Shown here piece after piece: positions 1 through 64,000 of a stretch of DNA of 64,000 nucleotides. The stretch spans positions 186,001 through 250,000 of the forward strand of contig MKTZ01000015.1 of assembly GCA_001898505.1 (NCBI GenBank). The letters run 5' to 3'. Numbering within the stretch: the stretch's first letter is position 1; each line of letters opens with the position of its first letter. The stretch comes from Sphingobacteriales bacterium 50-39. GTDB lineage: Bacteria > Bacteroidota > Bacteroidia > Chitinophagales > Chitinophagaceae. The notes beneath the pieces were generated by a model that worked only from the letters and a program-made list of their open reading frames with translations, was not told the DNA's origin and did no database searches. The position numbers and the translations under genes were made by a program.

Positions 1-45
1 ACGGCCAGCCGGATGCCAACGCCTACATACGCTAAAGGATCAACC

Positions 46-777
46 ATGAAATACGCTTCAGCCAGGCTGCTATTGTTCTTCCTGCTGGTCTCATCCCCAG
101 CCCTGTCTACAAATGCACAAAGGGTAGTCGAGCGCTGGGTACACCCAAACATTCTGTTAGATGCCCGTCAGCTGCTGGGACACATCGGCCCTGAGAACAC
201 GGATTACCGGCATAAGGACAACCTCGTCAGTTGGGGAGAGAACGGGACGACATGGCAATGCTATGCGGACTGCAGTGGATTTATCAATGCGCTGCTTGTC
301 CACACCTATAAATTTACGGAGGACATGTTCGAAAAGAATTTCGGGCATCGCCGAATGTATGCCTACCATTATTTCGATGCCATCCAAAATGGAAAGCATT
401 TTTACCGCATCCGGAACATCCGGGATATCCGTCCCGGAGATATAATTGCTTTACAATATGCCGACCGCTCTGAGCATGACGACAATACAGGCCATGTCAT
501 GGTGGTCGACTCCCTCCCGGAAGTTCACCGGCCTTCAAAGGTGTTTGCGCCCAATACCCGGCAATTCCTGGTCCCGGTCATCGACTGCAGCCGCAGCGCG
601 CATGGCAGCACAGACACACGATACGAAAAAAGCTATAGTGGACTTGGACGGGGCGCCTTCCGTCTGTATACGGACCCGAATGGTGAGATCGTCGGCTACA
701 GCTGGAGCGGAGGCAATCCCAAGGAAGGCTTTGATCCCTTTGAGAATGCCATCGTGGTGGGACGGACCCTCTTTTAA
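46..777 (+). CDS. Secreted NlpC/P60-like cysteine peptidase family protein
   Basis: About 243 residues with an N-terminal signal peptide (hydrophobic core LLLFFLLVSS, likely cleaved after STNAQ), so periplasmic or outside the cell. The motif DCSGFI with Cys76 as candidate nucleophile, followed by RPGDIIAL and GHVMVVD with His150, is the pattern of NlpC/P60-type papain-like enzymes that cut peptidoglycan peptides or related amide bonds. The start at 46 is chosen because it begins the signal peptide; an in-frame ATG at 13 would add 11 polar residues before it. The next gene follows after 11 bases on the same strand, so the two may be co-transcribed. The exact substrate is unknown, and a related NlpC/P60-fold acyltransferase is possible. 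Confidence 0.6.
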   Translation: MKYASARLLLFFLLVSSPALSTNAQRVVERWVHPNILLDARQLLGHIGPENTDYRHKDNLVSWGENGTTWQCYADCSGFINALLVHTYKFTEDMFEKNFGHRRMYAYHYFDAIQNGKHFYRIRNIRDIRPGDIIALQYADRSEHDDNTGHVMVVDSLPEVHRPSKVFAPNTRQFLVPVIDCSRSAHGSTDTRYEKSYSGLGRGAFRLYTDPNGEIVGYSWSGGNPKEGFDPFENAIVVGRTLF

Positions 778-788
778 AAATATAAGCT

Positions 789-1259
789 ATGAAAATATTC
801 AGCATTATCTTTATCGGAACCCTGCTGGTGAACGGCGCCATCCCGTGTACCGCCCAAACGATCACGGGGTCCTGGATAAAAACGGAGGAGGTGGTGATCC
901 ACCAGGATGGAACGACGGCCCAGACATTCATTAAAATGACAAAGCTGGCTCCCTGTCTCAAAACAGTGGTCTATACTTTTTCGTCGGACGGCAAGATAAA
1001 CGAAGATGCATCTCACTGTAAACCGGAATTCCAAAAGATAGCATCGACCAGCCTGCGTGGAGCCGGGTGGTCGATGACCGGAGACAAGGTGACGCTGACA
1101 GTGGCGGACAAGACATCTCCTTTTTCCCGGATGATATTCCATGTCAAAAAGGACGGAAGTGATAAGATGGTCTGGACTTTTGTCTATGCAGAAAATCCGG
1201 GCATCCCAAGCCTGACAAAGGCAAAAGAAATGATCACCACCTACGAAAGGGTCAACTGA
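789..1259 (+). CDS. Small secreted protein, possibly lipocalin-like
   Basis: 156 residues with a signal peptide ending near CTAQ. The mature part opens with GSWIKTEEVV and is rich in short alternating strands, and it ends with WTFVYAENPG. This resembles the small lipocalin-like (calycin) proteins common in Bacteroidota, which begin with a G-x-W motif, but I recognise no catalytic residues. Two cysteines in the mature protein (CLK and HCKP) could form a disulfide. It lies 11 bases behind the NlpC/P60-like gene and its last 8 bases overlap the convergent histidine kinase gene. Function unknown. Confidence 0.5.
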   Translation: MKIFSIIFIGTLLVNGAIPCTAQTITGSWIKTEEVVIHQDGTTAQTFIKMTKLAPCLKTVVYTFSSDGKINEDASHCKPEFQKIASTSLRGAGWSMTGDKVTLTVADKTSPFSRMIFHVKKDGSDKMVWTFVYAENPGIPSLTKAKEMITTYERVN

Positions 1260-3078
1260 TGGCCGCCTCGGTCTGTGAAAAACTAAGTACAAATCGCATC
1301 CCCCCGTCGGGCATAGGCTGTGCCTCTATACGACAGCCAATGGCCTTGGCCAGATCGCGGATGATATGTAATCCCAGCCCGTGGTTGGAGCCTCCAATCG
1401 GCCGCTCTTCGAAAAGTGCCGCCAGCTGTTCACGGTGACTGATCCCTGCGCCATTGTCGGTAATGGAAAGATGTATTGCACCGGACTCTTCCCAGGCATT
1501 CCACTCTATCCGGGCATCGGGCAAGCCGCCTACAGCCTTTGTCGCATTGGCGGTAAGATTGTGCATGATGCTGCGGAGGTAGTAATGATCCGTCCGGACC
1601 TTGAGATTGCCGGGATCGCGAAATATAAATAAAATGGAGTCCTGGGCCGGGAATACCTCCTGCAGCTCTGCGAACATCTCCCCCACATCGACCTCTGCCA
1701 TTTCCGGCCAAAACCGTTCCATCTGGCCTTTGCTCCACAGCAGCATGGTCTCCATAGTGCCCAATACATTTTGTGCAAGGCCCCTTATTCTGCTCGACTG
1801 TTCCCGGGCCTCTCCGGCTGTAACCATCTCCGGCGCCATTTCCTGCAATTGCAGCAGATGTACCAGTCTGGCCACCGGGCTCCGTAGGTCATGGCTTAAT
1901 ATGCCAAAAAAACGGGCCTTTATTTTATTGGCCTCGTCCAGCTCGGCATTCAGGCGTTTGAGCTCGGCATTGTTCTTCTTTCGGATACGCGCCTGCCGGT
2001 AGACCAGCCCCCCCGTCACTGCCAGCAGGGCTATACAGCTCGCAAGGAGCCACATCTTCTTATGCTGGTTGGCTATCTGCAGTTCCTTGTTGGCAATTTC
2101 ATGATTCTTGCGATCGATGGTGCGAGCGTTTTCGATGGTAGATATCTGGTTCTTATGCTCCTGGGAAAAGATGGAGTCGGTGATACCCTGATAGGAATGG
2201 AAATGATAATATGCGTTACGAAAATCGCCCTTTTGTTCTTCCAGCTCCGCCAGCAACCCGGTGAAATAAGCCGAGTCTTGCACATCGCCGTTAGCATGGC
2301 CCATTTGGATGGCGGTTCGCAAATATTTCTCACCCAGCGTAAGCAGCCCGCTCCTGGAATGTGGAATGATATCCGATGCAGGCAGGGTCGGCCATATATT
2401 GTTACGTACCAGGTCGAGATAGTATTCCCCGATATTGCCCACGTTCACGGTTGGGAGTATGTTATTGACAGGATACTTTTCCCAAAGAGCCTTGGCTTTT
2501 AGCTGAAGCGCTAATGTCTGGACAGGGTCGCTATGCATCAATATAGATTCATTGGCATATAGTCCGGCCATTTCCCGGAAATCATTCAGGTTCTCGAACA
2601 CCGGCAACGCCAGCTGATAATAATGTTTGGCCAGGGAGGAGTCGCCTTTTTGAAGGTAGGTGTCACCCAAAGATTTCAGCGCCGCGGCCGTCAGGGAAGG
2701 GTCGTGCAGGTTTTTCAGAATGTCCAGCGCTTTTTGATCCGCTGCGATAGATCCGGCCAGGTCGCCTTCCTCAAAGTGTAATACCGATATATTCCTATAT
2801 TCGTCCGCGGCAAGCCGAAGATCATTTGCCTTTTCGGCAATTTCCAGGCTTTCGGTAAAACATTGTGCCGCCTGTACAAAGTCCGACCGGATCATATAAA
2901 GCCTGCCCAAAGAGGATAAGGCTTCTCCCCTGGTAGTGTCGGATGATCGCAGCGGTCCGGCCAGCAGTGTCTTGATGGAATCGATTTGCTTTTGCCGCTG
3001 GTCCTGGGCGACGGCAGCGGACATCAGTGTTCCTGTCAGGATCACGGCAATGATCGACCTGCTAACGTGCCAGTTCAT
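1252..3078 (-). CDS. TPR-containing membrane sensor histidine kinase
   Basis: 608 residues. Order of parts: signal peptide (to about AVAQ), several tetratricopeptide helical repeats (roughly 35-330, for example GRLYMIRSDFVQAAQCF), one membrane segment near residue 345 (WLLASCIALLAVTGGLVY), a short coiled coil, a HisKA dimerisation helix with phospho-acceptor His396 in LSHDLRSP, and an HATPase domain with N box (HNLTANATKA), G1 box (TDNGAGIS) and G2 box (GLGLHII). The TPR part should therefore lie in the periplasm. It overlaps by 17 bases the LytTR regulator upstream on the same strand, so the two form a translationally coupled pair. The signal is unknown. Confidence 0.88.
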   Translation of the reverse strand: MNWHVSRSIIAVILTGTLMSAAVAQDQRQKQIDSIKTLLAGPLRSSDTTRGEALSSLGRLYMIRSDFVQAAQCFTESLEIAEKANDLRLAADEYRNISVLHFEEGDLAGSIAADQKALDILKNLHDPSLTAAALKSLGDTYLQKGDSSLAKHYYQLALPVFENLNDFREMAGLYANESILMHSDPVQTLALQLKAKALWEKYPVNNILPTVNVGNIGEYYLDLVRNNIWPTLPASDIIPHSRSGLLTLGEKYLRTAIQMGHANGDVQDSAYFTGLLAELEEQKGDFRNAYYHFHSYQGITDSIFSQEHKNQISTIENARTIDRKNHEIANKELQIANQHKKMWLLASCIALLAVTGGLVYRQARIRKKNNAELKRLNAELDEANKIKARFFGILSHDLRSPVARLVHLLQLQEMAPEMVTAGEAREQSSRIRGLAQNVLGTMETMLLWSKGQMERFWPEMAEVDVGEMFAELQEVFPAQDSILFIFRDPGNLKVRTDHYYLRSIMHNLTANATKAVGGLPDARIEWNAWEESGAIHLSITDNGAGISHREQLAALFEERPIGGSNHGLGLHIIRDLAKAIGCRIEAQPMPDGGMRFVLSFSQTEAAIS

Positions 3079-3766
3079 GCAAGGTGTCTTTATAAGTTCG
3101 TCCTACGGGCAATGTCCTGCCCTGAACATCCACATCCGCAGTTCCGATGCGGGTTACATAATTCTTTTGTACGGCGAAGCTGCGGTGTATCCGCACAAAG
3201 CAGCGGAAAGCATTTTCAGTCAGCAATCCATTCAAAGGAGCAAGGACGGTATATTTCCTGTCGGCGGTAACGATACAGGTGTATTTGTTAAAAGCTTCGA
3301 GGTACAGCACCTCGTCCAGACGGATCTTCTTTTTATCGTAACCTTCCTTTATGAAAATGACATCGGCGCCAAGCGTGTGGCTTAGTTGATCCGAACGCCT
3401 GCGCAGCCCTATATATTCGTCCAGACGCTGAATAGCTTTTTCAAATCGCTGCCCGGTATAGGGCTTTACCAGGAAATCCAGGGCGGATAGCTCAAATGCA
3501 TCCACCGCATATTCAGGGAATGCCGTTATAAAAATGCATACGGGTATATCGAGCAGCTGCTGACGTACCTGCAATCCTGTCAACCCCGGCATATCGACAT
3601 CCAGGAACAACACTTCGGGCTGTCGGTCGATGATGGCTGCCATAGCTGTCTCGGCCGACGTATAGGAGCCAATACAATCCAGATGGGGATAGCGCTGCAA
3701 AAAAGCCAGAACGGTGAGACAGTCTATTTTGTCGTCATCCAGCACCATGCAGGTAATCTTACCCAT
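3062..3766 (-). CDS. LytTR-family response regulator
   Basis: 234 residues. An N-terminal receiver domain carries the acidic pocket (LDDD near residue 9-12), a probable phospho-acceptor Asp56 in LFLDVDMPG, and the conserved Lys in LDFLVKPY. The C-terminal LytTR DNA-binding domain includes FIKEGYDKKKIRLDEVLYLE and FVRIHRSFAVQKNYV. It should act as a transcription factor phosphorylated by the TPR kinase whose gene begins inside its 3' end (17-base overlap). LytTR regulators more often pair with LytS-type kinases; here the partner is of the HisKA type. Confidence 0.9.
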   Translation of the reverse strand: MGKITCMVLDDDKIDCLTVLAFLQRYPHLDCIGSYTSAETAMAAIIDRQPEVLFLDVDMPGLTGLQVRQQLLDIPVCIFITAFPEYAVDAFELSALDFLVKPYTGQRFEKAIQRLDEYIGLRRRSDQLSHTLGADVIFIKEGYDKKKIRLDEVLYLEAFNKYTCIVTADRKYTVLAPLNGLLTENAFRCFVRIHRSFAVQKNYVTRIGTADVDVQGRTLPVGRTYKDTLHELAR

Positions 3767-3830
3767 CGCATATATTTTTTACAATATATGAAAATATCCC
3801 AACTTCACCCGCATAGAGCCTGTTGTAAAA

Positions 3831-4847
3831 TTATTTCCGTGTTGTAGACTCCCGGACAACCAGCTTTGTCGGTAACGTCAGTTCCTGGGGAGGGAAATTT
3901 TTCTTATTGATATGGTTGAGCAGGAATTCGCAGCTCTTGCGCCCTACTTCCAACGCCGGCTCTTCTATCGTCGTAAGTGTCGGAGAAATGATCTCACACA
4001 TGGGATCGTTGGTGAACCCGATGATCCCCATCTGCTTCCCGATCTCGATATGGTGCTCTTTCAACGTCAGCATAGCGCCGATGGCTTTTCTGTCATTTAC
4101 GGCAAAGATCGCATCGGGCGTGGTTTTGCATTGCAACAGCTGCAACGCGTCCCTCTTTCCGAAATCCATGGAGAACCCTGAATGGATGATCCATTCATCT
4201 TTTACTGACAGCCGGTGCTCTTTCATGGCTGCTATGAAACCTTCCATCCTCGTCTCTGTAAACAACATACCCGCAGGGCCCGTGATATGCGCAATCCTCG
4301 TATACCCCTGCCCAATCAAGTGCTCTACGGCCTGGTAGGCGCCGTGATAATCGTCCTGCAAGATCTTCGAAGCCCTGATATCCGACGCCACTCTGTCAAA
4401 GAAGACGATCGGGATGCCGTCAGTAAGCACCTGCTGAAAATGATCGTTCTGCCCTGACCGCGAGCAAACACTCGCCAGCAAGCCATCGATATTTCCAAGG
4501 GAAAGCTCATTCAGGATATCCTTTTCCCGTTCCTCCGAATCATTGGTGATGTACAACACAATATTATACCCTTTTGCATAGGCCACTTCCTGTATGCCTG
4601 TAACAACGGTGGAAAAATAATAGTTGGTGATGGAAGGCAGGACAATGCCGATGTTGTGAGAACTATTCTTTACCAGTCCTGTGGCGTTAAAGTTGGGTTT
4701 GTAGTTCAGCTCTTCGGCTTTTTTGAGCACCAGCTGTCTTGTCTCCTGGTTGACATCGTAGGTATCCCTTAACGCCCTGGACACCGTAGCTACGGAGATC
4801 TTCAACTCTCTGGCAATATCCTTGATAGTGACGAAGTGACGTTTCAT
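3831..4847 (-). CDS. LacI-family transcriptional repressor of the adjacent glycan operon
   Basis: 338 residues from the chosen ATG. An N-terminal LacI helix-turn-helix (VTIKDIARELKISVATVSRALR) is followed by a hinge and a periplasmic-binding-protein-like effector domain (NIGIVLPSITNYYFSTVV, GIIGFTNDPMCEIISPTLTT), the standard layout and length. An upstream in-frame ATG at 4868 would add seven residues ahead of MKRHF; the shorter start puts the HTH at the usual distance from the N-terminus. It is divergent from the GH109-led operon, with a perfect palindrome at 4878-4891 between them, so autoregulation and control of that operon are likely. The effector is probably a sugar released by the operon's enzymes (inference). 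Confidence 0.9.
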   Translation of the reverse strand: MKRHFVTIKDIARELKISVATVSRALRDTYDVNQETRQLVLKKAEELNYKPNFNATGLVKNSSHNIGIVLPSITNYYFSTVVTGIQEVAYAKGYNIVLYITNDSEEREKDILNELSLGNIDGLLASVCSRSGQNDHFQQVLTDGIPIVFFDRVASDIRASKILQDDYHGAYQAVEHLIGQGYTRIAHITGPAGMLFTETRMEGFIAAMKEHRLSVKDEWIIHSGFSMDFGKRDALQLLQCKTTPDAIFAVNDRKAIGAMLTLKEHHIEIGKQMGIIGFTNDPMCEIISPTLTTIEEPALEVGRKSCEFLLNHINKKNFPPQELTLPTKLVVRESTTRK

Positions 4848-4877
4848 ACGCCAACGAAAGATAAGCAAAAAAGTCTT

Positions 4878-4891
4878 CGAGAACGTTCTCG
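4878..4891. promoter_or_regulatory. Perfect 14-bp LacI-type operator
   Basis: The sequence CGAGAACGTTCTCG is its own reverse complement and has the central CG typical of LacI/GalR operators. It lies about 30 bases before the lacI-type gene start and 84 bases before the GH109 start, in the only intergenic region able to serve both. Its half-site differs from the GCAAAC half-sites at 48966 and 54035. Confidence 0.7.
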
Positions 4892-4975
4892 CTGATATAT
4901 TGGCCGCATTTCACGATGCGTAATGTTTTTACGGCGAATTTTGTTTGCACTGACTGTTTACGAAAAAATAACAAC

Positions 4976-6391
4976 ATGAACGATCGCAGACGCTTTCTGA
5001 AGTACGCCGGTCTTGTTGCCGGAGGTCTTGCCACCGGTGCTGTAAAAGGTTGGGCGAACGGGCATCCTCAGTTATCCTCCGGCCCTGCCGGCATACAGCC
5101 ACCCGGACCCGGGATCTTCAACATGTGCGGTTATGCAGCCCCCAAAATAGAAACGATACGTATCGGATTCATCGGCCTGGGCAATCGGGGATCGGAAGCC
5201 GTTCCCAGGATCATTCATATCGACGGCGTAGATGTCAGGGCCCTTTGCGATATCAGGGCGGACCTGGTCCAACAGGCAAAAAATGAGCTGAAGGGCACCT
5301 CGCATGATCCGGCCCTATACTCGGGCAGCGAAGAGGTATGGAAGAAGTTATGCCAGCGGGAGGATATCGATGTCGTCTATATCGCCACCCCCTGGGCATG
5401 GCATACCACTATGGCGGTGTACGCCATGGAACATGGCAAACATGTGGCGCTCGAAGTCCCGGCAGCAAAAACATTGGAAGAATGCTGGGCGCTCGTAAAC
5501 ACCTCCGAAAAGACCAAAAAGCACCTCATTTTCCTGGAAAATGAATGCTATGATTTCTTTGAACTACTGACACTGAATATGGCCCGACAGGGATTTTTTG
5601 GAGAGATCATCCATGGGGAAGGAGCTTATATCCATAGCATCGGAGAAAGCCTGTTCGACCCGGTGAGGCGCCCCGGTCTCTGGCGCCTGGCCGAAAATGC
5701 GGCCCGGAACGGCAACCTATACCCGACACATGGCCTGGGACCGGTGTGTGTCATTATGAATATCAACCGGGGGGATAAGATGGAGTACCTGACCTCCATG
5801 AGCAGCAACGACTTCAGCCTGCATCCTTATGCAGTGCAGCTGGCTGCCAAAGACCCCAACTATACCAAATATACGGACAAGCATTTCCGGGGCAATATGA
5901 ATACAACGACTATCCGTACCTGGAAGGGGCGGACGATCATGCTGCAACACGACACTTCCTCTCCCAGGGTCAAATCCTCCCGTTACCTGATCAGCGGCAC
6001 CAGGGCTACTGCTCAATGCGATGCGGACACGCCGCGGATCGCTACAAGTCATGAAGGATGGGTTTCCCAGGACGTATACGGCCAGCTGGAAAAACAATAT
6101 ACCCCTGCCATCGTGCAGAAAATGGGGGAAATGGCCCGGGTGGTCGGAGGACATGGCGGGATGGATTTTCTGATGGACTGGCGCTGGATAGATTGTGTGC
6201 GCAACGGGCTGCCCATCGACCACGATGTCTATGACGCCGCTCTTTGGAGCTGTATGTCCCCGCTGAGCGAATGGTCTGTCGCACACCGATCCAGCCCTGT
6301 CGACATACCGGACTTCACCCGGGGCGCCTGGGAGAAAAATACCCCGGTGAGCCTCTCCATCGATCACGACCATCTCACCACCGCAAAATAG
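4976..6391 (+). CDS. Tat-exported GH109-like alpha-N-acetylgalactosaminidase (Gfo/Idh/MocA fold)
   Basis: 471 residues. The N-terminus NDRRRFLK followed by a glycine/alanine-rich hydrophobic stretch is a twin-arginine signal, which fixes the start; an ATG at 4916 would only add 20 unlike residues. The Rossmann part has GFIGLGNRGSEAV, then TPWAWHTTMAVYAMEHGKHV and EVPAAKTLEECW, where ordinary Gfo/Idh/MocA dehydrogenases have EKP. Further motifs are FLENECYDFFELL, MLQHDTSSPR and GMDFLMDWRWIDCVRNGLP. This set is typical of GH109, which cleaves alpha-GalNAc by an NAD-dependent oxidation/elimination mechanism. It opens an eight-gene collinear operon. Alternative: a GH109 relative with another HexNAc or hexose specificity. 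Confidence 0.82.
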   Translation: MNDRRRFLKYAGLVAGGLATGAVKGWANGHPQLSSGPAGIQPPGPGIFNMCGYAAPKIETIRIGFIGLGNRGSEAVPRIIHIDGVDVRALCDIRADLVQQAKNELKGTSHDPALYSGSEEVWKKLCQREDIDVVYIATPWAWHTTMAVYAMEHGKHVALEVPAAKTLEECWALVNTSEKTKKHLIFLENECYDFFELLTLNMARQGFFGEIIHGEGAYIHSIGESLFDPVRRPGLWRLAENAARNGNLYPTHGLGPVCVIMNINRGDKMEYLTSMSSNDFSLHPYAVQLAAKDPNYTKYTDKHFRGNMNTTTIRTWKGRTIMLQHDTSSPRVKSSRYLISGTRATAQCDADTPRIATSHEGWVSQDVYGQLEKQYTPAIVQKMGEMARVVGGHGGMDFLMDWRWIDCVRNGLPIDHDVYDAALWSCMSPLSEWSVAHRSSPVDIPDFTRGAWEKNTPVSLSIDHDHLTTAK

Positions 6392-6421
6392 CATAACTAA
6401 AAAAGAACTATAAAAGGCCAA

Positions 6422-7180
6422 ATGATGAAAGTAACTGTCGAACAAAACGCGAAGAGCCTTGGAATTGCCGCAGGTAAAGCAGCCGCTGCACTCATCAAAG
6501 CTGCCATTGAAGAAAAAGGTCAGGCAAATATCATTTTGGGCACAGGCGCCAGCCAGTTCGAGACGCTGAAACAGCTCACCGCTTCAAAGGACATCGAATG
6601 GCATAAGGTGGTGATGTTCCACCTGGATGAATACATCGGTCTGCCTGTCACACATCCCGCCAGCTTCCGCAAGTACCTGAAAGAGCGGTTCCTCGACGAG
6701 GTATCCTTATTGAAAGCCTATCACCTCATCGACGGCAATGCAGATCCCGTGGTAGAATGCATGCGGCTGGGTTACCTGATCGGCAGCCACCCGATAGATG
6801 TGGCGCTGGCCGGCATCGGGGAGAACGGGCATCTGGCCTTTAACGATCCTCCTGCGGATTTCGAGACGACCAAAGCCTATATCATCGCCCACCTAGATGA
6901 AGCATGCAGGAAACAACAGCTGGGTGAAGGCTGGTTCAAGAACATCGATGAGGTGCCGCAAACGGCCATCAGCATGTCCGTACAGCAGCTGATGAAATCC
7001 AAACATATCATTTGTTCGGTGCCCGACCTGCGGAAAGCAAAGGCCCTGAAGAACAGTTTCGAGCAGCCGGTAAGCAATATGTTCCCGGCCAGCATATTGA
7101 GAAGACATCCGGATTGCCAGTTCTTTCTGGATATCTTTTCCGTCTCCATGTTGTCGAGAGAAGCATCCTCGTACCGCTAA
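6422..7180 (+). CDS. nagB: Glucosamine-6-phosphate deaminase (NagB-like)
   Basis: 252 residues, the usual length. Phosphate-binding region LGTGASQFETL, active-site region FHLDEYIGL, HPASFRKYL, and the signature GIGENGHLAFNDP are present. The enzyme converts GlcN-6-P to fructose-6-P plus ammonia in the cytoplasm. Compared with the classical GIGxDGHIAFNEP the signature has Asn before Gly-His and Asp in place of the last Glu. I believe a Bacteroidota subgroup shares this, so the substrate could be another amino-sugar phosphate such as GalN-6-P. A second ATG follows at 6425. It sits 30 bases after the GH109 gene and 27 before the GH20 gene. No NagA deacetylase or kinase is encoded in this operon. 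Confidence 0.83.
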   Translation: MMKVTVEQNAKSLGIAAGKAAAALIKAAIEEKGQANIILGTGASQFETLKQLTASKDIEWHKVVMFHLDEYIGLPVTHPASFRKYLKERFLDEVSLLKAYHLIDGNADPVVECMRLGYLIGSHPIDVALAGIGENGHLAFNDPPADFETTKAYIIAHLDEACRKQQLGEGWFKNIDEVPQTAISMSVQQLMKSKHIICSVPDLRKAKALKNSFEQPVSNMFPASILRRHPDCQFFLDIFSVSMLSREASSYR

Positions 7181-7207
7181 AGCACCCCGTATCGCAAAAA
7201 ATCATTA

Positions 7208-9379
7208 ATGCCCCGCACCAGAACCATACTATTGCTCTGCCTGTTGTTCCCCGCAACCCTGTTTGCGGAACCAACCCAGGTCCTTGGGGGGCTCTCAGAC
7301 GCCCTTGGCGGGCCAACCGATCCTCTTGGGCCGCAGTTTGCCCTGTTCCCGGTGCCACAGCGCATCGAGCAGATCAACGGCCATGGGCTGTTATACAGGG
7401 AACTGCTCGCAGTCGAAGTGGAAAGTCCCGGCCAGGCCCGCCTTTTGTCGGACTATTGCGCCGCATTGCCCATACATATTTCGTACGGACAGTCCATGTA
7501 TGTTTCCCCTGGACAGTCAGCAGGAATGCTCAGCCTCCGGATAGACAGCACACTGGACCTCCCCTCTCCGGAAGGATATGTCCTTCGGGTGGCGGACAAA
7601 GGAGTCACCATTCGGGCCAAAACCCAGGCCGGGCTGTTCTATGGTCTGCAGACCCTGAACCAATTGCTGGAAGACTCACATGACCAGGACATCGCCATAC
7701 CGGCCTGCGTCATTACGGACTACCCCTCCATTGCAGTAAGGGCCGTTCACATCGACCTGAAACATCACCTGGACGCCGGTTTTTATTATTATCATATCAT
7801 CGACGTGCTGGCGAGCATCAAAGTGAACACGGTGTTTTTCGAGTTCGAAGACAAGCTGCGCTATCGGAAGGCGCCGGCCGTTGGCGCGCCACAGGCTATT
7901 TCCATCGAAGAATTCGCCGCACTAAGCAAATATGCCCATGACCGCTACATAGAGATCAACCCGCTGGTGCAGGGGCTGGGGCATGCATCCTTTATCCTCA
8001 AGCACGAACAGTATAAGGAACTACGTGACGATCCCGCTTCGGACTGGGCTTTCGACCCCCTAAACCCTAAGACCTATGCCTTGCAGTTCGCGCTGTATGA
8101 AGATGCCATAGCGGCCACGCCTTATGGGAAATACCTGCACATCGGTGGCGATGAAGTGGGCACGCTGGGCAAATCAGCCCGGACGAAAAGGTCGGGCAAG
8201 TCGGCCATCCAATTGCAAATGTACTGGCTGAAGAAAGTGACGGAATTCGCACAGGCGCATCACAGGACCCCCATCTTCTGGGATGATATGGTCTTTAAAC
8301 TGTCGGGGTTGTACAAAACCACCTATGATACGACACTAAACAATGATACTGTCACCGTCCTCTGGAAAAAGAACAGTCCAAAATTGGACGCCAATATCTC
8401 ACTGTTTCCCACGGGCTGTATCTATATGCGCTGGAACTATGAGAGCCCAAACGCACCGGGGAATCGCCTGGCCATCGACTGGTACAAGGCCCATCACCTC
8501 GACGTAATGCCGGCCACCTCCGCCCAGCAATCCTATGCTGTATTGCAGCGCAACCACTCGAACTTCCCATACATCCGTGACTTTTGTCTCATCGCAAAAG
8601 CCAAAAACCTGGATAAGATACTCTGCACGGTTTGGGATGACAGCTCACCTCATTTTGAGACCATCTGGCGCGGACTATACGATTTTGCCTGGTTCAGCTG
8701 GAATGCGGTTGATGCGGGCGAAGACAAAATTCATGCTGCATACCGTCACCGTTTTTTCTCGCCGGCGCTCGCCGGACAGGAATATGAGTGCAGGGATCAG
8801 TTGGAAGAGGCCATCACGTTTTGGGAAACAGCTTTTTTGCAAAAGGGCGATCGGGAGAGTTACTACCCCTCTTTCCAACTCATGGACCTGCCCGCGCCGG
8901 CGCCCGCTCACGCCAAAGGACAATGGAGCCGCCGGTATGAACAAAAATTACAGGGCGCAGCTGCCAGCATGGAGATATATCACCTGGTCAAAGAAAAGAT
9001 CCAACGCTGTTTGGCGCTGTCCCGAAGGAACCGCTACGCATTGGAAATACTGGACCAGATCAACGAATTGCAAGGCTATTCCGCCAACCTGCTGTTACTG
9101 CTAAAAAAATATGACGACTCGGACACGGAAGAAGAAAAAAAGCAGATCCTTATCCGGATCAGGGAATGGATCGACGGTTTTGCCGCGACGCGTTCACAGC
9201 TGGAAGAAGTCTTCGGCAGGACCCGCATGATGGGCAACCCCGAAGGATATATACGGGATGCCAACCAGCATCTTCACCTGGCCAATGGGACCAACAACAC
9301 GGACTGGATGTATTATTACGAGTTGCCCATGAATAGTAAAGCGCAGAAATGGATTCAGTCTCGGAAAAAGTATAAATAG
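7208..9379 (+). CDS. Secreted GH20 beta-N-acetylhexosaminidase-like enzyme
   Basis: 723 residues with a signal peptide (core TILLLCLLFPATLFA). A GH20b-type N-terminal domain (about 45-155, ending GLFYGLQTLNQLL) precedes the catalytic barrel with HIGGDE at 311-316; Asp315 and Glu316 are the expected pair for substrate-assisted catalysis. FWDDMVFKL and CTVWDDSSPHFETIWRG are also GH20-like. The last 200 residues are helical and charged, as in the group sometimes called GH20C rather than chitobiases. Directly after the signal peptide there is a Leu-Gly-Gly repeat of period seven (residues 25-42). It should release terminal beta-HexNAc in the periplasm or at the surface, supplying the NagB-like route. 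Confidence 0.85.
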   Translation: MPRTRTILLLCLLFPATLFAEPTQVLGGLSDALGGPTDPLGPQFALFPVPQRIEQINGHGLLYRELLAVEVESPGQARLLSDYCAALPIHISYGQSMYVSPGQSAGMLSLRIDSTLDLPSPEGYVLRVADKGVTIRAKTQAGLFYGLQTLNQLLEDSHDQDIAIPACVITDYPSIAVRAVHIDLKHHLDAGFYYYHIIDVLASIKVNTVFFEFEDKLRYRKAPAVGAPQAISIEEFAALSKYAHDRYIEINPLVQGLGHASFILKHEQYKELRDDPASDWAFDPLNPKTYALQFALYEDAIAATPYGKYLHIGGDEVGTLGKSARTKRSGKSAIQLQMYWLKKVTEFAQAHHRTPIFWDDMVFKLSGLYKTTYDTTLNNDTVTVLWKKNSPKLDANISLFPTGCIYMRWNYESPNAPGNRLAIDWYKAHHLDVMPATSAQQSYAVLQRNHSNFPYIRDFCLIAKAKNLDKILCTVWDDSSPHFETIWRGLYDFAWFSWNAVDAGEDKIHAAYRHRFFSPALAGQEYECRDQLEEAITFWETAFLQKGDRESYYPSFQLMDLPAPAPAHAKGQWSRRYEQKLQGAAASMEIYHLVKEKIQRCLALSRRNRYALEILDQINELQGYSANLLLLLKKYDDSDTEEEKKQILIRIREWIDGFAATRSQLEEVFGRTRMMGNPEGYIRDANQHLHLANGTNNTDWMYYYELPMNSKAQKWIQSRKKYK

Positions 9380-9413
9380 GGCTCTTATATTATAAACTAC
9401 CAAAACTTCGCTT

Positions 9414-12400
9414 ATGCATCGGATTAGAAGCACATGGAGACTCCTCCTGCTCTTGCTGCTCCCCTCCTCCCTACTCGCTCAGACGAGAACTATTACCGGC
9501 ACCATCCGGGATGAAAACGGGCGACCGATGTCGGGCGCTTCCGTAACGGTTAAAAGGACGGGCGTTGGCACGAGCACGGACACTACCGGGAAGTTCTCGG
9601 TACAGGCGGCCACGGGTTCCGTCATTATTCTTTCCGCCGTCAACTACGAGGATGTATCCATCGTGGTGGAACAGGCCAGCCATTATAACATCGCATTCAA
9701 GCAGAAGGCCTCCCAGCTGAACGACGTCGTCGTAGTCGGATATGGCACCCAAAAGAAAGCAGACATCACCGGCGCTATTGCCACGGTGGATAAGAAACTG
9801 ATCGAGAACAGGCCGGTAACAAACTCCGTCGCTGCCCTGCAGGGCGCCTCTCCCGGCCTTATCATAACCCGCTTCAGCGGACAACCGGGGAAAGAAGAAT
9901 ATACCGCCAATATCCGCGGGTTCTCCTCCATCAACGGGACCAATACGGCATTGATACTTATCGATGGCGTCGAAGGCGATCTGACACTGCTGAACCCGAA
10001 CGATATCGAATCCATCAGCGTCCTCAAAGACGCGGCAGCCGTGTCGATCTATGGTGCGAAGGCAGCCGGAGGGGCCATCCTCGTAACGACCAAAAAGGGA
10101 ACACCGGACAGGCTCACCCTCACTTACTCGGGTCTCAGGACCTTTAACCATGCCTTTGGCATCCCTCAGCGGAACCATTCATGGGAGGATGCAGAAATGC
10201 AGAACGAGGCGTTCAGGAATGCCGGCTACAACCCTGCCTACACGCAACAGGACCTGGGCTATATGAAGGATCCGAATATTAATTATATCGTCAATCCCTC
10301 CAATCCCAACGTATACAAATACTATTATGATCTCAACCAGATCAATATCCTCATGAGGAAGACCTCTCTCAGCCAATCGCATAATATTTCCTTACGAGGC
10401 GGGTCCGATAAGACCCAATACCTCTTCTCCATCGGGTATTTCGACCAGAACGGCGTGTTTACGCTAGGGCCGGACGGTACGAAACGGTACAACGGGCGAT
10501 TTAATATCAATACACGACTGAGCAAGATCTTCAATATCGACGCCAGGGTTGGATATGCACAAACGCACACCATGTCCCCCGCCGGCGATACCTACGCGGA
10601 CTATGGATTGATATACGGCATTTACCAGCTTCGGGAGATCTATCCCATTTTCCTGCCAGGCTCCAACAATACGAAATATGCCCGGGCCAGCAGCGCCCCT
10701 ACCACTTATCAGATCCTGAAGGACGGAGGGTATGGGGAAGATATTCGTCATAACCTGGACGGCGTGTTTACTTTAAAAGCCGAGAATTTTGTAAAAGGCC
10801 TTTCCGCACGGCTGATCTATGCCCCACAAGTAGTCTTTGGCGCGAACAACTACTTTGAAAAGACCATACCATTGTATGACATCGGACCAAATCCGACAAA
10901 GTATATCTTCAATCCGAACTCGTTTACAAAGATCAGGGACGTTACGGACAGGACCAACCTGCAAGCCCTCGTGGACTATGATCTCGAACTGGCTTCGGTC
11001 CACCACTTCCATTTACTGGGAGGCTATCAATACCAATATTTTCATGCAGACACGACCATGGCCACTGCGAGCGCGCTGATCTCGAACGACCTCCCCTCCC
11101 TTAACCTCAGCGGCGACCCTACGGTACCTCCTACTGTAGGCGATGATGTCCAGACAAGTGCCCTGATCTCCTGGTTCGGAAGGTTCAATTACAACTATGA
11201 CGAAAAATATTTCTTCGAGGCCACATTGAGGAATGATGCCAGCTCCCAGCTGGCGCCGGGGCATAGAAGTCAATACTTCCCCTCTCTGTCGGCTGCCTGG
11301 AGATTGAGTAAAGAGGGCTGGTTCAAGAACGCCCTTCCCCTATTCGATGAATTCAAACTGAGGGGTTCATGGGGAAAGCTGGGAAATTCCAATGTCCTGG
11401 GCAACTATGACTATATATCCATGCTGAACCAGGGACCTGTCTATCCATTCAACAACACCCGGAACAATTCACTGTATCAGGCAGTGCTAGCCTCACCCGA
11501 GAAGACATGGGAACGGCTCGCCACCACGGACGGCGGTATCGACCTGGGCTTGCTGGGCCAGCGGTTAACAGCCAGCTTCGACTACTATGTCCGTACCAAC
11601 GAGAACATGCTGGTAGTGGTGAACGCTCCGGCTACCCTCGGGCTTATCCCCAGCGCAACCAACTCCGCCCGCCTGAGAACAAAAGGCTGGGAAGCCACTA
11701 TCGGATGGAAAGATCACACCGCCAGGCTGAACTACTGGGTCAACTTCAATATATCGGACAACAAAGATGTCGTCACACGCTATGACGGACAAAATGTGAT
11801 CGCCGAAGGCCTGAACACGGTGATCCAGGGGATGCCGGTCAATTCCATTTTCGGCTACATAGCGGAAGGTTATTTCAAATCCGATGCGGATGTCTCGGCC
11901 CATGCATTTCAGGACGACAGAACAGGAGCGGGCGACCTTATTTACAAAGACATGAACAAGGATGGTTTTATCAACGGCGGGCTCAACAGGCCGGATGACC
12001 ACGGCGACCTCGTATACCTGGGCAACACCAGCCCGCGCTACACCTTTGGCCTCAACCTTGGTGTTGAATGGAACGGCTTCGACCTGTCCGCCCTCTTTCA
12101 GGGAGTAGGCAAACGGAACATGCTGATCTATCCCTCCGCCATCGTTCCCTTTGTCGATGCGTGGAGACAGCCCTGGGCCATCAACAAGGATTACTGGACG
12201 CCGGATCATACCAACGCGCTTTTCCCGCGTCTCTACGTAGGCGGCACGCAGAATACGCACACTTCCACGAAATGGGTGCAGAATGCGGCGTACATCCGGC
12301 TGAAGAACCTGCAGGTGGGATACACCCTGCCACAGCGGCTCACCGCCAAAGTCAAGATCCAGAAAGCACGCATCTTCTTCTCCGGACAGGACATCTGGGA

Positions 12401-12509
12401 GCACAGCAAAATGTGGTACAAGTATTTCGACGCGGAGAGCCCGAATAATGCTGCCTACAACTATCCATTCTTCCGCAGTTACGCTGCCGGTCTGAACATT
12501 ACTTTCTAA
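9414..12509 (+). CDS. SusC-like TonB-dependent outer-membrane glycan transporter
   Basis: 1031 residues: signal peptide, carboxypeptidase-regulatory-like beta domain (ITGTIRDENGRPMSGASVTV), TonB box region (VVVGYGTQKK), plug (LQGASPGLIITRFSG, IDGVEGDL, VLKDAAAVSIYGAKAAGG) and a 22-strand barrel ending in a C-terminal aromatic residue (AGLNITF). There is no STN domain, so no coupling to an ECF sigma/FecR system is expected. It forms the outer-membrane import complex with the SusD-like lipoprotein encoded 24 bases downstream and probably imports oligosaccharides for the hydrolases of this operon. Confidence 0.95.
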   Translation: MHRIRSTWRLLLLLLLPSSLLAQTRTITGTIRDENGRPMSGASVTVKRTGVGTSTDTTGKFSVQAATGSVIILSAVNYEDVSIVVEQASHYNIAFKQKASQLNDVVVVGYGTQKKADITGAIATVDKKLIENRPVTNSVAALQGASPGLIITRFSGQPGKEEYTANIRGFSSINGTNTALILIDGVEGDLTLLNPNDIESISVLKDAAAVSIYGAKAAGGAILVTTKKGTPDRLTLTYSGLRTFNHAFGIPQRNHSWEDAEMQNEAFRNAGYNPAYTQQDLGYMKDPNINYIVNPSNPNVYKYYYDLNQINILMRKTSLSQSHNISLRGGSDKTQYLFSIGYFDQNGVFTLGPDGTKRYNGRFNINTRLSKIFNIDARVGYAQTHTMSPAGDTYADYGLIYGIYQLREIYPIFLPGSNNTKYARASSAPTTYQILKDGGYGEDIRHNLDGVFTLKAENFVKGLSARLIYAPQVVFGANNYFEKTIPLYDIGPNPTKYIFNPNSFTKIRDVTDRTNLQALVDYDLELASVHHFHLLGGYQYQYFHADTTMATASALISNDLPSLNLSGDPTVPPTVGDDVQTSALISWFGRFNYNYDEKYFFEATLRNDASSQLAPGHRSQYFPSLSAAWRLSKEGWFKNALPLFDEFKLRGSWGKLGNSNVLGNYDYISMLNQGPVYPFNNTRNNSLYQAVLASPEKTWERLATTDGGIDLGLLGQRLTASFDYYVRTNENMLVVVNAPATLGLIPSATNSARLRTKGWEATIGWKDHTARLNYWVNFNISDNKDVVTRYDGQNVIAEGLNTVIQGMPVNSIFGYIAEGYFKSDADVSAHAFQDDRTGAGDLIYKDMNKDGFINGGLNRPDDHGDLVYLGNTSPRYTFGLNLGVEWNGFDLSALFQGVGKRNMLIYPSAIVPFVDAWRQPWAINKDYWTPDHTNALFPRLYVGGTQNTHTSTKWVQNAAYIRLKNLQVGYTLPQRLTAKVKIQKARIFFSGQDIWEHSKMWYKYFDAESPNNAAYNYPFFRSYAAGLNITF

Positions 12510-12533
12510 CCCGGGAATGTTAAAATAAATCAT

Positions 12534-14171
12534 ATGAATACGCTATATAAAAGAACGATCCTGCTGACACTTACAGCATTGTGGTTTTTCAGCTGTTCAA
12601 AAAAGCTGGACCAGATCCCGCAGACGGACCTGTCGGACGCCAATTTCTGGAATAACACCAACGACATGAAGCTGGCCTGTAACTATCTCTATTCCCAATT
12701 GCCCCCTATCGAGACCCACACGGACGATGTGATGTCCGCGGATGCCTTTGGACTGAGCGCCAATACGACCAGCGACGGCTCCTGGCTGCCACCCGCCACT
12801 TCCGACAGCTGGAACGGCGATTATAGCCTCATCAGGGCCTGCAACAATATCCTGGAGAAGTCGGCGCACGTGGTCGGAGATCAGAACATTATCAACAAGT
12901 ATCTGGGAGAAACGAGATTTTTCCGCGCCTGGGCCTACTTTGACCTGGTCAAACGATATGGTGACGTACCCTTTGTCACGAAGACCTTGCAATTGACCGA
13001 TACGCTGCTATTCTCCGCCAAGACCCATCGGGAGCTGATACTGGACTCGGTCTATGCGGACCTGGATTTCGCGGCAGCCAATCTTCCCAGGTCCGACCAA
13101 CAGGCCGGCGAAGAATACGGCCGTATCACCAGCACGGCGGCACTCGCATTCACCTCGCGGGTCGCTCTCTTCGAGGGCACACGGATGAAATTCTTTAACC
13201 AGTCGGGCTACCAGAGCCATCTGCAGAAGGCTATCGCCGCCAGCGATGCGATCATTGCCTCCGGCAGCAATTCGTTGTTCACCTATTCGGCCAATCCCGA
13301 CAGCAGCTATTATTTTCTATTCCAATATACAGGAGAGGGGCAGGGCAATCCGGAGAATATCCTGGTCCGTATCTACGGAGAGAACCAGCTGAATAGTATC
13401 TCCGCCAACAATTACACCCGGGCGGTGCTGGACGAAGGACTGCTGATGCCAACAGGTAATTTCACCTCGGCATACCTGTACACGGATGGTCTGCCCGCCA
13501 GCAAATCACCTTATGACAAGACCCAGACGAATACCTATACCGAATTCGAGAACAGGGACCCCCGAATGGCAATGACGGTCTTCAATATAAGATCATGGTA
13601 TGTTTCCAGCTATTATGTCCCTACCTTCGAATATTCCCAAACGGGCTACCGGTCTTGTAAATATTATATCGCAGCGGACTGGACGCCCAATGTGAGCTAT
13701 ATCGATAACATCATCATCCGGTATGCCGAAGTGCTGCTGAACAACATCGAGGCCCGATTTGAGCTCAACGGTTCCGTTACGGACCAGGAGCTGGATGCCA
13801 CGCTGAACCTTATCCGCGTCCGGGCAAAAATGCCCAGCCTGACCAATAATTTTGTCACTTCCAACGGTCTGGACATGCGCACCGAGATCCGTAGAGAAAG
13901 AAGGGTCGAGCTGGCCTTTGAAGGGTTTCGCTATTGGGACCTCCTTCGCTGGAAGACAGCAGAAACAGAATTACCGCAGTCTATTCTTGGCGTGAGGTAT
14001 TTTCCGAACGAGCAGGGACAGCTGGATAATCCCCATCTCACCACGGACAGCACGGTCATCGTGGAGGACGCCAGCAAACGCCATTTCCGGCCGGATAGGG
14101 ATTATCTCTGGCCTATTCCCACACAGGAGCTTGGATTGAACAAGAATTTAACCCCTAACCCCAATTGGTAA
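12534..14171 (+). CDS. SusD-like/RagB glycan-binding lipoprotein
   Basis: 545 residues. The signal peptide ends at a lipobox (LWFFSCSKKLD), so the protein should be anchored to the outer membrane and exposed as the lid of the SusC channel. SusD-type features include a helical TPR core (ETRFFRAWAYFDLVKRYGDVPFVT) and the C-terminal segment RREERRVELAFEGFRYWDLLRW-like (seen as ERRVELAFEGFRYWDLLRWK) followed by LWPIPTQELGLN. It is immediately downstream of the SusC gene and 7 bases before the triple-domain enzyme. Confidence 0.95.
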   Translation: MNTLYKRTILLTLTALWFFSCSKKLDQIPQTDLSDANFWNNTNDMKLACNYLYSQLPPIETHTDDVMSADAFGLSANTTSDGSWLPPATSDSWNGDYSLIRACNNILEKSAHVVGDQNIINKYLGETRFFRAWAYFDLVKRYGDVPFVTKTLQLTDTLLFSAKTHRELILDSVYADLDFAAANLPRSDQQAGEEYGRITSTAALAFTSRVALFEGTRMKFFNQSGYQSHLQKAIAASDAIIASGSNSLFTYSANPDSSYYFLFQYTGEGQGNPENILVRIYGENQLNSISANNYTRAVLDEGLLMPTGNFTSAYLYTDGLPASKSPYDKTQTNTYTEFENRDPRMAMTVFNIRSWYVSSYYVPTFEYSQTGYRSCKYYIAADWTPNVSYIDNIIIRYAEVLLNNIEARFELNGSVTDQELDATLNLIRVRAKMPSLTNNFVTSNGLDMRTEIRRERRVELAFEGFRYWDLLRWKTAETELPQSILGVRYFPNEQGQLDNPHLTTDSTVIVEDASKRHFRPDRDYLWPIPTQELGLNKNLTPNPNW

Positions 14172-14178
14172 CACCAGG

Positions 14179-17100
14179 ATGAAATACCGGATACTGTTAT
14201 TGATCGTCGGACTGATCTCGAACTTCGCGTCTGCGCAGCAGCCGATGCGCAAATTGGTGGAGAACGATCTTGCATTTGCCAAAGGGCAATATAAGACCCT
14301 CATGGAAAAGCTGCCGGCGGGACGGATGCCACGCACGTATGATGTCAGGACGGACACGCTGGAGACTTCCGGTGCGGACTGGTGGTGCAGCGGTTTTTAT
14401 CCGGGCGCCCTCTGGTATCTCTATGAATATTCCCATGACCCGGTGTTCAAGCACGAGGCAGAAAAAAGAATGGCTCTCATCGAAGGAGAGAAGGACAATC
14501 GCAGCGACCATGATCTGGGATTCAAAATAATGTGCAGCTATGGAAATGCCTATCGGATCACGGGAAACCCCAACTATAGGAAAGTGCTGTTCGATGCCGT
14601 ACAATCGCTCATGTCCCGATTCCGGCCCTCCATCCGGAGCATCCAGTCCTGGGACTCTTCTTCCCGCTACCGGTGTCCGGTCATCATCGACAACCTGATG
14701 AACCTTGAATTGCTGGAATGGGGCGACCCACAGGATACCATGGCCATCCAGCACGCAAATACGGCCATGCGGAACCATTTCCGGAAAGATTACAGCACCT
14801 GGCATGTAGTAGACTATGACCTGCCAACAGGCAAGCCGTCGCGAAAGATCACCCGCCAGGGCGCTGCAGATGCTTCCACCTGGAGCAGAGGCGAAGCGTG
14901 GGCCCTTTACGCCTATACCATGTTGTATCGTTATACCCGCGATCAGGCATATCTGTCACAGGCGGAACATATCGCCGGCTTTATCCTGGATCACCCCCGA
15001 CTGCCCGCGGATGGGATACCCTATTGGGATTTCGATGCACCGGACATTCCCCATGCCTACAGAGATGCCTCCGCCGCCGCTGTCATGGCCTCCGCATTCC
15101 TGGAACTGGGACTTTATACAAGCACAACGAATAGCCGGCGTTATGTTGCCGCCGCCGAAAAAATGCTGCGCTCCTTGTCCTCGCCCGCCTACCGGGCCGC
15201 CCCGGGAGCCAACGGAGGATTTTTATTGATGCACAGCGTGGGCGCCCTTCCATTCCGGAGCGAGGTAGACCAGCCCCTGACCTATGCCGATTATTATTTC
15301 CTGGAAGCATTGCTTCGATACCGGAACTGGTGGCTGGACAGCACGCGGACTCGGCCAACAGGCCCTGCCTATCGCTCCACCTCGTCGTCCCCACAACCGA
15401 AATATCTCACCGACTCCATGAAATTCTATGACGGCCGGAGCCTAACGGTCATCGGCCAGTGCCATGATGAGAACAACTACCGCCGCCTGCCGCAAAAATA
15501 TAAGGGTGTCGTACGAGATCCGGTATGGGGTGAAAGCACATCGGCAGCCGGAATATCGATCCGTTTCAGGACCAATGCGGCAACCTTGCGGCTCCGATGG
15601 AAACTGGCGGAGATTGGAAGGTCAGGGAACATGAACTCCGCCGGGGCAGACGGCCTGGACCTGTATACGCATACAGACAAAGGCTGGCAATATGTAAATA
15701 CCGCCCTGGCAAAGGATACGGTCAATGAATTTACGCTGTTGCGAAACAGCGAGCCTGTCTACCGCGAATATCTGCTGAACCTGCCCCTGTACAATTGCGT
15801 AACGCAGCTTTCCATCGGGGTCAATCAATGGGCGGACGTCCGGGAGCCATCGGAAAGACTTTTGCTGGATAAGAAACCCATCGTCTATTACGGCAGCAGC
15901 ATCGCCCAGGGCGCGTCGGCCAGCCGCCCCGGTCTGGCATATACGAACTTAATGTCGCGCCGCCTGGACAGGCCCTTTATCAACCTGGGTTTCAGCGGGG
16001 AAGGGACTTTTGACGAGTCGGTCGGTCAGGCTATGTCGGAGATCGATGCCGCCCTGTATGCCATCGACTGCACGCCAAATTCGAAAAAGGAGATCATTTA
16101 CGATCGGGCCGTTGCGCTCGTCAAACAGCTAAAGGGCAGGGCGCCGGCAACACCCATCCTGCTGATAGAAGGGTTTTATTATGACGATGTTGTCTTTGAA
16201 AAGGATGGCAACGCGAACATCGACGCGAAAAGAAAGGAGCTTCACCGTGCCTATGACACATTGATACGGCATGGCATCAAAGGGCTGTATTACAAGACAG
16301 GGGATGGTCTCACCGGCTTCGACCACGAAGCTACCGTGGACGGCGTGCATCCGAATGACATCGGGATGCAGCGTTTTGCAGAACAAATGCAGCCCGTGAT
16401 AGCTGGCATCCTTGCCAAACACCCATCCGAAGCTCCCGTTGCGGAATACTATACCGTGGGCGATTTTGCCTCCGTAAAGAAGATCGATGCGCACGTCCAT
16501 CTCACGGAGGAGGTAGACACGGCCTTTGTAAAACAGGCAGAAGACGATAACTTCCGGTTATTGAACATCAACTTATATACCACCAACGGAACGCCGCTGG
16601 AAGAGCAGCAAAACTTTGCGCTGCATGAAGTACAGGCTTTCCCCGGCCGGGTGGCGTATGCAACAGCCTTTTCGCTAAAACATTTTAACGACACCGGGTG
16701 GCGCCGGGAAGTGATTGCCTGGCTGGAACAAGCTTTCTCGCATGGCGCCGTCGCGGTAAAGGTCTGGAAGAATGTGGGTCTGGAATTGCGGGATACCACC
16801 GGTCGCCTGGTCATGATCGACGATCCCCGCTTCGATCCAGTCCTGGACTTTATCGCGAAAAGGGGCATAACGCTGATCGGTCACCTGGGCGAGCACCGAA
16901 ACTCCTGGCTGCCCCTGGATAAAATGACGGTCAAAGGCAACAGGGACTACGCAGCCGCCCACCCGCAGGAATATATGTACCTGCATCCGGAACGGCCATC
17001 GTACTTTACGTATATACGCGCCCGTGACCATATGCTGGAAAAACATCCGGACCTCAGCTTTGTGGGCGCTCACCTGGGAAGCCTCGAGTGGAGCGTGGAT

Positions 17101-17490
17101 GAACTGGCCAAGCGACTGGACAAATATCCCAATATGGCGGTGGACCTGGCGGAACGCATCTCGCACCTGCAATACCAGGCTTTGACCCAATGGAAGAAAG
17201 TGCATGACTTTTTGATAAAATACCAGGACAGGCTCATTTACGGAACAGATATGCGCCATGAGGCCATGGATATCGTGGGCGAACAGATAACAGGATACGA
17301 GGGTTTGAAAAAACACGCACACGAGGTCTGGCTGCGGCATTGGCGTTTCTTTACGACGGGTGACACGATGACCGTGCCAAAGGTACAGGGAACGTTCAAA
17401 GGAATGAGGCTGCCCCGACAGGTAGTGGATAAGATCTATTTTGGGAATTCTCTGAAATGGTATCCCCGGCTGTCGGGGACCATCGACTAA
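14179..17490 (+). CDS. Three-domain fusion: GH88 unsaturated uronyl hydrolase, SGNH esterase, amidohydrolase
   Basis: 1103 residues in one uninterrupted frame, with a signal peptide (SNFASAQ end). Residues about 25-390 are a GH88 alpha/alpha barrel: FYPGALWYLYEY, HDLGFK with Asp112, and IIDNLMNLELLEW with Asp171, spaced like the two catalytic aspartates of unsaturated glucuronyl hydrolases. Residues about 410-760 are an SGNH hydrolase with its N-terminal beta domain, nucleophile Ser574 in YGSSIAQGA and the Asp721/His724 pair in DGVHPND. Residues about 765-1103 are an amidohydrolase-2 metal barrel: DAHVHL (His772, His774), GHLGEHR, GAHLGSLEW and YGTDMR (Asp1024). All three sets of active-site residues look intact. 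Likely roles are removal of unsaturated uronate ends, de-esterification, and hydrolysis or decarboxylation of a small ring or lactone product (inference). Confidence 0.85.
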   Translation: MKYRILLLIVGLISNFASAQQPMRKLVENDLAFAKGQYKTLMEKLPAGRMPRTYDVRTDTLETSGADWWCSGFYPGALWYLYEYSHDPVFKHEAEKRMALIEGEKDNRSDHDLGFKIMCSYGNAYRITGNPNYRKVLFDAVQSLMSRFRPSIRSIQSWDSSSRYRCPVIIDNLMNLELLEWGDPQDTMAIQHANTAMRNHFRKDYSTWHVVDYDLPTGKPSRKITRQGAADASTWSRGEAWALYAYTMLYRYTRDQAYLSQAEHIAGFILDHPRLPADGIPYWDFDAPDIPHAYRDASAAAVMASAFLELGLYTSTTNSRRYVAAAEKMLRSLSSPAYRAAPGANGGFLLMHSVGALPFRSEVDQPLTYADYYFLEALLRYRNWWLDSTRTRPTGPAYRSTSSSPQPKYLTDSMKFYDGRSLTVIGQCHDENNYRRLPQKYKGVVRDPVWGESTSAAGISIRFRTNAATLRLRWKLAEIGRSGNMNSAGADGLDLYTHTDKGWQYVNTALAKDTVNEFTLLRNSEPVYREYLLNLPLYNCVTQLSIGVNQWADVREPSERLLLDKKPIVYYGSSIAQGASASRPGLAYTNLMSRRLDRPFINLGFSGEGTFDESVGQAMSEIDAALYAIDCTPNSKKEIIYDRAVALVKQLKGRAPATPILLIEGFYYDDVVFEKDGNANIDAKRKELHRAYDTLIRHGIKGLYYKTGDGLTGFDHEATVDGVHPNDIGMQRFAEQMQPVIAGILAKHPSEAPVAEYYTVGDFASVKKIDAHVHLTEEVDTAFVKQAEDDNFRLLNINLYTTNGTPLEEQQNFALHEVQAFPGRVAYATAFSLKHFNDTGWRREVIAWLEQAFSHGAVAVKVWKNVGLELRDTTGRLVMIDDPRFDPVLDFIAKRGITLIGHLGEHRNSWLPLDKMTVKGNRDYAAAHPQEYMYLHPERPSYFTYIRARDHMLEKHPDLSFVGAHLGSLEWSVDELAKRLDKYPNMAVDLAERISHLQYQALTQWKKVHDFLIKYQDRLIYGTDMRHEAMDIVGEQITGYEGLKKHAHEVWLRHWRFFTTGDTMTVPKVQGTFKGMRLPRQVVDKIYFGNSLKWYPRLSGTID

Positions 17491-17500
17491 ATCGACATCT

Positions 17501-18769
17501 ATGCCCGGAAACTATCGCTGGTTCATTTGTATGCTTCTTTTTGCAGCCACCACTATCAATTACATCGACCGGCAGATCTTTGGCTTGTTGAAGCCGGAGC
17601 TGGAGAAGGTGTTCAACTGGACAGAAACGGATTACAGCAGGATCGTAATGGCGTTTACGGTCTGTTATGCGGCCGGTCTTTTAGTCTATGGGAGGATCAT
17701 CGACCGTATTGGCACCCGGCTCGGCTATACGATCTCGGTAGCAGTCTGGAGCACGGTGGCGATGCTGCATGCCGTTGTCAGAAGCGCGCTGGGGTTCGGA
17801 ATTGTGCGCGCACTCCTTGGCTTGGGCGAGTCGGGGAATTACCCTGCGGGTGTCAAGACAGTAGGCGAATGGTTTCCCCCAAAAGAAAGGGCGCTGGCCA
17901 TTGGGATACTCGACTCGGGCTGCAATATCGGCGCTTGTGTGGGTCCTTTGCTTGTTCCCTGGCTCCTGGCTGTGTACGGCTGGCAGGCAGCCTTTGTCGT
18001 GACCGGGTCCCTGGGCTTCCTCTGGCTGATCCTCTGGCTGCGGGTGTACCGTGCGCCGGCCAAGCACCCGCGCGTGACGCCTGCGGAGCTCACCTATATA
18101 CAGAGCGGGGAGGAAGAAGCTGTCGCCCCGACGGCCCGGCTGACCTGGGGACAATTGCTGCGGCTCCGCCAGACCTGGGCATTTATCATCGGCAAATTCT
18201 TTACCGACCCCATCTGGTTCTTTTTCCTTTTCTGGCTTCCTTCTTATTTCAGCGCCCATTTTCATCTTGACCTTCGCAAACCAAGCCTGCCGCTGGTGAT
18301 CGTGTATGCAGGCACCATGATCGGAAGCCTGGGCGGCGGTCAGCTTTCTTCCTGGCTTATCAAAAAAGGCTGGCCGGTCCACAAAGCACGCAAAACAGCG
18401 CTGCTGGCGGCAGCAGCGTGTGTGATACCGATCGTGATCACTCGCTACACCACCGACATCCGCGTCGTGGTTGCCCTCATCGGTCTGTCAGCAGCAGCCA
18501 ACCAGGCCTGGAGCGCCAATATATTTGCGATCGTACCGGACATGTTCCCCCAGAACGCGATCAGTTCCGTTGTGGGGCTGGGCGGGATGGCCGGCGCCAT
18601 CGGCAGCTTCCTCTTCCCCATCTTCATCGGCTTTATTCTCGACTTTTATAAGAATGCCGGTAATATCGTTGCCGGGTACAATATCATTTTCCTGGTTTGT
18701 GGAACCTCTTTCCTGGCGGCCTGGGTCCTTATACATTATGTCACGCCTAAAATGGAAAAAATAGCATGA
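17501..18769 (+). CDS. MFS transporter of the hexuronate (ACS/ExuT) type
   Basis: 422 residues with about twelve hydrophobic segments. Motifs typical of the anion:cation symporter family: TINYIDRQIFGLL in helix 1, DRIGTRLGY in the loop after helix 2, GLGESGNYPAGVKTVGEWFPPKERALAIGI in helices 4-5 (split here only for description), and a late helix with GLGGMAGAIGSFLFP. Relatives import glucuronate, galacturonate or similar acids with protons across the inner membrane. Its position right behind the GH88 fusion supports import of the released (unsaturated) uronic acid. The next gene starts within its stop codon (ATGA overlap of 4 bases). Confidence 0.88.
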   Translation: MPGNYRWFICMLLFAATTINYIDRQIFGLLKPELEKVFNWTETDYSRIVMAFTVCYAAGLLVYGRIIDRIGTRLGYTISVAVWSTVAMLHAVVRSALGFGIVRALLGLGESGNYPAGVKTVGEWFPPKERALAIGILDSGCNIGACVGPLLVPWLLAVYGWQAAFVVTGSLGFLWLILWLRVYRAPAKHPRVTPAELTYIQSGEEEAVAPTARLTWGQLLRLRQTWAFIIGKFFTDPIWFFFLFWLPSYFSAHFHLDLRKPSLPLVIVYAGTMIGSLGGGQLSSWLIKKGWPVHKARKTALLAAAACVIPIVITRYTTDIRVVVALIGLSAAANQAWSANIFAIVPDMFPQNAISSVVGLGGMAGAIGSFLFPIFIGFILDFYKNAGNIVAGYNIIFLVCGTSFLAAWVLIHYVTPKMEKIA

Positions 18770-19872
18770 GCACAACCGCTCCACCCCCGGCCCGGCGACT
18801 GCTGTCCCTGGACTTTATGCGCGGGCTGATCATGGTCCTGCTGATGCTGGAAGCCACGGATCTGTATGAGCGACTGGCGGAGGCGGCAAAAGGGACGGCC
18901 TTTGCACCATTGGTCGATCAGCTGTTCCACCATCCCTGGAATGGTCTTCGTTTCTGGGACCTTATCCAGCCGGGATTTATGTTCATCGCAGGCACGGCAA
19001 TGGCCTATTCCCTGCATCAACAAACTGCGAAGGGAGCGCCCTGGCGGAAGTCATTCCAAAAAGTGCTGAAACGTTCCGGTCTATTGTTGTTCTGGGGCAT
19101 CTTCATCCGGTCAGTCCATCCGGACGGTCTTAGCTTCGAACTGTGGAACGTCCTGGTCCAGCTGGCTTTTACTACATTGCTGGCCTTTCTCATTTTCTAT
19201 TGGCCAGCCCGGCAACAGATCCTTTTCAGCCTTGGTTTGCTGGTATTGACGGAGCTGTTGTACCGCTGTATCCGGGTCCCGGGTTTCGACCAGTCCTTTA
19301 CCAATCAGCATAATTTTGGCAATTACATCGATATGCTGCTGATGCATAAGACGAGCCCGGGCGGATGGGTTGCGATCAACTGTATCCCCACGGCATGCCA
19401 TACGATCTGGGGGGCTTTGGCGGGGAAGCTCCTGTTGTCGCAAAGAACGGATGCCGAAAAATGGAAAGGACTCGGCCTGGTAGGGCTGATTGCACTGGCA
19501 GCGGGCTATGGTCTCGGCTGGACAGTTACGCCTATCATCAAGCGGATCGCTACCTCTTCCTTTACGCTGGCTTCCGGTGGCTGGTGCCTGCTGGGGTTGG
19601 CCTTTTTTTATTGGTGGATCGATATCCGCGGTCATCAAAAATTTGTATGGTTCTTTTCCGTCGTGGGGGTCAATTCCCTTTTCATTTACCTTTGGATGAA
19701 TACGGTGGGTGGGGGAATTGACGAATACGCGGGCAAGCTGGCGGGCGGCTACCTGCCGCTGATCCACCTGCCGACGATGGGTATCCGGCTGATAGGGTGC
19801 GCGCTGGCTTTTTTTATGAACTGGTATGTATGCTGGTTCCTGTTTAAAAGGAAGATCTTCATTAAGATATGA
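18766..19872 (+). CDS. Inner-membrane acyltransferase, NagX/HGSNAT (COG4299, DUF5009)-like
   Basis: 368 residues with about ten membrane segments. The opening SLDFMRGLIMVLLMLEATD and the FWDLIQPGFMFIAGTAMAYS region match the heparan-alpha-glucosaminide N-acetyltransferase catalytic family, where a histidine in the membrane core carries acetyl across the membrane (family knowledge). Bacterial relatives (NagX-like) often lie in amino-sugar or uronate clusters, as here. It may acetylate an exposed hexosamine so that N-acetyl-specific hydrolases can act, or it may have a transport role. Translationally coupled to the MFS gene; last gene of the operon, convergent with the ROK gene 16 bases later. 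Confidence 0.75.
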   Translation: MSTTAPPPARRLLSLDFMRGLIMVLLMLEATDLYERLAEAAKGTAFAPLVDQLFHHPWNGLRFWDLIQPGFMFIAGTAMAYSLHQQTAKGAPWRKSFQKVLKRSGLLLFWGIFIRSVHPDGLSFELWNVLVQLAFTTLLAFLIFYWPARQQILFSLGLLVLTELLYRCIRVPGFDQSFTNQHNFGNYIDMLLMHKTSPGGWVAINCIPTACHTIWGALAGKLLLSQRTDAEKWKGLGLVGLIALAAGYGLGWTVTPIIKRIATSSFTLASGGWCLLGLAFFYWWIDIRGHQKFVWFFSVVGVNSLFIYLWMNTVGGGIDEYAGKLAGGYLPLIHLPTMGIRLIGCALAFFMNWYVCWFLFKRKIFIKI

Positions 19873-19888
19873 AGGGAAAACGACATGC

Positions 19889-21133
19889 CTATACTTGTAA
19901 TGCCGTCTCGAAAAAATTATCGATGTTTTTCACAGCGCATCCTAAAAGGTTGGCGAACTCACCTAATTCCGAAGAAACGATCTGCGCCTTTTCTCTTATT
20001 TGAGTCATACAGTACGTATTGATAGCTTGTAACATCGGTATCGTAATATATTGTCTGGCGGCGGCAATCCTGCCTTCCAAAATGACCAATTCAGGATTGA
20101 ATATCTGAATGAGCGTGGAAATCCCTTTCCCCATGCTGGAGCCGATATTGGATAAGAGCTTTATGGCGTATAGATCTCCTTTGTTGGCGGCTTCTACGAT
20201 CAATCTGGGTTCAATTTTGTCGATCTCTTTATTGCTCAATTCATTTAAAATAGATATCTGTCCGGACCCGATGCCTGCCTTGGCCATTCTTGCCAGTGCA
20301 ATCCCGGAAGCAACAGTCTCGAGACATCCGTGCTTGCCGCAGTAGCAGAGTGCGCCATTATCTTCAAAGGGAATATGTCCTATCTCACCGGAAAACCCCG
20401 ACGTGCCTATTCGAACGTCTCCATCCATGATGATCCCAAGGCCGACCCCCCAATCCATTAAAAGCACCAGGACATTTTTCTTCCCCTTTGCTTTTCCACA
20501 CCTCAACTCGCCAAGCGCGGCTGCTTTTACATCATTCTGAATGCACACGGGCACATCGAAAAAAGCCCTGCAATACTCTGCCAACGTCCTTTGGTCATTA
20601 TTGTCGATCAGATAACTAAAACTCTCTCCTGTATCCGTGTTGACCAGACCGGGAAGGCTTATGCATACGCCAATTAATTTATTCGCGGGTATATTTGCCG
20701 AAGCGATCAATTTTTGCGCGTACGCAAGAACACTATCCAGGTCTTTCCTGTTCTTAGGAAGTATATAGGGAATAGAGACCTTATTCCCCTGTAGGCTCAG
20801 CGTATTGTCAAAAACGGCAATATGAGCCATAAACAATTCGATATCGATACAAAGAACAAAAAATGATTTCGCCACCAACCCCACCAGATCGGGCCTCCTG
20901 CCGCCAAACGAAATCCCGGGCCCTTTTTTTTCAATCCAGCCGGCATCCGTCAATTCGGACAATAATTTCAATACGGTGGGCATACTCAACCCTATGTCCT
21001 TGCAGATCTCGGGCGTAGATGCTTTCTCCGACCGAAATAAATACTTCAATAGCTGGATTTTATTAACCCCTGTCTTCCCTTCCATTTTTAGCCCATCCAA
21101 TGGATGCTGTACTGCCGGATCTTGCTTTGGCAT
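19889..21133 (-). CDS. ROK-family transcriptional regulator (NagC/XylR type)
   Basis: 414 residues. The N-terminal winged helix-turn-helix (QLLKYLFRSEKASTPEICKD, LSMPTVLKLLSELTDAGW) precedes a ROK sugar-kinase-like domain with QNDVKAAALGE, WGVGLGIIMDG and the zinc motif CYCGKHGC (Cys263, Cys265, Cys270) after GEIGHI. The HTH indicates a sugar-responsive repressor rather than a kinase. It is divergent from the oxidoreductase/DUF1080 pair. Two inverted repeats in the 178-bp gap (21141-21163 and 21226-21240) are candidate operators, one just ahead of its own start and one near the promoter of the other gene. Confidence 0.88.
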   Translation of the reverse strand: MPKQDPAVQHPLDGLKMEGKTGVNKIQLLKYLFRSEKASTPEICKDIGLSMPTVLKLLSELTDAGWIEKKGPGISFGGRRPDLVGLVAKSFFVLCIDIELFMAHIAVFDNTLSLQGNKVSIPYILPKNRKDLDSVLAYAQKLIASANIPANKLIGVCISLPGLVNTDTGESFSYLIDNNDQRTLAEYCRAFFDVPVCIQNDVKAAALGELRCGKAKGKKNVLVLLMDWGVGLGIIMDGDVRIGTSGFSGEIGHIPFEDNGALCYCGKHGCLETVASGIALARMAKAGIGSGQISILNELSNKEIDKIEPRLIVEAANKGDLYAIKLLSNIGSSMGKGISTLIQIFNPELVILEGRIAAARQYITIPMLQAINTYCMTQIREKAQIVSSELGEFANLLGCAVKNIDNFFETALQV

Positions 21134-21140
21134 ATATCGC

Positions 21141-21163
21141 CTTTAGTTAAAAAATAGCTAAAG
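21141..21163. promoter_or_regulatory. Inverted repeat ahead of the ROK gene, candidate operator
   Basis: Arms CTTTAGTTA and TAGCTAAAG pair in 8 of 9 positions around an AAAAA centre. It begins 8 bases upstream of the ROK start codon. On the minus strand it includes TATTTTTT, one mismatch from the TAnnTTTG promoter element, so a bound repressor would block the ROK gene's own promoter. Confidence 0.5.
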
Positions 21164-21225
21164 AGAAAATTAATAATATGAATATTTTATTGAAGTTAAG
21201 TAATTATTATATTTTTTTATTTAAC

Positions 21226-21240
21226 TAGTTTTAGAAACTA
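21226..21240. promoter_or_regulatory. Inverted repeat TAGTTT-TAG-AAACTA, candidate ROK operator
   Basis: Six-base perfect arms around a three-base centre. The AGTTT/AAACT half-sites resemble those of Firmicute XylR (also ROK) operators, recalled from memory. It lies just upstream of a perfect promoter -7 element at 21251-21258, about where the -33 element would be, which suits repression of the oxidoreductase gene. Confidence 0.5.
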
Positions 21241-21250
21241 AAAAAATTAT

Positions 21251-21258
21251 TAGGTTTG
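21251..21258 (+). promoter_or_regulatory. Bacteroidota -7 promoter element (TAGGTTTG)
   Basis: Exact match to TAnnTTTG in an AT-rich gap, 54 bases before the oxidoreductase start. A weak TTTT stands 18 bases upstream as a possible -33 element. It implies a roughly 45-base leader. Confidence 0.5.
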
Positions 21259-21311
21259 TTTAGTAAGAAAAGAAAATAATCTACTCTCACTGGATTTCAA
21301 AAAAAGTCGCC

Positions 21312-22664
21312 ATGAACAATGATTACTCTTCCCGCAGGAAATTTCTGAAGATGCTCGGCCTGTCTTCCGGAGCTTTAGCTGCCGGGAAATATGCGGAAGC
21401 TTTTGCGGGCAGCAATAGCGGTACATATGTTATCCGTCTTGACAAACAGCAACGGCTTTCCTCCAACGACAATCTACAGATCGCCCTGATCGGCGCAGGC
21501 GGCATGGGTACGAACGACACCAACACCGCTTTGCAGGTCCCGGGCATAAAACTGGTCGCGGTATGTGACCTGTATACAGGCAGACTGGAAACGGCCAAAA
21601 AGAACTGGGGCAATGATATTTTTACCACAAAACATTATAAAGACATTCTTAGCCGGAAGGACATCGATGCGGTCATCGTTGCGACGCCCGATCATTGGCA
21701 CAAGCAAATCTCCATCGATGCGCTGAATGCCGGCAAACATGTCTATTGCGAGAAGCCAATGGTTCATTCGGTGGAAGAAGGGCCTGCCGTTATTGCAGCA
21801 CAAAAGAGCTCAGGAAAGATATTCCAGGTGGGCAGCCAGGGAGTTTCTTCTCTGGGTAATGAAAAGGCAAAACAATTGCTCAAAGAGGGCGCCATCGGTG
21901 AACTTAACTATGCCGAGGGTTTTTGGGCACGCCGCGATCCTGTTTCCGTCTGGCAATACCCCATACCGGAAGACGCATCGGAGCAAACCGTGGACTGGGA
22001 CACCTATATAAGCAATACGGTGAAAAGGCCGTTCGATAGCAAACGATTTTTCCGTTGGCGTAACTATACCGACTATGGCACGGGCATGGCGGGGGACCTG
22101 TTTGTACATCTTTTCTCCAGCCTGCATTTTATTACGAACTCTCTGGGCCCTGACCGTATATACTCAACAGGAGGATTGCGTTTCTGGAACGACGGACGGG
22201 AAGTGCCGGACGTGCTGCTCGGCTCTTTTGATTACCCCAAAACCATGGTGCACCCCGCGTTCAACCTGTCGTTGCGTTGCAATTTCGTAGACGGCACCAG
22301 CGGCACAACCTATTTAAAACTGGTAGGCAGCGAAGGGGCGATGGATGTGACCTGGGACGACGTGGTCTTAAAAAAGAACACGGCGCATGAGGAGGACCCT
22401 TTCCTGAAAACAAAGGGTAAGCAAAATGAAATGAGAAAGCAGATCCTGCCGCCCAGCTCCATTACTTACAAAGCTGAAGAAGGCTACAAAGGCGGGCCAT
22501 ACGACCATATGTTCAACTTCTTTTCTGCCATTCGCAACAATGGAAAGGTAGTGGAAGACGCTGTGTTCGGATACCGTGCCGCAGCACCTGCCCTGCTTTG
22601 TAATGACAGCTACCGTGAAAAAAGACCGATGACCTGGGATCCCGAAGCCATGAAAAAAGCCTGA
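21312..22664 (+). CDS. Secreted Gfo/Idh/MocA-family oxidoreductase
   Basis: 450 residues. The N-terminus SSRRKFLKMLGLSSGALAAG is a twin-arginine type signal. An NAD(P)-binding fold follows (IALIGAGGMGTNDTN, VAVCDLYTGR), then VIVATPDHWHKQISIDAL and the family motif YCEKPMVHSVEEG with the conserved Glu-Lys-Pro that GH109 enzymes lack. It probably oxidises a sugar hydroxyl, often C3, outside the cytoplasm. The next gene encodes a DUF1080 protein 41 bases downstream. This pairing is a recognised arrangement in which a 3-keto glycoside is formed and then cleaved by elimination; the assignment here is inference. Likely repressed by the divergent ROK regulator. Confidence 0.85.
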   Translation: MNNDYSSRRKFLKMLGLSSGALAAGKYAEAFAGSNSGTYVIRLDKQQRLSSNDNLQIALIGAGGMGTNDTNTALQVPGIKLVAVCDLYTGRLETAKKNWGNDIFTTKHYKDILSRKDIDAVIVATPDHWHKQISIDALNAGKHVYCEKPMVHSVEEGPAVIAAQKSSGKIFQVGSQGVSSLGNEKAKQLLKEGAIGELNYAEGFWARRDPVSVWQYPIPEDASEQTVDWDTYISNTVKRPFDSKRFFRWRNYTDYGTGMAGDLFVHLFSSLHFITNSLGPDRIYSTGGLRFWNDGREVPDVLLGSFDYPKTMVHPAFNLSLRCNFVDGTSGTTYLKLVGSEGAMDVTWDDVVLKKNTAHEEDPFLKTKGKQNEMRKQILPPSSITYKAEEGYKGGPYDHMFNFFSAIRNNGKVVEDAVFGYRAAAPALLCNDSYREKRPMTWDPEAMKKA

Positions 22665-22705
22665 CGTGAATGAGCAAATGTAGAAACATAAACCAGACAC
22701 CAACA

Positions 22706-23401
22706 ATGAAAAAATCAATTTTAGCACTTGCAACGATTGCATTATGTCTTTTGTGTACCCATTCGCCTGCGCAGGAGAAAGGGAAATGGATCAAACTTTT
22801 TGATGGCAAAACACTGAAAGGCTGGCACGGCTTTAACAAAGGCGCCGCCCCGGTAAAGAACTGGACAGTCATCGACGGAGCCCTGGTTTGCCTTGGGGCA
22901 GCCCCCGATGCAGCCGGCGGAGACCTGGTTTCGGATGGCCAGTATGAGAACTTTATTTTAGAGTGGGACTGGAAAGTGGACAAAGGCAGTAACAGCGGTG
23001 TGATGTACCATGTAGTGGAAGATAAAAAGTATCATAGCCCCTATCAAACAGGCCCTGAGTACCAGATCATCGATGATGTCACCTTCCCGGAGAAACTGGA
23101 GGAATGGCAAAAAGCCGGAGCAGACTATGCGATGCATCCCGCCAATGCGAATAAGAAATTAGCGCAGGTGGGTCAATGGAACTCAAGTAAAATTGTTTTC
23201 AACCACGGGCATGTGGAGCATTGGCTCAACGGAAAGAAGATCGTTGAATTCACCGCATGGGATAAGGATTGGAACAATAAGAAAGCCAAGGGCAAATGGA
23301 AGGACTATCCCGACTATGGCCTGGCCAGGACCGGATTCCTTGCGTTGCAGGATCATGGCAATAAAGCATATTATAAAAACATCAGGATCAAAGCCTTATA
23401 A
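22706..23401 (+). CDS. Secreted DUF1080 (3-keto-disaccharide hydrolase) protein
   Basis: 231 residues from the ATG that begins a clear signal peptide (core ILALATIALCLLC); the in-frame ATG at 22670 adds 12 polar residues. The mature protein opens with WIKLFDGKTLKGWHG, the hallmark of DUF1080, with a concanavalin-like jelly-roll continuing through SNSGVMYHV, GPEYQIIDD, HWLNGKKIVEF and GFLALQDHG. Family members bind or cleave 3-keto glycosides in the periplasm. It is in an operon with the Gfo/Idh/MocA oxidoreductase and is followed by a strong terminator at 23429. Confidence 0.88.
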   Translation: MKKSILALATIALCLLCTHSPAQEKGKWIKLFDGKTLKGWHGFNKGAAPVKNWTVIDGALVCLGAAPDAAGGDLVSDGQYENFILEWDWKVDKGSNSGVMYHVVEDKKYHSPYQTGPEYQIIDDVTFPEKLEEWQKAGADYAMHPANANKKLAQVGQWNSSKIVFNHGHVEHWLNGKKIVEFTAWDKDWNNKKAKGKWKDYPDYGLARTGFLALQDHGNKAYYKNIRIKAL

Positions 23402-23428
23402 CCAGGCTTTTATCTCATTTCTTCAAAG

Positions 23429-23454
23429 CCCGCTGTCATAGCGGGTTTTTTTTT
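23429..23454 (+). terminator. Rho-independent terminator after the DUF1080 gene
   Basis: Stem CCCGCT/AGCGGG with the loop GTCAT, followed by nine T residues, 28 bases after the stop codon of the DUF1080 gene. Confidence 0.85.
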
Positions 23455-23464
23455 CCTGAATCGA

Positions 23465-23472
23465 TAGCTTTG
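23465..23472 (+). promoter_or_regulatory. -7 promoter element (TAGCTTTG) six bases before the AraC start
   Basis: Exact TAnnTTTG match ending six bases before the ATG at 23479, directly after the terminator of the preceding operon. Transcription would begin at or next to the start codon, that is, a leaderless mRNA. The same arrangement appears at 39583 and 55612. Confidence 0.5.
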
Positions 23473-23478
23473 CATCGA

Positions 23479-24267
23479 ATGCAGGTATCTCCATCCATAG
23501 AACTGTCTGCCTTTGTCAGGCATTATCTTTTCCTAAACATAACGAAAGCTTCTACCCTGAAGCTTCGTCTGTTTTCCGATGGTAATACCGGGATCGTTCT
23601 CAATTCCTATCCCAATCTTGTTCTGGACTCCAAGCCCCTTCCTGAAGCCTTTCTTTACGGACAGATAACGGAATTCAAAGAAGTTTACTGTCAAGGCCCC
23701 GCCCAGTTGTCGATTATTGTATTTCATTCTCACGGGCTCGCTCGTATTCTTAACATACCTGCCAGCGAACTAAATAATAAGGTCATTCCTCTTGCCGGGC
23801 TTTTTGGGGATGCCGGCGCTATCTTCCAAAGGGATATGAGGGCCTCTGGAAAATTAAGCGAAAAAATAAACCTTATGGAGGATTTTGTCCGGAAGATGGC
23901 GGACAGTCATCCGTCAACGGGCGACCCAATGGTTGCTATTGCCCTTGATCTTATTCAAAGACACAAGGGGGTGATCCCCATTCATCACCTCACCGATATT
24001 ATTGGTTGCCAGCCCCGGCAACTTGAACGCAAATTCATTTCCGCAGTCGGAATTAGTCCCAAACATTTATGTAACATTGTCCGGGTCCATGCCTTTATCA
24101 AACTTTTACAAAGCGATAAAAAATACAACCTTACAGGATTTGCATATGACAGCGGATATTATGACCAGGCTCATCTTATTCGGGATTTCAGAAAGATCAC
24201 GGGACTTACCCCAACTCAATATATCAGAAATTCCACGCCGCTGGCGGTCAACTTCCTTCAACTGTAG
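23479..24267 (+). CDS. AraC-family transcriptional regulator
   Basis: 262 residues from the ATG (a TTG at 23470 is in frame but falls inside the -7 element). The N-terminal part (SIELSAFVRHYLFLNI) resembles the DUF6597-type sensor domain. The C-terminal AraC domain has two helix-turn-helix units: IHHLTDIIGCQPRQLERKF and GFAYDSGYYDQAHLIRDFRK, followed by ITGLTPTQY. It is 64 bases before the nitrilase-family gene on the same strand and may regulate it, but the sequence does not show a target. Confidence 0.85.
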   Translation: MQVSPSIELSAFVRHYLFLNITKASTLKLRLFSDGNTGIVLNSYPNLVLDSKPLPEAFLYGQITEFKEVYCQGPAQLSIIVFHSHGLARILNIPASELNNKVIPLAGLFGDAGAIFQRDMRASGKLSEKINLMEDFVRKMADSHPSTGDPMVAIALDLIQRHKGVIPIHHLTDIIGCQPRQLERKFISAVGISPKHLCNIVRVHAFIKLLQSDKKYNLTGFAYDSGYYDQAHLIRDFRKITGLTPTQYIRNSTPLAVNFLQL

Positions 24268-24331
24268 TCCCGGGAAATGACCTGTCGCATTTGTACAATT
24301 TCATTTCATCGGCTTTCCGCAACTTTGGCAT

Positions 24332-25291
24332 ATGGAAAAAATCATAATTGCAACTGCTCAATTCGAACATCGCAGCGGCGACAAAGCCTATAATCTCAAC
24401 ACGATTGAACGCATGACGGCAAACGCCGCTGCGCTTGGCGCAAAGGCCATTGCATTCCATGAATGTTCGATCACCGGATATACCTTTGCCCGCAAACTCT
24501 CCAAAGAACAAATGCTTGATCTGGCCGAACGGATCCCGGAAGGCCCCTCTATAAGGAGGCTGGCAGCTATTTCTGAAAAGTACGGGGTCGCTATTCTTGC
24601 CGGCCTCTTTGAAAAAGACCAAAAAGACCGCCTCTATAAAGCTTATGTCTGCGTGGCTAAAAATGGGGTTGTGGCTAAATTCAGAAAGCTTCACCCTTTC
24701 ATCAATCCCCATATTACTCCTGGCAGTGAGTATTGTGTATTCGACCTCTTCGGCTGGAAATGCGGCATTTTGATATGTTATGACAACAACATCATCGAGC
24801 ATGTAAGGGCGACACGGTTATTGGGCGCCGAGATCCTGTTTATGCCGCATTCCACCATGTGTACCCCCTCGCCCCGGCCGGGAGCGGGTTTTGTGGATCC
24901 ATCTTTGTGGGAGAACAGAGAGGCTGACCCCACATCCCTTCGCCTGGAATTTGAAGGAATGAAAGGGCGGGAATGGCTAATGAAATGGCTCCCTGCAAGA
25001 GCACATGATAATGGTATCTATTGTGTCTTTTCAAACCCCATCGGTATGGACGATGACCAGGTAAGGAACGGACGATCCATGATCATTGATCCCTTTGGGG
25101 ATATCCTTTCTGAATGCACTGAATTGGGAGATCAATTGGTGACCGCCACGATGACCCCGGAAAAGCTACAGCTGGCTGGTGGCTACCGGTACATCCAAGC
25201 CCGCCGTCCGGAACTCTATCGGGCGATCATAGGGCAGGAACATCAGTCTGAACAAAAAGTCGCCTGGATGCAGGGGAATTTAAAAGATTGA
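24332..25291 (+). CDS. Nitrilase-superfamily carbon-nitrogen hydrolase
   Basis: 319 residues, cytoplasmic (no signal). The Glu-Lys-Cys triad is visible: Glu44 in FHECSITGY, Lys119 in KFRKLHPF and Cys149 in GILICYDNN. Length and motifs fit the aliphatic amidase / N-carbamoylputrescine amidase-like branches, which hydrolyse a small amide or ureido compound to acid plus ammonia. It sits after the AraC gene. CAACTTTG, one mismatch from the -7 consensus, stands just ahead of the ATG. Substrate unknown. Confidence 0.85.
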   Translation: MEKIIIATAQFEHRSGDKAYNLNTIERMTANAAALGAKAIAFHECSITGYTFARKLSKEQMLDLAERIPEGPSIRRLAAISEKYGVAILAGLFEKDQKDRLYKAYVCVAKNGVVAKFRKLHPFINPHITPGSEYCVFDLFGWKCGILICYDNNIIEHVRATRLLGAEILFMPHSTMCTPSPRPGAGFVDPSLWENREADPTSLRLEFEGMKGREWLMKWLPARAHDNGIYCVFSNPIGMDDDQVRNGRSMIIDPFGDILSECTELGDQLVTATMTPEKLQLAGGYRYIQARRPELYRAIIGQEHQSEQKVAWMQGNLKD

Positions 25292-25352
25292 TCCATGACC
25301 GGTTTTAATTATCACCCGATCTGCCGTAATTTCATGGTTTAAAGCTTGTTTT

Positions 25353-25661
25353 ATGCGAAAATTACTCTACATAGCCGGCATCATAGTTATGGCAGCCTGC
25401 CAGGCCTGCTCATCGGGAGAAACCTCGATGCCCAAGGCCAATGCTTCACCCACGATCAACAGTGCGACGAAAGTTGCCGAAAATCTGAAAAACCTGAAGT
25501 TCGACTACCCAAAAGACCCTAAATGCGGGGCAGCCTTATCGGAAGGCGTGGGAGATACCACAGAATATAAAGGCAAATTATACGGGTTTTGCTCAAAAGA
25601 GTGTAAGGATGAATTCCTAAAAAGCCCTGAGTCCTTTTTGTCTCGTATAGCCATACCGTGA
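25353..25661 (+). CDS. YHS-domain lipoprotein
   Basis: 102 residues. A short signal peptide ends in IVMAACQACSS, so lipidation at Cys16 or Cys19 is likely. The mature part carries a YHS-type metal-binding module: DPKCGAALSEG, EYKGKLYGFCSKECKDEFLKSPE, with the Cys pair and aromatic residues of YHS/TRASH domains that bind heavy metals. It ends one base before the start of the large surface protein. This suggests a shared transcript, although the two functions are not obviously related. Confidence 0.8.
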   Translation: MRKLLYIAGIIVMAACQACSSGETSMPKANASPTINSATKVAENLKNLKFDYPKDPKCGAALSEGVGDTTEYKGKLYGFCSKECKDEFLKSPESFLSRIAIP

Positions 25662-25662
25662 T

Positions 25663-28600
25663 ATGCCGAGACCCAGCTCCCCCTGCGATCAGACCACGCT
25701 CATCCGGTGGCTCCTTGTTACATGCTGCCTGATCCTATCCCCGGCCGTCTTTCCGGCAATCCTCATCGTCTCTACAAATGCCGATAACGGGCCTGGTTCT
25801 CTGCGAGACGCGATCAATCAGGCATCGGCCAATGGCACATCCACCCGCGACTCCATCATTTTCGCCCTTCCAGATAACAGTCAGGCCGGTAGAACGATCA
25901 CCCTTTTATCACCTTTGCCGCCATTGACATCCAATATGGCGATCAACGGCATTTCCCAGGGCGGCAGTCCCGTCGGTCCCAGTCAGGCACAAATCCTGCT
26001 GTTCCTGGGCACTACTACCACAAACTTCGATTTCCTCCGGGTTTATGATTGCACCGACGTGGGTATATACGGGTTAGCAATGATATCCACGGCGAATACG
26101 GGGAGTAACGGCGTCTTCGTCTATGGCATTTCCTATGTCCGTTGTCATAACCTGCAGATCGGCCAGCCGGGAGCCGGCAATTATGTACTGGGTTGCAATT
26201 ATTCCATACACAGTGCTACAGGCGGCTATGGATTCTATGTCACCGGGGACACCAGCCGGCAAGTAGTGATCCAATCCAATGTCATCGGCCTGGACATGGC
26301 CGGAGGATTCAGCAATCGATACGGGAGCGCGACCCTCTCCCTGGTCTATAATTGCCTCTACCTTATCAACACCTCGGATATTACCATTGGCGGTAGCGAC
26401 CCTGCTCAGGGAAATACCATCGTTTCCGGCAACCCTGATCCTGGGTACTCCGTTACGACGATCAATATCATGGTGCAAACCTATCGCTATTCCGGTAACG
26501 GGCAGCTGACCATCAGCAACAATAAATTTGGTACCCGTACTGATGGGACGCTCGACGCCGCCAATCCGCAAATTCCTATTTTTCTGGATATTTTCGGGGG
26601 CAACGACTATGTGGCCCGGGTGACGAATAATGTACTGCAAGGGTATCTTTATTTAAATAGCCTGGGGCAGCCCTTTACTATCCAGGGTAATACTATTTTC
26701 AACATCAAAGTCAACAACCTGTATTCTTTTGGCATCACCATCAGCCAGTGTGGTGGCGGGGGCCTCATCGGCGGAGACCTCCCTTCACAGCAAAATATCA
26801 TCTCGAATACTTATACCGACACCATTTATTATTTTAAGGATAACACCTATGAGGGTAGTATCCGCTATGATCAATTTTCTCATCCAACCATCCGCAACAA
26901 TATAACCCTCTGCAACAGCTATCACAGTTCAGGCATCCGGGATGATGATTTCGGCTATTACTACGACCAGTTGGCCTTCGTCCGGATCGACTCCACCGCC
27001 GCCAATTTTGTCCGGGGCATGGCTACCCCCGGTACGCGCATCGATGTCTATCTGGACGACGATTGCGATGCGTGCGAAGGAAAACAATATTTAGGATTTA
27101 CTATGGCCAATGCCGATAGCAGCTGGAAATATACAGGGGTTTTCAATTCCCCCGTCGTCGCCACCTCCACCACTTCCATGACCGGGCAGACCTCCGAATT
27201 CTCCCAACCTTTTGTGGACAATAGCAGTGTCGTGGTGAAGCAACCTACCTGTGGCAAAAAGACCGGCTATATCAGAGGGATGCACATCACGGGAGGAGAC
27301 AATGTCAAATGGCATCTGATGCGTCAGGTGGCAGGTGTATGGACCGACTCCATCTATTCGACCAAACTCGACCTCGACAGCGCGATGCCGGGAATATATT
27401 TTTTTGATGCCTGGCTGGGCAAATCCTGTCGCAGCGCCTACGTCCGATATGACCTCACCGACATTGAATTCCACCTTGACGCTTCCGGCATATCGCTCCA
27501 AAACCCAAGCTGCGGCAAATTCAACGGCTCCATCTCCAATATACAATTGTCCAACACGCAGGACGTGCGGATATCCTGGAAAGACGCCGCCGGCAATACG
27601 GTATCCAGCCAGCTGAACCTCGCCAGTGCGGGAGCCGGTCAATACCGGCTCGTGGCGCTCGACACCGTGACCAATTGCGGCGACTCCACCGGTTTTTACG
27701 CCCTCGTGAATCAGAGTGGACCTGCCCTGGACCTCAGCGGCGCCCAGGTACAGCCTGCAACCTGCGGTTCGGCCAACGGCAGCATTTCCCGGATCCAGTT
27801 CAGCAATGTCAGCGGCAGCGCCTACTATGGCTGGCTCGACTCGCTGGGTCATCTTGTCGGGAATGCCGCAGACCTCCCGAATGTACCTGCAGGGAGCTAC
27901 CGCCTTCAATTCAAAGATGCTTCGGCCTGCGACACGATCACTACTCCAGCGATAGCTGTTCCGTCCGCAGGGATCATCTCCATCGACACGACAGCCAGGG
28001 TCATCGATCCCAGCCATTGCAATCATCCAACGGGCTCGATCAGTGGCATTACAGTCGTCAACGGTTATAGCTATTCCTGGGTGGACTCCCTGACAGGCGC
28101 TGTCGTTTCAACCAGCCTGCCCCTGAGTCAGGTGCCGGCCGGGTATTATCAACTATTTACCAAAAGTGCAGCAGGCTGCACGGGGCATACACATAGCTTC
28201 CATATAGCCGAAGCCTTAGTCCCATTCAACTTTACCAGCGCTACCCCCATCGATGAAAGCTGCCAAAAAAGCAATGGCCAGGTGCAGATCGAAGGTTTTT
28301 CACCTAACGATGGCAGTTTCACTTTTTCATGGACGGACGGCAATGGAGCTCCACTTAGCACGACAGGTCTCACCGAATCGAACCTCCCCGCCGGGGTCTA
28401 TAGCTGCTTTGCTACGGATGCCAATGGGTGTACTCAATTTGTAGCAAAAGAGACAGTGGTTAACGAACCTGCGGCGAAGGTGGACTATGGCCAGGCCAAA
28501 GTACAGCCGGATATCTGTACCCAGGGAGTAGGCTCTATTGCTCAATTGAACATCAGCGGATCAGGCCCCTTTTCTTACACCTGGAAGGATGCGAACAATC

Positions 28601-29253
28601 AGTCCGTGGGTACAGAAAAAGATCTGCATGACGTTGGGCCAGGTAATTATTATTTGATCATTCAGGATGCCAACCAATGTATCGACACCAGCCGCATTTT
28701 TACCCTCACAGACTCTACCGTTCTGCCACGCGAGGCCAGCTATGGAACGATCATTACTTTGAAAGATTCGGTGGCCATTCTCGTCATCCGGGATCCTGTG
28801 AATGCTACTTACAGACTTTATCCGACCTCCGATACTTCGGCCGGTGCGGTGCAGCAGGATCAAAGCGGCAATTTTAGGACGGGGCCGCTGCAAAACGACA
28901 CCACAGTATATATCACCACCACTATCGGATCGTGCACCAATGGACCAACTGCCGTACCCATCAAAGTTGTCGAAACCCTGCAGCTACTTATGCCCGGGGC
29001 CTTTACGCCCAATGGAGACGGCAACAACGACCTGTTCCATGTCAAATACCCTGCGCTGCTAAAAAGCTTCCATATGGTTGTCTTCAACCGATGGGGCATG
29101 CGTGTATGCGACACGTCCGATCCCGTCAAAGGCTGGGATGGGCGCTTCCAGGGCGTGATGCAGCCCACTGGCGCCTATGTATGGTATATCAGCTATGTCG
29201 ATATCCTGGGGCGAAGCAAGACGATCTCCGGCGATGTCTTACTTGTACGATAG
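25663..29253 (+). CDS. Large T9SS surface protein with beta-helix, SprB-like repeats and gliding-type C-terminus
   Basis: 1196 residues. After a signal peptide comes STNADNGPGSLRDAINQA, a start typical of surface proteins with right-handed beta-helices; the region to about 480 has repeated short strands and Asn ladders (IQGNTIF, VTNNVL). Residues about 530-1020 hold six roughly 70-90-residue units, each beginning Cys-Gly-x-x-Gly-Ser-Ile and ending PAGxYxL...DxxxC, like SprB repeats. The C-terminal 90 residues are a gliding motility-associated domain: MPGAFTPNGDGNNDLFHV, VVFNRWGMRV, GWDGRFQGVMQPTGAYVW. This domain directs export through the type IX system and attachment to the surface. Probably an adhesin or glycan-binding protein. 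Confidence 0.88.
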   Translation: MPRPSSPCDQTTLIRWLLVTCCLILSPAVFPAILIVSTNADNGPGSLRDAINQASANGTSTRDSIIFALPDNSQAGRTITLLSPLPPLTSNMAINGISQGGSPVGPSQAQILLFLGTTTTNFDFLRVYDCTDVGIYGLAMISTANTGSNGVFVYGISYVRCHNLQIGQPGAGNYVLGCNYSIHSATGGYGFYVTGDTSRQVVIQSNVIGLDMAGGFSNRYGSATLSLVYNCLYLINTSDITIGGSDPAQGNTIVSGNPDPGYSVTTINIMVQTYRYSGNGQLTISNNKFGTRTDGTLDAANPQIPIFLDIFGGNDYVARVTNNVLQGYLYLNSLGQPFTIQGNTIFNIKVNNLYSFGITISQCGGGGLIGGDLPSQQNIISNTYTDTIYYFKDNTYEGSIRYDQFSHPTIRNNITLCNSYHSSGIRDDDFGYYYDQLAFVRIDSTAANFVRGMATPGTRIDVYLDDDCDACEGKQYLGFTMANADSSWKYTGVFNSPVVATSTTSMTGQTSEFSQPFVDNSSVVVKQPTCGKKTGYIRGMHITGGDNVKWHLMRQVAGVWTDSIYSTKLDLDSAMPGIYFFDAWLGKSCRSAYVRYDLTDIEFHLDASGISLQNPSCGKFNGSISNIQLSNTQDVRISWKDAAGNTVSSQLNLASAGAGQYRLVALDTVTNCGDSTGFYALVNQSGPALDLSGAQVQPATCGSANGSISRIQFSNVSGSAYYGWLDSLGHLVGNAADLPNVPAGSYRLQFKDASACDTITTPAIAVPSAGIISIDTTARVIDPSHCNHPTGSISGITVVNGYSYSWVDSLTGAVVSTSLPLSQVPAGYYQLFTKSAAGCTGHTHSFHIAEALVPFNFTSATPIDESCQKSNGQVQIEGFSPNDGSFTFSWTDGNGAPLSTTGLTESNLPAGVYSCFATDANGCTQFVAKETVVNEPAAKVDYGQAKVQPDICTQGVGSIAQLNISGSGPFSYTWKDANNQSVGTEKDLHDVGPGNYYLIIQDANQCIDTSRIFTLTDSTVLPREASYGTIITLKDSVAILVIRDPVNATYRLYPTSDTSAGAVQQDQSGNFRTGPLQNDTTVYITTTIGSCTNGPTAVPIKVVETLQLLMPGAFTPNGDGNNDLFHVKYPALLKSFHMVVFNRWGMRVCDTSDPVKGWDGRFQGVMQPTGAYVWYISYVDILGRSKTISGDVLLVR

Positions 29254-29290
29254 AAGGATAATCTCCATGAAACTGCCCGAATAATTTTAT

Positions 29291-29315
29291 ATATTACTAA
29301 TAAATTTAGTAATAT
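29291..29315. promoter_or_regulatory. Perfect 10-bp inverted repeat upstream of the mutasome operon
   Basis: Arms ATATTACTAA and TTAGTAATAT are exact reverse complements around the centre TAAAT. It lies 45 bases before imuA in the only gap preceding the cassette. An overlapping TAATATTG at 29310-29317 is one mismatch from TAnnTTTG. It is a candidate operator for a LexA-like repressor (inference; the binding protein is not in this window). Confidence 0.55.
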
Positions 29316-29360
29316 TGTGTAGCAAAATCAGCGATCCAACGGAAATTTCAATTTGTCGCC

Positions 29361-30089
29361 ATGTCTGTCCAACAGGATATCATTCACCGCCTGCAGCGCG
29401 AAATTTTACAGTTGCAAGGTTCCAGGCCTCCGGCCCCGGGACAGGTGGAGCTGGATATGGGACCCATAAATACAGCCTTTCCCAATAAAACCTTCCCAAT
29501 AGGCGCTATTCACGAATTTATCTGTCCGAGACCACCGGATGAGGCGGCGACAGCAGGATTCACTGCGGGACTTATCTCCGGACTTATGCAGCTGGGTGGC
29601 GTTTGTGTCTGGGTCAGCGCAGGCCGGAAGGTTTACCCTCCGGGTCTAAAGATCTTCGGGGTGGCGCCGGACAGGGTGATCTTTATGGATATGCGCACCG
29701 AAAAAGAAGTGCTATGGGTAATGGAAGAAGCGCTGAAATGCGAAAGGCTGGCAGCCGTGGTAGGCGAACTGCGTGAGTTGGGTATGACTGTCTCACGAAG
29801 ATATCAACTGGCGGTGGAACAAAGCCGCGTCACAGGTTTGGTCATCCGGCAGCAGCCACGACAGCTTTATCCCAACGCAGCGGTCGCCCGCTGGCATGTG
29901 ACACATCTTCCGGGTCTGATCGGGCCAGACATGCCGGGAGTAGGTTTTCCCCGATGGAATATACAATTAAGCCGCATCCGGAACGGACATCCGGGTAGTT
30001 GGGAGGTGGGATGGCAGGCAGGCCGGTTCCACTTCGAGACAGCAAAAGCCAGCGTGCAGGAAAAGGTCTTGCAAAAGCTGACGGGGTAG
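29361..30089 (+). CDS. imuA: ImuA, RecA-like accessory protein of the translesion mutasome
   Basis: 242 residues, soluble. The central part (FTAGLISGLMQLGGVCVWVSAG, KIFGVAPDRVIFMDM, VMEEALKCERLAAVVGEL) is the shortened RecA/SulA-like fold of ImuA. It belongs to the damage-inducible ImuA-ImuB-DnaE2 system that replaces UmuDC-type mutagenesis in many bacteria. ImuA is thought to help recruit the complex to damaged DNA (family knowledge). The imuB start follows five bases after its stop codon. Confidence 0.85.
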   Translation: MSVQQDIIHRLQREILQLQGSRPPAPGQVELDMGPINTAFPNKTFPIGAIHEFICPRPPDEAATAGFTAGLISGLMQLGGVCVWVSAGRKVYPPGLKIFGVAPDRVIFMDMRTEKEVLWVMEEALKCERLAAVVGELRELGMTVSRRYQLAVEQSRVTGLVIRQQPRQLYPNAAVARWHVTHLPGLIGPDMPGVGFPRWNIQLSRIRNGHPGSWEVGWQAGRFHFETAKASVQEKVLQKLTG

Positions 30090-30094
30090 CGTCA

Positions 30095-31597
30095 ATGGGT
30101 AAACGCTTTCTCTCGCTGTGGTTCCGTCGTCTGACGACGGACTATGTGTCCATCCGCCGGCCTGCCTTACTCCACCAGCCTTTTGTACTGGCACTTCCTG
30201 ACCACGGACGAATGGTGATCACGGCAGCAAGCGCATTAGCCATGGAGGAAGGCATACAAACTGGTATGGCGGTGGCAGATGCGCGGGTACTGGTACCTAC
30301 CCTGGAAGTATTGGATGATAAGGAGGGGTTGACTTCAAAGCTGCTCCGGCAACTGGCGCTTTGGTGCATTCGCTATACTCCCATTGTCGCCATCGACGCT
30401 CCGAACGGATTGCTCCTGGACATAAGCGGCTGCCCTCATCTATGGGGCGGAGAAAAGGTCTATCTCCAACAAATTGTACATACACTGAGAAACAAGGGTT
30501 ATGATGTACGAGGTGCTATCGCAGACACGGTAGGTGCAGCCTGGGCGATAGCGCGATACGGACGTGTGACACCGATAATCGAGCCGGGTGAACAGGCGGA
30601 TGCATTGCTTGGTCTGCCACCGGCAGCCCTCCGGATCGATCCATTGATCGCCGGCAGATTGCAAAAGCTGGGCCTGGACAGGATACACCGCATTGCAGGA
30701 ATGGCACGGCAGTCATTACGTACGCGGTTCGGCAATGAATTGCTGTTACGCCTGGATCAGGCTTTTGGCCGTGCCGACGAACTCATCGAGTCTGTCATTC
30801 CGCCGGCAGTTTATATGGAGCGCCTGCCCTGTCTGGAGCCCATCTGTACGGCAGGAGGCATCGAGATCGCACTGACGAAATTACTGGACACGCTTTGCAG
30901 CCGGATGCAGCACGATGGCAAGGGGTTGCGGACCGCTATATTCAAAGGACACCGCGTGGATGGCCAGATGATACAGGCAGCCATTGGGACACATCGGGCC
31001 ACACATAATATCGCACATCTTTTTAAACTGTTTGAAGAAAAGATCCCAACACTGGAGCCCGGTCTGGGGATCGAGGTCTTTACCCTGGAGGCGCCAAAGA
31101 CAGAGGATACCGGACCTTCACAAACCACCATCTGGGAGGGTGCCGGCGGGTGGCTCGACAAGAATCTCCCGGAGTTGATCGATCGGGTGAGCAATAAAAT
31201 GGGGGCGGATAGAGTACATCGTTATACACCGTCGGAACACTATTGGCCGGAACGGGCCATCACCGCAACGGACTCGTTGGACGAAATAGCATTGGACCGC
31301 TGGTCGGTGACAAGACCCAGGCCTGTTTACCTGCTTGCTCATCCGGAACCCATCGAAGTGACGGCGCCGATACCCGACTATCCGCCCATGCTGTTCCGGC
31401 ATCGGGGCGGCCTGCATAAGATCATCCGGGCGGAAGGGCCGGAACGGATCGAGCAGGAATGGTGGATCGCTATGGGACAGCACCGGGATTATTATATGGT
31501 AGAGGACGAGAGCGGAGTCCGGTACTGGATCTTCCGCAGCGGGCATTATAAGGGCACAGGGCCACATCAATGGTTCCTTCACGGCTATTTTGCCTAA
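30095..31597 (+). CDS. imuB: ImuB, Y-family polymerase-like protein of the mutasome
   Basis: 500 residues from the ATG five bases after imuA; a longer in-frame start at 29999 overlaps imuA and is rejected because MGKRFLSLWFRRL is the typical ImuB beginning. The Y-family fold is seen in MVITAASALAMEEGIQTGMAV, DISGCPHLWGGE and the helix-hairpin-helix-like GLDRIHRIAGM. The usual catalytic carboxylates of active Y-family polymerases are not clear, as expected for ImuB, which acts as a clamp-binding scaffold for DnaE2. The C-terminus (WWIAMGQHRDYYMVEDESG) matches ImuB proteins. Confidence 0.88.
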   Translation: MGKRFLSLWFRRLTTDYVSIRRPALLHQPFVLALPDHGRMVITAASALAMEEGIQTGMAVADARVLVPTLEVLDDKEGLTSKLLRQLALWCIRYTPIVAIDAPNGLLLDISGCPHLWGGEKVYLQQIVHTLRNKGYDVRGAIADTVGAAWAIARYGRVTPIIEPGEQADALLGLPPAALRIDPLIAGRLQKLGLDRIHRIAGMARQSLRTRFGNELLLRLDQAFGRADELIESVIPPAVYMERLPCLEPICTAGGIEIALTKLLDTLCSRMQHDGKGLRTAIFKGHRVDGQMIQAAIGTHRATHNIAHLFKLFEEKIPTLEPGLGIEVFTLEAPKTEDTGPSQTTIWEGAGGWLDKNLPELIDRVSNKMGADRVHRYTPSEHYWPERAITATDSLDEIALDRWSVTRPRPVYLLAHPEPIEVTAPIPDYPPMLFRHRGGLHKIIRAEGPERIEQEWWIAMGQHRDYYMVEDESGVRYWIFRSGHYKGTGPHQWFLHGYFA

Positions 31598-31600
31598 ACT

Positions 31601-34600
31601 ATGGACCACATGCATTACACAGACCTACAGGTGACGAGCAATTTCAGTTTCTTGCGGGGAGCTTCGCACCCGGAGGAGATGGTGGACCAGGCCGTGGCAA
31701 TGGGACATAAGGCCATGGCGATCACGGACCGGAATACGCTCGCTGGCATCGTGCGGGCGCATAGCCGGGCAAAAAAGCTGGGTAATATTCGTCTCCTCCC
31801 CGGAGCCCGGCTGGACCTGCTGGACGGCCCGAGCCTGCTGGCCCTGCCGACGGACAAGGATGCATACAGCCGGCTGTCCGCGCTACTGACGCTGGGCAAT
31901 CGCCGGGCGGAAAAGGGAGAATGTCATCTGTACAAAGTTGACGCCTACGCCCATGCGAAAGGCATGCAGTTTATCGTCATTCCACCCGACACGTTGAACG
32001 ATCTTTTTGACTTCGAACCTTCTTTTCATAGCACCCTTCGGGAATACCGGGATGCCTTTGCCAACAGCTGCTACCTGGCCGGTTGTCGCTATTATCGGGG
32101 TGACGATGCAAAACAGTTATTCAGATTGTATGAGCTTTCCAAAAGCTTACAGATGCCAATGGTGGCGACCAACGATGTGCACTATCATCACCCTATGCGT
32201 AGACAGTTGCAGGACGTGCTGACCTGTATCAGGGAGAGATGTACTATCTACGATGCAGGTTATAGGTTGCATCCAAATGCGGAACGATACATGAAGCCGG
32301 CAGCGGAGATGCAGCGGCTGTTCCGGCAATATCCCGGCGCGATCCGGCGAACGCAGGAGATCGCAGAGGCCTGCCAGTTTTCGCTGGACAGTTTGCAATA
32401 TGTTTATCCCGAGGAGATCACGCGGGAGGGACGTACGCCAATGGAAGAGCTGACCTTTCTCGCCTGGGAAGGAGCGCGGCAAATGTTCGGAGATACGATC
32501 CCGGAAATGATCCAAACAAATATCCGGTATGAGCTCGACTTTATCCAACGGATGAACTACCCGGCCTATTTTCTTACGGTGTACGATGTGGTCCGGTATG
32601 CGCGGGCGCACGGCATTCTTTGCCAGGGGCGTGGTTCGGCGGCCAACTCGACGATATGCTATTGTCTGGGGATCACATCGGTGGACCCGACAAAATTCGA
32701 CCTCTTGTTCGAACGATTCCTCTCCGCGGCAAGGAACGAGCCGCCGGACATCGATGTGGATTTTGAACATGAGCGACGGGAGGAGGTGATCCAGTACATC
32801 TACCAGAAATATGGCCGTGACAGGGCAGGCATCGTAGCAACAGTGACACAGGTCCACGCCAAGGGCGCTATCCGCGATGTGGGACGTGCGATGGGATTAT
32901 CCGTTGATGCGGTCGACCGGCTCTCGAAGTCGATCCATGAATTTGATGAAATGCTGGATCCTGAACTGGTACAGGCACAGGGCTTCCGGGGCAACAGGAC
33001 ACACCTGGAAAAGGTCCTGGAGCTGACGTCGCAATATATAGGTTTCCCGCGGCAGCTGGGCCAGCATACGGGTGGTTTTGTCATCACCCGCGGACAGCTG
33101 AGTGACCTATGCCCCATACTGAATGCGCGGATGGAAGACCGGACAAACATCGAGTGGAACAAGGACGATATCGATGTCCTGGGCTTTCTCAAAATAGATG
33201 TGCTGGCGCTGGGGATGCTGAGCGCGGTGCGACGGGCCTTTGACCTGGCCAAACAGCACTACGGACTGGATCTCACGCTGGCGAATATCCCACAGGACGA
33301 TCCGGCCATTTATGAGATGTGTTCGCATGCCGACACCATCGGCGTATTCCAGATCGAGAGTCGGGCACAACAGTCGATGCTGCCCCGTCTGCGCCCGGAA
33401 AACTTTTACGACCTGGTGATCGAAGTGGCGATCGTGCGGCCAGGCCCCATACAGGGAGATATGGTGCATCCCTATCTGCGGCGGCGCAACAAACTGGAAC
33501 CAGTGGTATTTCCTTCAAAAGAGCTGGAAGATATACTGGGTCGTACGCTGGGGGTGCCGCTGTTCCAGGAACAGGCCATGAAGATCGCGATCGTAGCGGC
33601 GGGTTTTACACCGTCCGAGGCGGATGAGCTGCGGCGAAGCATGGCGACATTTAAGGCGCAGGGACTGATATCCGCATTTCGCGACAAGCTCATCAACGGC
33701 ATGGTGGGCAATGGCTATTCGGAGGAATATGCGCAACGCGTGTTCCGGCAGCTGGAGGGATTTGGGAGCTATGGCTTCCCCGAAAGCCATGCGGTGAGCT
33801 TTGCCTTGCTGGTCTATATATCAGCCTGGATCAAGTGGTACTACCCGGATATCTTTCTTTGTGCATTGCTGAACAGCCAGCCGATGGGCTTTTATGCACC
33901 GGCGCAATTGATCATTTGCGCGCAAAATCATGGAGTGCATTGTCGACCGGTGGATGTCAACCACTCGGAGTGGGATAATACAATAGAGGAGCAGGAAGGA
34001 AAATACCGTGCCGTGCGGCTTGGTTTCCGGCAAGTGGATGGATTACAACAGGAGAATATGCTCTTGCTGCTGGCACGGCGTCTGAAACCATATACCAGCA
34101 TCCGGGCCTTACAGGAGGCGGGATTGTCGCAGACGGCATTGGAAAAGCTCGCGGATGCGGATGCATTCCGGTCCATAGGCATCGACAGACGGGAAGCCAT
34201 GTGGCAGGTGGCGGCGCTGCAAAAAGAACAATTCGTAAAAACGCTCAAAGGCAAGGCCCCGGTCTTCGAAGGTCGCGCACTTACCTTGTTCGAAGACCAG
34301 GATGAAAAAGTATCGCTGCCTGTCATGACAGATGCAGAGCATGTGATACAGGACTATGCTTCGATGTCCTTATCGTTAAAGGCGCACCCCGTGAGCTTTG
34401 TCCGGGACAACCTCCGCGCGCTGGGAGTTTCCACCGCCGCGGAACACGGCAGACTTCACAACGGCCAATTTATCAAAGCAGCAGGCCTTGTGCTGGTACG
34501 GCAGCGGCCAGGCACGGCCAGCGGGATCTGCTTTATCACGCTGGAGGACGAGACGGGTACTTTCAACCTGGTGGTATGGAGGGACCTGTTCGAGCAGTAT

Positions 34601-34765
34601 CGCAAACAGATATTAGGTGCAAAGCTGCTGATGGTGGAGGGTAACTTACAGATAGAAGGAGAGGTGATACATGTCATCGTGCAGCGTTGTCATAACCTGA
34701 ATCCACTGTTGGGACTGCTGTCGCCGTCCGATGAGATGTTCCCCAGCGGCCGAAATTTTAAATAA
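31601..34765 (+). CDS. dnaE2: Error-prone DNA polymerase III alpha subunit DnaE2 (ImuC)
   Basis: 1054 residues, the usual DnaE2 length and about 100 shorter than replicative DnaE. The N-terminal PHP domain opens YTDLQVTSNFSFLRGASHPE. The palm shows CQGRGSAANSTICYCLGITSVDP and EPPDIDVDFEHERREEVIQYI with the catalytic Asp-x-Asp. Later motifs are RPGPIQGDMVHPYLRRR, PLFQEQAMKIA and FGSYGFPESHAVSFALLVY, and the end has an OB fold (ITLEDETGTFNLVVW). An alternative start at 31610 exists. It carries out damage-bypass synthesis with ImuA and ImuB, three bases behind imuB. It converges with the amidohydrolase gene. Confidence 0.95.
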   Translation: MDHMHYTDLQVTSNFSFLRGASHPEEMVDQAVAMGHKAMAITDRNTLAGIVRAHSRAKKLGNIRLLPGARLDLLDGPSLLALPTDKDAYSRLSALLTLGNRRAEKGECHLYKVDAYAHAKGMQFIVIPPDTLNDLFDFEPSFHSTLREYRDAFANSCYLAGCRYYRGDDAKQLFRLYELSKSLQMPMVATNDVHYHHPMRRQLQDVLTCIRERCTIYDAGYRLHPNAERYMKPAAEMQRLFRQYPGAIRRTQEIAEACQFSLDSLQYVYPEEITREGRTPMEELTFLAWEGARQMFGDTIPEMIQTNIRYELDFIQRMNYPAYFLTVYDVVRYARAHGILCQGRGSAANSTICYCLGITSVDPTKFDLLFERFLSAARNEPPDIDVDFEHERREEVIQYIYQKYGRDRAGIVATVTQVHAKGAIRDVGRAMGLSVDAVDRLSKSIHEFDEMLDPELVQAQGFRGNRTHLEKVLELTSQYIGFPRQLGQHTGGFVITRGQLSDLCPILNARMEDRTNIEWNKDDIDVLGFLKIDVLALGMLSAVRRAFDLAKQHYGLDLTLANIPQDDPAIYEMCSHADTIGVFQIESRAQQSMLPRLRPENFYDLVIEVAIVRPGPIQGDMVHPYLRRRNKLEPVVFPSKELEDILGRTLGVPLFQEQAMKIAIVAAGFTPSEADELRRSMATFKAQGLISAFRDKLINGMVGNGYSEEYAQRVFRQLEGFGSYGFPESHAVSFALLVYISAWIKWYYPDIFLCALLNSQPMGFYAPAQLIICAQNHGVHCRPVDVNHSEWDNTIEEQEGKYRAVRLGFRQVDGLQQENMLLLLARRLKPYTSIRALQEAGLSQTALEKLADADAFRSIGIDRREAMWQVAALQKEQFVKTLKGKAPVFEGRALTLFEDQDEKVSLPVMTDAEHVIQDYASMSLSLKAHPVSFVRDNLRALGVSTAAEHGRLHNGQFIKAAGLVLVRQRPGTASGICFITLEDETGTFNLVVWRDLFEQYRKQILGAKLLMVEGNLQIEGEVIHVIVQRCHNLNPLLGLLSPSDEMFPSGRNFK

Positions 34766-34779
34766 CCAAGGAGCGCTCC

Positions 34780-36078
34780 TTATTTCTTATACACCTCGCC
34801 CCCTTTCATGACAAAATCCACCTTCTCCAGCGCCTTGATATCTTTTAAAGGATCTTCCTTTACGGCAATGATATCCGCAAAGCCTCCAACCCGGATACTT
34901 CCAATACGCGTATTGCCGATGAGGTCGGCGGCATTCGACGTGGCAGCCTGTATCGCCTGCATGGGCGTGAGCCCGAATTTTTCCATATAAAAGAATTGCC
35001 GTGCATTCCACCCGTGGGGATAGACGCCGGCATCGGTGCCAAAAGCTATTTTAACCCCGGCCAGCGCAGCCTTGCGAAAACTTTCCCGTTGCACCCGTCC
35101 CACCTGCCGCTCCTTGTCGATGATCTTTTGCGGAAATCCGAGCCGCGCATATTCACTGAGGATATAGTCGTCATTGTAAATATCCGCTACCAGGTAAGTT
35201 CCCCTCTCCTTCATCAAACGGATAGCTTCATCATCCAGCATGCTGCCATGTTCGATAGACGCTACGCCTGCCTTGACAGCCATCTTGATGGCCACCGTCC
35301 CATGCGCATGCGCACAGGCCTTACGTCCCCAAAGACGCGCCTCGTCGACGATGGCATTCATCTCTTCCTGTGTATATTGCGGGGCGCCGACAGATTCCTC
35401 CTCGGTGAGAACACCCGCACTGGCGCCAAATTTGATCACATCCGCCCCATACTTTACATTGAATCGCACCTGCTGACGTACTCCCTCTACCCCATTGGCA
35501 ACCCCGCTCAGTTCCTTGGGGCCATCGGTCCAGGACAGATAAGGTGAAAAACCGTTCAGGTCCCCATGGCTGCCGGTGCTCCCAATAAATAGTGTGGCTA
35601 CAAACATGCGAGGGCCGGGTATATCCCCCCGATTGATCGCATTCCGCAACGCTACATCCACGAGTCCACGGGCTCCCACATCCCTGCAGCTGGTAAATCC
35701 TGCCACGAGTGTACGCAAGGCATAGGTAGGCGCCATCACGGCATCATCCACAGGCATCTTCCGAAAGATATCGGCATAATAGTCCCCGCTGGGCTGCCCG
35801 GTGACATGGGTATGGCAATCGATAAGACCCGGGAGCACAGTATACGCGCTGAGATCGATGACCTGGGCAGAATCGGGCGCCGGTATATCCTTCCCTATCC
35901 TGCTGACGGTGTCGTGGTCGATGAGGATCGTGACATGTTCCAGGACCTTCCCCGCCAGGGGATCGATCAACCGGCCTGCAATGATGGCCTTTACAGGGCG
36001 GGAAGGGCTTCCAGAGGTTTGAGCAGATGAAAAATGGTAAAAAAGGAAAATGCAGACGCTGGCGATAAATATTCTCAT
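34780..36078 (-). CDS. Secreted amidohydrolase (imidazolonepropionase/prolidase-like)
   Basis: About 432 residues from the ATG that starts a signal peptide (core IFIASVCIFLFYHFSSAQ). Metal-dependent amidohydrolase fold: VLPGLIDCHTHVTG (His-x-His), GADVIKFGASAG with the bridging Lys, ACAHAHGTVAIKMAV, SIEHGSML and FGTDAGVYPHG with the metal Asp. Relatives cleave Xaa-Pro or other carboxyl-blocked dipeptides or cyclic amides; the periplasmic location fits scavenging. ATGs at 36096 and 36150 are in frame; TAAGTTTA, close to the -7 consensus, ends just before 36096, which favours the inner start. Confidence 0.82.
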   Translation of the reverse strand: MRIFIASVCIFLFYHFSSAQTSGSPSRPVKAIIAGRLIDPLAGKVLEHVTILIDHDTVSRIGKDIPAPDSAQVIDLSAYTVLPGLIDCHTHVTGQPSGDYYADIFRKMPVDDAVMAPTYALRTLVAGFTSCRDVGARGLVDVALRNAINRGDIPGPRMFVATLFIGSTGSHGDLNGFSPYLSWTDGPKELSGVANGVEGVRQQVRFNVKYGADVIKFGASAGVLTEEESVGAPQYTQEEMNAIVDEARLWGRKACAHAHGTVAIKMAVKAGVASIEHGSMLDDEAIRLMKERGTYLVADIYNDDYILSEYARLGFPQKIIDKERQVGRVQRESFRKAALAGVKIAFGTDAGVYPHGWNARQFFYMEKFGLTPMQAIQAATSNAADLIGNTRIGSIRVGGFADIIAVKEDPLKDIKALEKVDFVMKGGEVYKK

Positions 36079-36386
36079 GTTGGAGGTTTTGGTCATGAGG
36101 CTAAACTTACTATTTTTTCTTATTGACTCCGCCGAAATAAAAAAGGCCATCTGGCCTTCAGAGGCTGCAGATGACCTGACCCTTAATTAAAACAACCTGT
36201 CGCAAGCGTTCAAATAAGATAAACAGGGGCCGCGTGTAGGGTTATATGTGGTAAGTAGTGCTTATGCTTTTTGCTGTTCTCTAATATTAGTACGAGCAGA
36301 GTGTAGTAATGTAACTACAATTTTGAGATTTTTTATTAATTCATAAAAATCACTCAAAACATTTACTATCAATAATTTAAGGAAAT
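36079..36386. other. 308-bp AT-rich gap with two hairpins
   Basis: I see no gene here. It holds the promoter region of the amidohydrolase, a compact hairpin at 36143-36158, and an imperfect AT-rich inverted repeat at 36321-36359 (outer arms TTTTGAG and CTCAAAA) 27 bases after the kinase stop codon. A further inverted repeat TGTAGT/ACTACA stands at about 36302-36319. Confidence 0.6.
36143..36158 (-). terminator. Probable terminator of the sensor-kinase transcript
   Basis: AAGGCCA/TGGCCTT stem with a very tight TC centre (effectively a six-pair stem). On the minus strand it is followed by a run of T residues interrupted once. It is about 230 bases beyond the kinase stop codon. Confidence 0.5.
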
Positions 36387-38456
36387 TTATGCCGCCGGCG
36401 CCTGTAGTTCGATACGAAAAGTAGTCCCTTGATGTTCCTCGCTCATTACGGATATGTTCCCGCCATGGACCCTTATGATCTGGCTCACGATGGCAAGCCC
36501 CAGGCCAAACGAAGCTTCGCCTGCCGTACCCGATCGCTTTACGCCGGCGTCCACGGAGAACAGCTTCCCCTCCATGTCTTTGGGAATACCGATCCCCTTG
36601 TCGCTGACGGTGATGATCGCCTTGTTTTCCCGCCGGTACAGCTTTATGTCGATGTCCGCCCCAACGGGACTGAACTTGATGGCATTGTCTAATAAATTGA
36701 TGATGACACGCCAAAGCTTGTCATGATCCGCAGGAAGGGTGATAGGCTCTGCCTCCAGGCGGATCGTTTGCTTCTTCTCTCCCGCACGGAATTGTAGTGT
36801 GGCACAACAGCTCTCCAACAATTTCTCCAGTTCCACAGGCTCCATCTTTAAGCTGCCCATGGGCAGGTCCAGCTGCATGATCCCGCTGACCAGGTGAAGG
36901 GAACTATCTGCGGATTGCCGGATCAGGTTCAGCATGGTCTTCGACTGTTGGTCAAATTCCTGGTGTTGCTGCAGCAGGCTTACGGCGGAAGATATCGCTC
37001 CCACCGGATTGCGGAGATCATGAGCAATGGTCTTGAGGCTCCGCAGATACATGGCCTGATCCTCGTTCAATGCTTTTATCGCCGTCTGCGTTTGCCTGTT
37101 CTCGGCACGCAACGCCTTATTGAGCGCGTTCAATTGCAGGATATGGGCATTCGACCTTCGCGCGCCACGTCGGATCAGCAGCGCAATGATCACCAGCATG
37201 AGAACGATGAGCAAGGCCAGCGTCAGGTAAGCCGTCTTTTCCTGGTCGCGTTGTTGTAATACGTGAATGGTGTTTTTGTCTTCCAGGTGCACCAGCGCAT
37301 CCGGCACATCGACGGTCGACGCAAAAGCTCTGGCAGAATAAAGAGAGTCTTTCAGATCCGTCAAAGCATGTAATGACTGCCACGCCCCGGAAATGTCACC
37401 CGATCTCGCAAGCCATTCTGCGTGCAGCTTTCGCCAGTCCAGGTCCATATCGGCATCGGGTCTGCGATCGAGCATCGTGCGAACATTCCGAAGGACTGTA
37501 CCCGCCTCGCGAAGCTGTCCCTGCGCCAGGTGGAGACGCACCGATTTCACCAGCACGGTGAGCGCATTACCGGAGTCGTGGAGCGGCCGCATATTTAGGA
37601 GGATGCTCTTTTGATAAAGTAGCCAGGCCGTAGCGGTATCCTGCCGGTGAAGCGAACAGTCGCCCTGGTTGCCGTAGACAACAGCCCTGGCAGTCTCGAT
37701 ATACGCACGATGTCCGGAGTCGCTCATAAAAGGTGCGCATTCCCTGCCGATGTAGGAAAGGGTACTGTCATAATAGTAGGCGGCGCTGTCCCATTTCTTC
37801 ATGGCGGCATAGCTCTCCCCGATATTGTCGAGGTTGCATTGCCCATACACAAAGGACTTGAAGGCAGGCCTGCAGGCGGCAAACTGATGGAACGCCAGCT
37901 CAAAAAGATGACGGGCCTCGGAAAAACGTCCGGCCCGGTAGCTGGCCATGGCTACCCGTTGGGTATATTCGGCCATCGTACAGCTATCTCCAAGGTCCCG
38001 GATTGCTTCCAACCCTTTGCGATAATAAAAGAGGGCATTTTCATAATTGTTCTCCAGCTGATAGGTCTCGGCTTTGTCGATCAGGCATTTGGCATATTGA
38101 CTGCGGTATCGGCTTTGTTCCTCCGGTCCGGATAAAAGCAGCAGGCTGCTGTCTATACATCGCATGGTATTCTCAAGATCATGCGCGCGATAGAAATAGT
38201 ATTGGCCTTTGTAATCCAGCCGACGCAGACGGTCGTTGACCCCTGGCGAAGGGAAGTGGGTATAAACAGAGTCTACAAATTGAAATGCCTGATCCGGGGG
38301 AAGATTCATACTGTCCAGCCGGTGGAATATCTTGTCGAAATAGGCAGGATGGTCCGGAGGAAGGGAGGATGGCTTATGACACGCCACCAGTAACACCACC
38401 ATAACGACGGCCAGCCACCATTTTTTGGGGAGGATATCAGCGTTTAAACCAGGCAT
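36387..38456 (-). CDS. TPR-containing sensor histidine kinase, lipoprotein-like N-terminus
   Basis: 689 residues. The start has a hydrophobic run ending in VVLLVACHKPSS, a lipobox-like signal. The region to about 390 is helical TPR repeats (ENNYENALFYYRKGLEAI). One membrane segment (TLALLIVLMLVIIALLI) near residue 410 leads to a coiled coil, a HisKA domain with His479 in IAHDLRNPVG, and an HATPase domain (INLLDNAIKFSP, VSDKGIGIP, GLGLAIV). No response regulator is adjacent, so it is an orphan here and its partner must be elsewhere. Architecture resembles the kinase at 1252 but with a canonical N box. Confidence 0.88.
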   Translation of the reverse strand: MPGLNADILPKKWWLAVVMVVLLVACHKPSSLPPDHPAYFDKIFHRLDSMNLPPDQAFQFVDSVYTHFPSPGVNDRLRRLDYKGQYYFYRAHDLENTMRCIDSSLLLLSGPEEQSRYRSQYAKCLIDKAETYQLENNYENALFYYRKGLEAIRDLGDSCTMAEYTQRVAMASYRAGRFSEARHLFELAFHQFAACRPAFKSFVYGQCNLDNIGESYAAMKKWDSAAYYYDSTLSYIGRECAPFMSDSGHRAYIETARAVVYGNQGDCSLHRQDTATAWLLYQKSILLNMRPLHDSGNALTVLVKSVRLHLAQGQLREAGTVLRNVRTMLDRRPDADMDLDWRKLHAEWLARSGDISGAWQSLHALTDLKDSLYSARAFASTVDVPDALVHLEDKNTIHVLQQRDQEKTAYLTLALLIVLMLVIIALLIRRGARRSNAHILQLNALNKALRAENRQTQTAIKALNEDQAMYLRSLKTIAHDLRNPVGAISSAVSLLQQHQEFDQQSKTMLNLIRQSADSSLHLVSGIMQLDLPMGSLKMEPVELEKLLESCCATLQFRAGEKKQTIRLEAEPITLPADHDKLWRVIINLLDNAIKFSPVGADIDIKLYRRENKAIITVSDKGIGIPKDMEGKLFSVDAGVKRSGTAGEASFGLGLAIVSQIIRVHGGNISVMSEEHQGTTFRIELQAPAA

Positions 38457-38495
38457 ACAAAAAATGGCAAACGAAAGAGTAGGTTCATTCAGTAT

Positions 38496-38518
38496 AGGGA
38501 AAAGACTGGATTTTCCCT
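38496..38518. terminator. Stem-loop between endonuclease III and the sensor kinase
   Basis: Perfect eight-pair stem AGGGAAAA/TTTTCCCT with a seven-base loop, about 30 bases beyond the nth stop codon. The T tract after it is short on either strand, so termination strength is uncertain. Confidence 0.4.
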
Positions 38519-38548
38519 TTTGTGGAAAAATAAGTGGTTATGCGTACT

Positions 38549-39172
38549 TCATTTCTTCTTATAATACGCACACTCATTCCTCATAACACAAACCTCACAC
38601 AATGGTTTTGGCCGGCAGATCTCTCTCCCCAGGAAAGACATGGCCATACCCGCATCCCACTCCTCCCGGGGCAACACTTTCATCATCCGCTCTTCTATCT
38701 TGGAAGGGTCTTCATCCTTTGTGATCCCCAGCCTTGTCGCTACCCGTATGGTATGCAGATCCACCATGATCCCTTCCGCAGGCCGACCGGTCTCACGCAG
38801 AATAACATTGGCCGACTTGCGACCGATGCCCGGGAGGGCGGTCAGTCCCTCCATGTCCAGCGGGATCGCGCTATTGGATTTTAGCTGTTGAGCTATTTTT
38901 ACCAGCCACTCTGCCTTGTGCCCAAAATTGGTCACACCTTTCAGGTAAGGGAACAGATCTTTAGCATCGGCCCCGGACAAGGCCTGCATATCCTTATACG
39001 CGCTAAAGAAAGTCGGAGCTATAGCATTGATATGAACATCCGTACTCCGGGCGGATAGGACTACCATCACCAGCAATTGATAAACGTCATGGTATTCCAA
39101 CGGATGCTTCTGCCCTTTGTACTTCCGTAAAAGGGGGCGCATTGCTGCCGCCCAGTCTTTTTTTGCGGCCAT
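38549..39172 (-). CDS. nth: Endonuclease III (DNA glycosylase/AP lyase)
   Basis: 207 residues from MAAKKDW; a longer frame to 39379 runs antisense through the globin gene and is rejected. The helix-hairpin-helix LPGIGRKSANVIL holds the catalytic Lys, and VDLHTIRVATRLG carries the catalytic Asp. The C-terminal cluster cysteines read C-x5-C-x2-C-x5-C (ICRPKPLCEVCVMRNEC); the first spacing is one residue shorter than the classical six. It removes oxidised pyrimidines in base excision repair. It follows the truncated haemoglobin gene by 19 bases. A TAACTTTG promoter element (39187-39194) uses the globin stop codon as its TA, so nth may also have its own promoter. Confidence 0.9.
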   Translation of the reverse strand: MAAKKDWAAAMRPLLRKYKGQKHPLEYHDVYQLLVMVVLSARSTDVHINAIAPTFFSAYKDMQALSGADAKDLFPYLKGVTNFGHKAEWLVKIAQQLKSNSAIPLDMEGLTALPGIGRKSANVILRETGRPAEGIMVDLHTIRVATRLGITKDEDPSKIEERMMKVLPREEWDAGMAMSFLGREICRPKPLCEVCVMRNECAYYKKK

Positions 39173-39191
39173 ATTATCCTTTTCCGCAAAG

Positions 39192-39578
39192 TTAGGGAAT
39201 TGGCCTCGCAGACGGATTCTCTCTGTAGTACTGGATCTTCGACAAAAACATCTCTGCCATCCTCGAAGCCCGCCATTTTGCCTCACTTGCTTTTGTTCCC
39301 TCGAAGAGCTCATCCACGGCGCCATGCCACAGCGCGAGCCAGGTGTCGAAATGCTGCTTCTCCAACGGCATCCGGGCATGTGGTGGGAAAGGGCTACCGA
39401 AATAGGTATGCTCTTCCATAAGCACGGTCTGCCAGAATCGGTACATCTTATCCAGATGCTCGGGCCACCGGTCCTGTATAGCGCCTATAAAGATGGGACC
39501 AATGAGTTTGTCCTTCCGGACCCTTCCATAAAAGGTATCGACCAGCAGGCGAATGTCCTCTATACTACTAATATCCAT
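39192..39578 (-). CDS. Truncated haemoglobin, group III-like
   Basis: 128 residues, soluble. VDTFYGRVRKDKLIGPIF, WPEHLDKMYRFWQTVLM, and PLEKQHFDTWLALW with the probable haem-ligand His are typical of truncated globins, and the sequence fits group III. These proteins bind oxygen or nitric oxide in the cytoplasm and are linked to NO or oxidative stress handling. Pairing with endonuclease III, a repair enzyme for oxidised bases, agrees with a stress role (inference). A -7 element ends four bases before the ATG, and a 20-bp inverted repeat overlaps the -33 position. Confidence 0.88.
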   Translation of the reverse strand: MDISSIEDIRLLVDTFYGRVRKDKLIGPIFIGAIQDRWPEHLDKMYRFWQTVLMEEHTYFGSPFPPHARMPLEKQHFDTWLALWHGAVDELFEGTKASEAKWRASRMAEMFLSKIQYYRENPSARPIP

Positions 39579-39582
39579 GCTG

Positions 39583-39590
39583 CAAAGGTA
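39583..39590 (-). promoter_or_regulatory. -7 promoter element (TACCTTTG) four bases before the globin start
   Basis: Exact TAnnTTTG match on the minus strand. A TTTG stands 22 bases upstream as a -33 candidate. The transcript should be leaderless or nearly so. Confidence 0.55.
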
Positions 39591-39606
39591 AGGATCGGCA
39601 AGGCAT

Positions 39607-39626
39607 AAAAGACAAAAAAGTCTTTT
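39607..39626. promoter_or_regulatory. 20-bp inverted repeat over the globin -33 region, candidate operator
   Basis: AAAAGAC and GTCTTTT are perfect seven-base arms around six A residues. The repeat covers the TTTG that would be the -33 element of the truncated haemoglobin promoter, a suitable place for a stress-responsive repressor. Confidence 0.45.
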
Positions 39627-39691
39627 ATTTTGCCCATATCATGCCGTCTGAACTTCAGACTGATGGCTTAACAGAGGGGATACCTATCGGG

Positions 39692-39741
39692 GAGTACTAT
39701 ATTTTGGTTTAAAAAAACACCAATTTTAGTACTCTGAGTAC
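39692..39741. repeat. Nested inverted repeats with three GAGTAC elements
   Basis: An imperfect hairpin runs from 39692 to 39734: GAGTACTA...TTTTGGT pairs with ACCAATTTTAGTACTC apart from one bulged base. Its right arm also forms a second perfect inverted repeat, GTACTC-T-GAGTAC, at 39729-39741. It lies in the 229-bp gap between the cytochrome c stop and the globin start and could be a terminator-like structure or an operator. No other gene-like signal is seen in the gap. Confidence 0.45.
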
Positions 39742-39807
39742 GAAAATTCGATAAAAAATAAACCAAATTGCCCTGCCCTTAAAACATAGTCGTACTTCCC
39801 CGGCCGC

Positions 39808-40809
39808 CTAATAATCCACCGGCATTCCCTTCGCCTTGCGCCATTCTATGATAGGCTGAAAAGGCCCATATTTATGCTGCGCCACGGAAAAACTATCCGA
39901 AAAAGGCCCCCGGTCATAGTCGATAGGCTTCAGCATCGCCTCGGGATATTCAAAAGACTTTGGCCGGGGCCGCTGATGGATCGCATCATTATTGATAAAT
40001 GCCGCCACATCCAACGCCTGCTCATCCGTAAGAAAAGGCTTTCCTAAAGCCACTTTGTTATACGGCATATTGGCCTTCAGCCACCGCGCCATCTTTATAA
40101 TACGATGCATACTGGAGCCGGGCTGGTAAGCCTGCATCCCCCACAAAGGAGGATAGACATAGGTCGTCTTCTCTGCATTCAGCTGCCCTGCCCCATCCTT
40201 CCCATGACAGCTCGCACAGCTCTCCATAAATATCTTTTCCCCTCTCTCGGGACTCGCCGCCGCCACCGGCAGCCCGACAACCAGGTTCTGCCTCCCTTCG
40301 AAATTGCTTCCTTTTTGAACAAAGCCATTGATCCACTTCAGATACGACAATATCGCCACCATCTCCCGGCTGTCCAATGGCAAGGGCCGGCCATTATGCG
40401 GATGCATAATGCAATTGTTCACTCTTTCAGCCAGCGTGAGGATCTTCCCCTCCCTCGCCCGGTACTGGGGATAGTTATCATGCGAAGCCAGCAAATTGAA
40501 AGAGTAAGGCTTCGTACCGGCATCCTGGTGACAATTCGTACAATTCATCTTATTCCCCAGGTAATGCCCGGCCACTCCATCCGGACCGATATAATACGCT
40601 GTATTCAGCAACAGCTGCCTGCCATAGCGGACCTCCTCGCCAAACTTATCTTTTGGGATTTGAGCGGTATCAGGGATCACCATCGCCGTCTTCGGCGCGC
40701 CGCCGGCATTCTTAGCTGTGTCCTTCCCTGCAGCACGCTCGCAACCAGGCGCCACCCACCAGGCCATAACCAGGATCATCATCAAAATAATTACTGCTCT
40801 CAGCTTCAT
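39808..40809 (-). CDS. Dihaem c-type cytochrome, thiosulfate dehydrogenase (TsdA)-like
   Basis: 333 residues with a signal peptide ending near APGC, possibly a lipoprotein. Two covalent haem sites are seen: CTNCH (Cys90, Cys93, His94) and CASCH (Cys198, Cys201, His202). Between them GNKMNC, YPQYRAREGKILTL and ERVNNCIMHPHNGRPLP match the conserved segments of TsdA-like cytochromes; Cys133 in RVNNC aligns with the unusual cysteine haem ligand I recall for TsdA. It would act in the periplasm as an electron-transfer or thiosulfate/tetrathionate enzyme. It is the last gene of the sigma-FecR-SusCD-sulfotransferase series, 28 bases after the sulfotransferase-like gene. Confidence 0.75.
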   Translation of the reverse strand: MKLRAVIILMMILVMAWWVAPGCERAAGKDTAKNAGGAPKTAMVIPDTAQIPKDKFGEEVRYGRQLLLNTAYYIGPDGVAGHYLGNKMNCTNCHQDAGTKPYSFNLLASHDNYPQYRAREGKILTLAERVNNCIMHPHNGRPLPLDSREMVAILSYLKWINGFVQKGSNFEGRQNLVVGLPVAAASPERGEKIFMESCASCHGKDGAGQLNAEKTTYVYPPLWGMQAYQPGSSMHRIIKMARWLKANMPYNKVALGKPFLTDEQALDVAAFINNDAIHQRPRPKSFEYPEAMLKPIDYDRGPFSDSFSVAQHKYGPFQPIIEWRKAKGMPVDY

Positions 40810-40837
40810 TTCTTGCGTTTTTATGCGTGACTCAACA

Positions 40838-42241
40838 TCAATCCAGTATATAAGGTCTCACCTGCGCAGCCGGGATAAACTCCACCCGGTAAGGTGGTAT
40901 TGCGGTATCCAGCGTCCAGATGATCTGCCCCTTTTTATTCACCAGCACGGTGATATGCCGCTTGGAACAACAGCACAGCACCAGCGAGTCATTGATCATA
41001 TAGGCGCTCCCCATCCGGTCGTTGTATATCTCCGCAGGCAACTTGATATGCCAATCCACGGTAGCAGACCGCGCAGTTGTATCGATCCGGTAGGCAAACA
41101 CACCCGACTGCTTCCGTTCCACTCCATTGTCAAACAACATCAGGCTGCCGGAGGCATCGATATGCACGGCATGCGATTGAGAAAAGATATCCGTAGCAGG
41201 CATATGCAGGGTCCCTCCCTTGCCAAGCTTCCACATGACCCTGCCGCTGTGCGCATCCACCTTCCACACCTGCCCGAGATTATAAAATGACAGCAGGTAA
41301 TTGCTGTCGGTGTCGAAGCTGAGACTGTTGGCATGCATCCAGTCCTTCTTGTGTTTTAACAGCTCGGGGTCCGCAAATGGATCGCTCACATCAAAAACAG
41401 ACCATTGCCATACCTTCTTACCATTTCTGTCCAGCACGAGTATCCCGTCGCCATTCACGGTGTCGGCCTTGCCTCCTCCCACCCGGCTCAGGTCCATGAT
41501 ACGGGGGTCTTCATAGATGGTCACCACATTCCCGCTCTTGTTCTTGATCACCTCATGATGAATGGTATACCGCAGATCGCCCTGTCCTTTTTTGAAATGC
41601 AGCAGCGTATCTCCTGAGAGATTGATCTCCAGTATCTCGCTGCCATAGCTCGTGGGCTCATCGCTCTTGCCCAATATGGAGATAATAGTCCTGTCCGCGG
41701 TGAAATGCGCCACTTTCACACCGGTGCCATCCACCATATGATACCACCGAAGCCGCCCTCGGACGTCGACAATGTACAGTAGCCCCGGCGCCTCCCGTTT
41801 GTTCATCAGCATAAAACCCTCTTTGAATGTATCCGGCAACAGTTCGGGCCGGGTACAGCTGTATTTGAACTGATCTTGCAACCACATGGGCAATGCCCTG
41901 CTCCGGAATGGGTAGATCTTACTTTCACTTCGCACTCCACCCTTCTCAGTGATCACCCGAAAAGAATAGCCTGTCAGGGGGAGTATATTACCAAGCACAA
42001 GGGCATGATACAGTCCGCTATTGGACACCGACGAAACATATTTTTGCGCAGCATTGCTGTCGGGCCAGTACTCCGCAAATACTTTGGCCTCGGCATTGGT
42101 AGTGACATCCACCTCGATCTTCAGCTCGTTATTGGCATGCAGACCAATACCTATCTCACGGATCAAACCGCCGCCCCCGGAACAGCCGGAGAGCATGATC
42201 CCCAGCGCCGCCACTATCATTATTTTCTTATGCGTCACCAT
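40838..42241 (-). CDS. Aryl-sulfate sulfotransferase-like lipoprotein
   Basis: 467 residues. The signal peptide ends in IMLSGCSGG, a good lipobox. A beta-propeller follows with motifs of bacterial arylsulfotransferases (ASST): YTIHHEVIKNKSGNVVTIYE, KKVWQWSVFDV, DWMHANSLSFDTDSNYLLSF and SQSHAVHIDASGSLMLFDNG, which include candidate active-site histidines. Such enzymes move sulfate from a phenolic sulfate ester to another phenol without PAPS. It lies six bases from the SusD-like gene, so it is part of the same operon. Alternative: a propeller protein that has lost transferase activity. Confidence 0.78.
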   Translation of the reverse strand: MVTHKKIMIVAALGIMLSGCSGGGGLIREIGIGLHANNELKIEVDVTTNAEAKVFAEYWPDSNAAQKYVSSVSNSGLYHALVLGNILPLTGYSFRVITEKGGVRSESKIYPFRSRALPMWLQDQFKYSCTRPELLPDTFKEGFMLMNKREAPGLLYIVDVRGRLRWYHMVDGTGVKVAHFTADRTIISILGKSDEPTSYGSEILEINLSGDTLLHFKKGQGDLRYTIHHEVIKNKSGNVVTIYEDPRIMDLSRVGGGKADTVNGDGILVLDRNGKKVWQWSVFDVSDPFADPELLKHKKDWMHANSLSFDTDSNYLLSFYNLGQVWKVDAHSGRVMWKLGKGGTLHMPATDIFSQSHAVHIDASGSLMLFDNGVERKQSGVFAYRIDTTARSATVDWHIKLPAEIYNDRMGSAYMINDSLVLCCCSKRHITVLVNKKGQIIWTLDTAIPPYRVEFIPAAQVRPYILD

Positions 42242-42247
42242 ATTTTT

Positions 42248-43768
42248 CTATCTGTTCGAATTATCCAGGTTCGGGTCCAGGTTGACCTGCCCCTGCGGAT
42301 ACGGGAAATACGTGTTCTTCGGCATCGTAATATTCGAAGGCTGACCGATCCTGTTCAGGTAGGCATTGACGAGGACGTCGTATTTGCCCATCCGTATCAG
42401 GTCCGCCCTCCGCTTGCCTTCATAAAAGAACTCCCACCCACGCTCCTGTAAGATCGCATCCCGTAACGTGGATTGATTGTAGTCGGCCAGGTTCAGCTGC
42501 TTGGCATGGCTCCTGGCCTTCACCTGGTTGATCAGCCCGATGCCTTCCGCATTCGGACCATTGATCTCATTCAATGCCTCGGCCCTGCTCAGCAGCACAT
42601 CCGCATAACGGAGGATGTCCACGCTGTGTCCGTCATAATATGTCGTCGAGCCCAATGAATCCGCATACTTCTTCGTAGCCACATCGGCCATATAGCTGAA
42701 TCCCGGAGGAGGTGCGGCGCCCGGGGTCGGAGCCTGCATATAGATCAGGTTGTCTACGCCCAGATAGTATGGATAAAAGAGTTTCTTCCTGTCATCCGCC
42801 GCATCGAAGGAGTTGTAAAAATCCCAGGCAACGGCATAATACTGCCAGCGATTCTGAAGGGCGGGGGTAGGATTGTTTAAAGGACCGAAGTGATTCAACA
42901 GCTCCGTCCCATTGGTGTTGGCATCCGCCAGCACGGAAAAGATATTCTCTACACACCATTTGTTAGCCTCCGTAAACAATCCCAAATAGTCGGGGTAAAG
43001 ATCATACGCCTTCAGATCCATCACCCGCTGGGTATAGGAGAGCACATTCTGCCAGTCCTTGCGCCGCAGATAAAGTTTGGCCAGCAGGGTCAGCGCGGCG
43101 CCCTTTGACGCACGTCCTACATCATTGCCTGGATAGATGGCATTGCTTTGGTAGTTCAGAGGTAAGGTCCCGGCGGCATCGTTGAGGTCGCCGATCAGCA
43201 AGGTCTCGATATCCGCCACGGACGCAGGCTTTGGCTGACTGACGAACTGTGCGTTGGGAATATCCTTTTCGGTCAGCAGTATGATGGGCCCAAATGCATC
43301 CGTAAGATCCATATACGCTACGGCCCGCAGGAATTTCAGCTCTGCGAGGAACTGCTTTTTCTCCGCATCCGTGATGGCGGTCATCGCTGAAATATTGTAA
43401 ATGGCATTGTTGGCATTGGCGATGAGCTTATAGGCATACTGCCAGTCCTGCCCCAAGAGCCCGTTGGTGGAGTTCCATAAACCCAGGGACAGCTGACCGG
43501 GATCACCCCCATAATTACAATGCCCGATATCTGTCGTAAGATCGGTAAGCGCAAAATGCCGTACCGTCCAATAGGTGAAGTTGTCGCCGACCACCGGTCC
43601 CTTGAGACGGGCATAGACCGCATTGACGGCGGCAATGGCATCCGACTTCGTCTGGAAGGCGTTGGTATTCGTCAGCGTGCTGTATACTTTTGGCTCCAGG
43701 TTCTTGTTACAGCTGTACTGCACAAGGATCGCCGGTAGCAGAAGAAGGGATATGATATACTTGTTCAT
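42248..43768 (-). CDS. SusD-like/RagB lipoprotein
   Basis: 506 residues with a lipoprotein signal (ILVQYSCNKNLEP). SusD features include LAELKFLRAVAYMDLTDAFGPIILLTEKD, the VLLSRAEALNEIN helix and a C-terminal RGWEFFYEGKRRADLIRMGKYD segment (given in part). It caps the SusC-type transporter encoded 13 bases upstream. The ligand is unknown; the neighbouring sulfotransferase and GH20/GH116 genes suggest a glycoside or sulfated compound. Confidence 0.93.
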   Translation of the reverse strand: MNKYIISLLLLPAILVQYSCNKNLEPKVYSTLTNTNAFQTKSDAIAAVNAVYARLKGPVVGDNFTYWTVRHFALTDLTTDIGHCNYGGDPGQLSLGLWNSTNGLLGQDWQYAYKLIANANNAIYNISAMTAITDAEKKQFLAELKFLRAVAYMDLTDAFGPIILLTEKDIPNAQFVSQPKPASVADIETLLIGDLNDAAGTLPLNYQSNAIYPGNDVGRASKGAALTLLAKLYLRRKDWQNVLSYTQRVMDLKAYDLYPDYLGLFTEANKWCVENIFSVLADANTNGTELLNHFGPLNNPTPALQNRWQYYAVAWDFYNSFDAADDRKKLFYPYYLGVDNLIYMQAPTPGAAPPPGFSYMADVATKKYADSLGSTTYYDGHSVDILRYADVLLSRAEALNEINGPNAEGIGLINQVKARSHAKQLNLADYNQSTLRDAILQERGWEFFYEGKRRADLIRMGKYDVLVNAYLNRIGQPSNITMPKNTYFPYPQGQVNLDPNLDNSNR

Positions 43769-43781
43769 TGGATGTCTTGTT

Positions 43782-46700
43782 TTAGTGTATGGATAATTTA
43801 ATACCCGCTACAAAAGTGCGGTAGGCCGGGAACGAGTTGAAGTCGATGCCGCCCGCCAGGTTCCCAAAAGCATTTGAAGGGTTATTGCTGCCACCTGCCG
43901 AAGTATTGACATGCGAGTTCACCTCAGGATCGGTTCCGGTATATTTGGTGATCGTCAGCAGGTTCTGGCCGGATACATAGATCCTCACCCCGTCTATTAT
44001 CCCCGTCCTGCTCAGCAGCCCCGAAGGCAGATCATAGCTCAGCGACACCATTTTCAACCGCACATAAGTGGCATCTTCGACAAATCGGGAATTAACGTAG
44101 CTTCCATACGAGCTGAGAAAATATCCTTCCCGCGGGATGTCCGTGTTCTCATTCTTGCCTGCTACGAATCTGTTCAATATATCAGTGCTGGTAGTAGACT
44201 CCAGTACCAACCGGTTCATATTGTAGAGATGATACCCAAAGGCCCCCTGGAAAAATATGTTCAGGCTGAAACCCTTATACTGGAATTCATTCCCCAATCC
44301 GGCGATATAGTGCGGGGTAGTATTCCCCAGGTAGGTCCTGTCATCCTGCGTAATGGAGCCGCTCTTGTCCAGGTCGGCATACTTGGGATCGCCGGGTTTT
44401 GAAAGGGGCTGCGGCGCATAGGTCTCGCCGGACTTGATAACACCCAGGTATTTGAAACCATAGATAACGCCCAGTTCTTTTCCTGGCTCCAGCCGGGTGA
44501 ACTCACGGGCGGAAACGACACCGCTGGGATTGGCCGTATTCGTGCTGATAATTTTTACATTGTTCGCCAGCGAAAGACATTTCTGCCGGTTGTACGCAAT
44601 ATTGAAAGACGTATTCCAGGTAAAGTCGCCGTCCTTTACATTGGTCGAGTTGACGGACAGCTCGATCCCCTTATTCTCGATCGAGCCGGCATTGAGGATC
44701 TGGCTGCTGAACCCCCACCATTGCCCGATGGGCACGGCCAGCAACAGGTCGGTCGTCTTTTTCCGGTACAGGTCGATCGTTGCGCTCAGTTTGCCACGCA
44801 GGAAACCCATGTCGATACCCACATTTGCCTGTGCATTGCTTTCCCATTTCAGGTTATTATTGATCAGGGATACGGGCTCCAGCCCTGGCGAAAGGACCCC
44901 TGAACCATTTAACGTGGTGCCGTAAGCACCGAATCGGCTCATGTAGGAATAATCCCCGATCCTGTCGTTACCCGCTACGCCATAGCTCACCCGCAGCTTC
45001 AGGTTGGAGAAAGTATTCATGTTCGCGATAAAGGGAAGGTCGGTCATCTTCCATGCCAACGCGCCGGAAGGGAAGGTACCATACCGGTGATTGGGCGCAA
45101 ACCGCGAAGATCCATCCCTTCTTATCGTGAATGTCGCCAGTATCCGGTCATTGAAAGAATAATTCACCCTTCCAAAATAGGAAGTAAGCTTCGTCTCTAT
45201 CTTGCTGCTGCCAGGCGTATTAGTCGAGCCCGCTACCTGTGGGATGGAGGCGGCGTTCAGGTTGTAGAACAGATACAGGTCCGTAGAGAACCCCCTGCCG
45301 CCAGCGCCCAGCCCTTCCGCTACATCCTTCTGGTTCGAGGTACCGGCCATTACGGTAAGATCATGTGCCCCCTTCTTGAACTTATAGGTAAGATACTGCT
45401 CTACCAGCCACCGGAAGGACGAGTTGCTCTGCTCCGACGCCACACCGCTATTGGCCTGCCCATTCACCAGCGTCCGCGGTATATACTGTCCTGCCGTGGT
45501 CTGTGAATACTCCGCGCCTCCGCTGATATGATACGTGAGGTCCTTCAGGATATCATAGTCGGCAAACATATTGGCGTTTATCAGCTTATTTTGCGAAACG
45601 TTCGTAGGCTCGAGCAAACCCGCCAGCGGATTATCCTTCCCCTGGTATTTATAATAGGTTCCGTCGGCATTGTATACAGGTATGGCGGGAGGTGAAGTGA
45701 ATACCCCATACAAAGGCGCCGTGATGTCTGCTACATACCGCTGTAAATGGCTGCTGGTAGCAGCGCCATAGAAGTTGGAGCCGATCTTCACCCTGTCGCT
45801 GAATCGCTTTTCCGCCCCCATACGCACGGAATATCTTTCCATATCCGTATTCTTCAATACCCCAATCTGCTTCATGTAATTGCCCGACAGATAGAATTTC
45901 GAATTCTTGTCGCTGCTGCTGAGCCCGATCTGCCGGTTCAACACGGATGACTGCTGCGTAGCCAGCTTCCACCAATTGGTATTCGCCACCGGGAAGGTGG
46001 AGGGGAACACGGGCGACTTGCCATCTTCGGCGGCAATGGCATTCTGCACATCGGCATATTGCTGCCCAGTCACCAGGGATGGTTTATAGGTGAGATATTG
46101 ATAGCCATTGGAAACATCCGCATCTATCTGCATCCTCCCCGGCCGGCCTTTTTTGGTAGTGATGAGTATTACACCATTACCGCCGCGCGCGCCATAGATA
46201 GCCGTGGCAGAGGCATCCTTTAGTATCTCGATGTCTTCGATGTCGTTGGGGTTGATATATTTTCCATTGTCGGTGATAAATCCATCTACCACATAGAGAG
46301 GCTCATTGGTGGTATTGATGGAGTTGCCGCCCCGGATGGTGATCGACATGCTGCCGCCGGGTGAAAAGTCCGACTGCTGCACATTCACGCCCGCCGCACG
46401 TCCCTGGATGGCCTGCGCGATATTGGCAGTGGTGCCGCCCAGGTTCATATGGTCGCTGTTCACCGAGGCAATGGCCCCGGTAATATCCTTTCGCTTCTGT
46501 ATGCCATATCCCACAACAACGACCTGCTCCTGCTGCTCTGTCCGGATCTTCAATGTCATGTTGATCTCGCTCTTCCCGCTCACGGGTATTTCCTTCGTCT
46601 CCGTACTCACCGAAGAGAACACCAGTATACTTGTCGCGTTGGGGACCTCTATTTTAAAAAGACCATTTACATCCGTGACGGTCCCGACGGATGAATTGCC

Positions 46701-47177
46701 CTTTACATACACCGATACGCCCGATATAGCATTCCCCGATTCATCGGTGACCTTGCCGTGTACAGGCAGGGTGACAGGCGCCACCGTCTCCACCTCGACA
46801 TTGCCCTGCCCAAGATCTTTGCGTTTCGGGAAGATGAGGATCGTGTTGTTGTCCTGTCTGAAATCCAGCTGTGTGCCGGTGAGTATCAGTTGCAGGGTGC
46901 TGGCCACGGAACGGGTCCCCTTTTCCAACGTGACATTCCCGTATCTCCCCACTTGCTCGAGTACATAAGCCATGCGGAAACCGGAGCTCACCTCTATCCG
47001 GTCAAGGGCATGGCGCAACGGCACATTCCTTAATTCCAATGTGATAAGCTTGTCCTCCATCTTCTGAGCGTAGCCTTCACGCGCCGTCAGTAACTGGGTG
47101 AACATAAGCAGGATCATCATGGCTACCAGACTCACTTTCATAAAAAATCGCAGATTGAATGCAAGAATTTTTTGCAT
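43782..47177 (-). CDS. SusC-like TonB-dependent transporter with STN signalling domain
   Basis: 1131 residues. After the signal peptide there is an STN domain (about 40-125: ITLELRNVPLRHALDRIEV ... NTILIFPK), which in this family passes a ligand signal through FecR to an ECF sigma factor. Then a carboxypeptidase-regulatory-like domain (HGKVTDESGNAISGVSVYV), TonB box area (VVVGYGIQKRKD), plug (IQGRAAGVNVQQSD, LKDASATAIYGARGG) and barrel. The other two SusC proteins in the window lack STN. The sigma and FecR genes lie directly upstream in the same direction. Confidence 0.95.
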   Translation of the reverse strand: MQKILAFNLRFFMKVSLVAMMILLMFTQLLTAREGYAQKMEDKLITLELRNVPLRHALDRIEVSSGFRMAYVLEQVGRYGNVTLEKGTRSVASTLQLILTGTQLDFRQDNNTILIFPKRKDLGQGNVEVETVAPVTLPVHGKVTDESGNAISGVSVYVKGNSSVGTVTDVNGLFKIEVPNATSILVFSSVSTETKEIPVSGKSEINMTLKIRTEQQEQVVVVGYGIQKRKDITGAIASVNSDHMNLGGTTANIAQAIQGRAAGVNVQQSDFSPGGSMSITIRGGNSINTTNEPLYVVDGFITDNGKYINPNDIEDIEILKDASATAIYGARGGNGVILITTKKGRPGRMQIDADVSNGYQYLTYKPSLVTGQQYADVQNAIAAEDGKSPVFPSTFPVANTNWWKLATQQSSVLNRQIGLSSSDKNSKFYLSGNYMKQIGVLKNTDMERYSVRMGAEKRFSDRVKIGSNFYGAATSSHLQRYVADITAPLYGVFTSPPAIPVYNADGTYYKYQGKDNPLAGLLEPTNVSQNKLINANMFADYDILKDLTYHISGGAEYSQTTAGQYIPRTLVNGQANSGVASEQSNSSFRWLVEQYLTYKFKKGAHDLTVMAGTSNQKDVAEGLGAGGRGFSTDLYLFYNLNAASIPQVAGSTNTPGSSKIETKLTSYFGRVNYSFNDRILATFTIRRDGSSRFAPNHRYGTFPSGALAWKMTDLPFIANMNTFSNLKLRVSYGVAGNDRIGDYSYMSRFGAYGTTLNGSGVLSPGLEPVSLINNNLKWESNAQANVGIDMGFLRGKLSATIDLYRKKTTDLLLAVPIGQWWGFSSQILNAGSIENKGIELSVNSTNVKDGDFTWNTSFNIAYNRQKCLSLANNVKIISTNTANPSGVVSAREFTRLEPGKELGVIYGFKYLGVIKSGETYAPQPLSKPGDPKYADLDKSGSITQDDRTYLGNTTPHYIAGLGNEFQYKGFSLNIFFQGAFGYHLYNMNRLVLESTTSTDILNRFVAGKNENTDIPREGYFLSSYGSYVNSRFVEDATYVRLKMVSLSYDLPSGLLSRTGIIDGVRIYVSGQNLLTITKYTGTDPEVNSHVNTSAGGSNNPSNAFGNLAGGIDFNSFPAYRTFVAGIKLSIH

Positions 47178-47219
47178 AAATTGCAGTAGTTTAAAATGAT
47201 TAGCATATTATTTTGAACC

Positions 47220-47253
47220 AACCCCTCCCATGCTTTCCAGGGCGAGAGGGGTT
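47220..47253. other. Hairpin in the fecR-susC gap
   Basis: Perfect eight-base arms AACCCCTC and GAGGGGTT around an 18-base loop. On the minus strand, the direction of both genes, no T tract follows, so it looks more like a structured leader or processing site ahead of susC than a terminator. Confidence 0.45.
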
Positions 47254-47270
47254 TTTCATATACCCTAGAT

Positions 47271-48275
47271 TTATCCGCCACAGCCTTCCCCATCCAGGAC
47301 CACAGTCTTCTCATCCACCAGGCTATAGCTCGTATTGCTGATAGTACACAACCTGTTCAGCACTCTTTCCAGCGTTTCCGTACCATCAAAGAAGACCTTG
47401 ATAGTGCATTTTTTCAGGTTGTCCTTTTTGAACCGGATATCCACTCCGTATCTTTTCCCGAGCATTTCCGCCACTTCTTCAAACGACTGTCCGTCGAATG
47501 CCATCTCCCGCTTCGTCCAGTCTGTTACCAGGCTGGCGGCATTCACGCTGTCCCTCGATACGGCTAAAGAGACGGGTTGGTATTTTACCTGCTGGTTGGA
47601 GGTCAGCACAGCGAGGAGTTTCTGGTTGTCTTCCACCTTTACCTTTCCGGTGGTCACCGAGACGACAACTTCCTTATCATTGGGCAACGCACGGATATTG
47701 AATGCGGTACCTAAAACTGTAGTCCGTATCCTGCCGGTGTGTATGACAAATGGTTTTGAACCATCTTCCGCTACATCGAAATAGGCTTCTCCGGACAGGC
47801 TCACTTCCCGGACGTTGCCCGTAAATTGTTTTGGATAATCCAGTCGGCTGCCCGTCTGCAATACCACGTGGGTGCCGTCCGGGAGTGTGAAGTGACGGAT
47901 AAAATCGGTAGGCTTCTCCGCCGTCTGATGCGTTGCAGGATGTACCATGGCAACAGCAGGCTGCTCGCTCCTGTGCCTTGTCGCCCGCCATATAAAGACG
48001 CTCCCTGCAATGACTACCACCGCGGCAGCTACCCGCCACCATTTGATCATATGCACGGTCCGGGCGCTTACTCCGGCACACATCTCCGCGTTGATCCTGT
48101 CATATATCCTGCTCCGCAATTCCTCCTCTGTCTCATTGCCCGGCCATTCAATGCTGTTCGGTGACTGTTCATTGTACCAGCTTTCGAAAAGGGCGCGTTC
48201 TTCCTCGGATAAGGTCCCTTTCATCCATTTTTCCGATAGCTCTTTTATTTTTTCTTTCGAAATACCTTGGTTCAT
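47271..48275 (-). CDS. FecR-family anti-sigma factor
   Basis: 334 residues. A cytoplasmic N-terminal domain (EKIKELSEKWMKGTLSEEERALFESW) binds sigma; one membrane segment follows near residue 85-100 (WWRVAAAVVVIAGSVFIW). The periplasmic FecR domain contains FTLPDGTHVVLQTGSRLDYP, REVSLSGEAYFDVAED and TVLGTAFNIRA, and the C-terminal part (TIKVFFDGTETLERVLNRLC) is the DUF4974-like region that contacts the STN domain. It sits between the sigma gene and its TonB-dependent partner. Confidence 0.94.
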   Translation of the reverse strand: MNQGISKEKIKELSEKWMKGTLSEEERALFESWYNEQSPNSIEWPGNETEEELRSRIYDRINAEMCAGVSARTVHMIKWWRVAAAVVVIAGSVFIWRATRHRSEQPAVAMVHPATHQTAEKPTDFIRHFTLPDGTHVVLQTGSRLDYPKQFTGNVREVSLSGEAYFDVAEDGSKPFVIHTGRIRTTVLGTAFNIRALPNDKEVVVSVTTGKVKVEDNQKLLAVLTSNQQVKYQPVSLAVSRDSVNAASLVTDWTKREMAFDGQSFEEVAEMLGKRYGVDIRFKKDNLKKCTIKVFFDGTETLERVLNRLCTISNTSYSLVDEKTVVLDGEGCGG

Positions 48276-48354
48276 AGAAAAAGTATCTGGTCCTCTTATA
48301 TAGCGGGTAAAAAAAGGATCATCCCCTAGTCGGTGTAAAACTTTTTTTGGGGGG

Positions 48355-48921
48355 CTAAAACAGACTTGTCAACTGGCGCAGGGATGCGCTCAAAGCCTTC
48401 AGTGCCCTATTCATGTGAGCTTCAACTGTTTTGGGGGAAATGTCGAGGGAAGTTGCGATCTGCTTGCCGGAAAGCCCTTCTTCCCGGCTCAGGCGGAATA
48501 CAAGCCGGCATTTTTCGGGGAGCGCGGCTACAGTCTTTTCAATGTCTTCCAGGAGCTGCTCGTACTCGAGCCATTCCACAGTGCCGTTGTCTTCTGCCTG
48601 CTGCAATGACACAAGCCGCTGTTTCAAAAGGCTTTCCTTTCTCCGCCGGGCAAAGGATGCGATGATCTCGTATTTGAGCATGGCTGCGAGATAGGTGGAC
48701 AGCGCGCACCGGACCTGGAGCGTATTCCGCCGGCGCCAGAGATTGACAAATACGGTTTGAACGATCTCCTCCGCCTCCTCCTGCGACCCTGTTCTTATCA
48801 GCGCCTGCACCAGCAACTTCTTCCAGTAGCGATCGTACAAAACACGAAAGGATCGTTCGTCATTCTGGCAAATCAGCAGCAGCAAATGCTCATCATTGTA
48901 TGATTGCAATATCTTCTCCAC
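48355..48921 (-). CDS. ECF RNA polymerase sigma factor
   Basis: 188 residues. Region 2 (FRVLYDRYWKKLLVQALIRTG, EIVQTVFVNLWRRR) and region 4 (KCRLVFRLSREEGLSGKQIATSLDISPKTVEAHMNRAL, quoted in parts) are intact with the usual length. The start codon is GTG at 48921; no in-frame ATG exists before the stop codon upstream. It should activate its own operon with fecR and the SusC/SusD genes. A perfect 16-bp LacI-type palindrome stands 44 bases before the start, so a second regulator probably controls sigma expression. Confidence 0.92.
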   Translation of the reverse strand: MEKILQSYNDEHLLLLICQNDERSFRVLYDRYWKKLLVQALIRTGSQEEAEEIVQTVFVNLWRRRNTLQVRCALSTYLAAMLKYEIIASFARRRKESLLKQRLVSLQQAEDNGTVEWLEYEQLLEDIEKTVAALPEKCRLVFRLSREEGLSGKQIATSLDISPKTVEAHMNRALKALSASLRQLTSLF

Positions 48922-48965
48922 AGCAGTTATACATTGAAATTACTCAACACATAACCGGAAAACGC

Positions 48966-48981
48966 ACGCAAACGTTTGCGT
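48966..48981. promoter_or_regulatory. Perfect 16-bp LacI-type operator upstream of the sigma gene
   Basis: ACGCAAACGTTTGCGT is its own reverse complement, with the central CG usual for LacI/PurR-type sites. Read toward the sigma gene, the element TAATTT begins 23 bases after it. The same element and spacing occur at the GH20 operator at 54035-54048. Confidence 0.75.
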
Positions 48982-48998
48982 CATTTTTTGCACCAGGT

Positions 48999-51635
48999 TC
49001 ACCCGACCTCCACATGCACTGTCTGCAAATGTTCGACTGTCAACCTCTTGTCGAGAACTACCAGCAGTTCATTGGATCGTTGATCCAAACGGGCATTCAC
49101 CACCTGTTCCCCCAACTTCACCCGGACATATGTTGCCTTATGCGCGACCTCAAAGGACATCGTTCTTATTTCCAGCCTGCCATAACGCACCCGGAAAGAT
49201 GCCCTAAAGCTGTTGTTGCCATGCTGCTGTGCATATGTCCCCCAACCTTCCGCGCACGTAAAGGGGGCCTTGAAATTTTCCGCTCCCAGTTTCGGCGCCA
49301 TCCGGATATATCCCCGGGGACCGTGGTATTCGAAACCGCAGGCAGTAATAAACGTGCCATAGCTCGCCAGCGCCCGCCCATAGTGATCGCTGCATTCTAT
49401 TTCGTTGAATGGGTTTCGCTTCGAAGCATGGTATCTGTCATGTATCGCGCGTGTCAGCGTCATCGCCTCCTCCACCATCCCCTCGGCCATCATATGGGAA
49501 GCAACCTGGTGCTCGAAACCGCTCATACATTCATGAAAATATCCCATCTGCCAGGTGACGCCGTCGCCATAGGGTTTTTCTTCATGGGCCGGGTTCGTAT
49601 TCATGACCATGCCTCCCTCTCCGGGCAGGGCATAGGGTCGCCAACCCGTATGAGTGTTGATATAAGGGCCAACATCCACCATGAAATTGTGTTTCCACAA
49701 CGCCCTCAATGCCGACATCGTCTTGTCTTTGTCCAATATCCGCCCCAGTCCCACCTGGAAAGCCCAGCTCTGCCCTAAGACCTGGTCGATATGACAGGTG
49801 TTGTATGATCCTACGTTCGCTCTGCCCTTGATCGCATCCGGCCGATGGATAAAATATTCTCCATTGAACAATTGCTGCTCCATATTGGCCCTTCCCTTTT
49901 GTACATACGCCTCGCAGACGGCAGCAAAGGCCGTATCACCCATTTCTTCCGCCATCCGCTGGCCCGCCCGAACCGCTGCGATGCACAGACCAACTATCCA
50001 CGCTATCTCACCATCCCATACTGCATCGAGCGTATTCTCCAGCGGAGTATCTTCCATACCATCTCCATTCCTGTCTTTGGCGATGACAAACTGTACGGCC
50101 CTCTTTGCCTTCTCCCAGTTCCTTTTGAGGAAATCATCGTCCCTGCTCATCTGGTGTTCCCGGTAAAATCCAAGGATGCGCCCCGCCTGACCATCGATGG
50201 CGGGCCTTTTATCATATTCTCCCCTGAACCAGATACCTCCATCTTCCTGTAGCGAAATGCCGAGATCGACCCGCTCCCGGTTGTCTCTCTCCATAGACGG
50301 GAATATCCTGCCGGTGGCCTGCGCATATTGCCACACATGCGTGCAATTACCCTCACAAGCGCCCACTCCTTCCCATGCCCAGCGTCTGCCGGACTTGAAT
50401 CGGTGCGAGGTCGTCGTCGCCAGCGTAGAGATATTCAGGAATGTCCTCTCCAGGAACCAATACGGCAGACTGCTGTCATACCATACTTCCCGCCATAGTA
50501 GTGTATTATACTCGAGGTCCTTAAAATGGTCCACAACATATTGCGCTACATCCCGCGCTTGCCCGAACCTGTTTGCATACCAACGCCCCCTGTCCTCGGC
50601 AGGCAGCACCTTGCCATCCCCAATCACAAGGTTCGGCGTATGCCAGCTGATGATAAAATGAGACGCCATTTCTCCTGCCACAGCGATCGATCCCCGGGAA
50701 CACACGCTTCCGGTCAGTCGTTGCAGAATAGATGCGGATGCACTCGCGGAGCCATTTTCGAAAATATTTTCCCACCCCCTTCCAGATGCCCGACAGATCG
50801 CCCCCTCATCCAGGGCAGCCAGGCACATCGTGCCAAAGTCGAATTTATCCGCGATCTTCACCTTTGCATATAACATATCCTCCACCGTCATATGAACACC
50901 GCTGCACCTGTCCTCCCGGAATGAGCTGTTCCTGTGCAGCTGACTGCCCGGTCGCGCTGAATACAAGGCAGTCTTATTCTCCAGCCATCCGGCCACTTCG
51001 GCATGCACTACATCATGTCCCTTGTTCCGCAACAGGATACTGAATACCGTAGCCGGCAATCCGGAATTTTCCTCATCCAGCGGAATGAAAGGGCTATATG
51101 CTTTCATCTCCACCTCGACAGGGAGCTCATGATCCGTATACCTTATCGTAGCCACGGGATAGGTCGCTTCAAAACTAACCTCATCCCAATCCGACTGCTG
51201 CAACCTGCGGACGATCTCCTTTCCCCGATAGCGCAAACGCACCGCAAATCCCTGATCCACCGGCATCAGTTCTTCCGCCCGCGCCGGAGCGACATAGGCG
51301 GAGCCATCCCGCGACCGTATTTTCCTCTTTTCTCCCTGCACCTCCCTGCCCCAGTCGATGTCCAACGGGTTGACCCCTTCCTGGTTCAGGTTGAAGATGT
51401 CCCATAACCACAATCGCCCATCACCACCCAGGTAAAGCGTGCCGGTATGTATGCCGCCCACCGGCATTCCGATATGGTCCAGCTCCTTCTTCGATTTGTA
51501 ATACGTGGTGGCATGTCCCCGTTGGAACAGCGGCGGTCTTGGTCGTAGGGGATCGGTCCCTGCAGCATTCCCATCAGGTGCATAGAATGAAAGGGCGGCC
51601 ATCCCCGAAACTTTTATAAAATTTCTTCTTTTCAT
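48999..51635 (-). CDS. Secreted GH116/DUF608-like glycoside hydrolase
   Basis: 878 residues with an export signal of twin-arginine style (KRRNFIKVSGMAALSFYA). The N-terminal beta domain has HIGMPVGGIHTGTLYLGGDGRLW, as in GBA2-type proteins, and the catalytic barrel has WAWEGVGACEGNCTHVWQYA followed by RIFPSMER, a DUF608/GH116 signature. The family cleaves beta-glucosides, beta-xylosides or N-acetylglucosaminides by retention. In canonical members the acid/base Asp sits in a PDQTYDxW segment; here the equivalent reads LDAVWDGEIAWIVG, so specificity may differ. It starts three bases after the GH20 stop, sharing the GH20 promoter and operator. Confidence 0.78.
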   Translation of the reverse strand: MKRRNFIKVSGMAALSFYAPDGNAAGTDPLRPRPPLFQRGHATTYYKSKKELDHIGMPVGGIHTGTLYLGGDGRLWLWDIFNLNQEGVNPLDIDWGREVQGEKRKIRSRDGSAYVAPARAEELMPVDQGFAVRLRYRGKEIVRRLQQSDWDEVSFEATYPVATIRYTDHELPVEVEMKAYSPFIPLDEENSGLPATVFSILLRNKGHDVVHAEVAGWLENKTALYSARPGSQLHRNSSFREDRCSGVHMTVEDMLYAKVKIADKFDFGTMCLAALDEGAICRASGRGWENIFENGSASASASILQRLTGSVCSRGSIAVAGEMASHFIISWHTPNLVIGDGKVLPAEDRGRWYANRFGQARDVAQYVVDHFKDLEYNTLLWREVWYDSSLPYWFLERTFLNISTLATTTSHRFKSGRRWAWEGVGACEGNCTHVWQYAQATGRIFPSMERDNRERVDLGISLQEDGGIWFRGEYDKRPAIDGQAGRILGFYREHQMSRDDDFLKRNWEKAKRAVQFVIAKDRNGDGMEDTPLENTLDAVWDGEIAWIVGLCIAAVRAGQRMAEEMGDTAFAAVCEAYVQKGRANMEQQLFNGEYFIHRPDAIKGRANVGSYNTCHIDQVLGQSWAFQVGLGRILDKDKTMSALRALWKHNFMVDVGPYINTHTGWRPYALPGEGGMVMNTNPAHEEKPYGDGVTWQMGYFHECMSGFEHQVASHMMAEGMVEEAMTLTRAIHDRYHASKRNPFNEIECSDHYGRALASYGTFITACGFEYHGPRGYIRMAPKLGAENFKAPFTCAEGWGTYAQQHGNNSFRASFRVRYGRLEIRTMSFEVAHKATYVRVKLGEQVVNARLDQRSNELLVVLDKRLTVEHLQTVHVEVG

Positions 51636-51638
51636 ATC

Positions 51639-53984
51639 TTATTCAACGATCACCTCGTCGGCAAATATCCACGAGTTCTGCCCTTCGCCGGGATGCCCCT
51701 TGGGACAGGGACCCGCATTCCTGGCCGTCACCCGCACATACCTCGCCTGCTGTTTCGGGATGGTAATAATAAAATCCTTGATGACAGCATCCCGCAGATC
51801 CATCGGTACGTTGTTATCCGCAACTCCCGCTTCCCTGAAATGCACTCCGTCATCCGACAGCTCGAATCGTACCTGGGAAGGTAAAAATATCCACTGTCCC
51901 CAGTTTTGTATACATCCCAGCGACAACGTGCCGATCTCCATGGATGATCCCAGGTCGATGGTCGCCACCAGGTCCTCTCCGCTGAAGGCATGCCACCCGC
52001 GACCAATTTCAGTAGTGCCTCTGATCCCATCGGTCAGCGTATTGGGGCCATCGGCGGGATAATAGCGACTGTTTGGATGCAAATATACCACCTCCCTGCC
52101 CGTAGCCTTATTCAGGGTAAAGGACTGCTCCGCCGGCGTCAGGTTCATTACCTTCCCCTGCAAGGTCATCACTGCCTTGACCCGCATGGTGCCCGTCACA
52201 GCTATAGGATGCTCATAACGCAATGAGCTGACACCCGGCATGCTCCCGTCTACGGAATAATAGATAACCCCGTCGGGATTTTCCGTCGCCATCCCGACAA
52301 ACAGCTTTCCATCCTTCACCAGCGGCTTGATCTCCACTTTATAATTCCCATTGCAATAGTGCAGCCCGCGCTCTTCGAACCCGCGCAGGTGCGGCTGCAG
52401 ACGGATATTGAAATCCTGCCAGTTCCTGCGATCCACCGGGGACCACAACACTTCCGACAAAGCCAGTATCCTCGGCAGGATCATATATTCGGCATGCTCC
52501 CAGGTGCTGATGTATTCCGTCCACAAGTTCGCCTGGGAACCCAGTACATGTAACGCCTGGCTTGCATCCAATGCCTGCGGAACGGGCTCATAGTCGTATA
52601 CCCGCTTCAGCGTATTGAACCCTCCAATAGCCAGCGGCTCCGTGGCGGGGTCACCCTGGTAATGATCGAAATAACAAGGGTCGCCGGGTGTCATCACCAC
52701 ATCATGACCCATCTTCGCCGCCTGTATGCCGCCATCTTCGCCCCGCCAGCTCATGACAGTGGCGGAAGGCGCCAGTCCTCCCTCCAGGATCTCATCCCAG
52801 CCGATCATCCTCCGGTGGTGTATCAGAAGGAACTTCTCCATACGCTTCATAAAATAGCTCTGCAGCTCTTCCACAGTTTTCAATCCTTCCTGGTTCATCC
52901 TTCGCTGACATTTGTCACAGGTCTTCCAATCCGTCTTGTCCACCTCATCGCCGCCAAGATGTATATAGGTGGACGGAAATAGCTGCATCACCTCCGTGAG
53001 CACATCCTGTAAAAAGACAAAGCTGCTGTCATTGCCCGGACAGTAGTTGCTTTCTACATGTGTAGCCAAAAAATCGCCCTTGTTCCCGAAATGGTCACGC
53101 GGGTGACAGCTCAGCTGCGGATAGGCCGCCATGGCTATTTCCGAATGCCCAGGCATCTCTATCTCGGGCACGATGGTAATATTCCTGGCCGCGGCATAGG
53201 CTACGATATCCTTTACCTGCTCCTGCGTATAATATCCTCCATAGGTGGCCCTGCTCTTGTCGGCATTGAACATTACTTCACCCCAGTTCCAGGGTTTATC
53301 ACGATCGTCCACCCGCCAGGCGGCCAGTGAAGTGAGTTTGGGATATTTCTTTATTTCCAGGCGCCAGCCTGCCCCATCCACCAAATGCCAGTGAAAGACA
53401 TTCATCTTGTAGGATGCCAGCACGTCGATAAATTCCTTTACCATGTCGGGACTGAAGAAATGCCGGCTTACATCCAGCATCATGCCTCTCCAGGGGCACC
53501 GGGGCCGATCCATTACCTCCATGCAGGGGATGGCGGGTGGCTGATTCGTCCGGATAAAAGGCAGGGTCTGCAGCAGGGTCTCGACTCCATAAAACAGACC
53601 TTTTACACTGCCCGCGCTGACACGCACCAGCGTGGTGGTCGCCGCGATCCTGTACCCTTCGTCCCCCAGGCCCGTAGTGTCACCCAGCACAAACTCGATA
53701 TGCCTGCCAGGCGCCGGGGCCTTCCGTACAGGCAGACGAATGCCCGACAACCGGGTCACCTGCTCCCTGAAAAAATTCACTACCCGGTCCGCCTTGCCGG
53801 CGTCGCCGGCGCGGTCGCCATTGCCTCCGCCGGATACCGTGATGGAAGTCCCCGCATCTATCCGGAACTCTCCGGGCCTCCTTTCCGCCTGGATTGGCTG
53901 CGGTAGGATGTGTAAGGGGGATTGCGCGCTCGATATGGCGCATGTAAAAGAGATAGCGATTGTAAATAATTGTTTCAGCATCAT
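51639..53984 (-). CDS. Secreted GH20 beta-hexosaminidase with C-terminal carbohydrate-binding region
   Basis: 781 residues with a signal peptide (core LFTIAISFTCAISSAQ). GH20b domain (about 25-150), then the catalytic barrel with RPRCPWRGMMLDVSRHF, HLGGDE at 342-347 (Asp346, Glu347), IGWDEILEGGLAPSATVMSW and the substrate-site segment LGSQANLWTEYI. The last 190 residues add a chitobiase-type beta domain and an F5/8 C-like galactose-binding fold (DLGSSMEIGTLSLGCIQNW ... RYVRVTARN). It should release terminal GlcNAc or GalNAc outside the cytoplasm. It is followed after three bases by the GH116-like gene and controlled by the operator at 54035-54048. Confidence 0.93.
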   Translation of the reverse strand: MMLKQLFTIAISFTCAISSAQSPLHILPQPIQAERRPGEFRIDAGTSITVSGGGNGDRAGDAGKADRVVNFFREQVTRLSGIRLPVRKAPAPGRHIEFVLGDTTGLGDEGYRIAATTTLVRVSAGSVKGLFYGVETLLQTLPFIRTNQPPAIPCMEVMDRPRCPWRGMMLDVSRHFFSPDMVKEFIDVLASYKMNVFHWHLVDGAGWRLEIKKYPKLTSLAAWRVDDRDKPWNWGEVMFNADKSRATYGGYYTQEQVKDIVAYAAARNITIVPEIEMPGHSEIAMAAYPQLSCHPRDHFGNKGDFLATHVESNYCPGNDSSFVFLQDVLTEVMQLFPSTYIHLGGDEVDKTDWKTCDKCQRRMNQEGLKTVEELQSYFMKRMEKFLLIHHRRMIGWDEILEGGLAPSATVMSWRGEDGGIQAAKMGHDVVMTPGDPCYFDHYQGDPATEPLAIGGFNTLKRVYDYEPVPQALDASQALHVLGSQANLWTEYISTWEHAEYMILPRILALSEVLWSPVDRRNWQDFNIRLQPHLRGFEERGLHYCNGNYKVEIKPLVKDGKLFVGMATENPDGVIYYSVDGSMPGVSSLRYEHPIAVTGTMRVKAVMTLQGKVMNLTPAEQSFTLNKATGREVVYLHPNSRYYPADGPNTLTDGIRGTTEIGRGWHAFSGEDLVATIDLGSSMEIGTLSLGCIQNWGQWIFLPSQVRFELSDDGVHFREAGVADNNVPMDLRDAVIKDFIITIPKQQARYVRVTARNAGPCPKGHPGEGQNSWIFADEVIVE

Positions 53985-54034
53985 GTAAGTAATAGATCAG
54001 CGGACAAATTACCATATCCTTTTCGCTGATACTT

Positions 54035-54048
54035 ACGCAAACGTTTGC
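54035..54048. promoter_or_regulatory. LacI-type operator shared by the GH20 and enolase-superfamily genes
   Basis: ACGCAAACGTTTGC, containing the perfect 12-bp palindrome GCAAACGTTTGC. It matches 14 of the 16 bases of the site at 48966. Read toward GH20, TAATTT begins 23 bases after it, as at the sigma gene. Read the other way it ends 11 bases before a TATTTTTG promoter element, so it could repress both divergent genes. Confidence 0.7.
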
Positions 54049-54059
54049 CCTAATGTCTG

Positions 54060-54067
54060 TATTTTTG
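54060..54067 (+). promoter_or_regulatory. -7 promoter element (TATTTTTG) of the enolase-superfamily gene
   Basis: Exact TAnnTTTG match 47 bases before the ATG at 54115. The LacI-type palindrome lies just upstream, within the -33 to -7 interval. Confidence 0.5.
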
Positions 54068-54114
54068 GAAGACCCCCCTACTTCCATCACTCGACACCCA
54101 TAAAAAATTAAACC

Positions 54115-55563
54115 ATGACACCATCTCAAAAATTCCTGAAGAGGTTGGGTTTAAAGGACCCGGAGGCGGTACAGCCCAGTCGCCGCTCTTTTTTAAAAAG
54201 GTCTCTATTGGGCGGTGTTGCCCTCGGCGGCGCCAGCCTCCTCTCTCCCATCGAGGACGTCATCGCGCAAAGCACGCAAAAGGTCAACCGCTACTCCAGT
54301 CCATCGGACCTGAAGATCACCGACATGCGGTACTGTATCATCCAGAATGTGGGCCGCACCCCCATCATACGTATCGATACCAACCAGGGGATCTATGGTC
54401 TCGGCGAGGTACGCGACGGCGCCGACGAAAGATATGCCCTCATGCTAAAGAGCCGTATACTGGGACAAAATCCCTGTAATGTGGAAATGCTGTTCAAGAC
54501 CATCCGTCAGTTCGGTGGTCCCGCTCGTCAGGGCGGTGGTGTATGTGCCGTGGAGATGGCGCTATGGGACCTGGCCGGCAAAGCCTATAATATTCCCGTA
54601 TGGCAATTGCTGGGTGGCCGGTACCGCGATAAGGTGCGGCTCTATGCCGACACTCCCGAGGCGCCCACCTTCGACGAGTTCAAGGCGAAGATCAAACACC
54701 GGCTGGAAGTACAGGGCATGACCTGGCTGAAAATGGATATCTCCATCGGCGAGGTCAAGGACAAGGAAGGCGCGCTGGTGAACAGTAAGTTTTGGGGCAG
54801 TAACCTTGCGCAATGGAATGGCGGATATATGGACTATGCCAATACCCAACACCCTTTCACCGCCATCCAGATCACCGAAAAAGGACTGGACGGCATGGCG
54901 CAGATCGTCAGCGATGTACGTTCCGCGATAGGATATGAGATACCACTTTCCAGCGATCACTATGGCCATTTCGATCTCAACAATGCTATTCGCTGGGGCA
55001 AAAAGGTAGAACCTTATCGCCTGGCCTGGCTGGAGGATATGGTGCCCTGGCAGTACACCGAGATGTACAAGAAAATATCCGATGCACTGGAAACACCCGT
55101 GCTGACGGGAGAAGATATTTATCTCCTCAATGGATTCAAACCCCTGATCGATGCAGGCGCGGTCGATATCATACACCCCGACCTGGCCACGGCGGGAGGC
55201 ATTCTCGAAACCAAACGTATCGGAGACTATGCGGAAGAAAAAGGTATCGCCATGGCCATGCACTTTGCCGGCAGTCCGGTCTCTTTTATGGCCAACGTGC
55301 ATTGCGCCGCTGCCACCCAGAACTTTTTGGCGCTGGAACATCATTCGCTGGACAATCCCTGGTGGGACAGTATCGTGAAGACCACGGACGGGCGCAAGCT
55401 GTTTGAAAAAGGGTACGCCAATGTTCCACTCACCGCACCGGGACTAGGCATCGAGCTGGTGGAAGAGGAGATCAAAAAACATTTGCTGCCCACCGATAAA
55501 AGCTACTTCGCGCCGACAAATGATTGGAACGATGTGCGATCGCATGACAGGCCGTGGAGTTGA
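54115..55563 (+). CDS. Tat-exported enolase-superfamily (mandelate racemase/MLE-like) dehydratase or epimerase
   Basis: 482 residues. A long n-region precedes PSRRSFLKRSLLGGVALGGA, a twin-arginine signal, so the enzyme should fold in the cytoplasm and be exported. The MR/MLE fold is shown by GQNPCNVEMLFKTIRQFGGP, CAVEMALWDLAGKAYNIPVW, KMDIS with the barrel Lys, SSDHYGHFDLNNAIRWGK, EDMVPW, GEDIYLLNGFKPLIDAGAVD and a C-terminal MHFAGSPV with candidate catalytic His. Relatives dehydrate sugar acids or epimerise acids with Mg2+. It is divergent from GH20 and precedes GH127. Substrate unknown; a sugar acid is likely. Confidence 0.85.
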   Translation: MTPSQKFLKRLGLKDPEAVQPSRRSFLKRSLLGGVALGGASLLSPIEDVIAQSTQKVNRYSSPSDLKITDMRYCIIQNVGRTPIIRIDTNQGIYGLGEVRDGADERYALMLKSRILGQNPCNVEMLFKTIRQFGGPARQGGGVCAVEMALWDLAGKAYNIPVWQLLGGRYRDKVRLYADTPEAPTFDEFKAKIKHRLEVQGMTWLKMDISIGEVKDKEGALVNSKFWGSNLAQWNGGYMDYANTQHPFTAIQITEKGLDGMAQIVSDVRSAIGYEIPLSSDHYGHFDLNNAIRWGKKVEPYRLAWLEDMVPWQYTEMYKKISDALETPVLTGEDIYLLNGFKPLIDAGAVDIIHPDLATAGGILETKRIGDYAEEKGIAMAMHFAGSPVSFMANVHCAAATQNFLALEHHSLDNPWWDSIVKTTDGRKLFEKGYANVPLTAPGLGIELVEEEIKKHLLPTDKSYFAPTNDWNDVRSHDRPWS

Positions 55564-55611
55564 TCACCTTTGAGAGAAGATCTTTTAACCCTCTCTCAGT
55601 TGGAATGATCG

Positions 55612-55619
55612 TACATTTG
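55612..55619 (+). promoter_or_regulatory. -7 promoter element (TACATTTG) five bases before the GH127 start
   Basis: Exact TAnnTTTG match ending five bases before the ATG at 55625, so GH127 probably has its own promoter and a leaderless transcript. Upstream at 55571-55598 is a weak inverted repeat TGAGAGA/TCTCTCA. Confidence 0.5.
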
Positions 55620-55624
55620 GGCCT

Positions 55625-57520
55625 ATGATTCGCATTGCCTCCCTCCTCATCGCCGCCATCCTGATCATCGCCCGGCCCATCGACGGCGCCGGGAACCACG
55701 ATAAAAAACGCCCTACCAAAGCTCCGGCCATAACGGACAGGCTTCACCCCCTGGACAGCATATCACTCGGAGGCTATGTGGGCAGCAAGCTGGACGCATC
55801 CTATGAACACCGGATACTCGCGCAAGATGCGGGCAGATTGGTAGAGCCGTTCCGTCATCGTACGGAGTCTTCGTGCTGGCAAAGTGAATTTTGGGGCAAA
55901 TGGTTTACCTCCGCCGTATTGGCCTATCGCTACAGACCGGAACCCCGGCTGCGCCGGCTCCTGGACTCCAGCGTCACCGATCTCATCGCAACCCAGACGA
56001 CAGATGGCTATATTGGAAATTATAAAGAAGACAGAAGGCTCGAACAATGGGACATCTGGGGAAGGAAATATTGCATGCTGGGTCTGCTGGCCTGGTACGA
56101 TGTCACCCACGATAAAAAATACCTGCAGGCAGCTTCCCGGCTGGCAGACAATCTCATTACCGAGCTCGCCGGGAAAAAAGCGGTCCTTGTAAAAAAAGGT
56201 AATCACCGGGGAATGGCAGCCTCTTCCGTACTCGAACCTATCGTGCTCCTCTATACGCGTACAAAAGATACCCGCTATCTGGACTTTGCGAAAAACATCG
56301 TACGCCAATGGGAATCTCCCGACGGCCCCAAACTTGTCTCCCTTTCTTCCGTAGATGTGGACAAACGCTTCCCCAAACCAAAAAGCTGGTTTGGATGGGA
56401 GCAGGGTGCAAAGGCCTATGAGATGATGTCCTGTTACGAAGGCCTGCTGGAACTGTACAGGGTTACGGACAATCCCGACTACCTGCACGCAGTGGAAGCT
56501 ACCTGGGAACATATACTGAAAAATGAGATCAATATCACAGGTTCAGGTTCGGCCGTAGAATGCTGGTTCCATGGCGTCGATAAGCAGGCTTTTCCGGTGA
56601 GCCATTACCAGGAGACATGCGTGACAGCCACCTGGATCAAGCTGAATCAGCAGCTGCTGCGATTGACCGGCGATCCTAAATACGCCGACGCCATCGAAAC
56701 CTCTTTCTATAACGCCCTCCTCGGCTCCATGAGCGAAGACGGGTCCACCTGGTCGAAATATACGCCGCTGCTGGGACTCCGACAGATAGGAGGGGAACAA
56801 TGCGGCATGGGGATCAATTGCTGTATCGCCAGCGGACCGAGAGGATTATTTACCATCCCCTTCACCTCCATCATGCGCAGCAGGGAAGGTTTCCAGGTCA
56901 ACTTCTTTATTCCCGGCAGCTACAGCTCCCGTACTCCGTCGGACCAAAACATGACGCTCACCCAAGTCACCGACTACCCGTCCGGCAGCACCACCTCCAT
57001 CCGCCTGGACATGGCCCGCAGCGAAGAATTTACCATCAGCGTCAGGATACCCGCATGGAGCAGCCGCGCACAGCTCACAGTCAACGGCCAGCCCGTCGAT
57101 GGCCTGATACCGGGTACACTGGCATCCATCCATCGGAAATGGTCAGCGGGAGATGAGATCGTACTGGTGAACGATATGCGGGGACGCATCATTACGCTCG
57201 GAAGCAGCCCTTCCTGGAAAGCCATCATGAGGGGACCGGTGGTGCTGGCCCGAGACCAGCGGCTGGGAGGCCCCAATGTGGATGATGTCATAACACCCGT
57301 CGCAGACACGGGCGGATATTTCCAGCTCGAGCCGGTGAACAATAAGGATAAAGATATGTGGATGATTTTTAAAGGAACTTTCCAGCGCGATTCGGAAAAT
57401 GCGGGCGAGACTGCCAAAGGGCCGATATGGCTTTGCGACTATGCATCCGCGGGCAAGACCTATGACGATAAGTCCTGGTTCCGTGTCTGGTTCGACCAGT
57501 ATCTCGATCCGGCCAAATAG
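55625..57520 (+). CDS. Secreted GH127 (DUF1680)-type glycosidase, beta-L-arabinofuranosidase-like
   Basis: 631 residues with a signal peptide (core IASLLIAAILIIARPIDGA). The alpha/alpha barrel carries CWQSEFWGKWFTSA, DGYIGNYKED and DIWGRKYCMLGLLAWYD. The zinc/thiolate active site of GH127 is visible as YQETCVTAT (Glu330, Cys332) and NCCIASGPRGL (Cys399-Cys400), matching the Glu-x-Cys and Cys-Cys ligands with one cysteine as nucleophile. Beta domains follow (TISVRIPAWSSRAQLTVNG, MRGPVVLARD). The family releases beta-L-arabinofuranose, though relatives differ in substrate. It converges on the third SusD gene, with a bidirectional terminator between. Confidence 0.87.
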   Translation: MIRIASLLIAAILIIARPIDGAGNHDKKRPTKAPAITDRLHPLDSISLGGYVGSKLDASYEHRILAQDAGRLVEPFRHRTESSCWQSEFWGKWFTSAVLAYRYRPEPRLRRLLDSSVTDLIATQTTDGYIGNYKEDRRLEQWDIWGRKYCMLGLLAWYDVTHDKKYLQAASRLADNLITELAGKKAVLVKKGNHRGMAASSVLEPIVLLYTRTKDTRYLDFAKNIVRQWESPDGPKLVSLSSVDVDKRFPKPKSWFGWEQGAKAYEMMSCYEGLLELYRVTDNPDYLHAVEATWEHILKNEINITGSGSAVECWFHGVDKQAFPVSHYQETCVTATWIKLNQQLLRLTGDPKYADAIETSFYNALLGSMSEDGSTWSKYTPLLGLRQIGGEQCGMGINCCIASGPRGLFTIPFTSIMRSREGFQVNFFIPGSYSSRTPSDQNMTLTQVTDYPSGSTTSIRLDMARSEEFTISVRIPAWSSRAQLTVNGQPVDGLIPGTLASIHRKWSAGDEIVLVNDMRGRIITLGSSPSWKAIMRGPVVLARDQRLGGPNVDDVITPVADTGGYFQLEPVNNKDKDMWMIFKGTFQRDSENAGETAKGPIWLCDYASAGKTYDDKSWFRVWFDQYLDPAK

Positions 57521-57548
57521 ATATGAGTGCTGGTAGATATCAAAAGTA

Positions 57549-57571
57549 AAACAGGCCACAAGGGCCTGTTT
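57549..57571. terminator. Bidirectional terminator between GH127 and susD
   Basis: Perfect nine-pair stem AAACAGGCC/GGCCTGTTT with loop ACAAG, lying in the 76-bp convergent gap. On the minus strand it is followed by TTTTACTTTTG-type T-rich sequence; on the plus strand the T run is only three long. Confidence 0.75.
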
Positions 57572-57596
57572 ACGCTGCTTGACCGAACTCCAACTA

Positions 57597-59435
57597 TCAA
57601 TTATATCCAGGGTTCTGCTTAAGAACACCATTACTTCTCTTTATTTCCGAAGTCGGGATAGGGAATAAATAATAGTAATCGCCTACCCAGGGTTGTCTGA
57701 CCTCCGCATTGGCAATCACACCGTAAGTATAAGACAGTTTCCCCAATGTATTGATATCTCCGGGAGGCACACCCGTCCAATCCATCGTTACACCTGTTAA
57801 ACCGCGAATAGCGATATCGACATTTCCCGGTGCAGCTTTCCAGCGCATAAGGTCGAAAAACCGGTGGTCTTCCAGATGCAGCTCGATAGCCCTTTCATTT
57901 CTGTAGTCCCTTACCAGGTCGGCGCCGCTGGTGGTGATAGGCGGCATATTCACAGAAGGCCTGGCCCTTACCTTATTGATATAGTCTCTTGCAACTTGCT
58001 CATTGCCCAGGGCAATCTCTATCTCAGCGTAGTTCAAATAGAACTCGGCTATTCTTAAAAAGACGATGGCCTGGTTATAGTTGTAATCAAAGCTGGCCCT
58101 CGGACCGGTAAAATCCAACAGCTTCATGAAAGTATACCCCGTCTGCACTCTCCAATGGAAAGGCGTTAATCCTTTCACCCAATAAGATTTGGAATCGCGG
58201 CCAAAATTGAAAAGAGCCTGCCCGTTCTTGGGGTCGACAGTATTCGGATTGGTGCCGGGCGGCGGGGTACCGTCTTCCCAGTATTCATATGTCCTGGTAG
58301 TGCTTTTTGCGCCATCATTAATGGTGAATGGGCCTGCTCCCGGATAAATAATAAAGCTTTTGTAACGAGGGTCCCGGTTGACATTGGGGTTCTGCGGATC
58401 GTATCCCGATGCGGGATTTACCGTTACGCCATCAGCCAGGTAAGGATATTGTCCGTTGGTCATCTCGAACATATTTATAAAGGTCTGTGTCGGCACGATG
58501 CGTTGACGGGCATCAAAACCGCATGGCCAGTAGTCATAGTTAAAGCCCCAGTCGGGTATCCTGTTGCCCGGTGTATAGCTTTTACCGAGAATGATCTCAT
58601 CCGCCTTCACCGGTCTTGTAAACAGGTCATCATGCGTCGGATGCAAGGTGAACCCAAGGTCGATAACAGCCTTGGTAGCGGCTTCGGCAGCCTGCCATTT
58701 CGATAGATCATTCGTCGGGTTATTCAGCGGGCTGGCCGCATACAGCAGCACTCTTGCTTTTAGGGCCATGGCCGCAGCCGCAGTGATCTTGCCGGTGGCC
58801 GGAGTCACGCTTTGCAACAGACCGGTGGCCTGGGACAATTCATCCAACACAAACGTTTCACATTCAGCATAGGTATTCCTGGCAACGTTAAAGCTGGAAT
58901 CGTTCAATTGAAAGCTTTTGGTAATAATGGGTACGCCGCCATAATGCCGCATCAGGTCAAAATACATCCATGCCCGCAGAAAGTGCATTTCTCCTTTCAT
59001 GGGGTTCAAAACACTGGTGTCGATAGTGGAGCTTTTTACCTGTTCGAAAAAAACATTGGCTTTTCTGATATAGCCGTACTCATCACTCCATACATTGGTG
59101 AGGTCGGTGATATTGTCCCCCGTAATGATACCGTCGATCCATTCGCGGATACCGCCGGCCCGGTCATGCGTTTCGGGCTGGTCAACGGCGACATCTGTCA
59201 GGGCCTCATATCCGCCGGTGCCTGGATTCCAGATAGGCCGCATACCATTATAGACATTATATACATAATCCTGAAGGAATGACGGGTCTGAAAATACGGC
59301 CGCATCGGTAAGTGTATCCAGGGGCTTTTTATCCAGCAGATCCCGGTTGCAAGACACCGCAATAGCCGTAACGCCCGCCAATAACAGGATACAAATCTTC
59401 CCCCTGTGCTTATTAAAATATTTTAATGATTTCAT
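57597..59435 (-). CDS. SusD-like/RagB lipoprotein
   Basis: 612 residues, with signal peptide and lipobox (GVTAIAVSCNRDLLDKKP). SusD features: MHFLRAWMYFDLMRHYGGVPIITKSF, FYLNYAEIEIALGNE, YRNERAIELHLEDHRFFDLM (in part) and the final YYYLFPIPTSEIKRSNGVLKQNPGY (in part). It partners the SusC protein encoded 11 bases upstream. No hydrolase follows it; the nearest are the convergent GH127 and enolase-superfamily genes. Confidence 0.95.
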   Translation of the reverse strand: MKSLKYFNKHRGKICILLLAGVTAIAVSCNRDLLDKKPLDTLTDAAVFSDPSFLQDYVYNVYNGMRPIWNPGTGGYEALTDVAVDQPETHDRAGGIREWIDGIITGDNITDLTNVWSDEYGYIRKANVFFEQVKSSTIDTSVLNPMKGEMHFLRAWMYFDLMRHYGGVPIITKSFQLNDSSFNVARNTYAECETFVLDELSQATGLLQSVTPATGKITAAAAMALKARVLLYAASPLNNPTNDLSKWQAAEAATKAVIDLGFTLHPTHDDLFTRPVKADEIILGKSYTPGNRIPDWGFNYDYWPCGFDARQRIVPTQTFINMFEMTNGQYPYLADGVTVNPASGYDPQNPNVNRDPRYKSFIIYPGAGPFTINDGAKSTTRTYEYWEDGTPPPGTNPNTVDPKNGQALFNFGRDSKSYWVKGLTPFHWRVQTGYTFMKLLDFTGPRASFDYNYNQAIVFLRIAEFYLNYAEIEIALGNEQVARDYINKVRARPSVNMPPITTSGADLVRDYRNERAIELHLEDHRFFDLMRWKAAPGNVDIAIRGLTGVTMDWTGVPPGDINTLGKLSYTYGVIANAEVRQPWVGDYYYLFPIPTSEIKRSNGVLKQNPGYN

Positions 59436-59446
59436 CGTGTTATGTT

Positions 59447-62400
59447 TTAGAAAGTGAGATTTGCCCCAAGGCTGAATGTTTTCATATTCGGATAGACGCC
59501 GCCATTCCCTGCAAGAAATTCAGGATCGCCCGCGCCATATTTTTTAAGGGAGTTAAACAACATGAATACATTGTCTCCGGAAAAATAGACCCTTAACGCT
59601 GAAATTTTCACCCTGGACAAAAGGCTCTTCGGCAATGTATAGCCCAGCTCCACATTTTTCAGGCGCATCCAGGTCGAGTTGTGATAATAAAAATCGCTGT
59701 TCGATCCTGCTAAACCCACCGGCTGTATCATCGGCAGAATGGCATTTGTGTTCTGTAATGAAAATGTATTCTGCGCTACATATTCCAATCCATTGCCACC
59801 GGCTCCTGAATTGAAGCCGTTGTCCAACCGGAATTTGCCCCCTGTCTGTCCCTGTAATAAAATGGCCAGGTCAAAATCCTGATAATCCAGCCCCAATGTC
59901 AACCCAAACTGCGCCTTCGGGAAGGGGGTGGCGTCATACCTGTATGTGTCATTGGAATTGATGGTACCACTATGGCTAAGGTTGGCAAAGATGAGATCGC
60001 CTACATGCGCGCCAGGATAGCTGGGGTACTTTGCAAGATCGGCCGCCGTTCTGTAGATCCCGATTGCCTTGTACACCAGGATGGAATTAAGAGGCCGGCC
60101 TTCCAGTTTCTGATAAGGTTCTGCCTGGGGAGTCTCGTCAAAGAAAATGATCTTGTTCTTCACATAAGAGAAATTGGCCCCTGCCCTGAACCCAACGCGG
60201 CCAAAATTTTGCCGGTAGCCCACCTGAAGCTCGAAACCCTGGCTGTTCATTTTTCCGATGTTCTCATCGGGGAGCACCAGTCCGGTATAGGCGGGAATGG
60301 AGGCATTTCTTTGTCCCAGGATCTTCGACGTCTTGGACTGGAACAGATCAAGCTCGAACGTGAGCCGGTTGTTTAAAAAGCCGGTTTCAAGACCCAGATC
60401 GGTTTTTTCACTTACCTCCCAGGTAATATTGGGATTGGGAGTAGAAGTGGCGGAAATACCTCTGAATTCGTTGCCATTCACCACCCATCCGTTGGCATAA
60501 CCATAACCGCCCAGGTATTGGAAGGGCGCTACCCTGTCGTTACCCAGCCGGCCCCACGAAGCCCTGAGCTTCAGATTGCTGAAGATATTTTCTGGTATAA
60601 AGGATTCTCTGCTCATCACCCAACCCGCGGACACCTGGGGGAAAAAGCCAAAGCGGGTAGCCTGGGGGAAAATAGGAGAGCCGTCATACCGGGCGCTAAA
60701 GCCCAATAAATACTTGTTCTTAAATTCATAGTTGACACGGCCAAAATAATTTCTCCGTGCGTCTTCGGAAGCGCGTCCGCCATTATTCCAGTTCGCACGG
60801 TCGGGGCTGCCAGCAGAAAGCTGGTCGATCAATGCCGACTCATAGCCAAGCCTGGAAGCGAAGAGAGAGTCGAATCTATACTCCATCTGCTCATACGCTA
60901 TGAAGGCCGAGATCTTATGATCGCCGAATACATTGTCATAAGAAAGTTTGATATTTTCAGTGGTCCTTGTGCTTTGGTAATAGCTCTCCCCAAGGCCTAT
61001 ATCCTCGACGGATCGGGATTTGAACTTGATAACCTTGCCGGGGTTGTTGGGGTCGCGTGCATAATAGAACCAGGTGTAATTGAAATATTTATCAAAATCA
61101 GTGGTCTTGATATACGAACCATATCCATCTAATGCAAGGCCCTTTATAAACGGCAATACATATTTAAAGCGAAGCGTCCCGCTGGCGTAATCGAATTTGT
61201 ATTGCTGATAGCCGGGGCTGAGCAGGCGGGCGGCAGGATTTAACTGCGACCAACCCTCGCCGGGATAGCGATAGTCGCCATAGATATAAGCCTCTTGCAA
61301 CGGGCTGGTATTGGCAAAGTACGATATCCCCCCGCCGGCGCCGCCCTGTGGCGTTTCGGTATTCTTCTGCCGGTAAGCGACATCCACGCCAACGTCGAAG
61401 TTATGGGCGACATTGATATCTATATTGCTCCTGAGGTTGTATTGATGGACTTTTGTTTTGTCATCGCCGCGAAGAATGCTTCCCTGCGTCGCGGTGCCAA
61501 GCGAAACAAAATAGCGAACCCTGTCGCTACCGCCCCTCATGGTAAGAGATTGCCTCGATTGCCTGGCCGGCGGGTCCACCAAGGCATTATACCAATTCTC
61601 AGGCCGTCTGGTGCCTGTTTTGAATGCGTCGATTACCGCATCGGGAAAATCATGTGAAGTGCTATCCAGGTCCCTTCTTTGATTGAGGACATTCATATAC
61701 TCGAAGACATTCGCGGATTTTACCTTCATCGTCGGAGAAAGCCATGACTGCGTAGTCGTAAAATCAAAGCTGGGTTTGCCGGATTTGCCCCGCTTGGTCG
61801 TTACAAGAATAACGCCGCCGGCAGATTGAGCCCCATATACCGCGGCCGATGCATCTTTTAACACCGAGATAGACTCGATATCATTGGGATCGATACGGTT
61901 CAGCCCGTCCGGGTCTGCATTGGCAATTCCATCGATGACAATCAGCGCAGAACTGTTACGGTAGGTGTTGGGACCCCTCACCAGTATCTCGGCATCGTCA
62001 AAACCGGGAACTGAGCTGCGTTGATTGATGAATAAGCCGGCCAGCCTGCCCGATAGCGAGTTGGACAGGGAAATGGCATTGGATTTCTTCACATCCGAAC
62101 CCGACACCTGCACCACTGCATTGGTCAATGACTTTTTCTTCTGTGTTCCATAGCCCACTACCACCACATCTTCCATGTTCTTCGAAAGAAGCTCCATTTT
62201 CACATCGACGATGGAAAGAACGCCAACCCTGGCCTCTTTTTCCAGGTAGCCTACATGGGAAAATACCAGTATGCTGCCCGTTCCTTTCACATTGATCGAA
62301 AACCTCCCATCAACGTCAGAAACTACCGCATTGCCGGTGCCTTTTTCCTTCACGGTTACATCCGACAGGCCGGCTCCTTTGTCATCCGTGACCTGGCCTT

Positions 62401-62581
62401 TAATAATTTTGTCGGCAACTCCTTTGAACTCTCCCGCCCCAGGAGAGCCCATGATCTTATTGTCCGGGGAATTGCTGTCGTGCGCCCATAGCGCGGAACA
62501 TAAAAAACTTTGCAGGACCATCCAGCAAAGCAAGTACCTGGAATACACCCAAATACCTGGCAGCAGTCGTTTGGCGTTCAT
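59447..62581 (-). CDS. SusC-like TonB-dependent outer-membrane transporter
   Basis: 1044 residues. Long signal peptide (VYSRYLLCWMVLQSFLCSAL), carboxypeptidase-regulatory-like domain (KGQVTDDKGAGLSDVTVKE), TonB box area (VVVGYGTQKKKSLTNAVV), plug (LSGRLAGLFINQRSS, VLKDASAAVYGAQSAGG) and barrel ending LGANLTF. No STN domain, so regulation must be through ordinary promoters. It is divergent from the VCBS-repeat lipoprotein, and the 24-bp palindrome at 62650-62673 lies between them. Confidence 0.95.
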   Translation of the reverse strand: MNAKRLLPGIWVYSRYLLCWMVLQSFLCSALWAHDSNSPDNKIMGSPGAGEFKGVADKIIKGQVTDDKGAGLSDVTVKEKGTGNAVVSDVDGRFSINVKGTGSILVFSHVGYLEKEARVGVLSIVDVKMELLSKNMEDVVVVGYGTQKKKSLTNAVVQVSGSDVKKSNAISLSNSLSGRLAGLFINQRSSVPGFDDAEILVRGPNTYRNSSALIVIDGIANADPDGLNRIDPNDIESISVLKDASAAVYGAQSAGGVILVTTKRGKSGKPSFDFTTTQSWLSPTMKVKSANVFEYMNVLNQRRDLDSTSHDFPDAVIDAFKTGTRRPENWYNALVDPPARQSRQSLTMRGGSDRVRYFVSLGTATQGSILRGDDKTKVHQYNLRSNIDINVAHNFDVGVDVAYRQKNTETPQGGAGGGISYFANTSPLQEAYIYGDYRYPGEGWSQLNPAARLLSPGYQQYKFDYASGTLRFKYVLPFIKGLALDGYGSYIKTTDFDKYFNYTWFYYARDPNNPGKVIKFKSRSVEDIGLGESYYQSTRTTENIKLSYDNVFGDHKISAFIAYEQMEYRFDSLFASRLGYESALIDQLSAGSPDRANWNNGGRASEDARRNYFGRVNYEFKNKYLLGFSARYDGSPIFPQATRFGFFPQVSAGWVMSRESFIPENIFSNLKLRASWGRLGNDRVAPFQYLGGYGYANGWVVNGNEFRGISATSTPNPNITWEVSEKTDLGLETGFLNNRLTFELDLFQSKTSKILGQRNASIPAYTGLVLPDENIGKMNSQGFELQVGYRQNFGRVGFRAGANFSYVKNKIIFFDETPQAEPYQKLEGRPLNSILVYKAIGIYRTAADLAKYPSYPGAHVGDLIFANLSHSGTINSNDTYRYDATPFPKAQFGLTLGLDYQDFDLAILLQGQTGGKFRLDNGFNSGAGGNGLEYVAQNTFSLQNTNAILPMIQPVGLAGSNSDFYYHNSTWMRLKNVELGYTLPKSLLSRVKISALRVYFSGDNVFMLFNSLKKYGAGDPEFLAGNGGVYPNMKTFSLGANLTF

Positions 62582-62638
62582 AATGGCAGTTTGGTTTATT
62601 GTGTTTAAATGTTAGCCGACATTTTACCGGATAAAAAC

Positions 62639-62646
62639 TATATTTG
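62639..62646 (+). promoter_or_regulatory. -7 promoter element (TATATTTG) of the VCBS lipoprotein gene
   Basis: Exact TAnnTTTG match. The transcription start would fall about seven bases downstream, inside the palindrome at 62650-62673. Confidence 0.5.
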
Positions 62647-62649
62647 TAC

Positions 62650-62673
62650 ATATGTCCATATGTATGGACATAT
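62650..62673. promoter_or_regulatory. 24-bp palindromic operator between divergent susC and VCBS genes
   Basis: Perfect eleven-base arms ATATGTCCATA and TATGGACATAT around a TG centre. It overlaps the predicted start of plus-strand transcription and lies 69 bases before susC. The TGTCC half-site resembles GntR/AraR-type operators as I recall them; the regulator is not in this window. Confidence 0.65.
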
Positions 62674-62749
62674 CAAATGTAGAGAAAAAAATATGTCCTC
62701 AAAAAATATTTTTAAGATTTTGTACGATTCCTTGCCAAACCCAGATTTT

Positions 62750-64000
62750 ATGCAACCCCGTTTTTACGTTGTCCTCCTATTGTTTCTGTGGTCCATCATA
62801 GCTTCCTGCCATGGGCATGATCCGCTATTCAGAGAGGTTTCCTCCAAACATTCAGGGATCGTCTTTAATAATAAGATCGTAGAAACGGATTCGATGAACC
62901 CCATCGATGTCACCAATATGTACAATGGCGGGGGTGTGGGCATCGGCGATTTCAATAACGACGGCTTGCAGGATATTTTTCTGGCGGGTAATATGGTGTC
63001 ATCCAGGCTGTACCTGAACAAAGGGGGATTGAAGTTCGAGGACATAACGGACGCTTCCGGAACAAATACCAATGGCAGATGGTGCAAGGGCGTATCCGTA
63101 GTGGATATCAACAACGATGGTTGGATGGATATATATGTTTGCGTTTCTATGGACAAAGATCCGGCAAGGCGGAGAAACCTGCTGTACATTAACCAGGGTT
63201 TGAATAAAGACAAGGTCCCTGTCTTTAAAGAAGAAGCCGCCGCCTATGGCCTCAACGACCCCCTCTATTCCACCATGGCAAATTTCTTCGACTATGACAA
63301 CGACGGCGATCTCGACGTTTATATCGCCGTAAACGAAATACCACAGGATGTAAACCCATCGGTATTCAGACCGAAAATCACCGATGGCTCCTTCCCCAGT
63401 ACGGGCCGGCTTTACAGGAACGACTGGGACAGCTCATTACACCATCCGAAGTTTACGGATGTCACCAAACAGGCAGGCGTTACGATCGAAGGATATGCCC
63501 ACGGGGTGACCGTCGCCGATATTAACCAGGACGGATGGAAAGATATTTTCGTATCCAATGACTTTATCGCCAACGATCTTTTATACATCAATAATCACGA
63601 TGGGACATTTACGGATCGGTCGGCATCTTATTTTAAGCATACCTCCGCCAATGGCATGGGGCAGGATATCATCGACATAAACAATGACGGCTTGTCCGAT
63701 ATTATCGAAATGGACATGAACCCGGAAGATAACTACCGGAAAAAAACGATGCTGGGATCATCCAGCTACCGGACCTACCAGCTCAACGATTTTTTTAACT
63801 ATCAGCATCAATATGTACGAAATACCCTGCAATTGAATATGGGGCCAAGGATCAACGGCAATGATTCTATCGGCGAGCCGGTGTTTGGCGACATCGGTCT
63901 TTTTGCCGGCGTGGCGGAAACGGACTGGAGCTGGACGCCGCTTGTGGCTGATTTTAACAATGACGGCCTTAGGGACTTGATAGCGACCAACGGTTTTCCT
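62750..64000 (+). CDS. VCBS/FG-GAP repeat lipoprotein, cut by the window edge
   Basis: 417 codons are visible with no stop, so the 3' part lies outside. The signal peptide (VVLLLFLWSIIASC) ends in a lipobox. At least six calcium-binding loops of the form DxNxDGxxD are seen (DFNNDGLQD, DINNDGWMD, DYDNDGDLD, DINQDGWKD, DINNDGLSD, DFNNDGLRD), each part of an FG-GAP/VCBS beta-propeller blade, and TNGFP near the edge is usual in the UnbV/ASPIC group. An in-frame ATG at 62693 would add 19 residues ahead of the signal peptide. Such proteins are commonly encoded beside SusC/SusD pairs. Probably a surface-exposed binding protein; function unproven. Confidence 0.85.
   Translation, partial: MQPRFYVVLLLFLWSIIASCHGHDPLFREVSSKHSGIVFNNKIVETDSMNPIDVTNMYNGGGVGIGDFNNDGLQDIFLAGNMVSSRLYLNKGGLKFEDITDASGTNTNGRWCKGVSVVDINNDGWMDIYVCVSMDKDPARRRNLLYINQGLNKDKVPVFKEEAAAYGLNDPLYSTMANFFDYDNDGDLDVYIAVNEIPQDVNPSVFRPKITDGSFPSTGRLYRNDWDSSLHHPKFTDVTKQAGVTIEGYAHGVTVADINQDGWKDIFVSNDFIANDLLYINNHDGTFTDRSASYFKHTSANGMGQDIIDINNDGLSDIIEMDMNPEDNYRKKTMLGSSSYRTYQLNDFFNYQHQYVRNTLQLNMGPRINGNDSIGEPVFGDIGLFAGVAETDWSWTPLVADFNNDGLRDLIATNGFP

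Follow-up and report, generated by a model that had tools for sequence, protein, structure and literature searches.

The analysis supports the presence of three intact catalytic domains on one exported polypeptide in a locus for glycan use, encoded at positions 14179-17490 (+) of the window (the whole 64,000-nucleotide stretch of DNA that was analysed). The uninterrupted frame runs from ATG to TAA over 1103 amino acids (aa) with no internal stop and comprises, in this order, a signal peptide, a GH88 domain, a GxDLY plus SGNH esterase part and an Amidohydro_2 TIM barrel, with catalytic residues in each enzyme. The protein is almost certainly a natural, lineage-specific fusion of operon neighbours. 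The overall explanation, to which we give a probability of roughly 40 %, is that these fused neighbours belong to a SusCD locus for a uronate/N-acetylhexosamine glycan and that the amidohydrolase acts on the amino sugar.

Architecture and origin of the fused protein

Judging by its sequence the product is probably exported, either periplasmic or secreted, and is divided as follows:

14179..14238, +, signal peptide (aa 1-20, MKYRILLLIVGLISNFASAQ), assigned by eye
14239..15327, +, GH88 domain (aa 21-383; D112, D171)
15328..15408, +, variable linker 1 (aa 384-410; 56 % identity, gaps in 10 of 10 relatives)
15418..15834, +, GxDLY domain (aa 414-552; PF14607, E=2e-35)
15871..16401, +, SGNH esterase domain (aa 565-741; S574/D721/H724; PF14606, Lipase_GDSL_3, E=7e-60; 4lhs, E=2e-57)
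16417..16449, +, variable linker 2 (aa 747-757; 54.5 % identity, gaps in 5 of 10 relatives)
16450..17487, +, Amidohydro_2 module (aa 758-1103; H772, H774, K861, H902, H965, D1024; PF04909, E=1e-10)

At least ten full-length relatives with 77-88 % identity were found on other contigs (among the best 120 of 575 matches; the 7991 candidates that had the most words in common with the query were scored), so that chance or an assembly error is very unlikely. Mean identity to ten relatives amounts to 86 % for the amidohydrolase, 85 % for GH88, 84 % for SGNH and 59 % for the signal peptide. D112, D171, S574, D721, H724, H772, H774, K861, H902, H965 and D1024 are invariant in every covering row of a 13-row alignment, in which P0012 lacks the GH88 start and P0013, a two-domain GH88-SGNH form, lacks the amidohydrolase. 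The original prediction of a single frame with a signal peptide and three complete catalytic domains is thus borne out, and stop codons between the domains, which were looked for, are absent from the frame. In a genome search with at most three candidates scored per genome, the whole query was spanned, among the matches listed, only in the own genome.

The origin of the fusion is indicated by Mucilaginibacter sp. BT774 (L012), in which GH20, SusC, SusD, GH88, SGNH, two NagX-like proteins, the amidohydrolase and an MFS transporter are encoded by separate genes in one run. Of the 110 modules in a tree, the six that come from fused proteins group in a single clade (100/99), whose sister is L012 (100/97). 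An accidental, benefit-free read-through of operon neighbours with one decaying domain is very improbable; the many unrelated partners of the amidohydrolase family are what would be expected if fusion were easy, but the architecture is kept in the ten relatives with 84-86 % domain identity and intact catalytic residues. Multi-catalytic fusions in polysaccharide loci are of a known kind. For the order GH88-SGNH-amidohydrolase no description was found in the literature searched, which covered few subscription journals; this agrees with the original remark that no characterised enzyme of this order was known. A full-length AF2 model of the fusion (13 rows) was discarded (mean pLDDT 45.9, pTM 0.34), being too poor for any statement on domain contacts.

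The GH88 and esterase domains and their locus

The best solved match of the GH88 domain is 3wiw ('Glycosyl hydrolase family 88'; E=7e-96, residues 48-382), and 1vd5 is matched with E=6e-45. With these unsaturated glucuronyl hydrolases it shares the sequence over nearly the whole domain and two Asp positions, D112 and D171 pairing by manual count on the alignment with residues 88 and 149 of 1vd5, which we take to be the catalytic pair of the Bacillus UGL; it differs from them in being joined to two further enzymes. The assignment follows from the PDB matches: the Pfam GH88 model PF07470 gave no hit to the fused protein at E 1e-3 and is listed for just two of the ten full-length relatives, and an NCBIfam scan of the 1103-aa protein named none of the three domains. 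Very probably the domain hydrolyses unsaturated uronyl ends. GH88 enzymes are expected to act on such ends made by a lyase or a dehydratase. Among the lyase profiles, PF02278 had no match in the own genome and none in the controls either, and PF07940 had one match in the own genome, far from the locus on C1. A GH154 candidate in Daejeonella loci (gene of ~690 aa) was rejected after Pfam had returned AXE1-type esterase matches.

In the second part of the protein both Pfam domains are above cut-off and Ser-Asp-His is complete, with Ser574 as the second Ser of GSSI and Asp721/His724 in DGVH. The domain pair (PF14607/PF14606) and these residues are common to GxDLY-SGNH esterases such as 4lhs, whose PDB record gives no function, only 'Uncharacterized protein'. 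A carbohydrate esterase is the probable assignment. The genes around the fusion are:

3831..4868, -, LacI-type regulator, divergent from GH109 (NCBIfam LacI/RbsR-type below cut-offs; 71 % identical gene in L012)
4916..6391, +, GH109 N-acetylgalactosaminidase-type enzyme (6t2b, E=5e-94; 2ixa, alpha-N-acetylgalactosaminidase, E=1.5e-70; PF21252)
6422..7180, +, NagB-like hexosamine-6-phosphate deaminase (TIGR00502, 139 bits, cut-off of 237 not reached)
7208..9379, +, GH20-like hexosaminidase (PF02838, PF00728; 6q63, E=9e-17)
9414..12509, +, SusC-like transporter (sequence, position, BLAST label among fetched loci)
12534..14171, +, SusD-like lipoprotein (PF07980, E=6.5e-45)
17501..18769, +, MFS transporter, D-galactonate subfamily (TIGR00893, 233 bits, cut-off 395)
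18766..19872, +, NagX-like membrane acyltransferase (NF046061, 124 bits, cut-off of 480 not reached)
19889..21133, -, ROK protein with N-terminal HTH, probable regulator (PF00480, E=4e-53; HTH_24)

The same contig carries, some 17-21 kb upstream, genes for AgaS, for a kinase of the PfkB type and for a class II aldolase. A susC/susD pair stands together with carbohydrate enzymes, as in a SusCD polysaccharide utilization locus, and GH88 stands with GH109, as in a chondroitin-type cycle. Since SusD, GH109, GH20-like and NagB-like genes occur in the locus, the substrate probably pairs a uronate with an N-acetylhexosamine. The neighbour of the fusion gene had been called a hexuronate-type transporter; this is fair for the MFS family, TIGR00893 being the best match, with a score below the cut-off, and is tentative as regards the substrate. 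MFS homologues directly 3′ of the amidohydrolase are 74 % identical in L012 and 79 % in L013.

A comparable system is the chondroitin cycle of B. caccae PUL25 (PL35, GH88, GH109 and a GH154-type dehydratase), which likewise combines GH88 and GH109 for uronate-HexNAc chains. Of its enzymes, BcGH88 is active on products of chondroitin, and BcGH109 shows N-acetylgalactosaminidase activity with aryl glycosides; where BcGH109 belongs in the pathway is a proposal of the authors (PMC12269599). In contrast to PUL25, the genes identified in the window include no lyase or GH154 and add SGNH, amidohydrolase, GH20-like and NagX; the terms amidohydrolase, SGNH and esterase are absent from the main text of that article (PMC12269599).

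The amidohydrolase module

The Pfam match to Amidohydro_2 spans residues 837-1096 and, with the first strand added, the module extends over about 758-1103; its PF04909 score of 42 bits exceeds the gathering cut-off of 26.4. H772, H774, K861, H902, H965 and D1024 are present in 74 of 74 rows of the module family alignment (P0011, P0012 and P0177 left out, the distant own protein P0179 in). An AF2 model of the module (mean pLDDT 94.7) is a TIM barrel with, by our own strand assignment, a predicted HxH at strand 1, His at strands 5 and 6 and Asp at strand 8. The invariant Lys861 sits in the model at the end of strand 4, and a binuclear centre with carbamylated Lys861 is therefore possible. Other PF04909 groups also carry a Lys at this strand-4 position.

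No solved structure related by sequence to the family was found, and phmmer of P0178 against the PDB gave weak rows only, with 3irs as the sole amidohydrolase-like chain (E=0.04). The TIM barrel and the HxH, His and Asp at strand ends are shared with ACMSD and COG3618-type enzymes (3irs, 3cjp, IDCase, LigJ, 4dlf); unlike these, the module, at less than 20 % identity, has the invariant Lys861, and its family is often exported and fused to glycan enzymes. A strict lipobox pattern occurs in 36 of 79 family frames (L083 lacks an intact frame), and many others show by eye a hydrophobic start plus Cys. Locus L073 was dropped from alignment A3 for a stop inside the match range. The stand-alone family protein has about 380 aa. 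IDCase, LigJ hydratase and ACMSD appear in the structural rows from Foldseek. Matches to cyclic-amide hydrolases (allantoinase, dihydropyrimidinase, hydantoinase) also occur there, at low TM-scores, and count as a weak point in favour of N-deacetylation.

Genome context and proposed role of the amidohydrolase family

The best 80 of at least 547 confirmed stretches were kept as family loci, with close relatives still among the 80; neighbours were labelled by best BLAST hits to a self-made reference set, and the labels KbaY, AgaS, AgaR, NagX and EamA come from family matches often below curated cut-offs. Of these 80 loci, 29 have GH109 as a labelled neighbour, 13 have NagX-like genes, and AgaS, KbaY and PfkB occur in 11 each. 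A family member lies directly 3′ of the aldolase gene KbaY in all 11 KbaY loci, as well as in G028 and G123, and the AgaR-type regulator of L029 is above the NCBIfam cut-off. Carriers with an AgaS cluster include Adhaeribacter aerolatus (L029) and Dyadobacter tibetensis (L058). A tblastn search (E 1e-15, two own NagA queries) found no NagA/AgaA homologue in 21 AgaS loci, of which two are one and the same stretch; NagA is present elsewhere in the genome in 14 of 14 genomes checked. Among 195 genomes of the taxonomic family the module and AgaS have nine and ten carriers, and five genomes carry both (Fisher p=1.3e-5 counted by genome, p=1.2e-4 counted by genus, kinship ignored). At class level (295 genomes) AgaS is found in the own genome only and the module at E<=1e-40 in seven, of which just the own genome and G456 reach very low E-values.

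More than 12 kinds of fusion partners occur; 62 other fused proteins include GH36 (six), GH27 (four), class II aldolase (two) and EamA (one). GH27, GH36 and GH109 are described in PMC12118421 as the exo-alpha-GalNAcase families.

GH88 is labelled in just one of the 80 loci (L012). The original proposal was a linear route on one polypeptide, with further modification by the amidohydrolase of what GH88 releases, either the uronate or the aglycone. The rarity of GH88 and the recurrent amino-sugar genes around the family do not support this, and L013 has the MFS transporter after the amidohydrolase, with no GH88 labelled within 10 kb. It is thus more likely that each of the three domains works on its own part of a shared oligosaccharide. 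The earlier interpretation as a whole is partly supported. Since most of the kept loci are without GH88, a role like that of KdgF/KduI, with the GH88 product as substrate, was given a low rank.

An action of the amidohydrolase on an amino sugar or its glycoside has slightly better than even chances, and N-deacetylation of GalNAc specifically is a tentative refinement. What the computations show is the architecture, the intact catalytic residues, an operon with separate genes and the context of the family; we infer every substrate and reaction of the following scheme. Oligosaccharides would enter via SusC/SusD, the GxDLY-SGNH domain would remove an ester, probably O-acetyl, and GH88 would take off the unsaturated uronyl residue at the non-reducing end. 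The HexNAc thereby exposed would be cleaved by GH109 and the GH20-like enzyme, and the metal-dependent barrel would work on the amino sugar, its most likely reaction being N-deacetylation of GalNAc. Once imported, free galactosamine would be phosphorylated and then handled by AgaS, PfkB kinase and class II aldolase.

The proposed chemistry, N-deacetylation ahead of AgaS, resembles that of the GalNAc-6-P and GlcNAc-6-P deacetylases AgaA and NagA. These belong to another family (PF01979/TIGR00221) and use a phosphorylated sugar (PMC12118421); the module and P0178 had no NCBIfam match at 0.01 and PF04909 as the only Pfam match. The GlcNAc1A deacetylase OngB is a precedent in the amidohydrolase superfamily for deacetylation of an amino-sugar derivative without phosphorylation, but is of subtype V and D-aminoacylase-like (PMC12017989).

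The main rival to GalNAc N-deacetylation, though an unlikely one, is hydrolysis of a sugar lactone: a COG3618-like lactonase on the amino-sugar or uronate side, with the resulting anionic sugar acid imported by the MFS transporter. No lactone-making oxidoreductase lies inside the AgaS-PfkB-KbaY-amidohydrolase runs, and P0178 stands on a very long branch (1.6) of the module tree, so that its context may not carry over. Improbable as well is another ACMSD-like reaction (hydration, dehydration, decarboxylation, C-C or C-O cleavage) whose substrate would be either the GH88 product 4-deoxy-5-keto-uronate or a keto-sugar of GFO/IDH-type pathways. The structural rows with IDCase, LigJ and ACMSD and the CBM9-type, GFO/IDH and (by look) DUF1080-like genes after the module in L051, L058 and L062 speak for it; with GH88 in a single kept locus, however, what GH88 releases cannot be a substrate common to the family.

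Together with its relatives that are encoded by separate genes, the fused protein draws attention to an enzyme family that is uncharacterised and tied to amino-sugar catabolism. N-deacetylation by the module would explain how AgaS clusters without AgaA could handle GalNAc and would offer a new tool to trim GalNAc-bearing glycans. It is rather unlikely that the module represents a new GalNAc N-deacetylase family, metal-dependent and for the most part exported, in an ACMSD-like Amidohydro_2 branch, with a route through unphosphorylated galactosamine; if true, Bacteroidota would deacetylate outside the cytoplasm, import galactosamine and phosphorylate it before AgaS, and a GalNAc deacetylase family would have been plugged by gene fusion onto many glycan enzymes, GH88-SGNH among them.

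Architecture and distribution of the triple fusion

The protein that joins three catalytic domains is encoded by a single frame:

14179-17490 (+): GH88-GxDLY/SGNH-Amidohydro_2 fusion, unbroken, 1103 aa

A signal peptide, recognised by eye at the N-terminus, is followed by a GH88 domain (PDB match 3wiw, E=7e-96), by the Pfam domains GxDLY (E=2e-35) and Lipase_GDSL_3 (E=7e-60), and finally by Amidohydro_2 (Pfam, E=1e-10; score 42 bits, cut-off 26.4). The GH88 domain is assigned from PDB matches; with Pfam's model for this family the protein gave no hit at 1e-3. Compared with ten full-length relatives, each of the three domains shows a mean identity of 84-86%, and the linkers at aa 384-410 and 747-757 about 55%, with gaps in all ten and in five of the ten relatives, respectively. 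The original prediction of a triple-domain protein is correct: all catalytic residues listed there were found and are invariant wherever alignment rows cover them, and no stop codons interrupt the frame between the domains. No description of this architecture was found in the literature searched, mostly open-access papers. Multi-catalytic enzymes of Bacteroidota loci are already known, and the triple fusion is a new version of these.

A search of 5.8 billion proteins, with 120 of 575 matches listed, gave at least ten relatives of full length (P0001-P0010), which cover 98-100% of the query at 77-88% identity and all carry SGNH and amidohydrolase Pfam domains; one of them, P0003, is named as a Chitinophagaceae protein. 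P0011 is a fragment of the window's own protein, P0012 a shorter relative and P0013 (738 aa) a GH88-SGNH protein without the amidohydrolase. Among the matches listed for 195 sampled genomes of the window's taxonomic family (at most three candidates scored per genome), only the own genome has one spanning the entire query. The fusion is real and looks restricted to a narrow lineage.

Origin and fusion partners

Among the 80 kept loci of the amidohydrolase family (the best 80 of 547), the separate gene closest to the amidohydrolase part, hereafter the module, is found in Mucilaginibacter sp. BT774 (L012). The order there is GH20-type end piece, SusC, SusD, GH88, SGNH, two NagX-like genes, amidohydrolase, MFS transporter, rhamnosidase-type gene, another SGNH and LacI. 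Identities to the window counterparts are 49% (GH20-type), 63% (GH88), 64% (SGNH), 69% over the module, 74% (MFS) and 71% (LacI). The window has LacI (divergent), GH109, NagB-like, GH20-like, SusC, SusD, the triple fusion, MFS, NagX-like and ROK. In a tree of 110 modules the six fused modules sampled group in one clade (100/99), and the L012 module is its sister (100/97). Separate genes, the two-domain P0013 and the triple fusion show that all three forms exist. The triple fusion was almost certainly made by joining operon neighbours, in an inferred order of events.

A search restricted to the module as query region, in which the length of the whole protein determined the candidate lengths, retrieved 74 proteins. 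Twelve of them (P0001-P0012) represent the triple fusion, complete or in part; the other 62 have different partners or none named in the precomputed Pfam column, namely GH36 and DUF2961-type (6 each), GH18, MBL-fold and BNR/sortilin (5 each), GH27, GH30 and metallophosphatase (4 each), sulfatase (3), class II aldolase (2), EamA and BadF kinase (1 each) and others. Some fusions have the module at the C-terminal end, others at the N-terminal end. In P0144, P0174 and P0175 it is joined to nitrilase-type, TPR and alpha/beta-hydrolase partners, so unlike that one substrate cannot account for all. One of the BNR/sortilin fusions, P0132, belongs to the own genome. The second fusion of this genome (L003, L007/L008) lies outside the window, about 31-35 kb upstream of the triple fusion:

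C15 (own contig) 165551-168850 (-): 1100-aa frame with C-terminal BNR/sortilin-type repeats

It lies near a SusCD-like pair (by eye) and a cluster for GalNAc-type catabolism (AgaS, PfkB, class II aldolase, DeoR). About 17-21 kb upstream of the triple fusion, the own contig carries genes for AgaS, PfkB, a class II aldolase and a DeoR-type regulator.

Genome context and possible function of the amidohydrolase

Best-hit labels of neighbours in the 80 kept loci comprise GH109 (29), NagX-like (13), AgaS, KbaY and PfkB (11 each; L090 has PfkB without AgaS), AgaR (7), EamA and NagB (6 each), MFS (3) and GH88 (1). With GH88 in a single locus, the proposed route in which the amidohydrolase modifies the uronate or aglycone released by GH88 is unsupported. 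A family member lies directly 3' of KbaY on the same strand in all 11 KbaY loci; in L029 the member in this position is an additional copy, and the 73% identical one that retrieved the locus comes next. AgaS is mostly upstream of KbaY; in L051 and L062 it is downstream of the amidohydrolase instead, and in L067, where the contig ends, it was not seen. The order AgaS-PfkB-KbaY-amidohydrolase also occurs in the genomes G028, G059 (a stretch identical with L061) and G123. The L029 AgaR is above the NCBIfam cut-off; two AgaS proteins scanned matched TIGR02815 below cut-off. At E<=1e-60 for both, the module is present in 9 and AgaS in 10 of the 195 family genomes, and both in 5 versus 0.46 expected (Fisher p=1.3e-5 by genome, 1.2e-4 by genus, kinship not corrected).

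Some AgaS loci lack the module. Its slot holds a distantly related Amidohydro_2 and then a melibiase-type (GH36) gene in G007 and G107, the melibiase-type gene itself in G030 and G124, neither in G051, and none of these in G081, which has the module on other contigs. The G051 cluster agaR-agaS-pfkB-kbaY (L105, G051:C20, 5179-16001), without amidohydrolase, has as neighbours a beta-helix protein, a GH88 with 46% identity to that of the window and a gene that looks GH27-like by eye. In L103 and L106 a different Amidohydro_2 of about 30% identity follows KbaY in the slot, then a melibiase-type gene; one Amidohydro_2 family may have been replaced by another.

The preferred reading, to which we give about one chance in three, is that the module removes an acetyl group outside the cytoplasm. 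Ravcheev and Thiele read agaS without agaA as galactosamine use, not GalNAc (PMC5583593); with deacetylation outside the cytoplasm, such clusters would make use of GalNAc as well. A tblastn search with two own NagA queries (1e-15) gave no match in 21 AgaS loci, which span 6-21 kb each and count one stretch twice (L061 and L108); it did match L013, L025/L112, L041 and L086, which have the module and lack AgaS. Against deacetylation count NagA over cut-off in 14 of 14 genomes checked, NagA and module in one locus (L013, L041), the title N-deacetylase in 0 of 50 structural rows, the NagX-like acetyltransferases accompanying the module in 13 loci and the anion-type subfamily of the adjoining transporter. 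The main rival is that the module acts as a lactonase. The amidohydrolase family is the part that deserves experiment.

The polymer and other window genes

According to one study, a Bacteroides caccae GH88 acts on chondroitin products, with a GH109 N-acetylgalactosaminidase in the same locus (PMC12269599); the unsaturated end can also come from a dehydratase (PMC12269599, PMC8511951). The window genes scanned include no recognisable lyase; in the own genome PL8 gave no match (a search without positive control), and a single heparinase II/III-type match falls in another part of this genome. The polymer is likely a uronate-HexNAc chain and is not pinned to chondroitin in particular.

Further features of the window are:

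21312-25291: GFO/IDH oxidoreductase and 3-keto-disaccharide hydrolase (PF06439), then AraC-type regulator and nitrilase-type protein (by eye)
25663-29253 (+): 1196-aa protein with repeated modules (by eye)
39811-43768 (-): arylsulfotransferase-type and cytochrome c proteins directly adjoining a SusD-type gene

The first looks like a keto-glycoside cassette adjoining the fusion locus. The 1196-aa protein has a C-terminus which, by eye, we take to be gliding-motility-like. The grouping of arylsulfotransferase, cytochrome c and SusD-type genes is unusual.
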